From positions 1 to 38,320 of IMG/VR virus record IMGVR_UViG_3300042731_003177: a stretch of DNA of 38,320 nucleotides; one strand, given 5' to 3'. The first letter of the stretch is position 1; each line of letters begins with the position of its first letter. Below the pieces are notes generated by a model. That model saw only the letters and a program-made list of their open reading frames with translations. It searched no databases and was not told the origin of the DNA. This DNA is from a virus. Positions 1 through 38,320 of this stretch are shown here, piece by piece. The translations under genes were made by a program, and so were the position numbers.

Positions 1-69
1 CGATGCGTGATACCGGAGATGTGCTGCACTACAGCCGAGAGCGCAGCGAGAAAGGAGTGGTCTACTACA
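1..69. repeat. Terminal direct repeat, left copy
   Basis: These 69 bases are identical to the last 69 bases of the window (38252-38320). A reading frame leaving the right edge continues in frame here, so the repeat is the overlap of a circular or circularly permuted genome and not an internal duplication. It may be an assembly overlap or a genuine terminal redundancy; the sequence alone cannot separate these. Confidence 0.95.
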
Positions 70-137
70 TTGCGTGGAAACCGCAGGTGAACCACGGAAG
101 GCGGTTAATCAATGCGAGGACGAACCTGGAGGGGTGA
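1..137 (+). CDS. C-terminal part of the small protein that spans the contig junction
   Basis: This is the downstream part of the gene that begins at 38140. Joined across the 69-base overlap, the gene is 249 bases long and encodes 82 residues, ending at TGA 135-137 directly before the ATG of the YopX-like gene at 138. The visible part includes a tyrosine-containing strand followed by a basic tail (NHGRRLIN). I do not recognise a family. It belongs to the rightward run of small early-type genes and is translationally adjacent to its neighbours on both sides. Confidence 0.8.
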   Translation, partial: MRDTGDVLHYSRERSEKGVVYYIAWKPQVNHGRRLINARTNLEG

Positions 138-512
138 ATGAGAAAGATCAAGTTCAGGGCGTGGTATCGTGGGAGATACTACTATTTTAGCCTTGAGACG
201 GTAGTGGAGGGGTTTGGTGATGACTGCCCGTTCTACCCAAAAAGTGAGAGCCTGTCATTCAACTACCTCGATGCAATTATCGAGGAGTACACCGGCCTCC
301 ATGACAAGAACAGCGTTGATATCTACGAAGGGGATATTCTACGCGGTCCAGTTGACTTTGGCCCCGGTGGCGAGCATGTGTGGACATTCCAGGCCGGGCT
401 GGACGAGTACGGCCCAACGTTCCAAACGTGGCCATGGAAAGAGAAACGCGAGGATGCCATCCCCGAGGTCGTCGGAAACATTTGGGAGAACCCTGAGCTG
501 CTGGAGGAGTGA
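138..512 (+). CDS. YopX-family phage protein
   Basis: This 124-residue protein has the hallmarks of the YopX family: an N-terminal MRKIKFRAW strand, a central EYTGLHDKN-IYEGDI motif (about residues 50-66) and a C-terminal VVGNIWENPELLEE. The family is widespread in phages and prophages of many hosts, and its molecular role is not established. The ATG follows the stop of the junction-spanning gene without a gap, after the purine-rich ribosome site GGAGGGG. It is the last gene of the rightward transcription unit and converges with the leftward late genes that end at 549. I see no strong intrinsic terminator in the 36-base gap between them. Confidence 0.9.
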   Translation: MRKIKFRAWYRGRYYYFSLETVVEGFGDDCPFYPKSESLSFNYLDAIIEEYTGLHDKNSVDIYEGDILRGPVDFGPGGEHVWTFQAGLDEYGPTFQTWPWKEKREDAIPEVVGNIWENPELLEE

Positions 513-548
513 ATGGATTATTGCGGACGGTCATGAAGCGATTAAAAT

Positions 549-848
549 TCATTCCCGCCCCCTCATCTGCATGTCAACCAACCGCTCGACCAAGCTGTGA
601 GTCCCTGTGACGGTTGCTTTGATCTCAGAGACCTCGCGAGAAAGCAGCGCGTGATCGTCTTCGACCTTGTCGATCTGCGTTTGTAGATCTTTGCGCACAT
701 GCTCTACCTTACGCCCCACGCCATCGATATCCTTTTTCGCTTGTTCACCCATCGCCTGTTGTCTCCCATATGTGACAAGCCACGCACCGATCGCTCCGAG
801 TCCTAGGACAATTCCGAGTATAGCTCCGATGTGACCGATCAGTTCCAT
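549..848 (-). CDS. Single-membrane-span coiled-coil protein, possible holin or lysis accessory
   Basis: The 99-residue product has one hydrophobic segment at about residues 5-26 followed by a charged, heptad-like region (residues 35-95) consistent with a coiled coil. It is the last gene of the leftward virion operon, behind the tail fibre, where siphoviruses often carry lysis genes. Small phage proteins of this plan include XhlA-type haemolysin/holin accessory proteins, but no diagnostic motif lets me assign it. The start ATG has the ribosome site AAGGAG seven bases upstream. No endolysin is found next to it, which weakens the lysis assignment. Confidence 0.75.
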   Translation of the reverse strand: MELIGHIGAILGIVLGLGAIGAWLVTYGRQQAMGEQAKKDIDGVGRKVEHVRKDLQTQIDKVEDDHALLSREVSEIKATVTGTHSLVERLVDMQMRGRE

Positions 849-905
849 GACTCATCTCCTTACATATGCTGTGGTTGGTCTATGAAGTCATTCTCCAAAA
901 ACGAG

Positions 906-1586
906 TTACGTTTTGATGCAGTAAAGTACTCCTGCCGCAAACGGACGCGTTTCATCTCCCGTGCGTGGAGTGTCATTACTGGCGTCTTCCTTTGGATCTG
1001 ACGTTATGGCATGTTTTGTTGCGACATTGCCGGTCGAATGCCCGTAATAATTATCAGTCATTCCGGGAATATCATCGGTCGTTGATCCATATACACCCGG
1101 TTCTCCCGGCGCTCTTGTTCCAGCACCGGAGAAATGAATATGCCCCTGCATCTGGTCATCTTCGAACGCCCCGACAGCAGGACCGGCATAAGGGTTGCCG
1201 TCGGCCATCGTCTCCGATCCGTGACTCCCAGCGCCACGTAGATATGCTCCACGAAGGTCAGGCACGTTGAACGTCGTCGATCCGTCTCCCACGCCCCACG
1301 TCGTACCTATGGCAGAGAAAAGATCAGCGTAGGTAGTGCGACTCACAGCAGACCCATCGCATGCCAAATACCCGGAAGGTGCAGATGTTCCGCCATAAGC
1401 AATAATTGTTCCTATAGGAGGGTAGGCCCAATAGGCAAGACTGGTCCACGCGGTAGACCCATCGCCGACCTTGAATTTTTTTGTGTCTGCCTCAACGCCC
1501 ATTTCACCGGATAGCAACGTCGGGTCTGCGCTGGTCCATTCTGCAGCAGTGCCTTCTCTCAATCGTATCTGTTTTGTCTCAGCCAT
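906..1586 (-). CDS. Tail fibre protein with Mtd-like N-terminal and phage collar domains
   Basis: This 226-residue protein is a likely receptor-binding or tail-tip fibre. Residues 5-55 match the repeat-like pattern of major-tropism-determinant N-terminal domains (REGTAAEW, LSGEMGVEADT, KFKVGDGSTAW). Residues 57-115 carry the phage tail collar pattern (GTIIAYGGTSAPSGYLACDG, then FNVPDLRGAYLRGAG). The C-terminus (ETRPFAAGVLYCIKT) is typical of short collar fibres. The ATG has AAAGGAG upstream and lies inside the end of the preceding gene. Despite the Mtd-like domain, no reverse transcriptase or template/variable repeat pair is visible, so a diversity-generating retroelement is not indicated. 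Confidence 0.9.
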   Translation of the reverse strand: MAETKQIRLREGTAAEWTSADPTLLSGEMGVEADTKKFKVGDGSTAWTSLAYWAYPPIGTIIAYGGTSAPSGYLACDGSAVSRTTYADLFSAIGTTWGVGDGSTTFNVPDLRGAYLRGAGSHGSETMADGNPYAGPAVGAFEDDQMQGHIHFSGAGTRAPGEPGVYGSTTDDIPGMTDNYYGHSTGNVATKHAITSDPKEDASNDTPRTGDETRPFAAGVLYCIKT

Positions 1587-1942
1587 TTGGGCAACTCCTT
1601 TATTTTAGCTCTCTCGTCTCGCCTTGATTCTATTAGCTCTTTTGGTAATTGATTGGCAAACAATTCTTCCAGTGCCCTCAATACTGAAACATCACTTTCG
1701 CGAAGATGCCTCTGGGCAACAGCATTTATTTCTAGCTGCTTGTCGTTCGCTTTTTCATCATCTGATATACCCATCTCTTCGGGCCCACGCTCAGTCATTC
1801 GGTATAGTGGCCGGTTTTTTTTGTCGAACAATACCGATATTGGCTTGTTGCATTGGGCAGGTCCGTTTGGTTGATCAAATTCGCTTATCAGCTTTGACCC
1901 GGTAATCATACCGTCATCATCCACAAGGTATTCGTGAATCAT
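1559..1942 (-). CDS. Hypothetical tail-region protein
   Basis: I do not recognise this 127-residue charged protein. It lies between the tail hub and the collar fibre, overlapping the hub stop by ATGA (1939-1942) and the fibre start by 28 bases, so it is translationally coupled to both. The C-terminal half is helix-prone and rich in Glu, Arg and Lys (residues 65-125). Position suggests a tail fibre connector or chaperone, but this is inference from location only. Confidence 0.8.
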   Translation of the reverse strand: MIHEYLVDDDGMITGSKLISEFDQPNGPAQCNKPISVLFDKKNRPLYRMTERGPEEMGISDDEKANDKQLEINAVAQRHLRESDVSVLRALEELFANQLPKELIESRRDERAKIKELPKWLRQNRYD

Positions 1943-4170
1943 ATAAACACTCCAAGCTGGGCAATTGTTATAGCCTTGCTACCAGCATCTGGTCTTACAC
2001 TTGCAAAAAACTCGATTTTAAAGTCGTCACCTATAGGACAAATTAGTTGCCCACTTAATGATGCACTAAAAATTATGGTTTCCGAAAAATTTAGTGTTAG
2101 CGTCCTCGACAATAAAGGCGTCTTGCTCCCAGCCCCCCATGATGTTCCGTTAGGTCTTAATGCTATAGTGCATATTTGGTCTGAATCATAAGTCAGCGAT
2201 GTATGTCTAGAGTTTATTGCTATTTGAAATAATCCGGCCTTTACGTTTGAGTTTCCGTTGGAGATACACGTCACCTCGGTCCACACACCCTCGGTATACG
2301 CACTCGATGAGTACAACAAAAATGCATCATCATCGTTAAAGTGAATCAAGTGCCCGCAATAAAAATTGGTATCCTGAATAATTGCGTCTGGTAAGTCATG
2401 TATTATGACGTTCCTTCCGTCTCTTGCAATAATCCCAAAGGAAGGCCCTATTTTTATGGTCCTAGTGTCACTGTCTTCGAACACGTAATTGGCATTAAAA
2501 ATTGTATTTTGTTTTGCGTACAAATCTCCTGTCAAAATCAAAGAGCCATCTGATGGTGGTAGTCCGCCGGTCTCATCTTCTACGAATGTGGTGCTCGGGG
2601 ATCCTCCATAGAGCACGCCGAGCCACGTACTAGTTGACGGTGCTCCGCCGTATATAACGCCTGCTGATTGCACAAAGTGTGCTGGGTTCAAATCTGCATT
2701 TGCCTGTTGTGATGTAGTAGTAGTGTCAGGGGACTCGCCAGTTGACTCAACCGTTTGCGCCGAATACGCGCTTATTCCAATCCCTGTATACGTCCGGTAG
2801 GTTATATCTGGATTAAAGCGCTTTTCAACGATAACAATTGTCTGACTGATGCTCGGATCAGTGATGTTGATGGTACCAATGTCTCCGGTGTTTCTGTCTG
2901 TGCGTTCACCCCATGTGTAGATGAATGTGCCGTTTGCGATAATATTGTATTTAGCATCCGCGAATCTTGTAGCGTTTGCCTGCACGGTAGACAGTGTAGT
3001 ATCGTGCAAAAATCTCGCAACGTATTTTTTTGGCCGTGTGCTAGTGGAGGGTGACTTCGTGGTTCTTCGATACTTCCGATACAATGCAGTACCGCGAATC
3101 TCGAAATTATAGATACTCGCAACTCCACCGGAGGTATTGCGAAATGATACCCTTGCTCGACCTGACTCATACTCGGAGTCAACAATGTCTATTCCGTCGT
3201 CCGCAATAAAACCGACCGACTCGTCTGAAGCCTCAGCGGCAATGAGCGTTATGTCCTTGTTTTTGAGCCTTGTTTCCCTTGAAAGATATGGCTTGTCGAG
3301 ATATTTCACCACATACCGTTGCCAAATATCATTTATATCTGAGTCGGGGGGGTAGTAGTCATTGTTTGCTATAGCCTGCCCGGTGAATTGATATTGTTCT
3401 CCAACCTTTTGAACCGGGAGGCTATCACGAAACAGGAGAGCCGCGCTATCAACATCTGTCTGCGCAAACTCGACCTCAAAGCCGTCTTCTTTTACGTTGT
3501 TCTTCCTGACTTCTATGTCTTCGTCAACGGTAAACGTAGAGCTGATTGAATTCTTGTCCCACTGGAAGACGTTAAACTTGCCGGAAGCGTTAAAGAAAAA
3601 CACCCAGCCATATTCGCTCAACAACGTATCGATGTACTCCCGGTATGTCTCTTCGCCCTCGGTGCCCTGAAAGTACTCTACCGTCGTGGTGATATCTAAT
3701 GCACCCGAAGCGATGTCGGAAGCCGGCGTATATCCAGCGTCGTCAAGAAGCTCCCATATCAAATTGCTCGACGAATTGTCGGCGTTGAATATCTGGTACT
3801 CAGACCCTCCAATAGTAGACGGAAAGTTGAACGAAACGGTGAACAATTCATCAAGGAGATAGGAATTATCTACTGCCTCTATTGAAATTGGCATTACATT
3901 ATTCCGCTTGCGCAACCCGAAGGTTGGTGCGATCGCGCCGGTAAAAATGTCGTTGCTTGAATCGTCGTCAAGGTTAAACAGTATCCAACTTGTCGCGGAG
4001 AAGAACTTGATCTGAAGCGCCTGATTGTACTTAAGTTTGAAGCTGCACGTATTGACAACCGATTTTTGCTCGCCGTTCATGATTCGATCGGTGATGTTGA
4101 CGCTTCGATCTATAAGGTAGTCAGAATAGTCGGTCTCAGATTCGCCAGGAAAAGTCAGTTTCAGAATCAA
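1939..4170 (-). CDS. Tail hub / tail-tip protein
   Basis: This 743-residue protein directly follows the tape measure gene (ATGA overlap at 4167-4170), the position of siphovirus tail-tip or baseplate hub proteins. The first 300 residues look like a beta-rich hub with Asp/Ser-rich turns and an ITDRIMNGE segment near residue 30. Around residue 500 there is a short internal duplication (YGGAPSTSTW then YGGSPSTTF), marking a linker to a C-terminal region of about 200 residues that may contact carbohydrate or the fibre. No peptidase or lysozyme motif is visible. Family assignment is by context. Confidence 0.8.
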   Translation of the reverse strand: MILKLTFPGESETDYSDYLIDRSVNITDRIMNGEQKSVVNTCSFKLKYNQALQIKFFSATSWILFNLDDDSSNDIFTGAIAPTFGLRKRNNVMPISIEAVDNSYLLDELFTVSFNFPSTIGGSEYQIFNADNSSSNLIWELLDDAGYTPASDIASGALDITTTVEYFQGTEGEETYREYIDTLLSEYGWVFFFNASGKFNVFQWDKNSISSTFTVDEDIEVRKNNVKEDGFEVEFAQTDVDSAALLFRDSLPVQKVGEQYQFTGQAIANNDYYPPDSDINDIWQRYVVKYLDKPYLSRETRLKNKDITLIAAEASDESVGFIADDGIDIVDSEYESGRARVSFRNTSGGVASIYNFEIRGTALYRKYRRTTKSPSTSTRPKKYVARFLHDTTLSTVQANATRFADAKYNIIANGTFIYTWGERTDRNTGDIGTINITDPSISQTIVIVEKRFNPDITYRTYTGIGISAYSAQTVESTGESPDTTTTSQQANADLNPAHFVQSAGVIYGGAPSTSTWLGVLYGGSPSTTFVEDETGGLPPSDGSLILTGDLYAKQNTIFNANYVFEDSDTRTIKIGPSFGIIARDGRNVIIHDLPDAIIQDTNFYCGHLIHFNDDDAFLLYSSSAYTEGVWTEVTCISNGNSNVKAGLFQIAINSRHTSLTYDSDQICTIALRPNGTSWGAGSKTPLLSRTLTLNFSETIIFSASLSGQLICPIGDDFKIEFFASVRPDAGSKAITIAQLGVFI

Positions 4171-6884
4171 GCGATGCGTCCCCTTTCTTTCGCGACTTGC
4201 AATGCCTCTTCGATCCGCTCTCCGAAGTCATCCATTCCGTATACTGGAGCATAAAAGTTTACTGTTAGCCCTTCATTAGACATTTGCCCTGACGGTGTGA
4301 CCTGGACGTGTTCTCTGCCGGAAGCGTTGTCACCGACAAGTAAAAGTTGTGGGCCCCGAGTCATGAAATTAAGCCCCTTTGCTCCTGTCAATACCCCGGG
4401 AGTCGTGGTAATCGGTGCCGGTAGTGGTGTCTCCGGGACTGATCCACCGGCTTCCCCGAGGTCTATGACTGCATTTTCGTATTGAGCAACAAGATTTGCT
4501 AACGCAGTCTGCAACTCAGATATTGTCTGCTGTAGGATTTCATCCTCATCAGTAAACAGTCGTTCGACAAAACCAAGGCTGCGAAGCTCTGCCTGGAGTC
4601 TCCGTATTTCGTCCTCGGTAGCGCTTATGGCATCTCGCAACGCATCCTCGTTTTGAGTTGCTGCTTCGAGCTCTGCTTGATCCTCAGCTTCATCGGTTCG
4701 TTGGCCAAGGGCGTCATTTAGATCACGCATCCCTGCAACGAATTCATCGGTGCCAATAAGATTTCGTTCCCAAGCATCCCTCAAGATATCAAACTCAAGA
4801 TCAAACTCTTCTTCCAGCTCTCTCAAGTATCGTTGTCTCAGTGTCAATTCATCCTGATATGCTATGTCGAGTCCTTCGATAAAGTCTCTTGCATCTGCCG
4901 ATGCTTTTGCAAGCTCTTCCTCGGTCGGACCAAACAGGCGGTCGTAGATTCCAGCAAACAAATCAAATCCTGCCGCCGCAACTCCGCCAAGACCTGGTAC
5001 TCCAGACGCCTGACCAAGTGCCTCAGTAACAATTGAAACTACTGACCTTGTTATCCCTCTTACATCAATCTCGCCGTCTGACAACCCTTTTCCTATTCCT
5101 GATGCAATTGAGGACGCAAGCTCAAGTTGTATTGATTTTGCGATTCGCTGAAACTCAGTCTCTATTTCTATCGCAGCTTTCTTGCCTTCGTCGGCAACGT
5201 CCTTTGTTTCCTTGGTAATTTTCTCCATTGCCTCGGTAGTACGTTCTATGTCCTCCGGAAGTTTAGCGAAAATGGCCTCTACCTTTCTAAGCTCCGAAAC
5301 CCATTCCTGAGCCCCTTCATACAATTCATATTCGAGCGCCAGAGCCTCGGCAAATCCAGTGAGATCAAGGCTAGTAACTTCAGCTTCTCCTCGAGCCTTG
5401 TTAATCGCTACTACATATTCGTCAATCTTGCGTGCTGCTTCCTCCGCTACCTTCCCGGTCTCATCAATTTCATCACCAAGGTCATCGAGAGCTTCGCCGG
5501 AACGGACGACATCTGGAATGAGATCACCGCTAAGTGAATCGTCTACCTCACCAACCGCTTGGTTGAGCGCATCGATTCTATCCGCTGCCCTGTCGACCTC
5601 TGCCGTGGTAAATTCAATCGTTTCTCTCAACGCCTGTTGATTGAGCTGTAGAATTTGTTCAGCCTGACCAAGATCATCACTGCCTTGAGCAAGCTCCTCC
5701 TCCACTCTACGAAGCTCTCTTGTGGCTTCAGCTCTTTGGCTCAAAGCCCTATTAAGGATAGCGACTTGTTCCTCGCGCTCCCTCGCAAATTTGGTCCTGA
5801 GCTCTATTTGTTCTTGCTCGTTGAGTTGCTCGAGTGCCTCGGCGGTGTTGTAGACCGCGTTTTCATATTCTTTGTGTCTCCTTACTGCCGTGGTGATCAC
5901 GGTAGCTAATGTAGTAAGTGCTCCTATTGCAAGCACGATGTATCCAGCCGGAGGAGTCGCCAGCGTTTTCAATGCGGTTCCGACCTTTACTATGCCGACG
6001 GCCAACGGCCCCATTACAGCCGTCGCGGCAGCGGCGGTTAATATTACTTTCTTTGTTTCGTCATCCAACGCCGCAAACGCCTGCGATATCTCTATCGCCT
6101 GTTCAAGCATCTCATTCACAATCGGTAACAGCTCAGCGCCAAACTCAGCAAGTGCCAGCTTGGCATTGTCTATGGCAGTCGAAAATTTACCAGCCGTGGT
6201 CTGAGATATGCGCTCCATCATACCTTCAAATTGACCGCCGTCTGATGTGAGTGAAACAAGCGCCTCGTTTATCTCTTCAAATCCAACCCTTCCTGAGGAG
6301 ACAAAGTCAAAGATTTGAGATTCAGCAACCCCGAAGTTTTCAGCCAGTGTTGCGATAATCGGAACGCCGGCCTCAATGAGAATGTTAATCTCCTCCATTG
6401 AGGCTTTTCCACGCGCCTGTATTTTACCAAATGCAAGCGTTATCCTGTTCAGTTTCTCGGCATTGCCTTGCGCGACGTCTCCTATCCTACCTATTTGCTC
6501 TATGACATTCTCAGATTCGGTTCCAAAAGCAAGAAGGGTCTGTGATGCAGCGGTAATATCTTCAAGCTGTAACGGGGTTTGTGCAGAAAACGTCTTTAGC
6601 TCTTCAAAAAGTCTGTTCCCGCGCTCGACATCCTGGAGCAAGACGCCGAATGCTGTTTGTTGCCTTTCGATGTCAGCGGCAAATTTAACCGATGCAGCGG
6701 CGGCGCCGAGAATAGGGAGCGTGAGATACCGCTGCATGTTCCGTCCGATGGTATTTAGAGAGTTCGCAAATCGTTGTGCCTTGCTCTCTTGTTTGTCCAT
6801 CTCGCGGCCAAATCCGCCGAGATCACGTATCGCTTTCTCAACCTCGGCGTTTATGACGACGCGAAGTTCCTCCGCTATTGCCAT
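4167..6884 (-). CDS. Tape measure protein
   Basis: At 905 residues this is the longest protein in the genome, and in siphoviruses such a protein sets the tail length. Residues 40-260 match the tape-measure core (AASVKFAADIERQQTAFGVLL, ASMEEINILIEAGVP, QTTAGKFSTAIDNAKLALAEFG). Two hydrophobic segments lie at about 281-300 and 314-334. Residues 345-450 and 560-800 are coiled-coil-like. No lysozyme or peptidase domain is evident. Its start lies inside the frameshift extension of the upstream chaperone gene, the normal arrangement for chaperone and tape measure. The ribosome site is GGGAG nine bases upstream. Confidence 0.93.
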   Translation of the reverse strand: MAIAEELRVVINAEVEKAIRDLGGFGREMDKQESKAQRFANSLNTIGRNMQRYLTLPILGAAAASVKFAADIERQQTAFGVLLQDVERGNRLFEELKTFSAQTPLQLEDITAASQTLLAFGTESENVIEQIGRIGDVAQGNAEKLNRITLAFGKIQARGKASMEEINILIEAGVPIIATLAENFGVAESQIFDFVSSGRVGFEEINEALVSLTSDGGQFEGMMERISQTTAGKFSTAIDNAKLALAEFGAELLPIVNEMLEQAIEISQAFAALDDETKKVILTAAAATAVMGPLAVGIVKVGTALKTLATPPAGYIVLAIGALTTLATVITTAVRRHKEYENAVYNTAEALEQLNEQEQIELRTKFAREREEQVAILNRALSQRAEATRELRRVEEELAQGSDDLGQAEQILQLNQQALRETIEFTTAEVDRAADRIDALNQAVGEVDDSLSGDLIPDVVRSGEALDDLGDEIDETGKVAEEAARKIDEYVVAINKARGEAEVTSLDLTGFAEALALEYELYEGAQEWVSELRKVEAIFAKLPEDIERTTEAMEKITKETKDVADEGKKAAIEIETEFQRIAKSIQLELASSIASGIGKGLSDGEIDVRGITRSVVSIVTEALGQASGVPGLGGVAAAGFDLFAGIYDRLFGPTEEELAKASADARDFIEGLDIAYQDELTLRQRYLRELEEEFDLEFDILRDAWERNLIGTDEFVAGMRDLNDALGQRTDEAEDQAELEAATQNEDALRDAISATEDEIRRLQAELRSLGFVERLFTDEDEILQQTISELQTALANLVAQYENAVIDLGEAGGSVPETPLPAPITTTPGVLTGAKGLNFMTRGPQLLLVGDNASGREHVQVTPSGQMSNEGLTVNFYAPVYGMDDFGERIEEALQVAKERGRIA

Positions 6885-7568
6885 TGCGTGGATTCTCCCT
6901 TTCGCACATCTCGTAGAATATGCGCTCTTCCTCGACGATTGTGATCACCTGCGTCACCATCGGCCGTTCACCGAGCCAGCCCCCACCATGCGGCAGTCCG
7001 TACAATTTCCACATCTTCCACACCTGCACGGCGCTTGTAAACAAATCGCCGAAGTAGGTTATGATATCTACTCGACGAATCGCCCGCCGATCAAACTTTT
7101 TGTCCCGCCCACCAGCCGCACGAACGTATACGTAGTAATACTCATCGGGATAGGTAACCGATCGAGCCTCACCTATCGTTACTCCGCTAAACCATAGCTG
7201 ACAGGCGGTCCTCAGTTTTTTTCTTCACCATCCTCAATTCCATCCTCGCTGCATACATACGCCTTGAGCTCATCGATAAGCCCGCCGAGCGCTGGTGGCC
7301 CGTCGGCAAGCGCCTCGCCTGTCTTTATCGGCTTGCCGTTCAAATCGAGATTGGTAATTGTCCCGATGTGACGACGCAAAATTGTGTCGGTGTCGAACCA
7401 AACGGTCACTTCACTCGTCTTCGGATTGATCCGGTATCCCTTTAGCATCTCCCGTTGCGCGTTTGTCGGCCACTTTATCTGCACGACCACTTGGTCCGCT
7501 TCCGGCAAGCTCCTGTTTTTGTTCCACATCGGGACGTACTTTTCGTCCAGATTCGCAACTACTTTCAT
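6838..7568 (-). CDS. Tail assembly chaperone, -1 frameshift-extended form
   Basis: The chaperone gene (7212-7568) ends in the heptamer A AAA AAC followed directly by TGA. Shifting back one base at this site opens a frame that continues without a stop for 125 codons from 7215 to the TGA at 6838-6840, giving a fusion of about 243 residues. The extension begins LRTACQLWFSG, runs through a Tyr-rich stretch (DEYYYVYVRAAGG) and ends in a basic tail. This matches the G/GT arrangement of lambda-like tails: a programmed frameshift just upstream of the tape measure yields a minor longer chaperone. The extension has no good independent start, which supports expression by frameshifting. Confidence 0.85.
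7212..7568 (-). CDS. Tail assembly chaperone, short form
   Basis: This 118-residue protein occupies the slot of gpG-type tail chaperones, which bind the tape measure during tail assembly. The sequence (KVVANLDEKYVPMWNKNRSL at the start, then a beta-rich segment) suggests a small folded domain. The acidic tail EDGIEDGEEKN ends on the slippery site. The start ATG is preceded by GGAGG. No catalytic motif is expected or seen. The assignment rests on position, size and the frameshift signal. Confidence 0.85.
   Translation of the reverse strand: MKVVANLDEKYVPMWNKNRSLPEADQVVVQIKWPTNAQREMLKGYRINPKTSEVTVWFDTDTILRRHIGTITNLDLNGKPIKTGEALADGPPALGGLIDELKAYVCSEDGIEDGEEKN
7215..7221 (-). other. Programmed -1 frameshift site A AAA AAC
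   Basis: On the minus strand the reading frame is GAA GAA AAA AAC TGA, so the heptamer A AAA AAC is in the correct X XXY YYZ phase and sits immediately before the zero-frame stop. This is one of the efficient canonical slippery sequences. The -1 frame beyond it is open for 125 codons. Confidence 0.88.
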
Positions 7569-7719
7569 TCGCGCCTCCCTCCGTTATGACAAATGTTCCA
7601 ACTGCTTTTGTGCCGTCGTATTGGAGCGACAGGCAGCGGGCATTTTCTACCCGCTGCCCATCTGCTTCGAGATATGCGACCGCCGCCGACTGCCGGTTTT
7701 TTATCTTTAGGCGTATCAT
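7411..7719 (-). CDS. Small protein of unknown function overlapping the tail chaperone
   Basis: This frame starts with an ATGA overlap at the major tail protein stop. It encodes 102 residues, of which the first 53 or so look like a genuine beta-rich domain (AAVAYLEADGQRV, VGTFVITEGG). The last 50 are Lys/Arg/Asp-rich and overlap the well-started chaperone gene by 158 bases in another frame, so they may be incidental. It is either a small tail accessory gene with an unusually long overlap or a chance open frame after a strong coupling site. No family is recognised. Confidence 0.45.
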   Translation of the reverse strand: MIRLKIKNRQSAAVAYLEADGQRVENARCLSLQYDGTKAVGTFVITEGGANESSCESGRKVRPDVEQKQELAGSGPSGRADKVADKRATGDAKGIPDQSEDE

Positions 7720-8384
7720 ACGTCGATGTAAATCGTTGCCGGCTTGTCCGCGCCGCGGGCCGTGTAGTTGAAGCTAAACGTTTCAGGACCTTCCATCGGC
7801 TTGTCACCGGTAAGCCCTTCGACGATTGCCGGAAGATACTCCCATATCTCCTGCGCCGCTGCGGTATCCTCGCTCGACTCGACCCTGGACATGAACATTC
7901 TCAAGATAGACGTTTGCGGACTGGTCTTTGTGATTCCACCGGTAGTGGTTTGCTCGGTCACCGTATCGAGCTTTTTCACGATTTCCCGTTGCTTTGAATC
8001 GTTGTCGATCCAATACCCGCTTATCGTACCGGTCTTCTCCGGTTTGCTCGATACCTGGTACGAACGTACGTCGTCGGTCTGTACGGTTTCCTCGAACTTT
8101 TCCTTTGAGACGGAAACCGAGACATCGGTGACGAATGCCGCTTTTGTAAGCGTGATTTTCTTTACCGCATCGTTGCTCGAAAATGCCGCCGTCGAGTCAA
8201 CCGGAAGATCACTCGTGAGCTGCTTGAATACCATGCCGGTTGTCAGATTGGTCGGCAGTGCCGACCCACTTGACGCCTTTCCGGTAATCAAGTACCACGA
8301 CGAGCTATCAAGCGCCGGCGCCGTATCGGCCGTGCTGTTTACCGCTCCGATATACAAGTACCCATGTGCACTATTTAATGCCAT
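7716..8384 (-). CDS. Major tail (tube) protein
   Basis: This 222-residue, beta-rich protein lies between the head-tail joining genes and the tail chaperone, where siphoviruses encode the tail tube subunit. It has the Thr/Ser/Val-rich pattern of tube proteins with alternating short strands (KKITLTKAAFVTDVSVSVSK, KTGTISGYW, FSFNYTARGADKPATIYIDV). No extra Ig-like C-terminal domain is apparent. Assignment is by order and composition. Confidence 0.85.
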   Translation of the reverse strand: MALNSAHGYLYIGAVNSTADTAPALDSSSWYLITGKASSGSALPTNLTTGMVFKQLTSDLPVDSTAAFSSNDAVKKITLTKAAFVTDVSVSVSKEKFEETVQTDDVRSYQVSSKPEKTGTISGYWIDNDSKQREIVKKLDTVTEQTTTGGITKTSPQTSILRMFMSRVESSEDTAAAQEIWEYLPAIVEGLTGDKPMEGPETFSFNYTARGADKPATIYIDV

Positions 8385-8393
8385 ATGGCTCTC

Positions 8394-8777
8394 CTAGTTG
8401 TAGTGGACTATTAGGTCCACAAGAAATCGAAACTCATCGCCTGGGCCGAATAACAACCGCGCGTTACTTACCTCGACCCATTCAACGGTGTGAGTATCCA
8501 ACGTTCCATGAAACTGTTGATAGACAGAGAGCACGGCCGCGCCGATGGTCCGCGCCTCATCTACCGTTGCAGCGTATACATAGATGGATATTCGCGCCAT
8601 TCCACCGTATACGGACTGCGTCCATGATGCGCGGAGGTCGTCGACTTTTCGTATTACTATGAACGGCCGACGCGCCGCGCTGTCTGCTTCATACTCGAAT
8701 ATTCTCTGCCCTACATGCGTTGTAATCGTGGCTTGGGTTTTCATATGGTTTTGAACCGATGTCTCAAGCTCGGCCAC
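8394..8777 (-). CDS. Tail terminator / tail completion protein (DUF3168-like)
   Basis: The 127-residue product has the layout of small tail-completion proteins: an N-terminal helix, then RRPFIVIRKVDD, then ARISIYVYAATVDEARTIG and a final strand FRFLVDLIVHYN. Family members cap the tail tube and join it to the head. The reading starts at GTG 8777 with GGAG upstream and overlaps the preceding gene by 14 bases; an in-frame ATG at 8744 is an alternative start. It sits exactly between the HK97-gp10-like gene and the tube gene. Confidence 0.75.
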   Translation of the reverse strand: MAELETSVQNHMKTQATITTHVGQRIFEYEADSAARRPFIVIRKVDDLRASWTQSVYGGMARISIYVYAATVDEARTIGAAVLSVYQQFHGTLDTHTVEWVEVSNARLLFGPGDEFRFLVDLIVHYN

Positions 8778-9171
8778 GAATACTACTCCGCAATAGTTCA
8801 GCGAATCGTCGAATCAGTTTCTTCCTATTCTCATCAATCGCCGGACGCATGTATGGCTGCTCCTTCGTGCCAGGATGGTTTTTGATGTACCTCCACCCAA
8901 CACCACGAATATTTACGGGAGCCCCTATGTAATGTGGGCCTGTCCCATATTCAACATCCTCGGCATATTCTGCATTGCTTCCAACGATTGCCTGATACCC
9001 TTCCCTCCTGTGATTGATGGACCCTTTGAGATTGCCGATGTCTACCGGCACCAACCTTTTTGCCTCCGTCTTAACAACGGTACCTGCCTCTTCCAAAAAG
9101 CCTGGAACAATGTCCGCGACAATCTGCGGGTAGTCTCTTGCTGTTTTTCTGATCACTCGTGAACTGAACAT
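8764..9171 (-). CDS. HK97 gp10-like head-tail joining protein
   Basis: This 135-residue protein has the classic pattern of the HK97-gp10 family: KTEAKRLVPVDIGNLKGSI in the first third, then AIVGSNAEYAEDVEYGTGPH, then a PGTKEQPYMRPAIDE C-terminal motif. Such proteins act at the neck, between connector and tail. The chosen ATG at 9171 overlaps the previous stop as TGATG and has GGAG upstream; a TTG six bases earlier is less likely. Confidence 0.92.
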   Translation of the reverse strand: MFSSRVIRKTARDYPQIVADIVPGFLEEAGTVVKTEAKRLVPVDIGNLKGSINHRREGYQAIVGSNAEYAEDVEYGTGPHYIGAPVNIRGVGWRYIKNHPGTKEQPYMRPAIDENRKKLIRRFAELLRSSIRGRA

Positions 9172-9761
9172 CAGCAAAACTCCAAACGCTTGTACTTGTC
9201 AGCCATTCCGAGAATCTCTCTTGGATACGTCCGTGCTCTGTCATAATTCTGAGATACTCCGTCCTGAACCTCAGACAACGTACCGTCTATTTTGTCGCTA
9301 CGATCAAGCAAGTACTTCACCATTCGCGCGGCAACCAACTTCAGCGACTTCGGCCAATCGATTGCCGAAATCCGGACACCGCCAAGATTGTAGTCGCCGT
9401 CGTCGTACGCGATATTGTATAACTCATTTGTCGAGGTCAGCGTCAACGTTCCTGCGGCAACCGTCGCGAGCTCGTGGATACCGTCGTTGAGTGTCCCACT
9501 CTCAACATGAATGTCCTGACCAGCCACAAACCGCTTTTTCACAAACTCAGATTCTCCATCCGTGATCGTGTCCGGAGAACCCTTTACAAACGAGATTGAC
9601 CCTGAGACATAGGTCACGTAATAGTCATGAAAGTAGTTGTTCAGATAGTCACAAAGGTCCTCTTGCACATAGGGTATAAGCGTATCGATAAGTGCAAGAT
9701 CATCGGTGTCGGAAGTCGAGTACCTGGTAAGTGATAAGACCTCTGCTCTCGTGACTATCAT
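9171..9761 (-). CDS. Head-tail connector (adaptor) protein
   Basis: The 196-residue protein has helical N- and C-terminal parts (LALIDTLIPYVQEDLCDYLNN; WPKSLKLVAARMVKYLLD) flanking a beta-rich insert of about residues 48-130. This is typical of gp6-type adaptors that bind below the portal ring. The insert, rich in Thr, Gly and Asp, is larger than in the smallest adaptors. Its start overlaps the preceding stop as TGATG. Function is inferred from this pattern and its place beside the gp10-like gene. Confidence 0.8.
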   Translation of the reverse strand: MIVTRAEVLSLTRYSTSDTDDLALIDTLIPYVQEDLCDYLNNYFHDYYVTYVSGSISFVKGSPDTITDGESEFVKKRFVAGQDIHVESGTLNDGIHELATVAAGTLTLTSTNELYNIAYDDGDYNLGGVRISAIDWPKSLKLVAARMVKYLLDRSDKIDGTLSEVQDGVSQNYDRARTYPREILGMADKYKRLEFC

Positions 9762-10495
9762 CAATAGCCCCCAAACCGCCTTCGCAGTTGCTTGTTATAC
9801 TTGATCCCGCCTTCCTGGTGATAGAATCTCCGCTTTGTCTCTTCAAGTTCGCGTTGCAATTCGTCCATGCCGTTCTGTAACTGCTTACCCTCTTCAACCA
9901 GCGCGGCAAGCATTCTCGGCTCTTCGTACCCGTATAGGAAATTGGCTTTAAGTACGTCTCCCCCGTTGAGCTTTACCTTGACTCCCATCGCATGGGCGTA
10001 GCCAAGGAAAAACTCACAGTTTGGCCGCTGGTAGCCGTACTCACCTTCCGCCTCCATCCATATGCCGAACGTTTCAATGTCATCGTATCCCATCAAAAGC
10101 GCCATCGCGAGCATGTAGCTCACGGTGTTCGTCACGTACAGCGTGTCTCCCATGGTAGGCATATAGAATGCGTTCCGCACCACGTCTATCGGATAGGCAC
10201 GAGAATTGGGAACCTCATCATAGTGATCCTGCATCCACACGTCTCCGCCGTGTCCGTTTAGTACGCGCAGAATCGCGTCGTCAGCCCAAAACCGTCTCGG
10301 ATGCATCTCGAATATGGTATCAACACGCTTCACGTCCGTCGCGGTCAGCACGCCTGATACGCCCCAAATTTCAACGCTCTCGTCGTCAAACGGAGCATCG
10401 CCCCGGTTTCGTGCCGTGCCGAGCATGATGAGCTTCGGCCGTTCCGGCTTCTCAGTGGTGCGCTTTACTTCTGCCCGCTTACGTATTTTCGCCAA
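9761..10495 (-). CDS. Rossmann-like protein, tandem paralogue A; possible glycosyltransferase
   Basis: This 244-residue protein is a clear paralogue of its upstream neighbour (10465-11157). Both share an N-terminal LGTA-R/S-R nucleotide-binding-like loop, EIWGVSG, a VD-FE-HP-R-W motif, MQDHYD, and VTNT followed by a long helix ending GYDDI-GI. An N-terminal glycine loop plus a T-x(5-15)-LGY-(D/E)-I-x-x-GI-(D/W) segment recalls Maf (DUF115) and GT42-type transferases; this is a visual similarity only. The C-terminus is coiled-coil-like. The likely start is TTG 10495 with GGAGG upstream, inside the end of the preceding gene. It lies in the head block, unusual for an enzyme. Confidence 0.75.
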   Translation of the reverse strand: MAKIRKRAEVKRTTEKPERPKLIMLGTARNRGDAPFDDESVEIWGVSGVLTATDVKRVDTIFEMHPRRFWADDAILRVLNGHGGDVWMQDHYDEVPNSRAYPIDVVRNAFYMPTMGDTLYVTNTVSYMLAMALLMGYDDIETFGIWMEAEGEYGYQRPNCEFFLGYAHAMGVKVKLNGGDVLKANFLYGYEEPRMLAALVEEGKQLQNGMDELQRELEETKRRFYHQEGGIKYNKQLRRRFGGY

Positions 10496-11157
10496 TGCTC
10501 AGCCTCCTGCATCGCTCCCTCAGTGCGCAGCATGTTTTCCTTTGCGGCCGTCATCTTCCGCTTCTCTTGTTCTACGCCGTTCGAAAGGGCTTCCTGTCGA
10601 TCAGTAATCGCACGCATTAAAGCAGTCGGCTCATGAAATCCGTATTCAAATCTGGCCTTCAAAAGCGTACTCTCGCCGGCAACATATAATCTCAGCCCGA
10701 GCCCCTGGATAATCCCGGCCGCCCATGCAACGTTCGGCTGCTGATAGGCATACTCGGTCTCGTGTTCCATGTGGACGCCGTATAATTGGAAGTCATCAAA
10801 CCCGTCAAGTATGCCCTTTAGCATCATCCAGGTGATCGTATTGGTCACATATAGATTTGCTCCCATTGCCGGAATATAAAACCGCTCCTTGACTTCATTA
10901 TACGGATAGGCAACCGATTTAGGGATATCATCGTAGTGATCTTGCATCACAACATTTCCATCGAACTCCTTCAAGTTTGCCATGACCGCGGGTATTCCCC
11001 AATACCGTTTTGGATGAAGCTCAAACAACACATCCACACGTTCGACATCATTCGCCTTTTGCGTCCCGCTGACGCCCCAAATCGTGATGTCCTTATCGTG
11101 GAATGGAGCCTGGGAACGGCTTGGTGCCGTTCCCAGGATTGCAAGTGATCCTCCCAT
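10465..11157 (-). CDS. Rossmann-like protein, tandem paralogue B; possible glycosyltransferase
   Basis: This 230-residue partner of 9761-10495 has the same order of motifs: ILGTAPSRSQAPF at residues 7-19, TIWGVSG, VDVLFELHPKRYWG, VMQDHYDDIPKS, YVTNTITWMMLKGILDGFDDF and HETEYAYQQPN, then a coiled-coil-like tail. The GTAPSR loop is closer than that of paralogue A to the G-x-GPS loop of Maf/GT42 enzymes, so this copy may be the catalytically more complete one. The stop of the preceding gene and this ATG overlap as TAATG. A tandem duplication produced the pair, and the two have diverged widely. Confidence 0.75.
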   Translation of the reverse strand: MGGSLAILGTAPSRSQAPFHDKDITIWGVSGTQKANDVERVDVLFELHPKRYWGIPAVMANLKEFDGNVVMQDHYDDIPKSVAYPYNEVKERFYIPAMGANLYVTNTITWMMLKGILDGFDDFQLYGVHMEHETEYAYQQPNVAWAAGIIQGLGLRLYVAGESTLLKARFEYGFHEPTALMRAITDRQEALSNGVEQEKRKMTAAKENMLRTEGAMQEAEHWRKYVSGQK

Positions 11158-11615
11158 TACTTCCTCTTGATCACAATTGCGTGGACCTTGTAGTCAGCAG
11201 CAGCCGTATCGCCCGTCGATCGGACGAAGTTAAGATAACCGTCGGTGTCCTTATATCGAGCCGTCTCAAACGGCCCGAGCACGACCACGGTACCCTTGAT
11301 CACGCTCCCACTCGACCCGATAGTCGAAAGCGACACGTCCGCCGAAAACGTAAAGGTCTGATCTGCCTGGCCACTTCCTGTGTAAGGGCTTTTGGTCGAG
11401 GTAAGAATCTTGATTCCCGGAGCCGTAGTACCGCTTGAAACGTGGAGCAAGACAATGACATCCTCACCACGGATCGCGGTAGAGGTGTCGTCAAGATCAA
11501 TGTGTGCATTGTCGGCGCTCGAAAGCGTCTGCCATTCAGAGGTCTTCATGAGCCCAAGCAGCCCGGTGCTGCCGGCTGGGCCAATGACCATCGGTGCAAT
11601 TGTTCGTTCAGCCAT
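11157..11615 (-). CDS. Possible capsid decoration or head protein
   Basis: This 152-residue beta-rich protein directly follows the major capsid gene, where head decoration or stabilisation proteins are usually encoded. It is rich in Thr, Ser and Gly (LLHVSSGTTAPG, SVIKGTVVVLGPFETARY) with no transmembrane or catalytic motif. The ATG has a GGAGGG ribosome site. No family is recognised; the role is inferred from position and composition. Confidence 0.7.
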   Translation of the reverse strand: MAERTIAPMVIGPAGSTGLLGLMKTSEWQTLSSADNAHIDLDDTSTAIRGEDVIVLLHVSSGTTAPGIKILTSTKSPYTGSGQADQTFTFSADVSLSTIGSSGSVIKGTVVVLGPFETARYKDTDGYLNFVRSTGDTAAADYKVHAIVIKRK

Positions 11616-11629
11616 GTTCCATACCCTCC

Positions 11630-12520
11630 TTACGTCGAGAGTCCTGCGTCATCGACGTACGCTACGCCGAGGCGATCAGGACGAACGACCTTCGCACCGT
11701 AGACGTAAAGACCGGCAACAAACTCGCCAAACTGCTTTTCGATCGGGCCGCTTTTGATTTCAGTTATCTGACCCGCATAGCTGATCGCGTCGTTGGTGCC
11801 AAACATTACGCGCCATTGCGTGCTTCCGTTCGTACTGACGTTGTTCGATGCGTAAATAGCAAGACCAGCCAGCGACCCGACAAATCCGTTTCCGGTGCCA
11901 AGTAGCGGCGTAATTCCTGCCATGTTACCCACTGTCAAATCGTCGCTAAGCTGCGAATACGTGATCCACGAATGCAGCCATGGCGGAATGACAATCCACC
12001 TACCCATGCTCGGGCAGTTTGCCTGATCCATGTACCGGTTAACCCGCGAGAAAAATCCGGCAAGATTCGACGCGGAGCTGGAATGCACCGAGTACAGCGA
12101 GAGGCTGGAACTCGACGTCCCGAGCCCACTGGTAGTGATTCCTGCATCCGTGTACTTGGCTGCAATGAACTGATCTATGGTATCCGCGATTGCGAACCCT
12201 GCCTTCTGTGTCGCGGCCGCAATAAGGTTGCCCCTTGCTTGCCGTCGCTCGATCGAATCGACCCCGAAGTTGAAGTACTTCTGTTGATCGACGATTAGTT
12301 TACGCTGTGCACCGGTAAGGCGTTGGACGGTCATGTCCGTGCCCTCGGTATAATCGTTGACGTTGATGTCACCGATTTCATTGATGTTTACGCTCTGCCC
12401 GGCCGCAGTGATCTCGCCTTCATAGTCGGTGTTCACGAAGTTTCGAAACACCAGAGCTTTTTCTACGTTGACGATGATATTTGCCGACCAAATGGCAGGG
12501 CGAAATTCAGCCGTTCCCAT
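11630..12520 (-). CDS. Major capsid protein (HK97 fold)
   Basis: At 296 residues and placed right after the scaffold gene, this is the major capsid subunit. The start, with FRPAIWSANIIVNVEKALVF and then EITAAGQSVNINEIGDINV, is typical of HK97-fold coat proteins of the P22-like or DUF5309-like type. The middle holds the long spine-helix-like segment (AGFAIADTIDQFIAAKYTDAG), and the end has the P-domain pattern IEKQFGEFVAGLYVYGAKVVRPDRL. Lack of a long N-terminal delta domain agrees with a separate scaffold gene. The ribosome site AGGAG precedes the ATG. Confidence 0.9.
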   Translation of the reverse strand: MGTAEFRPAIWSANIIVNVEKALVFRNFVNTDYEGEITAAGQSVNINEIGDINVNDYTEGTDMTVQRLTGAQRKLIVDQQKYFNFGVDSIERRQARGNLIAAATQKAGFAIADTIDQFIAAKYTDAGITTSGLGTSSSSLSLYSVHSSSASNLAGFFSRVNRYMDQANCPSMGRWIVIPPWLHSWITYSQLSDDLTVGNMAGITPLLGTGNGFVGSLAGLAIYASNNVSTNGSTQWRVMFGTNDAISYAGQITEIKSGPIEKQFGEFVAGLYVYGAKVVRPDRLGVAYVDDAGLST

Positions 12521-12529
12521 TTGCTACTC

Positions 12530-13132
12530 CTATTGCCCGCTGGTAATCTTGGCGATTTCCTCAGGGCTAAATTGCTTGATTTCGTCGTCGCTCATTTCTC
12601 TGAGCTGATCATACGAAACTTTCCCGCCGTCCTTGTGGACGGTCTCAATGCGACGCCCATTTGCGCGGTCATGGGCCTTGTTCGCCTCGGCAGTCAGCTC
12701 CTTTGCGGTTTCGATGTACGCACTTACAAACTCTTTTGTTTGTTCAACGTCATCAGCAACCAGCCGATCCAGTAGTTTTTGGCTGACCTTCAGACCAGCC
12801 TCGTTAAGCAAGGTCTGTGCTACTGATTTGTTTTCTGCCTTGATGCGCAGAGACTTTTCCTCATTGATAAGGCGGCGCGTCTCTTCCATCTCGGCCTTCC
12901 ATTTTTCCTCATCGCTCATCTGCGCTTCGCGCAGCTTTTTGAGCTCGGCATCCTTTTCGTTTACCGTCTTTTGTAAACCGGACTGAATGCCCCCATACTC
13001 TTTCTTGAGCGATTCGGTGGCCTTTGCTACGGCGTCCGCCGCAAGCTTTTCTGCCTGTTCCTTTGTAAACGTCTGATCTTCTTCGTTACCAGACTCTTCA
13101 GTATTCTGGTCATGATTCTGATCTTCAGCCAT
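12530..13132 (-). CDS. Capsid scaffolding protein (DUF4355-like)
   Basis: The 200-residue protein is acidic at its N-terminus, then strongly coiled-coil (about residues 22-120: KEQAEKLAADAVAKATESLK, EKDAELKKLREAQMSDEEKW). It ends with a shorter helical region, the typical design of phage scaffolds. It lies directly upstream of the major capsid gene. The start overlaps the minor head protein stop as TAATG, with GAGGC upstream. Scaffolds line the procapsid and leave or are cleaved before packaging; no protease gene is seen here. Confidence 0.88.
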   Translation of the reverse strand: MAEDQNHDQNTEESGNEEDQTFTKEQAEKLAADAVAKATESLKKEYGGIQSGLQKTVNEKDAELKKLREAQMSDEEKWKAEMEETRRLINEEKSLRIKAENKSVAQTLLNEAGLKVSQKLLDRLVADDVEQTKEFVSAYIETAKELTAEANKAHDRANGRRIETVHKDGGKVSYDQLREMSDDEIKQFSPEEIAKITSGQ

Positions 13133-14085
13133 TAGTTAGCCTCCAAAAAGTTGTATTGCTCTCCATACCGATTCGCCTTGATGCCTCGGCCCCTCGCCCA
13201 TTCACCAAACGTCTGGTATGGCTGTAACCCTTCTCCGCGTATCCGCCGAAGTCTTGGCGAATATCCTTCCACTTCATCAACGGCTGAACACCGGCAATGA
13301 ATCGATTGTGATGCTGGCAATGCCGGATCGCCGGGATACTCAGCCTTTACGCCGCTAAGCATCCATCCGCCGTTCTGCTCTTGCTGTCCATCAAGTGACG
13401 CATGACGTGGACGCGTCCTGTCGTCGAGTGTCGCATCCCATATTCGCACGATATTGACACCGCGTTCTCGCGCTATATCGGTCGCCCGCATGCCGCCAAG
13501 CTCTCGTGCCCGATGCGCCTCGGTTCGTACGATACGCATCGCTTGACCGACTGTTGTTTCCATAGCGCTTCTAATCTCACGCATCATCCGGTTCAGCGAT
13601 ACACCACGAGTTAGCCCTTGCGCTATCGATCGCCGTACGCGAGTCAACGTTGAATTTGCAAGATCACGCGCCGCAAGATGACGCAAGTCATTTTCAACGG
13701 CGGCTCGTATCTGATCGGCACTCAGTCCACCCCACCGCAAGCCAACGCCCACAGTCTGATCGATGGACCATGCGTGGCGATAGAACGCCTCCTCGTACTG
13801 GACTTCACTGATCTTCTCGATCAACGCATTGTTTTTCAGTATCGACGGCTGAAGCTCTTCCGTGATATGTCGTTCAAGATTTCGCAACCTGTTATACTTG
13901 CTCATCTCCGAATGTGTCAGTACACCATTCTCGGCATAGCGTTCGTACAGTTTGGCGAGCTCGTTCCTGATCTCGTCTATGGCATTAGAGTAATTGCGGG
14001 CAAGCTCACGAACTGCGCGAGTCTCATTCATTAGAGTCATTCTCGTCGCCCGCTGTTGATTCGTCTTCAAATCTCGTGTCGGCAT
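13132..14085 (-). CDS. Minor head protein (SPP1 gp7 / Mu F-like)
   Basis: This 317-residue protein belongs to the Mu F-like minor head family, whose members bind the portal and enter the head in few copies. Helical residues 1-230 include RIVRTEAHRARELGG. The family signature follows: WDATLDDRTRPRHASLDGQ and, later, the SIHCRC cysteine motif. The ATG at 14085 has AGG upstream but overlaps the portal gene by 62 bases; an in-frame ATG at 14040 beside the portal stop is an alternative start. Confidence 0.9.
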   Translation of the reverse strand: MPTRDLKTNQQRATRMTLMNETRAVRELARNYSNAIDEIRNELAKLYERYAENGVLTHSEMSKYNRLRNLERHITEELQPSILKNNALIEKISEVQYEEAFYRHAWSIDQTVGVGLRWGGLSADQIRAAVENDLRHLAARDLANSTLTRVRRSIAQGLTRGVSLNRMMREIRSAMETTVGQAMRIVRTEAHRARELGGMRATDIARERGVNIVRIWDATLDDRTRPRHASLDGQQEQNGGWMLSGVKAEYPGDPALPASQSIHCRCSAVDEVEGYSPRLRRIRGEGLQPYQTFGEWARGRGIKANRYGEQYNFLEAN

Positions 14086-15439
14086 TTCCTATCCCAAATA
14101 GATTTGCATTTTCCTCTCGCTCTGCCTCGAATGCCTCGATCTCATCATCCGGATCGTCGATAAATGACACAAGTGAGTAGGCGGTCTTTCGGCTCACCGA
14201 ACCCAAAAGATCAAGCAATATCTTCGCCTCACTCCCAATGTCCTTCGGGAAGTTGCGCGTAAACGTGAAGTGCATATCAAGATAATCAACGTCGGCCTCT
14301 CCCCACTCGCGCCACTTGTCTGTGATCATACGGTACTGTTCGCGCAGCGCCCGCTTGAACTTACGCTCGGTTACCTTGCACGAATTCTCAAGATTTAGTA
14401 GCGCCACCTGCCAGCCGATTACCCGCAAATCACCACCATAGTCGCGGCTTAGATCAATCCCACGCGAAAACTCATAAATGTTGGTTCTGATCTCATCAAG
14501 CAGCACCTTGATACCTTCGACAGATACATCCTTGGTAACAAATTTTGCGTCACCATCGGATGCAAGCGGCAAGATACCGGTTTGCTCAAGCTTTTTGAGC
14601 GTGTCGTCATCTACCTTTCCGACATGACCCTTGAGTGCAAGATAGGCTAAACGCAATTGCTCGATCTCGCTTGTCGTCGCTGATATTACCGTATCGTATG
14701 CATCGATAAGATCAAGCACTTTCTCGGCTTCACCTAACCCTTCTTCATTGTTCAGAAACTCTATAATCGGAACGCCGGAGAATAGATGCGGGAATTCGCC
14801 GATTTTTGCATAGTTGCCACGACCGTCGTCAAGATAGATTGTCACGATTTCGCGGTCATACCATTCGACCTTTGTGCGCTTCTGTCGTTGTTTATGCCCG
14901 GCATTGCCGTACGTGATATCGGTAATGTCCCAATATCGCATAGCATAGATTGACTCACCAAGTGAATCATCGGTATAGACAACCGTCTCACTTGCCGGGA
15001 GTTGCTTAACCCTTATCTCGTTTCGGCCTTCTGGAATATACAGGAGTCGATATCCGCGTCCTGCTATGCCTGAGGCCTTTACCATCTCGCTGTTTTGGTC
15101 AATCGAATCGTTCAGTGTTAAAAATCTCTTCACCACGTCGTTTTCAGCATCGCCGTATTTTTGGGGGTCGAGCTCTACAGTAACTTCGTTCCCCATATAT
15201 CCTTGCTTGGTGTCGACGATGTCTGAAAAAAAGTCGTTTGGTATTTTCTCGTTAACCTTCTGAGGATTAGCAACCCGCTTTTCTTTGATCGGGACCTTGC
15301 TTTGGTCGTATCTCGATTCAAGCTGCTTTGTGATCCGACCGCGACCACGAGGAGCCCTCTGTTCTTCCACAAGATCACGAAGCATTTCCGAGGTAAGCAT
15401 CGCTTCATTGACATGCAATTGCTCAATGATATCGTTCAC
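14024..15439 (-). CDS. Portal protein (SPP1 gp6-like)
   Basis: The 471-residue product matches SPP1-type portals, the ring at the head vertex through which DNA is packaged. Recognisable parts are the early QGYMGNEVTVELD, the VPIIEFLNNEEGLGEAEKVLDLIDAYD stretch around residues 215-245 followed by the long helix TVISATTSEIEQLRLAYLAL, and a late acidic tail. The reading starts with GTG 15439, overlapping the terminase stop as TAGTG, with AGAGGA upstream. Confidence 0.92.
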   Translation of the reverse strand: MNDIIEQLHVNEAMLTSEMLRDLVEEQRAPRGRGRITKQLESRYDQSKVPIKEKRVANPQKVNEKIPNDFFSDIVDTKQGYMGNEVTVELDPQKYGDAENDVVKRFLTLNDSIDQNSEMVKASGIAGRGYRLLYIPEGRNEIRVKQLPASETVVYTDDSLGESIYAMRYWDITDITYGNAGHKQRQKRTKVEWYDREIVTIYLDDGRGNYAKIGEFPHLFSGVPIIEFLNNEEGLGEAEKVLDLIDAYDTVISATTSEIEQLRLAYLALKGHVGKVDDDTLKKLEQTGILPLASDGDAKFVTKDVSVEGIKVLLDEIRTNIYEFSRGIDLSRDYGGDLRVIGWQVALLNLENSCKVTERKFKRALREQYRMITDKWREWGEADVDYLDMHFTFTRNFPKDIGSEAKILLDLLGSVSRKTAYSLVSFIDDPDDEIEAFEAEREENANLFGIGNADTRFEDESTAGDENDSNE

Positions 15440-16695
15440 TACCAGATCCTCTGCGTGGCCGTGACCTCCGGAATCCCGGGATAATCTAGCTCCATGATCA
15501 TGTACCTCAGGACATCCGGCCCGTCGTCATCAACCTTCAGCGGCTCCTCCTTGAAAGGCTTACCGTCCTCATACGGCTTCCATCGATACGTCCCCATTTG
15601 GCGTATCAAATTCTTGCATGTATTGAATATCATACATCTTGGTAGATTGTCAACCTGCTTGGTAAGGCGCTGTGCTACAAAGTCTATGCCGAGCATCACC
15701 TCTTTCTGCGCCATCCTTGTTGGGATGTCCTGTGCGTCGTACTCGATACGCTCCTGTGCATCGTGGTCGCTCACCGTCCACAAATAGCGCTCTTCGCCGG
15801 AAAGCTCTCTGATTGCCGCTGCGTGATCTCGTATCAACGTGTTGGTCTTGTAGTATTCCCGATAGATATAGAGTCTGCCGTCCGGATCGATCGCTCCCCA
15901 CAGCATGACAAATGGGTGGATTGTGCCGAAGTCGATACCGCGGACACGCTGCCAATTCTGGGGTATCTCAAACGGCTCTACGACATGAGCCTCTCGATCG
16001 AATATCTCATAAATAATTCCCTCGGCGGCAACCCATAGCCCCTTAATCCGTCGATCATACCACATACCCACCGGAGTAGTGCGCTTTACCCGCTCGATGT
16101 ACTCAGGCGTCAGGAACTCGTTGTCCTCCAGCCGGAAGTGAAATGCCTTGATCAGCTCTCGCCCGGATTCGTTCTTGATCCCCGTTTTGTCGATGTAATC
16201 CGTTTTAACCATGTGATACGGGTGGTCAGGATTGGTATCCCACAACACCCGCGTTCCCTCGCCGCTACACCTCTGAAAGGCTTCGTTGATGGTGTTCGGA
16301 TGCTGGTTGGTGACCTCGTTGGCATACCATCCGTAACCGGTCATGCCGGTCATTGTTTTGTAACTTGCCTCGGTGTCGGCCCCAAAACAATTCACCTTAT
16401 GTCGACCAAGATCAAACCTGCCGAACTGATCAAGCTTGACCGTCTGTCCTAGAAATTCAGAGAGCGGCTTAATTACGTTTCGTTCAAGAGAACCAATCGT
16501 GCGCCCTGTGAGGATCACGTCCTTGCTTGGCTTTGGAAGCAAGCCGACATGCTGCAGAAACAGCAGATTGTCGATGTGTGTTTTCCCCGATCTTACAGCG
16601 CCTTCGAGGATCAGATGTACAGGATTGTATTCGTTCCAGTAGCAAAGAACTTCGTGTTGTTTATCGGTAAGAGAGAAATTATCAGCTCGAAACAA
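15439..16695 (-). CDS. Terminase large subunit
   Basis: This 418-residue protein is the packaging motor and headful or site-specific nuclease. The ATPase domain has Walker A GAVRSGKT at residues 32-39 and a Walker B-like region ending in the catalytic glutamate of YGWYANEV (E127). The RNase H-like nuclease has the first acidic residue in GIDFGTIHP (D255), a second probably in VSDHDAQ (D310 or D312), and a third in KVDDDGPDVLRY (about 389-394). Length and motifs fit the PBSX/SPP1-type (terminase_3) group. The likely start is TTG 16695, overlapping the small subunit; no other start precedes Walker A. Confidence 0.94.
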   Translation of the reverse strand: MFRADNFSLTDKQHEVLCYWNEYNPVHLILEGAVRSGKTHIDNLLFLQHVGLLPKPSKDVILTGRTIGSLERNVIKPLSEFLGQTVKLDQFGRFDLGRHKVNCFGADTEASYKTMTGMTGYGWYANEVTNQHPNTINEAFQRCSGEGTRVLWDTNPDHPYHMVKTDYIDKTGIKNESGRELIKAFHFRLEDNEFLTPEYIERVKRTTPVGMWYDRRIKGLWVAAEGIIYEIFDREAHVVEPFEIPQNWQRVRGIDFGTIHPFVMLWGAIDPDGRLYIYREYYKTNTLIRDHAAAIRELSGEERYLWTVSDHDAQERIEYDAQDIPTRMAQKEVMLGIDFVAQRLTKQVDNLPRCMIFNTCKNLIRQMGTYRWKPYEDGKPFKEEPLKVDDDGPDVLRYMIMELDYPGIPEVTATQRIW

Positions 16696-17038
16696 CTTTG
16701 CTTAGCGCCTCGGCAAACGCTCTGAGCGGATCATCAACAGAATGCTCAATACTATAGGCGTCTCTCCACCCAAGTTGACCAAGCGAGAACTTGGCAAATC
16801 CTGGATCAATAGCCCTTGTAAGGGCTCCTTTTTCAAGGTTCGCCTCTTTTTTGCATCGACAAAGCTCAATAGCGTCCGAAAACTCAGGGAATTCATAGAG
16901 CCGTTTTCGTGATATCTTATTGAGATATGCAAATTCGGCAAGGATTGGAATGTCGTGTTCGTCAATGTACACAAGGAAGGCGGCCAAAAGTTCTTTGACC
17001 ACCTTCTTAGTGTACTTGACCGGTCGTCCTCCAGGCAT
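16682..17038 (-). CDS. Terminase small subunit
   Basis: This 118-residue protein has the usual small-terminase plan. A basic N-terminal GGRPVKYTKK leads into a helix-turn-helix-like segment (about 25-55: IPILAEFAYLNKISRKRLYE), then a helix with charged residues (KKEANLEKGALTRAID) and GQLGWRD, as in gp3-like DNA-packaging proteins. It recognises phage DNA and presents it to the large subunit, with which it overlaps by 14 bases. The ATG at 17038 has no good Shine-Dalgarno of its own but overlaps the stop of a 19-codon leader frame (17038-17097), suggesting translational coupling. Confidence 0.88.
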   Translation of the reverse strand: MPGGRPVKYTKKVVKELLAAFLVYIDEHDIPILAEFAYLNKISRKRLYEFPEFSDAIELCRCKKEANLEKGALTRAIDPGFAKFSLGQLGWRDAYSIEHSVDDPLRAFAEALSKVVSS

Positions 17039-17097
17039 CAGGTGCTGGTTAGTCTGCTGCCTGCTCTTCGTAGCCGACTTGCCGTAAGCCCTTGCAT
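17038..17097 (-). CDS. Possible 19-residue leader peptide of the small terminase
   Basis: A short frame begins at ATG 17097, six bases after a very strong ribosome site (AAGGAGG), and ends with TGA overlapping the small-terminase ATG (TGATG). The peptide is Arg/Ser/Thr-rich. Because the terminase start lacks its own ribosome site, this frame looks like a translational coupling device. A frame upstream of the terminase in its own phase is also open but lacks ATG, GTG or TTG. Confidence 0.45.
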   Translation of the reverse strand: MQGLTASRLRRAGSRLTST

Positions 17098-17098
17098 A

Positions 17099-17437
17099 TC
17101 ATTCCTCCTTGAACACGTGGTTCATCTCTTCATACATGATATGGTCATCATGTCGAAGTTGCAAGTGGTGTTTTTTGAGGAACGCATCACGTTCCGCCTT
17201 TGATCGGAATACGATGGAAAAGAAATACCCGGCTTCACCATCGAAGGCCCATTGCTCTTTCCATTTCTGCTCGTATGCCCGAACCTTTTTGAGTTGGTCG
17301 CCTATCTCATCGGTACACGTTTTGGTCAAGTCGTCTATGGCTTCCATTTTCTCGCGTTCTGATCTCACATCGCCGATGGTAAGGTCACCAACGGTGAGAT
17401 CACCAATCGATACGTTGGTTATTTCAACGTCTTTCAT
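17099..17437 (-). CDS. Hypothetical protein paired with the PP-loop gene
   Basis: This 112-residue protein is not recognised. After an N-terminal strand repeat (ITNVSIGDLTVGDLTIGDV, a possible small beta-helix) it becomes helical and charged, then has a beta-strand EAGYFFSIVFRSKAERDAFL. The start at 17437 makes an ATGA overlap with the PP-loop gene; longer versions reaching into that gene are unlikely. It may be a partner of that enzyme, judged only by coupling. Confidence 0.75.
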   Translation of the reverse strand: MKDVEITNVSIGDLTVGDLTIGDVRSEREKMEAIDDLTKTCTDEIGDQLKKVRAYEQKWKEQWAFDGEAGYFFSIVFRSKAERDAFLKKHHLQLRHDDHIMYEEMNHVFKEE

Positions 17438-18225
17438 AGTGGATCCTTTGGCTGTAGCACCAGATCGCCGAATTTCTTGTACATCACGCCCTTCCTCAAC
17501 GGCCAATCGGGATGATAGTACTCCCTCCTTGAAATGATCGTCTCCGCCATTGGGAATCGATCAAGCACGCGCGCCCAATTGTTCGGGCACTGTTCTTTCA
17601 ACACTTTTGAAAAGCGGTAGTCAAGTTGTTCGAAGGTAATTCCGAATAGCTCGTAGTCATATGGGACTTTGCAATTATGCCGCTTCAGGAGCTCAATGGC
17701 GTCTCGATTTTCAAAGTCCCAAATCGGGTACCATTTCCCTTGTTTGCGGCTAATCCCCTGAGTCTGGCGCATGGCTTTTCGTCGCATTGGGGAGTCGCCC
17801 TGTTTGACGCCGAGTGCGACAAGCGTTGTATCCGGCAGTCCGGCCCAGTACGCCGTAAACCTCTGTATCTGTTGTTTTGTGAGCGCCCCGAAGTGTTGGG
17901 GTGTTTTCGCGAGCTCGACAATGGCCTCGACTCTGGCCGGTGTCTGAAAATACCAATTCGCTAACGATTCAAGGCACAAGTGGGATGGGACACGTTCTAC
18001 CTTGACGCCAAAATGGTCCTCAAACCAGTCAAGGTACTCCCACGTCCACGACATAGGCGTGTGGTAATAGTAGTATAGTACGGCCTCGGATGGGTCCCAT
18101 TCGTCAGATTCGATACATCTCAGCCACGCAGCGGTGGCATCGGCGCCCGTGGAATAGGCCAAAAATAGCCGTTTATGGCCCTGTATATCCTGTATTTGGC
18201 GCGATAACCGCCTAAATTCATCCAT
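17434..18225 (-). CDS. PP-loop ATPase, phosphoadenosine-phosphosulfate reductase family
   Basis: The 263-residue protein has an N-terminal pyrophosphatase loop, LAYSTGADATAAW, with S25, G27 and D29 of the S-x-G-x-D pattern, within the layout of the PAPS-reductase/ATP-pyrophosphatase family. Phage members of this family are common near packaging or replication genes; some relatives act in DNA phosphorothioation (DndC), but here no dnd or ssp partner genes are present, so the substrate is unknown. The middle (residues 125-165) carries several basic residues (MRRKAMRQTQGISRKQ). It is the first gene after a 63-base gap that contains a good promoter, and its ATG lies nine bases beyond the -10 box. 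Confidence 0.85.
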   Translation of the reverse strand: MDEFRRLSRQIQDIQGHKRLFLAYSTGADATAAWLRCIESDEWDPSEAVLYYYYHTPMSWTWEYLDWFEDHFGVKVERVPSHLCLESLANWYFQTPARVEAIVELAKTPQHFGALTKQQIQRFTAYWAGLPDTTLVALGVKQGDSPMRRKAMRQTQGISRKQGKWYPIWDFENRDAIELLKRHNCKVPYDYELFGITFEQLDYRFSKVLKEQCPNNWARVLDRFPMAETIISRREYYHPDWPLRKGVMYKKFGDLVLQPKDPL

Positions 18226-18234
18226 TTCATACCA

Positions 18235-18263
18235 ATTTTAGCCGATTCGCGCCGTTTCGTCAA
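18235..18263 (-). promoter_or_regulatory. Sigma70-like promoter for the packaging and virion operon
   Basis: On the minus strand, TTGACG (18258-18263) and TAAAAT (18235-18240) are separated by exactly 17 bases in the only gap of this region. The expected transcription start is within about three bases of the PP-loop gene ATG, predicting a leaderless or nearly leaderless message. The ATG also lacks a clear Shine-Dalgarno site. Confidence 0.65.
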
Positions 18264-18288
18264 CGCTCATCACGCCCTTCCATTTCAG

Positions 18289-18903
18289 TTACTTCAGCCC
18301 ACTTTCCTGATCTGATACTTCGCGTGTTTTGAGCGTGATGTAGTTCCGAGTCGCCCGCAACTTCTGTTCAGCAATCCACAGATCGTCGGCAGTATTGATG
18401 TCCTGGCATTCTAGATCGTCAAGCACTAATCCAATTTGGGTTTGGAGCTTGTTGGATATCATCGCCGCGACATCAAACCAGTAAAATTGTCCGACATCGG
18501 CAGTTGAATGACCGACGCAACAGTATGTACTCACAACGCCGGATCGCCTCAACAGTGATAGACCACGAAGCAATTGCGCCGGCGTCACAAGCGCAGCGGT
18601 GGCATACAGATAACATAGATACGTTGCATCCCGGTGTCGGTCACAATAGTGACGCACAACATCGATATCGGGAACATCATCGGCACAGAGCTCGGGCGAT
18701 CTCCAGTTTATCACAGCGGGTGGAAACACGATGTTGCGCATGGCTTCATCGTCGGTAGATACTTCGATCCGCTCAAACAATCCGGATGATACAGCGGCAT
18801 CTATCGGGTTCTGAATAATCGGCCGGCCGAAAAACTCGATTCGGTTCTTCCCAGGCAGCCGCTTCGATCCTTTCCGCGCCGGGATGATACAGACGTTACG
18901 CAT
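18289..18903 (-). CDS. CMP-nonulosonate cytidylyltransferase (NeuA/PseF-like)
   Basis: This 204-residue enzyme should activate a nonulosonic acid with CTP to give the CMP-sugar donor. The N-terminal nucleotide loop IPARKGSKRLPGKN (residues 7-20) is close to the family consensus, and the C-terminal LECQDINTADDLWIAEQKL matches the DI-T-EDL-AE metal/helix motif. Conserved-looking segments between them are STDDEAM and SPELCADDVPDID. Length is slightly short for the family (about 220-235). The ATG at 18903 has GAGGAG upstream and overlaps the acyltransferase stop by eight bases. It is the last gene of the sugar cassette; the late promoter follows. Confidence 0.9.
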   Translation of the reverse strand: MRNVCIIPARKGSKRLPGKNRIEFFGRPIIQNPIDAAVSSGLFERIEVSTDDEAMRNIVFPPAVINWRSPELCADDVPDIDVVRHYCDRHRDATYLCYLYATAALVTPAQLLRGLSLLRRSGVVSTYCCVGHSTADVGQFYWFDVAAMISNKLQTQIGLVLDDLECQDINTADDLWIAEQKLRATRNYITLKTREVSDQESGLK

Positions 18904-19375
18904 CGGCTTTCTCCTCGAATGATTCCCCGTTAAATACAATCAGCAGCGAATCCACAAAATCGCCGCCGCTTGTTTTTTTTCGCCTTGGAAAAATCACCGA
19001 ACCAGCGGAATAGCGCCGTGCGGCAAGTGTCCATTCCGCCAATGTCTCAGAATCAAGGTACACTTCGGCGACGAAAAAGTCGGCTTTGATCCCTTTATGG
19101 ATTACAAGATCAAATGCCTCTTGCCAGATGTCCCATGCTGATTTTGTGATCAAAAACGACAGCTCGGGCATGGTACCGAAGCTTCCAAACCCGGTGTATC
19201 CAATGGGTGTTCCATCATCCGTTATGGTAAACCACCATTGTCGATGTTGTTTCCACCAATTCACCTGCTCATCTTCTGATATCTGATATCTTGTTCTCAG
19301 GCAATTCGGCTGCTCTGCACGCCACTCAAGCGCCATGAGCGCATGAACAAGCTTCAGTGGTTCAAGCCGGAGCAT
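18896..19375 (-). CDS. GNAT-like N-acyltransferase
   Basis: This 159-residue protein has the GNAT outline: an N-terminal strand MLRLEPLKLVHALMALEW, a WWFTITDDGTPIGYTGFGSF strand pair typical of acetyltransferase strands 3-4, an ELSFLIT strand and an AEVYLDSETLAEW helix resembling motif B. The acetyl-CoA pyrophosphate loop (R/Q-x-x-G-x-G/A) is not canonical after ELSFLITKSAWDIW, so activity or acyl donor may differ. In pseudaminic acid pathways, PseH is a GNAT acting on the 4-amino sugar, and the surrounding genes make that the best guess. The ATG at 19375 follows GAGGAGG and overlaps the formyltransferase by 14 bases. Confidence 0.8.
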   Translation of the reverse strand: MLRLEPLKLVHALMALEWRAEQPNCLRTRYQISEDEQVNWWKQHRQWWFTITDDGTPIGYTGFGSFGTMPELSFLITKSAWDIWQEAFDLVIHKGIKADFFVAEVYLDSETLAEWTLAARRYSAGSVIFPRRKKTSGGDFVDSLLIVFNGESFEEKADA

Positions 19376-19874
19376 TGCGAACCTCCTCGATGGTAGTATC
19401 CCAGCCATTTGAGAGATCACCGAGTTGGCCGGTATGGTGGTAACTCCCGACCATTTGCACAATACTCTGCCACGTATTCTGCAACAGCGTCAGCATCTCG
19501 TCTTGGTGTCGTTGATATGCCTGTTTGAGCGTGTACGTTTTGGGTATCTGTATCTCTCTCTGAGCGATGATGTTCCCTCGATCAAGCGCTGGAGTCATCT
19601 CGTGGATCGTGACGCCGAACGGAGTCCCTTCACGCGCGGCCCACACGATCGGATGTGCTCCGCGATTCCACGGCAACAGACTCATGTGCAGATTGATTGC
19701 CGGGTACTTGTTCAGCAGCTTTGCTGGAACAATGTAGCGATAGTTATAGCTCACGATCAGGTCGCAATCATCTATCAACTTATGGTCGTCATAGATCGCC
19801 ACATCGGCGACGGTGTGCAGCCAACGTGCGGTAGGATGAGTGTTTTCGTTGTTGGTGCAAAATGCAATCCTCAT
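19362..19874 (-). CDS. Sugar N-formyltransferase (formyl_trans_N family)
   Basis: The 170-residue protein keeps the catalytic triad of 10-formyltetrahydrofolate-dependent transferases: N61 and H63 in AINLHMSLLPWNRG, with the SLLP loop, and D98 in TIHEMTPALDRGNI. The spacing resembles methionyl-tRNA and UDP-aminosugar formyltransferases. It lacks the C-terminal domain of the tRNA enzyme, so the substrate is more likely an amino sugar than a tRNA. In this cassette the target would be an amino group of the nonulosonate or its precursor. The start at 19874 overlaps the synthase stop as TGATG, with GGAGGT upstream. Confidence 0.88.
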   Translation of the reverse strand: MRIAFCTNNENTHPTARWLHTVADVAIYDDHKLIDDCDLIVSYNYRYIVPAKLLNKYPAINLHMSLLPWNRGAHPIVWAAREGTPFGVTIHEMTPALDRGNIIAQREIQIPKTYTLKQAYQRHQDEMLTLLQNTWQSIVQMVGSYHHTGQLGDLSNGWDTTIEEVRNAPA

Positions 19875-20476
19875 CACAGTACCTCCGCAAGCTCTTTCGG
19901 CGTAACCGCGAACGGTCCAGAATCGGGATTGTCGGAAGATCGTTTGAGGCAAAAGTGCTTCTCAATGATAACAGGCAAGTACCTTTTGTAAAGGCCCCAG
20001 CCTTCGGTGTGGTCTGAGATGACCTTGAGCGAGCTGAAGTTGTGCACGTACTGCGCGGCGTCTGCCGGGTAGCTTCGCACGCATGCAAGGTGTGTCTCGC
20101 CTTCTATCTCGGGATACGTGCCATTGACGCTCAAGTACACGTGACGGTCAGTCTTGCGAGCAAGCCAGTACAGCTTTGGGACGCAAGCGATCTTGACAAA
20201 CGGCACGTCAAATCGTTCAAGGAAATGGAGTGAGGTGATGTCGAACACGCTGGCCGTTGTTGGGTATCCTCGCTCACACGCATAGCCATATGCCCATGCA
20301 AACGTGCGCCACAAGAGCGGTTCGTTCCCACCGGCATGCTCGAATAGCTGATGCTTCATGACAATGCTGTGCTTGCCTGTATCGCAGTCGATCACCGCAT
20401 CAATCATGTCGCGCAGATATCCAATGTCGTTGTGATGTTCGTTTGCCGAACCTAACTCAATAATGAATTGACTCAT
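19874..20476 (-). CDS. Compact nonulosonate synthase (NeuB/PseI/LegI-like), no SAF domain
   Basis: This 200-residue protein carries the active-site series of NeuB-type synthases, which condense a hexosamine with phosphoenolpyruvate: IIELGSAN (5-12), MKHQLF (40-45), TTASVFD (73-79), VPFVKIA (91-97), VISDHTEGWG (152-161), IIEKHFCLKR (170-179) and a final PKELAEVL. Cellular enzymes are about 330-350 residues, with a longer barrel and a C-terminal SAF (antifreeze-like) domain; both the SAF domain and roughly 80 barrel residues are absent here. The ATG at 20476 has AAGGAG upstream and overlaps the previous stop as ATGA. Confidence 0.88.
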   Translation of the reverse strand: MSQFIIELGSANEHHNDIGYLRDMIDAVIDCDTGKHSIVMKHQLFEHAGGNEPLLWRTFAWAYGYACERGYPTTASVFDITSLHFLERFDVPFVKIACVPKLYWLARKTDRHVYLSVNGTYPEIEGETHLACVRSYPADAAQYVHNFSSLKVISDHTEGWGLYKRYLPVIIEKHFCLKRSSDNPDSGPFAVTPKELAEVL

Positions 20477-20688
20477 TCCCCTCGCTCCTTTTTCGACAGC
20501 CATAGTTCTACAAGTGGCCAATGCTCTGGTGATATCGTCAGTATCTGCCCCTTGATTGCCGCTACCGCTTCGTCGCGATCGTATTCGCATTCAATCAGTC
20601 TGTTGTATTGATCAATGATGGTTGCCTTAAGCTTCTTTTTCGTGTCTCGAATCATTGCCTTTGATACAGAATCATCTATCCAACTCAT
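20473..20688 (-). CDS. Small hypothetical protein inside the sugar cassette
   Basis: This 71-residue, mostly helical protein lies between the aminotransferase and synthase genes with ATGA overlaps at both ends. No motif is recognised; it is not an obvious acyl carrier protein (no DSL site). Because both neighbours are shortened enzymes, it could be a subunit or a remnant domain that complements one of them, but the sequence gives no direct support for this. Confidence 0.75.
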   Translation of the reverse strand: MSWIDDSVSKAMIRDTKKKLKATIIDQYNRLIECEYDRDEAVAAIKGQILTISPEHWPLVELWLSKKERGE

Positions 20689-21278
20689 AAAAATATCCTC
20701 GAGCAATCTGGATAGTCATCCCATGGAATGTCTTCGTTGTAGTCAGGCATATATTGCATGAGCATGAGCCCTTTCGCCGCATCTTCTGGAGCCATTCCGA
20801 CGTGCCAACCAAAACCAATTGTATCACGTTTCGGGTGAATTGTCGGTGTCCTCCCGTCATGTCTGAGCCGTTTCAACTCCTTCCATGCCTCCTCATCGTC
20901 GGTAAGAACCATACCCCCAGTGCCTATTTTGAGATGCTTACCCCAATGGAAAGAAATGCAATAGAGCGTGCCGTCTTTGTACATTCCTTTCCTAAATCTG
21001 CGGGCACTATCGATAATGCCGAGAGGGAGAATCTGGTACCATCCAGACCATTGAAAGTCCTTAAAATTTACTTCACCACCAGCGGCAATAATCGCGTTTG
21101 GTACTCCAACATACGTCCTGCTCGGTAGATATGCCCTCGTGTGGTAGCGATGCATAAATCGATACTTTGCAGAGAGCATAATTGCAGAGGTGCAGCTATT
21201 GACCCCTACGCCATACTTAGCTCCGGCATACTCGGCGACCCGCTCCTCGAAGGCGTCAACGATCGTGTAGGGTTTCAT
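20685..21278 (-). CDS. Compact DegT-family PLP aminotransferase (PseC-like)
   Basis: The 197-residue protein matches the large-domain core of DegT/DnrJ sugar aminotransferases. GVNSCTSAI (25-33) lies at the cofactor phosphate loop, LPSRTYVGVPNAIIAAGG at 51-68, IIDSARRF has the cofactor-binding D90, and SFHWGKHLKIGTGGM has the Schiff-base lysine K114 in the SFHxxK...GxGG frame. The GWHVGMAPEDAAKGL segment corresponds to the usual NYRMTEIQAALGL. The protein then ends, lacking the roughly 150-residue C-terminal small domain. It would act on a 4-keto sugar nucleotide. The ATG follows GGGAG and overlaps the dehydratase by 23 bases. Confidence 0.87.
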   Translation of the reverse strand: MKPYTIVDAFEERVAEYAGAKYGVGVNSCTSAIMLSAKYRFMHRYHTRAYLPSRTYVGVPNAIIAAGGEVNFKDFQWSGWYQILPLGIIDSARRFRKGMYKDGTLYCISFHWGKHLKIGTGGMVLTDDEEAWKELKRLRHDGRTPTIHPKRDTIGFGWHVGMAPEDAAKGLMLMQYMPDYNEDIPWDDYPDCSRIFL

Positions 21279-22068
21279 TGATCAGCTCCCGAATCTCATC
21301 AACCGATAACAGCGGCGCCTCGTCAGATCGCTGACCATCCCCAAGCACCTCGGCCAGTTTTTCGCCAGGCTGCACGCCTATCTCTCGTATCTCAGCGGTT
21401 GGGTCGAAAGCTCTTGCAAGATCAACAATGCGAATAGCCCGAAGAACTGGGATGCTAACGGTTCCCGTATTGCCTTCGAATGCATTGAGAACAAAATCAA
21501 CCGCCTCATCGAGCGTAATCACAAACCGCGTCATACGCTGATCGGTAATAGTAAACACGCCGTCCCGCTTCTGCGTATCGAATACGTGGAGCACCGAGCC
21601 GCGAGACCCGAACACGTTGCCATACCTTACAACCCGTTGGCCGGCATCAAGAATGATTCTCTCGGCTATCATTTTCGTTGCGCCGTAAAGATTTACCGGT
21701 TCAACGGCCTTGTCGGTAGACAGAAACACAAGCTCGCATCCCCAATCATCACAGACATCAACTACGTTTTTCGTGCCGATGATATTCGTCTTAACCGACT
21801 CCCATGGCTGAGTCTCGCCGGTGTGTACATGCTTCAGTGCTGCGGCGTGGACGACACGGTTGCATCGACGTCGACTAATGGTTTCCTCCAAAGCTGCGTT
21901 ATCGCGAACATCGCCAATCACATATTCGGCACCGGTGATGCGTTTTCGCATCTCATACTGCTTGAGCTCATCCCTCGAAAACACTATCGCTTCGTGCCCG
22001 TCCGTAATGACTCGTTCAACAAATCGGCTCCCAAAGCTGCCGGTTCCGCCCGTGACCAAATACCTCAT
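21256..22068 (-). CDS. NDP-sugar dehydratase/epimerase, PseB/CapD-like
   Basis: This 270-residue SDR enzyme fits the polysaccharide-biosynthesis (PseB, FlaA1, CapD) subfamily. It has the Rossmann loop GGTGSFG (7-13), HAAALKHV (74-81), LSTDKAVEPVNLYGATK (116-132) with Y128-x3-K132, TRFVITLDEAVDFV and VQPGEKLAEVL. PseB converts UDP-GlcNAc to a 4-keto-6-deoxy sugar as the first step to pseudaminic acid. The length is a little below the usual 330. The ATG at 22068 is two bases after the stop of a 22-codon frame. It is the first enzyme gene of the cassette, after a helix-turn-helix gene. Confidence 0.9.
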   Translation of the reverse strand: MRYLVTGGTGSFGSRFVERVITDGHEAIVFSRDELKQYEMRKRITGAEYVIGDVRDNAALEETISRRRCNRVVHAAALKHVHTGETQPWESVKTNIIGTKNVVDVCDDWGCELVFLSTDKAVEPVNLYGATKMIAERIILDAGQRVVRYGNVFGSRGSVLHVFDTQKRDGVFTITDQRMTRFVITLDEAVDFVLNAFEGNTGTVSIPVLRAIRIVDLARAFDPTAEIREIGVQPGEKLAEVLGDGQRSDEAPLLSVDEIRELINETLHDR

Positions 22069-22070
22069 TC

Positions 22071-22139
22071 TCACACACCTCGCTCTCGGTTGATTAGTAG
22101 CTCGATCAGCGGCCACATATATGGGGTTGACTCCAACAT
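22071..22139 (-). CDS. Possible 22-residue peptide upstream of the dehydratase
   Basis: A frame from ATG 22139 to TGA 22071-22073 has a good ribosome site (GAGGAG) and ends two bases before the dehydratase ATG. The peptide begins MLESTPYMWPLIELLI and ends with Arg-Glu-Arg, so it could be membrane- or protein-binding. It may instead serve only to couple translation. It is too short for family assignment. Confidence 0.45.
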   Translation of the reverse strand: MLESTPYMWPLIELLINRERGV

Positions 22140-22140
22140 G

Positions 22141-22341
22141 TTATCTCCTCAGCTCGTCGAGCTCGTCACGGCTCATGTCGCCTGACCATACGAGCATGAG
22201 CCGTTGAGCGGTCACCGGCATAGGAGGCTTATTGGCACACCAGTTACGCACAGTCCTCTCGGTTACGCCGCAGATGAGAGCAGCTTCACGTTGTTTGAGG
22301 CCATGTTCCTTGATCCACTGTCGTGGTCGGTCGATTGTCAT
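22141..22341 (-). CDS. Helix-turn-helix DNA-binding protein
   Basis: This 66-residue protein has a central helix-turn-helix: residues 9-36 (WIKEHGLKQREAALICGVTE, then RTVRNW) fit the XRE/YdaS-like pattern in which the first helix packs against the recognition helix RTVRNW. It ends with a charged helix SRDELDELRR. It lies immediately ahead of the sugar cassette and downstream of the 23.77 kb promoter, so it may regulate either the cassette or its own promoter region. It starts after AAGGAGG with an ATGA overlap to the preceding gene. Confidence 0.85.
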   Translation of the reverse strand: MTIDRPRQWIKEHGLKQREAALICGVTERTVRNWCANKPPMPVTAQRLMLVWSGDMSRDELDELRR

Positions 22342-22493
22342 CTGGATGCCTCCTTGTCAGCGAACATGCTCACGCCATACTCCTCGGCGTCGAGTCCGAG
22401 TTTACGGACGATGGCCTCACACTGTTGCTGAGTCGGCATGTCGATCTCTACTATTGGCTTGTTTGTCTTGATCTCGTATACGTAGAGGGTCAT
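22338..22493 (-). CDS. Small hypothetical protein, 51 residues
   Basis: A short frame starts at ATG 22493 after AAGGAG and ends with TGA overlapping the HTH gene start (ATGA). The product is an ordered-looking alpha/beta sequence (MTLYVYEIKTNKPIVEIDMP, then an Ala/Leu-rich helix). A hairpin (22505-22522) lies directly in front of its ribosome site. No family is recognised. Confidence 0.7.
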   Translation of the reverse strand: MTLYVYEIKTNKPIVEIDMPTQQQCEAIVRKLGLDAEEYGVSMFADKEASR

Positions 22494-22504
22494 GGTGTCT
22501 CCTT

Positions 22505-22522
22505 GCCGGTCTACAGACCGGC
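22505..22522 (-). repeat. Perfect RNA hairpin covering a stop codon
   Basis: The minus strand reads GCCGGTCTGTAGACCGGC, an 8-bp perfect stem with a two-base tip. The TAG inside it is the stop codon of the upstream gene (22511-22810), and the ribosome site of the next gene follows at once. It shares GTAGACCGG with the hairpin near 22.83 kb and resembles the one near 33.33 kb. Confidence 0.7.
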
Positions 22523-22810
22523 AGCATCGAGTTCCGCGCGTAGGCGTTCGCCTCGCTCGATGACCTCTTGATCGTACTGAATTTCTGACTCGCGCGGAAA
22601 TGACGACAAGTCAATTGATCCATCAAGCTCCCACGCCAACGCAGCCGAGATACCCTTGTCCTCTACTATTTCGCGGAACCGCACGGCATCTCGCTTGTAG
22701 CGGAATCCATGGTCAAGCTGGAGGCCGTCGTCGTAGACGTGGAAATAACCTTGTCGTCCTTCCGATTTCATCTCGATCTGATCATAGTAGGCTCGTTTGA
22801 TCTTCAGCAT
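22511..22810 (-). CDS. Hypothetical early protein, 99 residues
   Basis: The product is an acidic alpha/beta protein not assigned to a family (GYFHVYDDGLQLDHGFRYKR, then FREIVEDKGISAALAWELD). The ATG at 22810 is chosen because GGAGGG lies just upstream; an ATG 12 bases earlier overlaps that ribosome site. The stop codon lies in a perfect hairpin. It is a member of the small-gene unit downstream of the 23.77 kb promoter. Confidence 0.75.
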   Translation of the reverse strand: MLKIKRAYYDQIEMKSEGRQGYFHVYDDGLQLDHGFRYKRDAVRFREIVEDKGISAALAWELDGSIDLSSFPRESEIQYDQEVIERGERLRAELDAAGL

Positions 22811-22822
22811 CTTTCCCTCCAT

Positions 22823-22850
22823 CCGGTCTACCCACGGGCCGGTACGTCTG
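22823..22850. repeat. Intergenic hairpin repeat, copy 1
   Basis: This 28-base element begins CCGGTCTACCCACGGG and ends CCGGTACGTCTG. It matches 26 of 28 positions of the element at 33327-33354, 10.5 kb away. The outer CCGG pairs can form a short stem directly in front of the ribosome site of the gene at 22810. A shorter relative lies at 32960-32984. Confidence 0.75.
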
Positions 22851-22866
22851 CAGGTTGAGCGCCACG

Positions 22867-23079
22867 CTACTTCGTCGCGTGCCTATAGTTAGCCATCCGT
22901 CGGGTGTACTCTTCCTGTACCTCCCTGAGAAACAGTTCGTCGTATCTCTCCTTTGCTCTTCGCCTTGTTTCTGCGGCTTCGGATCGCGCGGTGATTGCTC
23001 TCGACTCAGCCTCTCTTGCGGCCGCAAGAGCCTCTTTGGCTCTGCGTAGTCTGATTTGTGTGTCGGTTTCGTTCATCAT
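22867..23079 (-). CDS. Short coiled-coil protein
   Basis: This 70-residue protein is almost entirely a highly charged Ala/Glu/Arg helix (RRAKEALAAAREAESRAITA, then RRRAKERYDELFLREVQEEY), probably a coiled coil. The start has two consecutive ATG codons after GGAGG. No family is recognised. Stable GC-rich hairpins lie just upstream (23102-23150). Confidence 0.72.
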   Translation of the reverse strand: MMNETDTQIRLRRAKEALAAAREAESRAITARSEAAETRRRAKERYDELFLREVQEEYTRRMANYRHATK

Positions 23080-23099
23080 CTGATCCTCCGTAGGTTGAG

Positions 23100-23150
23100 C
23101 GCCGCGCCCCTTTCGGGGCGGCCCCGGGTTTCACGGGGCTCGGCCTTGCC
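23100..23150 (-). other. Two adjacent GC-rich RNA hairpins
   Basis: On the minus strand, GCCCCG/CGGGGC with a seven-base loop is followed directly by CGCCCC-GAAA-GGGGCG, which has a GNRA tetraloop. They sit upstream of the ribosome site of the gene at 23079. A frame crossing them (from 23200) is open but poorly supported, so I treat the stretch as intergenic RNA structure. Confidence 0.6.
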
Positions 23151-23196
23151 CTACGCTCGGCCATCGGCTCCGCAGGTGATGCAGTAACCGTTGCCG

Positions 23197-23457
23197 TCAT
23201 GCCTCTACAATCACGACTCCACCGCATCCGATCTCGGTGAGCGAGTCATGATACGCCTCCACCGCTAGGATCGGCTCGCCGTCCGAGTCGATTCCTCCGG
23301 AACCGCTCCATCGCCGTCGTGCGCTGAGTCTCTGGAGACCGAGCTCCGATCTTACCATCGCTCGCGCTTCGCAGATGTTGCTCGTCTCGCCGATGACGTA
23401 CTCGTCCTCAGCGCCTCCACGACCGTCAGCTGCGTATTTCTCGACTCTGTACCTCAT
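23197..23457 (-). CDS. Hypothetical early protein, 86 residues
   Basis: The product is an alpha/beta protein with MRYRVEKYAADGRGGAEDE at the start, a charged middle (RAMVRSELGLQRLSARRRW) and a hydrophobic end ILAVEAYHDSL-GGVVIVEA. No family is recognised. The ribosome site is GAGGAG. It is preceded by two small hairpins (near 23476 and 23509). Confidence 0.78.
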   Translation of the reverse strand: MRYRVEKYAADGRGGAEDEYVIGETSNICEARAMVRSELGLQRLSARRRWSGSGGIDSDGEPILAVEAYHDSLTEIGCGGVVIVEA

Positions 23458-23525
23458 CTCTCACTCCTCTGCCGGACTTGGGACCGGCTTGTGCATTACC
23501 GGGGGCCGTAGCCCCCGCCCCTCTG

Positions 23526-23705
23526 CTACCGACTCATCGCTCGGATGCGCCGCATCGTGCGCTCACTGAGCGAGTGACACGTCGTGTAGTAGCCCGCGAC
23601 GCTGTCGTACACACGCACGGTGCCGTCGTCGTCCACCATCACGCGATTTGTGCGGACGCCTTCGCCGTCGAATGCCTTGCACCTGATCGTCATTGTCTTT
23701 TCCAT
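23526..23705 (-). CDS. Small early phage protein, 59 residues
   Basis: A 59-residue frame starts at ATG 23705 after GGAGG and stops at TAG 23526-23528. The sequence MVDDDGTVRVYDSVAGYYTT followed by CHSLSER is characteristic of a small protein often found among phage accessory genes, with no known function. It is the first gene behind the strong promoter at 23770-23798, with a leader of about 58 bases. Confidence 0.8.
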   Translation of the reverse strand: MEKTMTIRCKAFDGEGVRTNRVMVDDDGTVRVYDSVAGYYTTCHSLSERTMRRIRAMSR

Positions 23706-23769
23706 CTCTCGTTCCTCCGTAGCAATTTCCGGTGGCCTACAGCCTCCGTCGGTCTCTCAACCTGTCTAT

Positions 23770-23798
23770 AGTATAGGTCATATATACCTATATGTCAA
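23770..23798 (-). promoter_or_regulatory. Strong sigma70-like leftward promoter
   Basis: On the minus strand, a perfect TTGACA (23793-23798) and TATACT (23770-23775) are 17 bases apart. It lies in a 184-base gap and points to the small genes, the HTH gene and the sugar cassette. The predicted message leader is about 58 bases and includes a GGC/GCC hairpin before the ribosome site. Confidence 0.85.
23772..23792. promoter_or_regulatory. Palindromic operator in the promoter spacer
   Basis: The arms TATAGGT (23772-23778) and ACCTATA (23786-23792) form a perfect 7-bp inverted repeat around CATATAT. It fills the interval between the -10 and -35 boxes, the classic position for a repressor site. The HTH protein (22141-22341) and the RHH protein (33545-33730) are candidate binders. 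Confidence 0.75.
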
Positions 23799-23854
23799 CC
23801 GTTATCGGCCGGTTTTTCCGGTTTTTTTGACTGAACTACTACACACGCGATAAG

Positions 23855-23870
23855 TATTTCACGTGAAACC
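23855..23870. promoter_or_regulatory. parS-like ParB-binding site
   Basis: The 16-mer TATTTCACGTGAAACC matches the bacterial chromosomal parS consensus TGTTTCACGTGAAACA at 14 of 16 positions, including the full 12-bp palindromic core TTTCACGTGAAA (23857-23868). It lies in the regulatory gap between two leftward units. I see no parA or parB gene in the genome. Confidence 0.7.
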
Positions 23871-23889
23871 ATCGTTGGCACCGTGGTGG

Positions 23890-24090
23890 CTATTCGATCG
23901 GCGCTCCGCCGTCTGGATTTATCATCGCCGACAGATCGGAGAGACTGCCGGCAATCTTGGATAGCTCGAGCCCGGCTTCTACGGCGTCGATGTCCTGAAG
24001 CTCGATTCGGAACGCGAGAACTTCGACCTGTAGCCCGAGCGACTCAACCTGCTTTGCTCTGCACTCTGCCTGACGTCTTGAGATATTCAT
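23890..24090 (-). CDS. Small helical protein
   Basis: This 66-residue product is helical, with a hydrophobic heptad-like segment (VESLGLQVEVLAFRIELQDI). It overlaps its neighbour by ATGA and has AAGGAG upstream. It is the last gene of the replication/recombination unit before the regulatory gap. No family is recognised. Confidence 0.75.
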   Translation of the reverse strand: MNISRRQAECRAKQVESLGLQVEVLAFRIELQDIDAVEAGLELSKIAGSLSDLSAMINPDGGAPIE

Positions 24091-24575
24091 GCTTTACTCT
24101 CCTTGTACTGCTGGTAGCGGTTGATCCAGCGGTCTCGTCTGGTACACCATTCTGCGAGTGATCGTGCACGGTGTGTGATGTCAACGAAATCAGTGTTCTT
24201 TGTCTGATCCGCAATCCATTTTGCCTCCTCAAGCAACTCCGGAGCCTCGTCGTGCGTGAATGGTTCGATCTTGTCGACAAGTCTCGAGAACTCGATTTGC
24301 AGCACCTTTGTATCGGCCTTCATCGCAGCATCAGCATCAGGAATATTCGCCATCCACGCGCCTAGCATTGCACTTTGCCGTTCCGCGATATCCGTCACCG
24401 TTCGCAGCTTGGCGCGGAGTGCATCCATATTGCCTGTGTATTCCTTCGCCGAAAACGCAGTCTGCGATGCTTGATCATGTAGCAGTTCGCGCAGCCGCTT
24501 GATCTCCTGTGCCTGTTCGGCGACCTGATCTTCAAGCCTTTTGATAACACGCTCGAATCCTTGCTCATCACTCAT
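24087..24575 (-). CDS. Coiled-coil protein of unknown function
   Basis: The 162-residue protein begins with a long charged helix (FERVIKRLEDQVAEQAQEIK) typical of a coiled coil, then a helical C-terminal half with Trp-rich RSLAEWCTRRDRWINRY. It may be structural or a partner of the replication proteins encoded upstream, but no motif shows this. The start lies inside the end of the zinc-protein gene and has no strong ribosome site, implying coupled translation. Confidence 0.75.
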   Translation of the reverse strand: MSDEQGFERVIKRLEDQVAEQAQEIKRLRELLHDQASQTAFSAKEYTGNMDALRAKLRTVTDIAERQSAMLGAWMANIPDADAAMKADTKVLQIEFSRLVDKIEPFTHDEAPELLEEAKWIADQTKNTDFVDITHRARSLAEWCTRRDRWINRYQQYKESKA

Positions 24576-24786
24576 GGTGGTCTACCCCGTCTTGCATCCC
24601 AAGTGCTCGTGCGCACTCGTCGCTGCACGCTTTGATCGTTCGTTCGTACCCTTCGTACCCATGTCCAATGACATTCAATGTCCACGACCAGCTTGGACCC
24701 CAGTAGCCTTTGAATCCACAGTGTAAGCATTCGTGGACACGTCTGGTCTCCTTGACAAGCTTGATTGATACCGGCCGCTTACTCAT
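24568..24786 (-). CDS. Small zinc-ribbon-like protein
   Basis: This 72-residue protein has two cysteine pairs, HECLHCGF (near residue 17) and KACSDECARAL (near residue 52), consistent with a zinc ribbon or treble-clef fold. Such small proteins are common in phage early regions and often have unknown roles. The ATG at 24786 follows GAGGAGG and overlaps the previous stop as ATGA. Confidence 0.8.
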   Translation of the reverse strand: MSKRPVSIKLVKETRRVHECLHCGFKGYWGPSWSWTLNVIGHGYEGYERTIKACSDECARALGMQDGVDHHE

Positions 24787-25169
24787 ACAAACCTCCTCTT
24801 CGCCGCGACCCGACCCGAGATCGTCCGGAACTTCTCGATCGCCTTCTCGCGCTCCTCGTCGGTCCATCCTGCCTCGTCGGTGATCTGCATCGCGTTTGTC
24901 GGCGGCTCATACACCTCGGGTCGGTCAAGGCCCTTCATCGCCTCCGAAATAACCGCGATGTCCGGGAGACTCCGGAGGCTCATCGGGTGAACCGTGACGA
25001 CAGCCTCGTACAGCACCCGGGCGTATGCGCTCGAAATCCACTGGAACCTACGCACTAGCTCGTTGCGCTGCGCCTGCGTATAGTCGAGCTTGAGTTGATG
25101 GGTCGAGTAGTGGGTCTGGAACCCATTGAGCAGCCCGTGGATTGGCAGCATTACCCGCTCGTGAGCCAC
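24783..25169 (-). CDS. Hypothetical protein downstream of the replication initiator
   Basis: The 128-residue protein occupies the position that helicase loaders hold in many phages, but it shows no Walker A or AAA+ motif. Its central sequence, with RRFQWISSAYARVLYEAVV and a later DEEREKAIEKFRTISGRVA, is helical. Translation begins at GTG 25169 with GAGGAGG upstream, within the initiator stop. Possible role: replication accessory. This is context only. Confidence 0.72.
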   Translation of the reverse strand: MAHERVMLPIHGLLNGFQTHYSTHQLKLDYTQAQRNELVRRFQWISSAYARVLYEAVVTVHPMSLRSLPDIAVISEAMKGLDRPEVYEPPTNAMQITDEAGWTDEEREKAIEKFRTISGRVAAKRRFV

Positions 25170-26092
25170 GATAGTGCCTCCTCGCCTTCGCGATCCCGTT
25201 CCTCGCGCTCATAGCTGCGCTGCAACGCCGTGATGACTTGGTCCCACCGCGTGGCGAGACCGCTCGGACTGAATGGTGCGTTGCGCCAGAATTCGGATTT
25301 CTCGCTACGCCGCAGGGCCATGAACTGCGATAGGATCACATTTGCAAGTTCTACGTCGTCACTGAAGATTACTGGTGCATCTCTGCGTAGTTCCCTTGTC
25401 TTCTTGGCCAGAACCGAGAGCAGACCACGCTCTTTCGCTACGTTACCCCACGAGCTAACCGGCTGGACCTCAATGAACCGGTTCTGGTAGTGGTTGGCAA
25501 GAGGGTCCTTCAGAGGCGAGAGGGAGGCGTGAGCCTCCCCGCCGTCAGGCGGAACCTCCTCAGGTTGCGAGGATTCGTCATCGGCGACGTCGTAACCAAC
25601 CGCGAATCGTTCCAGATCCGCCCCTCTTCCTTTTCTTCTCTTCCCTTCTCTTATCTTAGGCGGTAGTGACTCCGTTACTGACTCTGGTAGTCGTTCAGGT
25701 AGTGACTCCTGTAGTGACTCCTGTAGTGATTCACGTAGCTGTTCTACGGGTACTCCGGTAGTTGGTTCGGGGAGCTTACTCGGTGTTGGCTTGTTGATCG
25801 TCTGATAGGTCGTCCAGTTGGGATGGTGAAGATAGATGCTGCCGTCGACCTCGTAGGCGTGCAACAATCCGATTAGCACAAGTCGATCAGCGTCCTGTTC
25901 GCACGCGGACGTGTTGTAGTCATCGCTCTCCGGAGCGAGTGATGCGGCCCACTTTTTTGGGATGAACCGTAACCTGCCGTCGTCATCTGCCTGGGAGATT
26001 GTGAACACGTAGAGGCGGAACTCACGGGCAGTCAGTTGCGTCACCTCTGGGCTTTCCCAGATACTCGGGTCAATCATTCGTCGTCGTGCCAT
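25151..26092 (-). CDS. Replication initiator / replisome organiser
   Basis: This 313-residue protein resembles phage replisome organisers. The N-terminal 100 residues begin ARRRMIDPSIWESPEVTQL and continue AREFRLYVFTISQADDDGRL, a winged-helix-like start seen in DnaD-like and lambda O-like initiators. Residues 119-144 are a tetrapeptide repeat (ESLQ, ESLP) encoded by 12-bp DNA repeats, followed by a basic KIREGKRRKGRG segment. The C-terminal half includes a WxxAPFSPSGLATRWD-like motif common in such proteins. The internal DNA repeats make the gene a candidate for containing the origin. Confidence 0.85.
   Translation of the reverse strand: MARRRMIDPSIWESPEVTQLTAREFRLYVFTISQADDDGRLRFIPKKWAASLAPESDDYNTSACEQDADRLVLIGLLHAYEVDGSIYLHHPNWTTYQTINKPTPSKLPEPTTGVPVEQLRESLQESLQESLPERLPESVTESLPPKIREGKRRKGRGADLERFAVGYDVADDESSQPEEVPPDGGEAHASLSPLKDPLANHYQNRFIEVQPVSSWGNVAKERGLLSVLAKKTRELRRDAPVIFSDDVELANVILSQFMALRRSEKSEFWRNAPFSPSGLATRWDQVITALQRSYEREERDREGEEALSWLTSG
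25621..25746. repeat. 12-bp tandem repeats and pyrimidine tract inside the initiator gene, candidate origin
   Basis: About seven units of a 12-bp repeat with plus-strand consensus GTAGTGACTCCT lie head to tail at 25663-25746; two copies are identical and the others diverge. They abut an uninterrupted 32-base pyrimidine run at 25621-25652. Iterons within the initiator gene are the arrangement of the lambda origin. Confidence 0.6.
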
Positions 26093-26098
26093 GCTGTC

Positions 26099-27151
26099 TT
26101 ATGCCTCCTCGGCAAAATCGAGTTGGATAGGCTCAGGCTTTGGATCGTCAAACAAACGCATCTGGTCGATCGCGTCGGTAATGCTACGGATACGATCCGG
26201 GACCAGTGCCGCGTACTTCTCGGATAGCTCAATCAATATCGCCTTGCGCCCATGTTCGAGCGCGACCGCGGCCGTGGTTCCAGAGCCTCCAAATGGGTCG
26301 AGCACCGTGTCACCAGGGCGACTGCCTGCCAGTATACACGGCTCGATGAGTGCGGGTGGATAGGTTGCAAAATGGGCAGCGGAATAGGGGGCGGTAGATA
26401 CTGTCCATACGGAGCGCTTGTTCTTGCCAAGCGGATTTGACATACGCACAAACCCTTCCGCTTGTGTGCGGCCCTGCATCATCCCTCGTTCGGCATCATG
26501 CTCATGGCCGTGCCTACTTGTGACTGCAGTTGTCCCCCAGCACGCATCGCGCGGATCTGGAATAACGGGTTCCCTGAGCGCATCGATATCGTAGTAGTAC
26601 CGTGCCGATTTCGAGAGCAAAAAAACGTACTCGTGCGACTTCGTGCAGCGATCGCGCACGCTCTCCGGCATGGGGTTTGGTTTGTGCCAAATGATGTCCT
26701 GCCGGAGATACCACCCGTCGGCCTGGAGTGCGAATGCTACGCGCCACGGGATGCCGATTAGGTCTTTTGGTTTGAGGCCGTAAGGTATAGGTTGTGGGCG
26801 TCCAAATATCCCAGCGTCCCACCCGTCCTTGCCGAACATTTTATGTTTCCCCATGTACTCCGGATTGTTGCCTGCTCGTCCACCACCTGCGTAGGAGTCG
26901 CCAAGATTCAACCACACCGTCCCGTCATCCCGTAGCACTCGGCGGACCTCGCGGAACACGTCAACCATCGTTTCTACGTATTCATTGGGAGTCGACTCGA
27001 GTCCGATCTGACCATCGACGCTGTAGTCTCGCAGACCCCAGTATGGCGGGCTTGTCACGACGCACTGAACGGATTCACCAGGCATTGATGCGAGAGCCTC
27101 CCGAACGTCTCCGAGGTACAGTATTGCGTCTCCAATGTGCTCAACTTTCAA
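26099..27151 (-). CDS. DNA methyltransferase, beta-type N4-cytosine/N6-adenine
   Basis: This 350-residue protein has the circularly permuted beta-class order of DNA methyltransferases: catalytic TSPPYWG at residues 33-39, then DGTVWLNLGDSYAG, and near the end the SAM-binding VLDPFGGSGTTAAVAL. It would methylate phage DNA, plausibly against host restriction. No restriction partner is present, which makes it an orphan enzyme. The likely start is TTG 27151, which has the ribosome site GGAGGAGG; the longer frame to 27196 has no comparable site. Confidence 0.9.
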   Translation of the reverse strand: MKVEHIGDAILYLGDVREALASMPGESVQCVVTSPPYWGLRDYSVDGQIGLESTPNEYVETMVDVFREVRRVLRDDGTVWLNLGDSYAGGGRAGNNPEYMGKHKMFGKDGWDAGIFGRPQPIPYGLKPKDLIGIPWRVAFALQADGWYLRQDIIWHKPNPMPESVRDRCTKSHEYVFLLSKSARYYYDIDALREPVIPDPRDACWGTTAVTSRHGHEHDAERGMMQGRTQAEGFVRMSNPLGKNKRSVWTVSTAPYSAAHFATYPPALIEPCILAGSRPGDTVLDPFGGSGTTAAVALEHGRKAILIELSEKYAALVPDRIRSITDAIDQMRLFDDPKPEPIQLDFAEEA

Positions 27152-27335
27152 TCGGCCTCCTCCCACGAAAAAGCCCAGCAGCCCCACGAGTTGCAACGGA
27201 GTCGGTGCGCCCAGAGTAAACGCCCCGAATCCTCTCGTGAAGCCGCTGGGCTAAACCCAACGGTTTTCTCTGGTCTATGGCCCGGTTGCATCGAGCAATT
27301 ACAGTGTGCACCAAAGCGTACATGGTGTCAACCAT
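27141..27335 (-). CDS. Weakly supported small reading frame
   Basis: This 64-residue frame fills the gap between the helical-protein gene and the methyltransferase. It begins after GAAGG and ends 11 bases inside the methyltransferase start. The composition is rich in Arg and lacks clear secondary-structure logic in its second half. It may be a small gene or a chance frame. Confidence 0.35.
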   Translation of the reverse strand: MVDTMYALVHTVIARCNRAIDQRKPLGLAQRLHERIRGVYSGRTDSVATRGAAGLFRGRRPIES

Positions 27336-27350
27336 CGTGCCTTCGCATGG

Positions 27351-27671
27351 CTACACCTCGTCGTGTGCGGTGTCGGTAAGGGCTATACGAGCTGGATTCA
27401 GCGCCTTGAGATTGGCATTTTTTCCGGCCCACAGTAGATGGGCATCTGCGGGATACTGCTCGTCGATAGTGTTGTCTATCTCGATCATGCACTCACTTAG
27501 CGCCTCCTGCAGCCGTGCTATCTCCTCGTCTCGCTCACGGCATGCGGCGATGGTATCGTGCCATCCTCGCAACATTTCTCTCATGCGTGCGTTGTTGTTG
27601 ACCTCGGAGATACATCCGGCCTCCGACCGTATGACTTCCAATCGCTCCTGTAGCTCCTCGATCTGCTTCAT
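27351..27671 (-). CDS. Coiled-coil protein
   Basis: This 106-residue protein has heptad-like helices at both ends of the first 75 residues (MKQIEELQERLEVIRSEAG and AACRERDEEIARLQEALSE), then a short polar tail. No family is recognised. It starts after GAGGAGG. It is similar in style to the coiled-coil gene at 24087, without obvious sequence identity. Confidence 0.75.
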   Translation of the reverse strand: MKQIEELQERLEVIRSEAGCISEVNNNARMREMLRGWHDTIAACRERDEEIARLQEALSECMIEIDNTIDEQYPADAHLLWAGKNANLKALNPARIALTDTAHDEV

Positions 27672-27680
27672 TGGTCCTCC

Positions 27681-27728
27681 TCACGGCCCCTGCCACTCGG
27701 GTAGCGCTTCATATTCAGATTCAGTCAT
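27681..27728 (-). CDS. Possible 15-residue peptide
   Basis: The frame MTESEYEALPEWQGP starts with an ATGA overlap at the stop of the ASCH-like gene, GGAG lies upstream, and it ends just before the ribosome site of the next gene. The acidic, ordered composition looks protein-like, but the size makes the call tentative. Confidence 0.35.
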   Translation of the reverse strand: MTESEYEALPEWQGP

Positions 27729-28567
27729 TTCGACTCCAGCATCTTGATCACCTCGTCGACGTTGCGGGCCCATGAGCGAGCACTTACGATCACCCACACA
27801 AACGGGTTGCCGACTACGTACCATGGGAGATCGCCGTATCGCTGAGTTTCCTGTATATCGTCCCACGGGTACGAGACATAGCAGTCCTCGGGAGCGTGCG
27901 TGTACGGGTTTCGCTTCGAGCGTTTCGGGTTGGAGTGAATGGAGTCCCACAGACGATGAAAGGCATCGATCGGGCTTTGTCGCCATCCATCGGCCCAGCT
28001 CTCAAGTCCGTAGATATCGACGTCAAAGCGATCATGATGCCGCACGCTCAGGCCTTCCGCTATCGCATCTTCCGGCGTGATATCCTGCACGCGCACAACG
28101 CGCACCTCTCCGATCTGGTCGGTGAGGCGGGATGCCCAACGCGGCATGTGGATGGACGGTTTCCAGTTCACATCGAAATCGAGTCGGCATCGCTTGGAAT
28201 CTGCATCCTCGTGACCATCGGCATGAATCGCGTCAGCTCGGTATGCGAACTCAGTGTCGAATCCCATCCCACGAAGATCGGCAAATGTCTCCCGTACCCA
28301 CAGCAGGTCGCCGGGCTGATACAGCATCTGGTCTGGTAATAGATACTCCCACCATTCACGAGATGCTGAGACAACTGCGGTACAACCCCCTGGATGTATC
28401 TTTGACTTGGGGATCGGCCAATGCCAACGACCACTGTTTTCGATCCAATCCGGCTGCGGCTTCACGAGCCTCAGCGTCTGCCACTTGCGTCCAAGTCCGC
28501 CGTCAGTGAGTCCGTCCAGCTTCGCCCGTATCATATCGGGCTGGTAGAGGATTGGGTGGTCGGTCAT
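27725..28567 (-). CDS. ASCH-domain-like phage protein
   Basis: The 280-residue protein follows the pattern of a common phage ASCH-like family: an opening DHPILYQPDMIRAKLDG, a YQPGDLLWVRETF motif (about 86-98), FAYRAD, WKPSIHMPRWASRL (about 140), VQDITPEDAIAEGL and LWDSIH, and a final GNPFVWVIVSAR strand. ASCH domains are PUA-related and probably bind RNA or modified nucleotides; some act as nucleoside-processing enzymes. The exact role here is unknown. The ribosome site is GGAGGGA. It lies just downstream of the tRNA gene. Confidence 0.85.
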   Translation of the reverse strand: MTDHPILYQPDMIRAKLDGLTDGGLGRKWQTLRLVKPQPDWIENSGRWHWPIPKSKIHPGGCTAVVSASREWWEYLLPDQMLYQPGDLLWVRETFADLRGMGFDTEFAYRADAIHADGHEDADSKRCRLDFDVNWKPSIHMPRWASRLTDQIGEVRVVRVQDITPEDAIAEGLSVRHHDRFDVDIYGLESWADGWRQSPIDAFHRLWDSIHSNPKRSKRNPYTHAPEDCYVSYPWDDIQETQRYGDLPWYVVGNPFVWVIVSARSWARNVDEVIKMLESK

Positions 28568-28583
28568 ATGTCGTTCCCTCCAA

Positions 28584-28655
28584 TTCGCGAGGCCGGGATT
28601 GAACCGGCGACCTCCTGGCTAACGTGCCAGTGCTCTACCACTGAGCTACTCGCGA
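28584..28655 (-). tRNA. tRNA with a non-standard anticodon arm, GTT (Asn) by position
   Basis: The cloverleaf has a perfect 7-bp acceptor stem TCGCGAG/CTCGCGA, a D-arm GCTC-AGTGGTA-GAGC, a T-arm GCCGG-TTCAATC-CCGGC and a discriminator A; CCA is not encoded. The anticodon arm is odd: the best pairing is CTGGC/GCCAG with a six-base loop ACGTTA, not seven. In canonical numbering the anticodon would be GTT (Asn), but position 33 would be C in place of the near-universal U, with two stem mismatches. It is either a modified or degenerate tRNA or one with an unusual decoding role. Confidence 0.75.
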
Positions 28656-28672
28656 GAGTGCGCACCCCACAC

Positions 28673-28796
28673 TGACATGCGGCAGGATTCGAACCTGCAT
28701 GGTGGCCGGGCATGAGTTATTCCACCTCCTGGGGTCGCAATAGATTGAGTGCCCACAATCACTGAGCTTCCCCTTCGCCTTTCTGCTCCACATGCC
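28673..28796 (-). ncRNA. tRNA-like element with a canonical T-arm and acceptor stem
   Basis: On the minus strand, GGCATGT pairs with GCATGTC to give a 7-bp acceptor with two G-U pairs, and GCAGG-TTCGAAT-CCTGC is a textbook T-arm followed by discriminator A. Between them lie about 90 bases that do not give a standard cloverleaf: a GAGC/GCTC helix with a 17-base loop, GATTG/CAATC, and GGTGG/CCACC. At 124 bases it is longer than any normal tRNA. It could be a tRNA with an insertion, a tRNA mimic, or two merged tRNA remnants. Confidence 0.45.
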
Positions 28797-29062
28797 ACCC
28801 GTGTTTTCCACGGCTCCAGACCGGATCAATAGGGCCGCCGTGCTTAGCCTTGGTCATGGGGCACCGCACGTGATCCTGTCAGGCCAAATAATAGTTTAGT
28901 CGGCGGTGTTCGGAATGGCAGGAAATTCCGATACTCTGCCCCGCGTTATAGTCGCGGCCCCGCAACCTCCTGACTATGCTTCGGAAAACCTCTTTACCAT
29001 CGGCTATAGTCCATTGGCCATTTCCATCCGAAATTCACCGCAACGCAGTAGACTCGGTTTGG
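28797..29062. other. Non-coding gap with RNA-like folds between tRNA-like element and resolvase
   Basis: This 266-base stretch has no supported gene. A plausible multi-branched fold spans 28858-28942: GGGG/CCCC closes it, CACCGC (28862-28867) pairs with GCGGTG (28903-28908), and TCGGAAT (28910-28916) pairs with ATTCCGA (28925-28931). A CCGTG/CACGG hairpin lies next to the 5' end of the tRNA-like element. No convincing promoter or terminator is seen. Confidence 0.4.
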
Positions 29063-29572
29063 CTACCTATTGTTTCGTCTCGCCCACTCAGCAATGAGTA
29101 GGCCGTCTGCGTCCTTCTGCTTCCTGATTCCCTCCGCGAGGTGCGGAAACAGGCGCGTACCGATATCGAGCGACGCGCTCTTGAGGTCTGTCGTCCCCTT
29201 GATCCCGGCGGGAAGAAGCTCCCGCTGCCACTGTCGTGAGTCGACGTACTCATAGCGCCAGTTTCTCATCTCGACCGCAATCAGTACCGCCTCAAGGCAC
29301 CGCATAGCCGACACTGTTGCCTTGAGCCCATTCGGGTTGTAGAAGGGGCGCTCGATGAAGACATGGATGTCTTCCGCAAAGTGCAGCTTATTGATCAGGT
29401 CGAACAGGCTCTCGAGTTCGAGGAAATGCACCCGAGTGATCGACGACTTTTTCTTTTGGTAGCTTTGTTCTCGCTTCGTCGGGACTGCGTACAATCGCGA
29501 CGTCCTATTGTCATCAATAACTCCAATGCTCCCAGTCACGCCGTTGTCGATGCCTACGTAGCATACTTTCAC
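29063..29572 (-). CDS. RuvC-like Holliday junction resolvase
   Basis: This 169-residue protein has the four acidic residues and fold pattern of RuvC-type resolvases: D9 in YVGIDNGVTGSIGVI, E74 in HVFIERPF, and D154/D156 in KQKDADGLLIAEWA. It would cleave branched DNA made during recombination-dependent replication before packaging. Translation starts at GTG 29572 after GAGGAGGG, within the stop of the preceding membrane protein gene. It is grouped with SSB, HNH, exonuclease and annealase genes. Confidence 0.88.
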   Translation of the reverse strand: MKVCYVGIDNGVTGSIGVIDDNRTSRLYAVPTKREQSYQKKKSSITRVHFLELESLFDLINKLHFAEDIHVFIERPFYNPNGLKATVSAMRCLEAVLIAVEMRNWRYEYVDSRQWQRELLPAGIKGTTDLKSASLDIGTRLFPHLAEGIRKQKDADGLLIAEWARRNNR

Positions 29573-29973
29573 AACTCCCTCCTCTCGACTCCGGTCACCA
29601 CGGCACTGTCCTGGATAATCTCGTAAGCGAGATTCCGATGAGTCTCAATGACCGATCTCAGAACACCAATTTCAGAATCTCTCTCGTGGATCGTTTCGAG
29701 CTGCCGGTTGATCGTCGCTTGCTTCTCGCGAATGGTCCCCGCCAGCTCAGCGCGATCCTGCACGGCATAACGCCGAGTCAGCACGCGCCGCGTCACGGTC
29801 GATGATAGCCAGATCGCAGCCGAAACCACGCAAGCCTGGGTAACTGTGAAAACCAGACCGGGCCAGTTGAATCGGATCGCCGCGAGAAAGCCGGGGGCTG
29901 CGGCTGCGGTCATCACAAGGGCGGTGACGAATACGACGATGACCGTCCACAGAATCCAGCGGATGGTTTTCAA
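29569..29973 (-). CDS. Membrane protein with two spans and a coiled coil
   Basis: The 134-residue protein has two hydrophobic segments (WILWTVIVVFVTALVMTAAA near the N-terminus and GLVFTVTQACVVSAAIWLSS) followed by a coiled-coil-like region (AGTIREKQATINRQLETIHE). The start is most likely TTG 29973, overlapping the SSB stop and preceded by AAGGGGG; the longer frame is out of place inside the SSB gene. No family is assigned. It may anchor a complex at the inner membrane. Confidence 0.75.
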   Translation of the reverse strand: MKTIRWILWTVIVVFVTALVMTAAAAPGFLAAIRFNWPGLVFTVTQACVVSAAIWLSSTVTRRVLTRRYAVQDRAELAGTIREKQATINRQLETIHERDSEIGVLRSVIETHRNLAYEIIQDSAVVTGVERREL

Positions 29974-30308
29974 GTGATCCCCCTTCGCCTTCTGAAATCG
30001 ATTTGCTCCGCGACGATCTTTACACTCACCCTCGGGCTTCCGTCCTTGTCCTCCCACCGATCCTGTTTGATGCGTCCGACAACGCGGACAACTCGCCCAT
30101 TCTCCAGCTCCTCGCTGCACCATTGGGTAATTCTGCCAGACGTCTCGACGTTAAAAAACGAAACCTCTTCCTGGAACTTCCCCTCCACTAGGTAGTAGCG
30201 TTTCGAGGCGATCGAGAACGTGCATACATCCATCCCTTTCGATGTCGTCGCCATGATCGGATCGCAGATAAGGTTCCCCTCGATGATGACTGAATTGAGA
30301 TCGTTCAT
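29970..30308 (-). CDS. Single-stranded DNA-binding protein
   Basis: This 112-residue protein matches bacterial-type SSB: NSVIIEGNLICDPIM at the start, the TFSIASKRYY strand, SFFNVETSGRITQWCSEELE, GRVVRVVGRIKQDRWED and VKIVAEQIDF. It ends with RRRRGIT and lacks the acidic tip (DDDIPF-like) by which host SSB recruits partners, so it may act alone or with phage partners only. It starts with an ATGA overlap at the HNH gene, with GGAGG upstream. Confidence 0.92.
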   Translation of the reverse strand: MNDLNSVIIEGNLICDPIMATTSKGMDVCTFSIASKRYYLVEGKFQEEVSFFNVETSGRITQWCSEELENGRVVRVVGRIKQDRWEDKDGSPRVSVKIVAEQIDFRRRRGIT

Positions 30309-30616
30309 AGTATGTCCTCCGATTTGATCGCCGTAAGTATCTCGACGATAATTGCCTGTGCTTCGATCGGCCGGGTTTTCGGATCAACCTCGGCCTTTGG
30401 ATTGCACCTGTCGCAGGCAAGCACCATGTTGAGTGGATGGTGGATCACCCTCGATCCGTACCGCTTGATGTAGCGCTTGTCCTGAGGGATTCGGTGCGCG
30501 AGCTGAAGGCGTGACTGGTCGACGCACCCGCAGTAGACGCAACGCCATCCGTCACGCGTGGCGACGACGAGCTTCGTGTAGTCGATCTCGACCTGGCGGC
30601 GTTCGGCTCTGCTCAT
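30305..30616 (-). CDS. HNH endonuclease
   Basis: This 103-residue protein has a complete HNH core: CVYCGCVD (zinc pair 1), LQLAHRIPQD (first His), VIHHPLNMVLACDRCNP (Asn/His region with zinc pair 2). Within the replication/recombination unit it may be a housekeeping nuclease for phage DNA processing or a homing-type remnant; its overlap with both neighbours (ATGA at each end) argues for an integrated gene. Confidence 0.88.
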   Translation of the reverse strand: MSRAERRQVEIDYTKLVVATRDGWRCVYCGCVDQSRLQLAHRIPQDKRYIKRYGSRVIHHPLNMVLACDRCNPKAEVDPKTRPIEAQAIIVEILTAIKSEDIL

Positions 30617-31020
30617 ACCATCGCCTCACTCAATGCCAGCTCAGACCCCTGAACAAGTCGTTGCAGTTCCTCGGTCGTGTAGTCACGGATCGAGAGAAAC
30701 CATAGCTTGCGACCGTGGTACTCAAGCACCCGACCGTCGCGGCCGACCGGGATCCTCGCTGCACTGGACGCCCACACTCCATGGAGATACTTCAGCTCTA
30801 CCTTCGCCTCGTCGTTCGTGTAACCGTTCACCGATGCGTATTCATCCCTGATGGCGTGGAACTTCTTCGCGAGCGGCGTCGATCCTGTCGACTCGTCGTC
30901 GGAAAGGATCATCTCGTACACCTCGCCCTCGGAGTGCTTCTCCTTCCACCGCTTGATCTTGGACTGGTCAAGCGGCACGATGTGCCCACCTCGCTGTACG
31001 CACTGGATCACCGTCGTCAC
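30613..31020 (-). CDS. Putative recombination-associated protein, NinB/DUF1367-like pattern
   Basis: The 135-residue protein has the start VQRGGHIVPLDQSKIKRW, a conserved-looking PLAKKFHAIRDEYASVNGYT segment and an ending KLWFLSIRDYTTEELQRLVQ. These resemble small recombination-mediator-like proteins that sit beside exonuclease and annealase genes. The resemblance is visual, so the name is tentative. Translation begins at GTG 31020, overlapping the exonuclease stop as GTGA. Confidence 0.65.
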   Translation of the reverse strand: MTTVIQCVQRGGHIVPLDQSKIKRWKEKHSEGEVYEMILSDDESTGSTPLAKKFHAIRDEYASVNGYTNDEAKVELKYLHGVWASSAARIPVGRDGRVLEYHGRKLWFLSIRDYTTEELQRLVQGSELALSEAMV

Positions 31021-31649
31021 GCCTCGCCTCGCTCCCTAACCTTGCGCTCAAGCTCGAGCAGCTCCTCCCAGAACAGCGCCGCCTCATACTCGATCTTCTT
31101 GATGAGTGCCTCGTCTCGGTTAACGCGGATCACGACCAGCCGCACGTCGGCCGGCAGGCGAGAGTCGTGAGAGGTGAAGTCGCACCAATCGCGCTCGGTG
31201 CACAAAAGCTGCCCCTGCATCTGCTTCTGGTATTCACCCTTGATCGTCCCATTGAGCAGCGTGTCAACGTGCTGTGCCGTGTTCGGGTTCTTGATCTCGA
31301 CAAGGCCGTCGTCGCCAACAAGCCCATCAGGCGAGGCGGCAAGATAGTCGAGCGTCGGATGCAGCACCAGACCAACCTCGGTGACGATCGCATCGGTGCG
31401 AAACTCGTACAGCGTGCGCGCACCTGCCTCCTCCTCCGATCCGCGTTCCATGGCCTGGCTGCGGTAGTGCTCGGCTGGCTGCCAGGTGAGCCGCTCAACG
31501 AGCAGCTCCATCATGTAGTTTTTTCGGCTCGCCGACGGCGCTCCGCCACGTCCTTGCGCGAGGATGTCGGAGATACGTGACGCTGTGATAATGCCGCAGC
31601 GTGCTTGTTCCCATTCTGGCGAACCTTGAACGCACTCAACGATTCGCAT
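31017..31649 (-). CDS. YqaJ-like (lambda exonuclease family) recombinase nuclease
   Basis: The 210-residue protein has the motifs of YqaJ/lambda-exo nucleases: SPEWEQARCGIITASRISD at the start, then LAASPDGLVGDDGLVEIKNP (the D-x(n)-E-x-K catalytic core), and the later QMQGQLLCTERDWCDF. It resects DNA ends 5' to 3' and pairs with the ERF annealase encoded next to it. The ATG at 31649 is used; a TTG six bases upstream is less likely. It overlaps the annealase by 14 bases. Confidence 0.92.
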   Translation of the reverse strand: MRIVECVQGSPEWEQARCGIITASRISDILAQGRGGAPSASRKNYMMELLVERLTWQPAEHYRSQAMERGSEEEAGARTLYEFRTDAIVTEVGLVLHPTLDYLAASPDGLVGDDGLVEIKNPNTAQHVDTLLNGTIKGEYQKQMQGQLLCTERDWCDFTSHDSRLPADVRLVVIRVNRDEALIKKIEYEAALFWEELLELERKVRERGEA

Positions 31650-32502
31650 CGTCAACCCCGTTCTTGGTCGCGAGATATTTTTTGTGAGCGGTGGTCACTT
31701 GCGTGATCATCGCCATGCCGCGCTCGTCGTGCTGTTCCTCCAGAGCCTTGTATGCGTCGCGCCCAGCAGCCCTGGCATCCTCGATCGTCGTTTGCGCCTC
31801 GATTGCGTTGATATACTCCGCGTACTTGACGCCATCCAGCCACGAGAAATCGGGCTCTCCGTCGGTGTCGTTTTCCTCGCTTACGAGACCAAACGCCGCG
31901 ATAAATGCGTAACGCTGTCCGTAGGTCGATCGCACCCCCTCGGCTTGCAGTACGTTCTGAATGGGCCGTCCTCCGGATGACTTCTCGGGCTCGTACACAG
32001 GCATGATCTTCGAATTGGTTCGCGTGTGCCCGTAGCCGGATACGTCGCAGAACACCTCGAGCCTGCCGTCCTCGATCGGCTCCTCGTAGAACCGGAATGC
32101 GAATCCGTGATCTGATATCGTCTTGCTGTAATGTCTTGACAACACCTCGATCGGCGCGTACATCCCCTTCTCGCCTTTCTTGCTGCGAGGTGCCGGCCCA
32201 AGGCGAGAAAGGGCGGATTGCATCTCGGCGAAGTGCCGATCGAATTCTGCTTTCGCCTGCTTCGCCTCCTGTTGATCTTTGAGCGCAATCAGCCGCTCGA
32301 GCTTATCCATGTCAGCATCGCGCGAGATAGCGAGCTCAATGAGCGCGTCGACAGATCCATGATTCGGTTCCGCAACCTCCGAACGCTTGCGCACCACCAC
32401 ACCACGGGACTCGTCCTCGATCGATGTGAGCGCCTCATCTATGCGGGCCACGACTGCCTCGGCTTCTTGCTCTTCGTTCAAATCCAGTTGATTGTCAGCC
32501 AT
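31636..32502 (-). CDS. ERF-family single-strand annealing protein
   Basis: This 288-residue protein is an ERF-type annealase, which pairs complementary DNA strands during phage recombination. The core lies at about residues 70-190: RHFAEMQSALSRLGPAPRSK, then KGMYAPIEVLSRHYSKTISDH, a GYGHTRT strand and STYGQRYAFIAAFGLVSEE. The N-terminal 70 residues are acidic and helical. The ATG at 32502 follows AGGAGG; the longer frame upstream overlaps another gene and is not coding. Together with YqaJ, SSB and RuvC it forms a complete recombination set. Confidence 0.92.
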   Translation of the reverse strand: MADNQLDLNEEQEAEAVVARIDEALTSIEDESRGVVVRKRSEVAEPNHGSVDALIELAISRDADMDKLERLIALKDQQEAKQAKAEFDRHFAEMQSALSRLGPAPRSKKGEKGMYAPIEVLSRHYSKTISDHGFAFRFYEEPIEDGRLEVFCDVSGYGHTRTNSKIMPVYEPEKSSGGRPIQNVLQAEGVRSTYGQRYAFIAAFGLVSEENDTDGEPDFSWLDGVKYAEYINAIEAQTTIEDARAAGRDAYKALEEQHDERGMAMITQVTTAHKKYLATKNGVDDANR

Positions 32503-32737
32503 GGGAGTCCTCCTGTTCGATAAGCTGTGCTTCGATCTGCTCCATGAGCTTGTCATAGGCTCCCCAAGGCTCAGTATGGCTGAAATGTTTGAGCAACGCC
32601 GTAAGGTCATCGTGTTCGTCGACCGTGATCTTAACCTCAAACCACCACGAGTCGTGGCGAATGCGCCTATCGTTGTAGACATCGCACTGGACATTGAGTT
32701 TGACGCCCTCGACCTCGACCTCTACGTTGCGAATCAT
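32495..32737 (-). CDS. Hypothetical early protein, 80 residues
   Basis: The product has a beta-rich start (MIRNVEVEVEGVKLNVQCDV) and a helical end (DKLMEQIEAQLIEQEDSHG). No family is recognised. It overlaps the annealase by eight bases and the next gene upstream by ATGA. Location suggests a modulator of recombination proteins. Confidence 0.78.
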   Translation of the reverse strand: MIRNVEVEVEGVKLNVQCDVYNDRRIRHDSWWFEVKITVDEHDDLTALLKHFSHTEPWGAYDKLMEQIEAQLIEQEDSHG

Positions 32738-32928
32738 ACGCCAGCCTCCCGGAACAGATACCGCGATCGATTCACCTCGAGAAACTCGGCGAACGTATCA
32801 GCCGGGATGTACTGTTCTGCCTCTGTAATAGATACCTCGCGATCGGTGTCGAGCGTCCGAAGCCCGATCGCCCGAAATATCTCCGCCGCGCGTTCGAGTG
32901 ATACGATTGTCTTGTATGTCGATGCCAT
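32734..32928 (-). CDS. Small hypothetical protein, 64 residues
   Basis: The product is mainly helical (TIVSLERAAEIFRAIGLRTL, AEQYIPADTFAEFLEVNRSR). No family is recognised. The start at 32928 follows GGAGGT; the longer frame continues into a neighbour and is not coding. A hairpin repeat element lies just upstream. Confidence 0.75.
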   Translation of the reverse strand: MASTYKTIVSLERAAEIFRAIGLRTLDTDREVSITEAEQYIPADTFAEFLEVNRSRYLFREAGV

Positions 32929-32959
32929 GAAACCTCCAAAAAGCGCCCCACGTGGTAGT

Positions 32960-32984
32960 GGCCTACCCACGGGCCGGCACGTCG
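32960..32984. repeat. Intergenic hairpin repeat, divergent copy
   Basis: The sequence CTACCCACGGGCCGG followed by ACGTC is shared with the element at 22823-22850. GGCC at 32960-32963 and 32972-32975 forms a short stem. It contains the TAG stop codon of the 32963-33313 gene, like the hairpin at 22505. Confidence 0.55.
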
Positions 32985-33313
32985 TTGATGTAGGCCCGGG
33001 CCCACGCCTGGGCGATCGCCTTTTCGTACGCATCCTGCTCCTGGGCGATCGCCTTGATGTACGCCTCCCGCGCCGGTGCGATCGCCTTGATGTACGCCTT
33101 CCGCGCCGGTGCGGTCGCCTTGCTGTACGCCTCCCACGCCTGGGCGGTCAGTAACTTTTTCGCCCACTCGAAATTAAACTTGGTGGCAAATCTTTGCGCT
33201 TTTGCTTCTGTCACGTAGGTTCGCTCGCCAAAGAGCTCGCGGAACAACTCTACCTGCTCGCTGCATGCGTCAGCATTGCGGAGTTGTTCGATGGTAATCA
33301 TGCGTTTCTTCAT
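32963..33313 (-). CDS. Phage protein with 11-residue A-Y-x-K-A helical repeats
   Basis: This 116-residue protein has an N-terminal domain (IEQLRNADACSEQVELFREL) and then about five copies of an 11-residue repeat of the form AYIKAIAPARE (residues 58-108), encoded by imperfect 33-bp DNA repeats. Proteins of this kind are common in phages and vary in copy number; the function is unknown. The start overlaps the previous stop as TGATG. Confidence 0.8.
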   Translation of the reverse strand: MKKRMITIEQLRNADACSEQVELFRELFGERTYVTEAKAQRFATKFNFEWAKKLLTAQAWEAYSKATAPARKAYIKAIAPAREAYIKAIAQEQDAYEKAIAQAWARAYINDVPARG

Positions 33314-33561
33314 CAGCTCACTCCACCCGGTCTATCGACGGGCCGGTACGTCTGAATGTGCGTCGAGTTGCTGCTGTCGTTGAACCACAGTGCCATCCGT
33401 CCATCAGGGAGCATGGTAAGGCACTCGTCCCACGACGATTTACCAGAGCACCGGGTTATGTCATCACCCCAACGCATCCGAGCCGTGTCAATCAGCGATT
33501 GGAGCACGGCAGCTCGGCGCGTATCGGTCACTGGATAGACAGTCTCAACGCTGCGGGGCAT
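33313..33561 (-). CDS. Hypothetical early protein, 82 residues
   Basis: The product contains RRAAVLQSLIDTARMRWGDD followed by WDECLTMLPDGRMALWFNDS, an alpha/beta arrangement. No family is recognised. The last 15 codons run through the hairpin repeat copy at 33327-33354, so the C-terminus (TYRPVDRP) is encoded by the repeat. The start has GGAG upstream. Confidence 0.75.
   Translation of the reverse strand: MPRSVETVYPVTDTRRAAVLQSLIDTARMRWGDDITRCSGKSSWDECLTMLPDGRMALWFNDSSNSTHIQTYRPVDRPGGVS
33327..33354. repeat. Hairpin repeat, copy 2
   Basis: Differs at two of 28 positions from 22823-22850. The differences lie in the loop, and the outer CCGG pairs and the flank TACGTCTG are kept. It is located just upstream of the repeat-protein start at 33313. 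Confidence 0.75.
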
Positions 33562-33730
33562 CACTATGCTCCGCGTCGGCCTTCGCCTGATTCTCCAGCG
33601 ACACAATAATGTACTCGTTCAGCGACATGAGTCTCCGAGCCGCAGCCAGCCGCACGGCGGCGTACAGACCCATCGGAATCCGGGCGCCAATCGCCTTGAT
33701 TTCATCACTCTTCGTTTCTGTCTCGCTCAT
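33545..33730 (-). CDS. Ribbon-helix-helix (Arc/CopG-like) regulator
   Basis: This 61-residue protein fits the ribbon-helix-helix fold: a short strand with IGARIPMGLYAAVRLAAARR and then LMSLNEYIIVSLENQAKADA. Such proteins bind DNA as dimers using the strand. It is the first gene of the leftward unit and adjoins a palindromic operator shared by two divergent promoters, so it is the best candidate for controlling the lytic/early switch. There is no Shine-Dalgarno site; the ATG sits seven bases after the -10 box, implying a leaderless message. Confidence 0.85.
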   Translation of the reverse strand: MSETETKSDEIKAIGARIPMGLYAAVRLAAARRLMSLNEYIIVSLENQAKADAEHSDAPQR

Positions 33731-33737
33731 AGAAAGC

Positions 33738-33766
33738 AAGTTATCACGGCAATTAATGTGTGTCAA
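33738..33766 (-). promoter_or_regulatory. Leftward early promoter, probably leaderless
   Basis: TTGACA (33761-33766) and TAACTT (33738-33743) are separated by 17 bases on the minus strand. The -10 box is a moderate match. The RHH gene ATG begins seven bases after it, the usual position of the transcription start. Confidence 0.7.
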
Positions 33767-33781
33767 CATTTTTTTGTTGAC
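33762..33781. promoter_or_regulatory. Inverted-repeat operator shared by divergent promoters
   Basis: GTCAACA and TGTTGAC form perfect 7-bp arms around six T residues. Each arm contains most of the -35 hexamer of one of the two divergent promoters, so a protein bound here would block both. The adjacent RHH gene is the obvious candidate regulator. Confidence 0.75.
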
Positions 33782-33805
33782 GCGTTTCCGATATTGCGAT
33801 ACAGT
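33777..33805 (+). promoter_or_regulatory. Rightward early promoter
   Basis: TTGACG (33777-33782) and TACAGT (33800-33805) are 17 bases apart on the plus strand. It faces the rightward gene set, with a leader of roughly 70 bases before the ATG at 33883. Confidence 0.7.
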
Positions 33806-33882
33806 AGGAGTCAATCGGGTGACGCCCTCACCGAGGACGCCTTGCGGGGTCAGTGATAGAGCTACGTCCCAGAGGAGAGAAG

Positions 33883-34077
33883 ATGGTAATCGTCAACACA
33901 AAAACAGTCACCGCCGGGTACTCCGCTATCGAGTGCAAACCACTGTTCGGTCGCCGGCGCGTCAGATTCTACCAGTACGGTGTGCTTGTGTTTGAACGTA
34001 AGTACCGAAAACGAGAGGATTCGAGTAAGGCAATGTCGGACTGGTGTATTTTCGGCATCTTCCCGAGTAGGGGATAG
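33883..34077 (+). CDS. Small basic protein, first rightward gene
   Basis: This 64-residue protein is rich in Arg, Lys, Tyr and Phe (FGRRRVRFYQYGVLVFERKY), suggesting a small beta-sheet, possibly nucleic-acid-binding. The ATG follows a GAGGAGAG ribosome site. It is the first product of the rightward early promoter, a common place for host-takeover proteins. No family is recognised. Confidence 0.75.
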   Translation: MVIVNTKTVTAGYSAIECKPLFGRRRVRFYQYGVLVFERKYRKREDSSKAMSDWCIFGIFPSRG

Positions 34078-34127
34078 GCATGGGCAGCAAGGGAGAAGAG
34101 TAACATCCGGCATTTGGGAGGAAACCA

Positions 34128-34820
34128 ATGACTGAAGAACGAGTGAGAGAGATGAAAACCTACTGGCACTTCTGCGCGATGGACGAAAAGGGACGCCCGG
34201 TCATGAGTGACGGCACGCTTGTTGAGAACGGTAAGCGATATGCTATCGAGTGCGAACCCATCCTGTGTGAGCGCGGCTACCATGGTAGTGAGCAGGTGAT
34301 CGACGCCTTGTGGTACGCCCCCGGACCATGGATCAGCAAGCGGCCGCTTGAGGACATCGTTCGAGGCGATGACAAGGTAGTCGGCAAGGCATTCGTCCAG
34401 CAACCCGGCGTAGACGCAACCAAGGTGCTAAGGAAGTTCGCCCGCATGTGCGCCCTTGATGTGATCCATCTGTGGGATGCCCCAGAAATAGTAGTCCGAT
34501 ATCTTAAGACCGGAGACGAGGACATCCGGGCTGCGGCATGGGCTGCGGCAAGTGCTGCGGCATGGGATGCGGCATGGGCTGCGGCAAGTGCTGCGGCATG
34601 GGATGCGGCATGGGCTGCGGCAAGTGCTGCGGCATGGGCTGCGGCAAGGGATGCGGCAAGGGATGCGGCATGGGCTGCGGCAAGGGATGCGGTAAGGGAT
34701 GCGGCAAGGGCTGCGGCAATGGATGCGGCATGGGATGCGGCGGCGCGAAAACAAAATCGTCGTCTGACTCGGATGTTGAATAGGCTGCTTAAGTCGGCCA
34801 TGGAGGCACCCAATGACTGA
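34128..34820 (+). CDS. DUF7666-like protein with a long alanine repeat
   Basis: The first 130 residues match a widespread phage family: [60 protein letters not shown] and [19 protein letters not shown]. The next 70 residues are an [12 protein letters not shown]-type repeat, expected to be a long amphipathic helix, and the end is basic. The repeat DNA (34530-34747) has a 12-bp unit and a 36-bp higher order. The function is unknown. The first nine residues, MTEERVREM, are shared with the next gene. Confidence 0.88.
34530..34747 (+). repeat. 12-bp / 36-bp repeat array coding for poly-alanine helix
   Basis: Units such as GCTGCGGCATGG recur head to tail through the array, and two 36-bp super-units are identical. 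All codons in the gene frame are Ala, Trp, Ser, Asp, Arg, Val or Met, so slippage in 12-bp steps stays in frame. Confidence 0.9.
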
Positions 34821-34838
34821 AGAACGAGTGAGAGAGAT
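34810..34838 (+). repeat. Start-region direct repeat, second copy
   Basis: The 29 bases here are identical to 34125-34153. Each copy begins just ahead of the ATG and covers the first nine codons of its gene. Confidence 0.9.
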
Positions 34839-35616
34839 CATCCGCGAGGAAATGGTCGGGCAGCGTCAACTCGACAAGGTTCTGGTGAAGTTACCAGATA
34901 ATGATGATTGGTCGCCTGAGCCTCCGCGCAACACATGGGCGGTGGTGAGATTAAATTCTACGGGCGAATGGTATATTCGTTGGTTTGATGAACATAGCCA
35001 TGCGTGGAGTTCACCAAAAAAGAAGACTCGGCACCACATGGCATACCTGAGAGATTTGGATCATGTCTATTCTACTATTATACCTCTCCCCGGCGACGGC
35101 TGGGTAGCGCACAACGGAGGCGAGTGCCAGATCCCCGATGCGAAGGCTGGGGAGTGGGGGTATGCCTGGGCGGACGGGTACGTGTGCGAGTGTGCGGAGG
35201 GCAAGGCTGATGGTCATTTCTACGGGTGGGGTCGTGGAATACCTACTGAGACAAATCGCATCGTCGCCTACCACCTTCTGAAGCGCACATGGACCGGCCG
35301 CGATCCCGAGGCACCGCTTTTTCCGGTTGGTCTGCCTGTTGAGATGCGGAATGATGACTGGGACGCTTGGACCGCTGGATGGATGGCTAATGGTGGGGAG
35401 GTATCAGAGTACAGCAACCTCTCACCATCGGAACCCTACGACCAAATCCGCCCGCGAGGCTTCGATCCTGCGGTGGCACCTGAGGATGTCAGCATGAGTG
35501 AAAAGGGTGGGATGGCCTACGCAGCAGATCACGAATGCGTCTGGAGGCAATTCGCTGAGAACTACTCCAACGATCCCGACGTCCTCCACGTCGAGCTTCT
35601 GAGGTGGTGGCGATGA
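34813..35616 (+). CDS. Hypothetical protein, 267 residues
   Basis: The start MTEERVREI is shared with the preceding gene. Downstream is a Trp-rich sequence with EWYIRWFDEHSHAWSSPKKK and later GWGRGIP and DAWTAGWMANGGEVSEYSNL. No family is recognised. The ribosome site GGAGG lies upstream in the end of the neighbouring gene. Confidence 0.8.
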   Translation: MTEERVREIIREEMVGQRQLDKVLVKLPDNDDWSPEPPRNTWAVVRLNSTGEWYIRWFDEHSHAWSSPKKKTRHHMAYLRDLDHVYSTIIPLPGDGWVAHNGGECQIPDAKAGEWGYAWADGYVCECAEGKADGHFYGWGRGIPTETNRIVAYHLLKRTWTGRDPEAPLFPVGLPVEMRNDDWDAWTAGWMANGGEVSEYSNLSPSEPYDQIRPRGFDPAVAPEDVSMSEKGGMAYAADHECVWRQFAENYSNDPDVLHVELLRWWR

Positions 35617-35810
35617 GTAAGCAAAGCCTCCTTTCTACGAAAAAGGTAACCTTCAAGTGGGGTAAATGTATCGAGAAAATCGAGCAGTCTACTTTGGTGT
35701 ACAACAGGACACGCGATGTGGCAATCGCGCTTGCATGGGACCGCCTACCGAAGCCGGGATACGGGTACGTGTTGGAAAGCGTACTCGTGGAGGAGTCAAG
35801 CAATGACTAA
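35613..35810 (+). CDS. Small hypothetical protein, 65 residues
   Basis: A basic protein with KKVTFKWGKCIEKIEQSTLV and then a helical segment (TRDVAIALAWDRL). It starts with an ATGA overlap and has GAGGTGG upstream. No family is recognised. Confidence 0.75.
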   Translation: MSKQSLLSTKKVTFKWGKCIEKIEQSTLVYNRTRDVAIALAWDRLPKPGYGYVLESVLVEESSND

Positions 35811-36228
35811 AATAGCACGCCTAACCCACGAGACCACGATCGAGCGGGATGAGCAGGGAGTCGCGTGGATCGTGACGAGTGACGACTGCGTAGCTGCCTC
35901 ATGGCTATATTTCGATGGAGCACAGACGTGGTGGGTTCCTCCCGGAATGGGTGATGCTGATGGGGTTTGGACAAATGATATAGGTGCCGTTGGCCTCTAT
36001 GAACTCTATCGCATCCCTCTCCTCACCGCTCATCTCGAGGTGTACCAGTATCGTGGAGAAGGTCACTGGTGGGCTATCGCACACAACGGTGTGTGCACAA
36101 CCGGTGATACGGATGTTGCATGGCCGACGTGCGAGATATTGACGCTCGACGGCGCGAAACTCTGTGGTGGTTCGGCCGACGCTCTACGCCGCTACCTGGA
36201 GATCGTACAAGGAGAGATCGATGAGTGA
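35803..36228 (+). CDS. Hypothetical protein, 141 residues
   Basis: This protein is beta-rich and Trp-rich (ETTIERDEQGVAWIVTSDDC, FDGAQTWWVPPGMGDADGVW) with a helical end. It overlaps both neighbours by a few bases and follows GGAGGAG. It shows no recognised domain. The Trp-rich style recalls the 267-residue protein and the 143-residue protein in the same unit, but I find no clear repeat between them. Confidence 0.75.
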   Translation: MTKIARLTHETTIERDEQGVAWIVTSDDCVAASWLYFDGAQTWWVPPGMGDADGVWTNDIGAVGLYELYRIPLLTAHLEVYQYRGEGHWWAIAHNGVCTTGDTDVAWPTCEILTLDGAKLCGGSADALRRYLEIVQGEIDE

Positions 36229-36622
36229 AATAGCAGACGAACGACTACGGGATATCGTGGAGCGGACTGAGGGGCATACGGAAGGCCCGTGGAGTTTTGA
36301 ACCACACGGCCCTGGGGAAGCCCTTTACTCCGGTAGAGATTTTGCACACCACGGTCTAAATCTCGGCACCATGATTGAGACTGATCGCAACTGGTTGGCT
36401 AACAAAGAACTGATCATTGCCGCCAACGACCTCTTTACCATAGCCACCGAGCTCGACGCCGAGAACCAACGGCTACGGGATGAGATTGCGAGAGCGTCAA
36501 AAGTTTTTTTAGCTTGTATTGGTGCAGCGGAGAGGAAAGACTGCGATTCAGTTATTGAGTATGCAATAACCGCTTCGGATGAGTGTAACGCTGCACTCGC
36601 CAAAGGAGACCACCATGAGTGA
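36221..36622 (+). CDS. Hypothetical protein, 133 residues
   Basis: The N-terminal ERLRDIVERTEGHTEGPWSF pattern, followed by NKELIIAANDLFTIATELDA, resembles small phage proteins that share a TxGPW motif and an AxNDL helix. Such proteins have no known function. The ribosome site is AAGGAGAG. It overlaps neighbours on both sides. Confidence 0.78.
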   Translation: MSEIADERLRDIVERTEGHTEGPWSFEPHGPGEALYSGRDFAHHGLNLGTMIETDRNWLANKELIIAANDLFTIATELDAENQRLRDEIARASKVFLACIGAAERKDCDSVIEYAITASDECNAALAKGDHHE

Positions 36623-37046
36623 GCCTACAAGCGACCGAATCCAACTCAGCGAGCACACGCGGATTATGGGCGACTACTGCTACACCACAAGTCATGAGGT
36701 GGTGGCGCAGTGGCGAAGAATTCGCGAAGTACAGTACGGGGTATATCAAGGCGGCCCGCTACACTCTGCAATCGTGTGGTATTACGGGTGGCGTTTCGAC
36801 GCCATGGTCGCTCAATGGCGCATCCCGACATCCGCGCTCCCCGAGGTTTATGGCTTTCGGGTGGGGCAGCCGTGGGCGACTATTCAAGGGAAGGGACGTT
36901 ACGCTTTCATTGCGTGCGGATCGTTCGACATTATCACGGGAGCAGCGCAGGAACCAACTCTCCACAAACGAGCGGTAATGGCCTGTGATTCAGCAGGCAG
37001 TCTGCGCGCCCTGTGGGAAGTGATCGAGGAGGTGAGGAATGCGTAG
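36615..37046 (+). CDS. Hypothetical protein, 143 residues
   Basis: The product is an alpha/beta protein with EHTRIMGDYCYTTSHEVVAQ at its start and a Trp/Gly-rich middle (WRFDAMVAQWRI, FRVGQPWATIQGKGRYAF). It starts at ATG 36615 after AAAGGAG. No family is recognised. Confidence 0.75.
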   Translation: MSEPTSDRIQLSEHTRIMGDYCYTTSHEVVAQWRRIREVQYGVYQGGPLHSAIVWYYGWRFDAMVAQWRIPTSALPEVYGFRVGQPWATIQGKGRYAFIACGSFDIITGAAQEPTLHKRAVMACDSAGSLRALWEVIEEVRNA

Positions 37047-37242
37047 GTTGGTTGGTTTGATCAAATGCCTTTTCGGACACCACGAATACTATTGCGTAGA
37101 ACGCTTTACTGACACCCACCGGCAGATAGCCTGTACCCGTTGCAATGGCGTGTGGATGATGTCCGACTACCCCCAGGCGGTAGTCAAGTGGGGGGCGCAT
37201 TTTGAGGAAGCAAAACGAGAGATCGAGGAGGTACGAGGATGA
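37039..37242 (+). CDS. Small zinc-binding protein, DUF1660-like
   Basis: This 67-residue protein has CLFGHHEYYC near the N-terminus and CTRC at about residue 32, matching the C-x-GH-x-C ... C-x-x-C pattern of a small prophage zinc-binding family (DUF1660-like). The end is a charged helix. It overlaps its neighbours by eight and four bases. Confidence 0.82.
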   Translation: MRRLVGLIKCLFGHHEYYCVERFTDTHRQIACTRCNGVWMMSDYPQAVVKWGAHFEEAKREIEEVRG

Positions 37243-37430
37243 ACAACAGTGATCGGACGGAAAAACTTATTCACTTGGAATTCGAAGATATGGGTCATGA
37301 TGAGGTTACGGTCATGGCGGGACTCGCGGAGGTGATGAGATTCGCACAAGATGACCTCGGAATAGACGAAGGTGGAGCCCAGCGAGTCGTAACGTGGCTT
37401 GCACAATACTACGGAGTCGTGCATGAGTAA
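37239..37430 (+). CDS. Small hypothetical protein, 63 residues
   Basis: An acidic helical protein (EVTVMAGLAEVMRFAQDDLG, GAQRVVTWLAQYYGV). Overlaps both neighbours (ATGA and eight bases). No family is recognised. Confidence 0.75.
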   Translation: MNNSDRTEKLIHLEFEDMGHDEVTVMAGLAEVMRFAQDDLGIDEGGAQRVVTWLAQYYGVVHE

Positions 37431-37797
37431 CACCCAACGAACCGACGCGCTGCGGGAGCGACTGGCTGAGGAAGCACATAAGGCATGGTCCGCTTGGATG
37501 AGATATCTCTTCTCAAAAAGCGTTGAATTGAATGATGGGATCGTTCTTGTCCCGAAGTGGGCGGTAGACCGATGGAATCGACAGATGACGACTGCTTATG
37601 CTGACCTCTCAGAGGACGAGAAAGAGTCCGATCGGAGAGAAGCAGATCGTTATCTCGTTCACATCGAGCAGCTTGAGCAACTGGTCCAGCGGGCATATCC
37701 ATTTGTAGATCATGCGTCGCATCATTCTGATGCTCGCCAATGGATCGCCGACCACGACCGGATCATGCATGGAGGCGAAGATGCTCCAAGTGAGTAG
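37423..37797 (+). CDS. Conserved phage accessory protein
   Basis: The 124-residue protein fits a common phage family without known function: RERLAEEAHKAWSAWMRYLF at the start, then VLVPKWAVDRWNRQMTTAYA, and LSEDEKESDRREADRYL as the typical motif. It starts at ATG 37423 after GGAG. The end is acidic. Confidence 0.85.
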   Translation: MSNTQRTDALRERLAEEAHKAWSAWMRYLFSKSVELNDGIVLVPKWAVDRWNRQMTTAYADLSEDEKESDRREADRYLVHIEQLEQLVQRAYPFVDHASHHSDARQWIADHDRIMHGGEDAPSE

Positions 37798-38143
37798 TGT
37801 CCGAAGTGTGAAAGCTGCTCGAAAGTCGTATCACTGCGATTGGTGCTACGAGCGCATCGAGACCGGAAAATCGTACCAGACGTGGTTCACATATGGGGAG
37901 GCTGTAACGGCGCGGATGCACCCTGAGTGCTTTGCGGCGATGCAGAAGGCTGATATTGACAAAGAGCTACCACCAGCCGGGACCTACCGACGTGGTTGTT
38001 GGTGCGGTGAGCGAGAAGAGCATTGCAACTGCATACGCACCGTACGGGGAGGCGAAGATGCAAACACAGGGCGAAGTGATGAGACACGAAATGCTGTGCA
38101 AGCTTCCCGCTCCGCCCTTGCCGACGCCGAGGAGACCCCATGA
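37781..38143 (+). CDS. Small zinc-finger-like phage protein
   Basis: The 120-residue protein has YHCDWCYERIETGKSYQTW near the N-terminus, MHPECFAAM about residue 52, and CWCGEREEHCNC near residue 80, together giving several Cys/His ligands for zinc. The family is common in phage genomes and has no known role. The ATG at 37781 follows GGAGG; in-frame ATGs further upstream overlap the previous gene more deeply. Confidence 0.8.
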   Translation: MLQVSSVRSVKAARKSYHCDWCYERIETGKSYQTWFTYGEAVTARMHPECFAAMQKADIDKELPPAGTYRRGCWCGEREEHCNCIRTVRGGEDANTGRSDETRNAVQASRSALADAEETP

Positions 38144-38320
38144 CATTCCGCGAGCTCCTAGCCGACCGGCCCAACCGTATTGATATGAGCGCACTCGTTG
38201 ATGAGGGGAGCGTTGCGAGTGAGGCATCCGGACACAGCGATCTTCTCGAGGCGATGCGTGATACCGGAGATGTGCTGCACTACAGCCGAGAGCGCAGCGA
38301 GAAAGGAGTGGTCTACTACA
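38140..38320 (+). CDS. N-terminal part of the small protein that spans the contig junction
   Basis: The gene starts at ATG 38140 with an ATGA overlap to the zinc-finger-like gene and runs off the right edge. Joined at the 69-base overlap it continues at the left edge and ends at 135-137, giving 82 residues. The start (MTFRELLADRPNRIDMSALV) looks like a small helical protein. No family is recognised. Confidence 0.8.
   Translation, partial: MTFRELLADRPNRIDMSALVDEGSVASEASGHSDLLEAMRDTGDVLHYSRERSEKGVVYY
38252..38320. repeat. Terminal direct repeat, right copy
   Basis: Exact match to positions 1-69; see the left copy. The unique circle is therefore 38,251 bases. Confidence 0.95.

Follow-up and report, generated by a model that had tools for sequence, protein, structure and literature searches.

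Tandem Maf/GT42-like proteins in a phage head module as candidate transferases of a phage-made nonulosonic acid to virion proteins

Main finding

Two neighbouring late genes of a 38,320-nt phage genome record (IMGVR_UViG_3300042731_003177, positions 1-38,320; this whole stretch is referred to as the window) encode paralogous proteins of a family that is located inside the Maf/GT42/MptE fold group and outside the strict Maf or GT42 families. Both proteins are very likely glycosyltransferases of the Maf/GT42 type. The donor in this phage is probably a CMP-nonulosonate of its own making, and the best guess for the acceptor, judging from gene position alone, is a virion protein. Taken as a whole, the reading we moderately favour is that of stand-alone, phage-specific Maf/GT42-like transferases that would add nonulosonic acid to virion proteins during assembly.

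The gene pair and its place in the head module

The first-pass annotation had described tandem paralogues in the head gene block, and this description holds. Both open reading frames are intact and overlap each other by 31 bp, and the upstream product (GT-1) and the downstream product (GT-2) align over 225 residues with 41% identity (E = 1e-66), which identifies them as paralogues and excludes chance resemblance. The same pair is present at the same place in a second phage (L002), with 61-70% protein identity. In both copies, differences between the window and L002 are two to three times as frequent at the third codon position as at the first and second, the pattern expected under purifying selection, which indicates that such selection acts on each of them. 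The true start of GT-2 is uncertain and may lie further in, given that the L002 counterpart starts at an ATG close to the 5' side of the LGTA loop. As regards the two motifs highlighted earlier, the LGTAPSR loop is found in the upstream copy while the downstream copy reads LGTARNR, and the second motif is present with the spacing DD-x4-G(I/V) instead of x3.

The late genes on the minus strand follow the order terminase small and large subunits, portal, minor head protein, scaffold, major capsid protein, a 152-aa protein, the pair, adaptor, neck protein and tail terminator, with PHROGs or Pfam support for portal, capsid, adaptor, neck and terminator. The coordinates are presented in Table 1. 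The start codon of GT-1 lies within the stop of the 152-aa gene (taATG), and GT-2 overlaps its 3' neighbour, the adaptor gene. Given these overlaps and that between the two copies, the pair looks built for translation together with the head proteins.

The 152-aa protein is probably a decoration protein. Its predicted structure is beta-rich (pLDDT 77; best Z 7.0) with no clear fold match, 17 of the 28 members of its family match phrog_24894 (function unknown), and nearly all related phages carry a member of that family after the capsid gene. A second beta-rich protein is sometimes found in the slot (L101, L107 and L115).

In loci L002-L017, wherever the flanks are present, a transferase-family gene lies between the capsid and small-head-protein genes and the adaptor gene; the exception is L018, in which it precedes the capsid gene. 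In phages with the same capsid type and no member of the family, the slot is closed or filled by another beta-rich protein. Hence, the head module has one fixed slot into which the transferase gene is optionally inserted, and head assembly can do without it. Distant members of the family, too, have virion genes as neighbours, those for terminase, portal and capsid among them.

In the family tree, GT-1 is placed within a clade of single-copy members (14 rows, support 99). GT-2 groups with L002 (support 99) and L004 (support 84) on a sister branch. The tandem pairs of L036, L122 and L141 are placed elsewhere in the tree and are therefore probably separate in origin. In L036 (G028), the independent pair (9968-12219) adjoins a terminase gene.

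Table 1. Head-module and sugar-pathway genes of the window
Feature	Coordinates	Strand	Match or remark
Head-tail adaptor / head protein closing the slot	9171..9764	-	
GT-2, downstream paralogue of GT-1	9761..10495	-	244 aa, TTG start
GT-1, upstream Maf/GT42-like transferase (predicted)	10465..11157	-	230 aa, ATG start
Beta-rich small head protein, 152 aa, candidate acceptor	11157..11615	-	translationally coupled to GT-1
Major capsid protein, candidate acceptor	11630..12520	-	phrog_267
PseF-like CMP-nonulosonate cytidylyltransferase, 216 aa	18289..18939	-	2e-35
Protein in PseH position, GNAT-like by eye	18896..19462	-	no Pfam match; homologues at the same place in G003 and G012
Sugar N-formyltransferase-like protein, 196 aa	19362..19952	-	
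NeuB/PseI-like compact nonulosonate synthase, 238 aa	19874..20590	-	
PseC-like compact aminotransferase, 197 aa	20685..21278	-	Lys of FHxxKHL motif retained
PseB-like UDP-GlcNAc 4,6-dehydratase, 286 aa	21256..22116	-	4e-76

Sequence relationships of the family

The family was assembled from 50 members gathered in IMG/VR, and their alignment was needed, single-protein searches of IMG/VR having returned one locus only. Neither window protein matched Pfam, PHROGs or NCBIfam, and nothing convincing was obtained with these libraries among all 50 members. Both window proteins remain below the gathering score of PF01973 (Maf_flag10) and the cut-off of PF06002 (CST-I); one of the 50 members reaches the former at E = 0.027, and one the latter at E = 0.026. 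When the 50-member profile was compared with all PDB sequences, nine matches fell below E = 0.1, all of them GT42 sialyltransferases, the best being CstII at E = 4.2e-4. The alignment is collinear over profile residues 29-166, from the first beta strand and a GxGPS-like loop through the TS-x-x-YM...G(I/V)D segment, the same region that the first-pass annotation had picked out.

The only PDB matches to single sequences were designed ankyrin proteins, which were rejected as chance. Among INPHARED phages there is a single distant match, labelled "type 11 methyltransferase"; this label is unsupported, as the protein belongs to the transferase family by profile. Microcystis phage PP496355.1, an isolated phage, encodes a member of the family. 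A search of 84,980 bacterial species representatives with two narrow patterns yielded one relative, so the family looks nearly phage-specific. The papers searched contain no description of a phage glycosyltransferase of MptE/DUF115 type, and none of pseudaminate pathways in phages alongside auxiliary metabolic genes.

Predicted fold and comparison with known enzymes

The AF2 model of GT-2 (pLDDT 92) presents a Rossmann-like nucleotide-sugar domain of about 165 aa followed by a 48-residue C-terminal helix. The best structural match in VIA-align is the Maf glycosyltransferase 5mu5, with Z = 12.7, an rmsd of 2.8 and 153 aligned residues, followed by CstII and CstI (Z = 11.2), HPPK/MptE (11.0), SteA (10.2), thiamin pyrophosphokinase (10.1) and human ST8SiaIII (7.4), with unrelated structures at Z of about 5 and below. 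In Foldseek, CstII is the only PDB match below 1e-3, and the relatives in BFVD bear the annotation "MptE-like". A fold like that of GT-2 is predicted for GT-1 from their 41% identity. These values bear out the proposed likeness to Maf and GT42, with Maf and CstII/CstI as best fold matches and GT42 as the sole plausible profile match in PDB; the suggested comparison with PF01973 and GT42 thus agrees in fold and in remote GT42 profile, and not in Pfam matches, none of which lies above cut-off. A clear structural match to a non-transferase virion protein, which would have counted against the proposal, was found by neither Foldseek nor VIA-align. Since the fold is common to MptE and thiamin pyrophosphokinase, the chemistry is something we infer.

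Maf has three domains, the central one being similar to CstII (PMC11339370). The likeness of the pair to Maf (PF01973, 5mu5) lies in that central Rossmann-like fold; Maf is also tied to pseudaminate or legionaminate synthesis, and cytoplasmic protein O-glycosylation is what is proposed here. However, whereas Maf adds an N-terminal Rossmann-like and a C-terminal helical domain, the pair consists of 230-244 aa proteins with a single domain and a helix, has no PF01973 match, and is found among phage head genes rather than flagellar genes.

With GT42 (CstII and CstI, PF06002), the pair shares the fold (Z = 11.2), the collinear profile (E = 4e-4), the GxGPS-like loop and the segment TS-x-x-YM...AI...GY-x-x-I...G(I/V)D. 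It differs in lying below the PF06002 cut-off, in that the His188 lid (PMC4202792) is unaligned, and in that the window's clade has His or Trp in place of the Asp of GID; moreover, the GT42 enzymes modify LOS, whereas a late phage protein is concerned here. MptE-type 6-hydroxymethylpterin diphosphokinase, thiamin pyrophosphokinase and SteA are alike in overall fold (Z = 10-11), yet the family has no invariant Asp and no profile match to them.

In actinobacteriophages, virions are glycosylated by phage glycosyltransferases coded near the structural genes. The present case is similar in having a phage transferase beside structural genes and a proposed virion acceptor, and different in that the donor would be a nonulosonic acid with its own pathway and the transferase belongs to another fold family.

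Conserved residues

G144, E152 and Q156 are invariant in all 50 sequences, H65 is present in the 49 of 49 that cover its position, Y153 and Y188 occur in at least 49, and P102 is nearly invariant. This conservation of G144, E152, Q156, H65, Y153 and Y188 is the pattern to be expected of an enzyme. No Asp is invariant among the 50 members, while Glu152 is. GT-1 retains the invariant H, E, Y and Q, and GT-2 retains H65, E152, Y153, Q156 and R157.

In CstII, the general base is His188, and Asn51 and Arg129 are located at the acceptor (PMC4202792). The profile alignment to CstII stops before the lid region with His188, and the invariant H65 and E152 fall elsewhere; given this, either is put forward as a candidate catalytic residue only.

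The two copies diverge at two putatively pocket-side positions. Position 146, the GID aspartate, is Asp in most members; it is His in the window's clade and is replaced by Trp in GT-2 and in its L002 counterpart. At position 157, Arg is present in 43 of the 50 members, and GT-1 has Gln (QRP to QQP). Hence GT-1 combines His146 with Gln157 and GT-2 Trp146 with Arg157, a divergence suggesting that the copies probably differ in acceptor or donor, or function as a pair.

The sugar pathway of the window and its relatives

A cluster of sugar genes is located 6 to 11 kb from the pair, upstream of the terminase genes (Table 1). By sequence, it is a compact pathway of CMP-pseudaminate type. Its enzymes are reduced in size, with PseC at about 200 aa and PseI at about 200-240 aa, against the usual 380 and 340 or so, and their active-site motifs are retained. 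Relatives of the compact PseC were found in 506 IMG/VR stretches with two patterns.

The compact cluster recurs in two near-complete relatives, G003 and G012, where identity to the window is 44-57% for PseB, PseC and PseI. Both pathway and transferase are retained in these phages although the capsid proteins are only 44-46% identical to the window's. The sugar of the window may be N-formylated; the formyltransferase gene (19362-19952) was not seen in the G003 and G012 clusters. The window also carries a phosphoadenosine-phosphosulfate-reductase-like gene (17434-18225; phrog_2302, 5e-14) in the interval that separates the sugar cluster from the terminase genes.

No glycosyltransferase gene was recognised by eye inside the sugar clusters inspected. 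Nor was a known glycosyltransferase domain found among those proteins of the window that were scanned with Pfam.

A fourth phage fragment of the slot type (L105, G074) also has a NeuB gene. Its neighbours, upstream of terminase genes, are NanE-like and NeuA-like by eye (L168, G074, 2922-5088), and the pathway there is possibly of Neu5Ac type rather than pseudaminate. In G045 (22468-23905), a transferase-family gene directly adjoins a full-length epimerase; this neighbour and the tandem pair of L036 are other links to nucleotide sugars.

Co-occurrence of family and pathway

The family is present in 8 of 50 IMG/VR contigs picked by compact PseC only (E < 1e-43) against 0 of 39 control contigs picked by DNA methylase (p = 0.008), and in 8 of 49 against 0 of 32 when contigs of at least 30 kb are considered (p = 0.019); in the other direction, 4 of 16 near-complete contigs picked by the family (the window not counted) have NeuB and none of 32 controls does (p = 0.009), all of these p-values being indicative, given that the contigs are phylogenetically non-independent and that those picked by PseC have the greater mean length. 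When capsid-sharing relatives alone are compared, no significant enrichment is seen (3 of 4 against 2 of 9, p = 0.22).

The first-pass annotation had linked the family to nonulosonate synthesis, and had taken wide occurrence in phages without nucleotide-sugar genes as an argument to the contrary. The link is upheld by the statistics in both directions and by the retention in G003 and G012, yet 12 of the 17 near-complete family-bearing genomes have no NeuB, so that wide occurrence was in part found; these are mostly other branches and more distant members. Among the twelve, G045 has the adjacent epimerase and the rest have no sugar-nucleotide gene of the kinds searched, which suggests that donors may vary or be host-derived. 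One tree branch, chosen post hoc, has NeuB in 5 of its 7 near-complete genomes, and the 10 that fall outside this branch all lack it (p = 0.003). Hence, the nonulosonate link may be limited to one branch, with the others relying on host donors or different ones. Three relatives without the family (G054, G055 and G058) also have NeuB; the pathway thus does not require this family's transferase.

Proposed function and alternative explanations

In the proposed mechanism, GT-1 and GT-2 would be translated along with the head proteins and be active in the infected cytoplasm. The donor would be a CMP-nonulosonic acid, most likely of pseudaminate type and perhaps N-formylated, supplied by the phage's own compact PseB-PseC-PseI-PseF pathway. 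The sugar would be placed on Ser/Thr, or on a pre-existing glycan, of a newly made virion protein, the first candidates being the capsid protein and the small head protein encoded next to the pair. The analogy with GT42 would make the reaction an inverting one that needs no metal, and the candidates for the catalytic residue are His65 and Glu152. The Ser/Thr contents of the capsid and small head proteins show no difference when phages with and without the gene are compared (p = 0.73 and 0.63, respectively), giving no acceptor signature.

The leading alternative, which we consider unlikely, is a glycosyltransferase of the same fold with a host substrate (surface polysaccharide, LPS or flagellin), leading to a superinfection block or serotype change, in which case the place in the late operon would be incidental. 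Phage genes for sugar transfer, and for acetyl and glucosyl transfer, usually target the host O-antigen, the known enzymes of this fold modify flagellin or LOS, and the many carriers lacking a donor pathway would use host CMP-sugars. Against a host target, the gene is locked in the head module and coupled to head genes in nearly all members of its own clade with flanks, distant members lie among virion genes too, and no lipid-carrier or export genes were seen adjoining.

Rather improbable is an accessory protein of the head or connector that is catalytically inactive or has a structural role, its long C-terminal helix being used for scaffolding or docking. A structural role would agree with the fixed place among connector genes, the 48-residue helix, and the deviating residues of GT-2 at 146 (W) and of GT-1 at 157 (Q). 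However, phages with the same head genes dispense with the gene, their slot being closed or holding another beta-rich protein, the most conserved residues are of pocket type, and no virion-protein fold is clearly matched.

Slightly less probable still is another nucleotide enzyme of the same fold, of MptE or thiamin pyrophosphokinase type: HPPK/MptE and thiamin pyrophosphokinase score almost as high as GT42 (Z = 11.0 and 10.1, respectively), and the BFVD relatives are annotated accordingly, yet Mg-dependent kinases of this fold depend on acidic metal ligands and no Asp is invariant among the 50 members, sequence profiles reach GT42 only, Maf is the top fold match, and the family is associated with CMP-sugar synthesis. 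No pterin or thiamin genes were recognised near the pair.

Returning to glycosylation of the virion, O-glycosylation with nonulosonates is known from flagella, and here it seems to be the work of a single-domain enzyme in a phage head operon. A broader proposal, which we regard as possible and slightly doubtful, is that a large unannotated class of phages makes a nonulosonic sugar with size-reduced enzymes and glycosylates its capsid during assembly through stand-alone Maf/GT42-like transferases of the head operon, the tandem copies representing two sugar-acceptor specificities. If true, such phages would decorate their particles autonomously with a sugar of sialic-acid type, with a bearing on adsorption, environmental stability, and host and immune recognition. 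A function would also be given to a recurrent "hypothetical" head-operon gene of many metagenomic phages, absent from Pfam, PHROGs and NCBIfam as tested, and the case suggests that a minimal single-domain enzyme can perform transfer of GT42/Maf type.

Other features of the window and of L002

Two proteins of the window (34128-34820 and 32963-33313) contain short tandem alanine-rich repeats, one of them reading AIAPARKAYIK..., and a tail protein with Mtd_N and collar domains is encoded at 906-1586. In L002, the large terminase gene (27-1802) is apparently split by an intein-like stretch, with start and end motifs recognised by eye.
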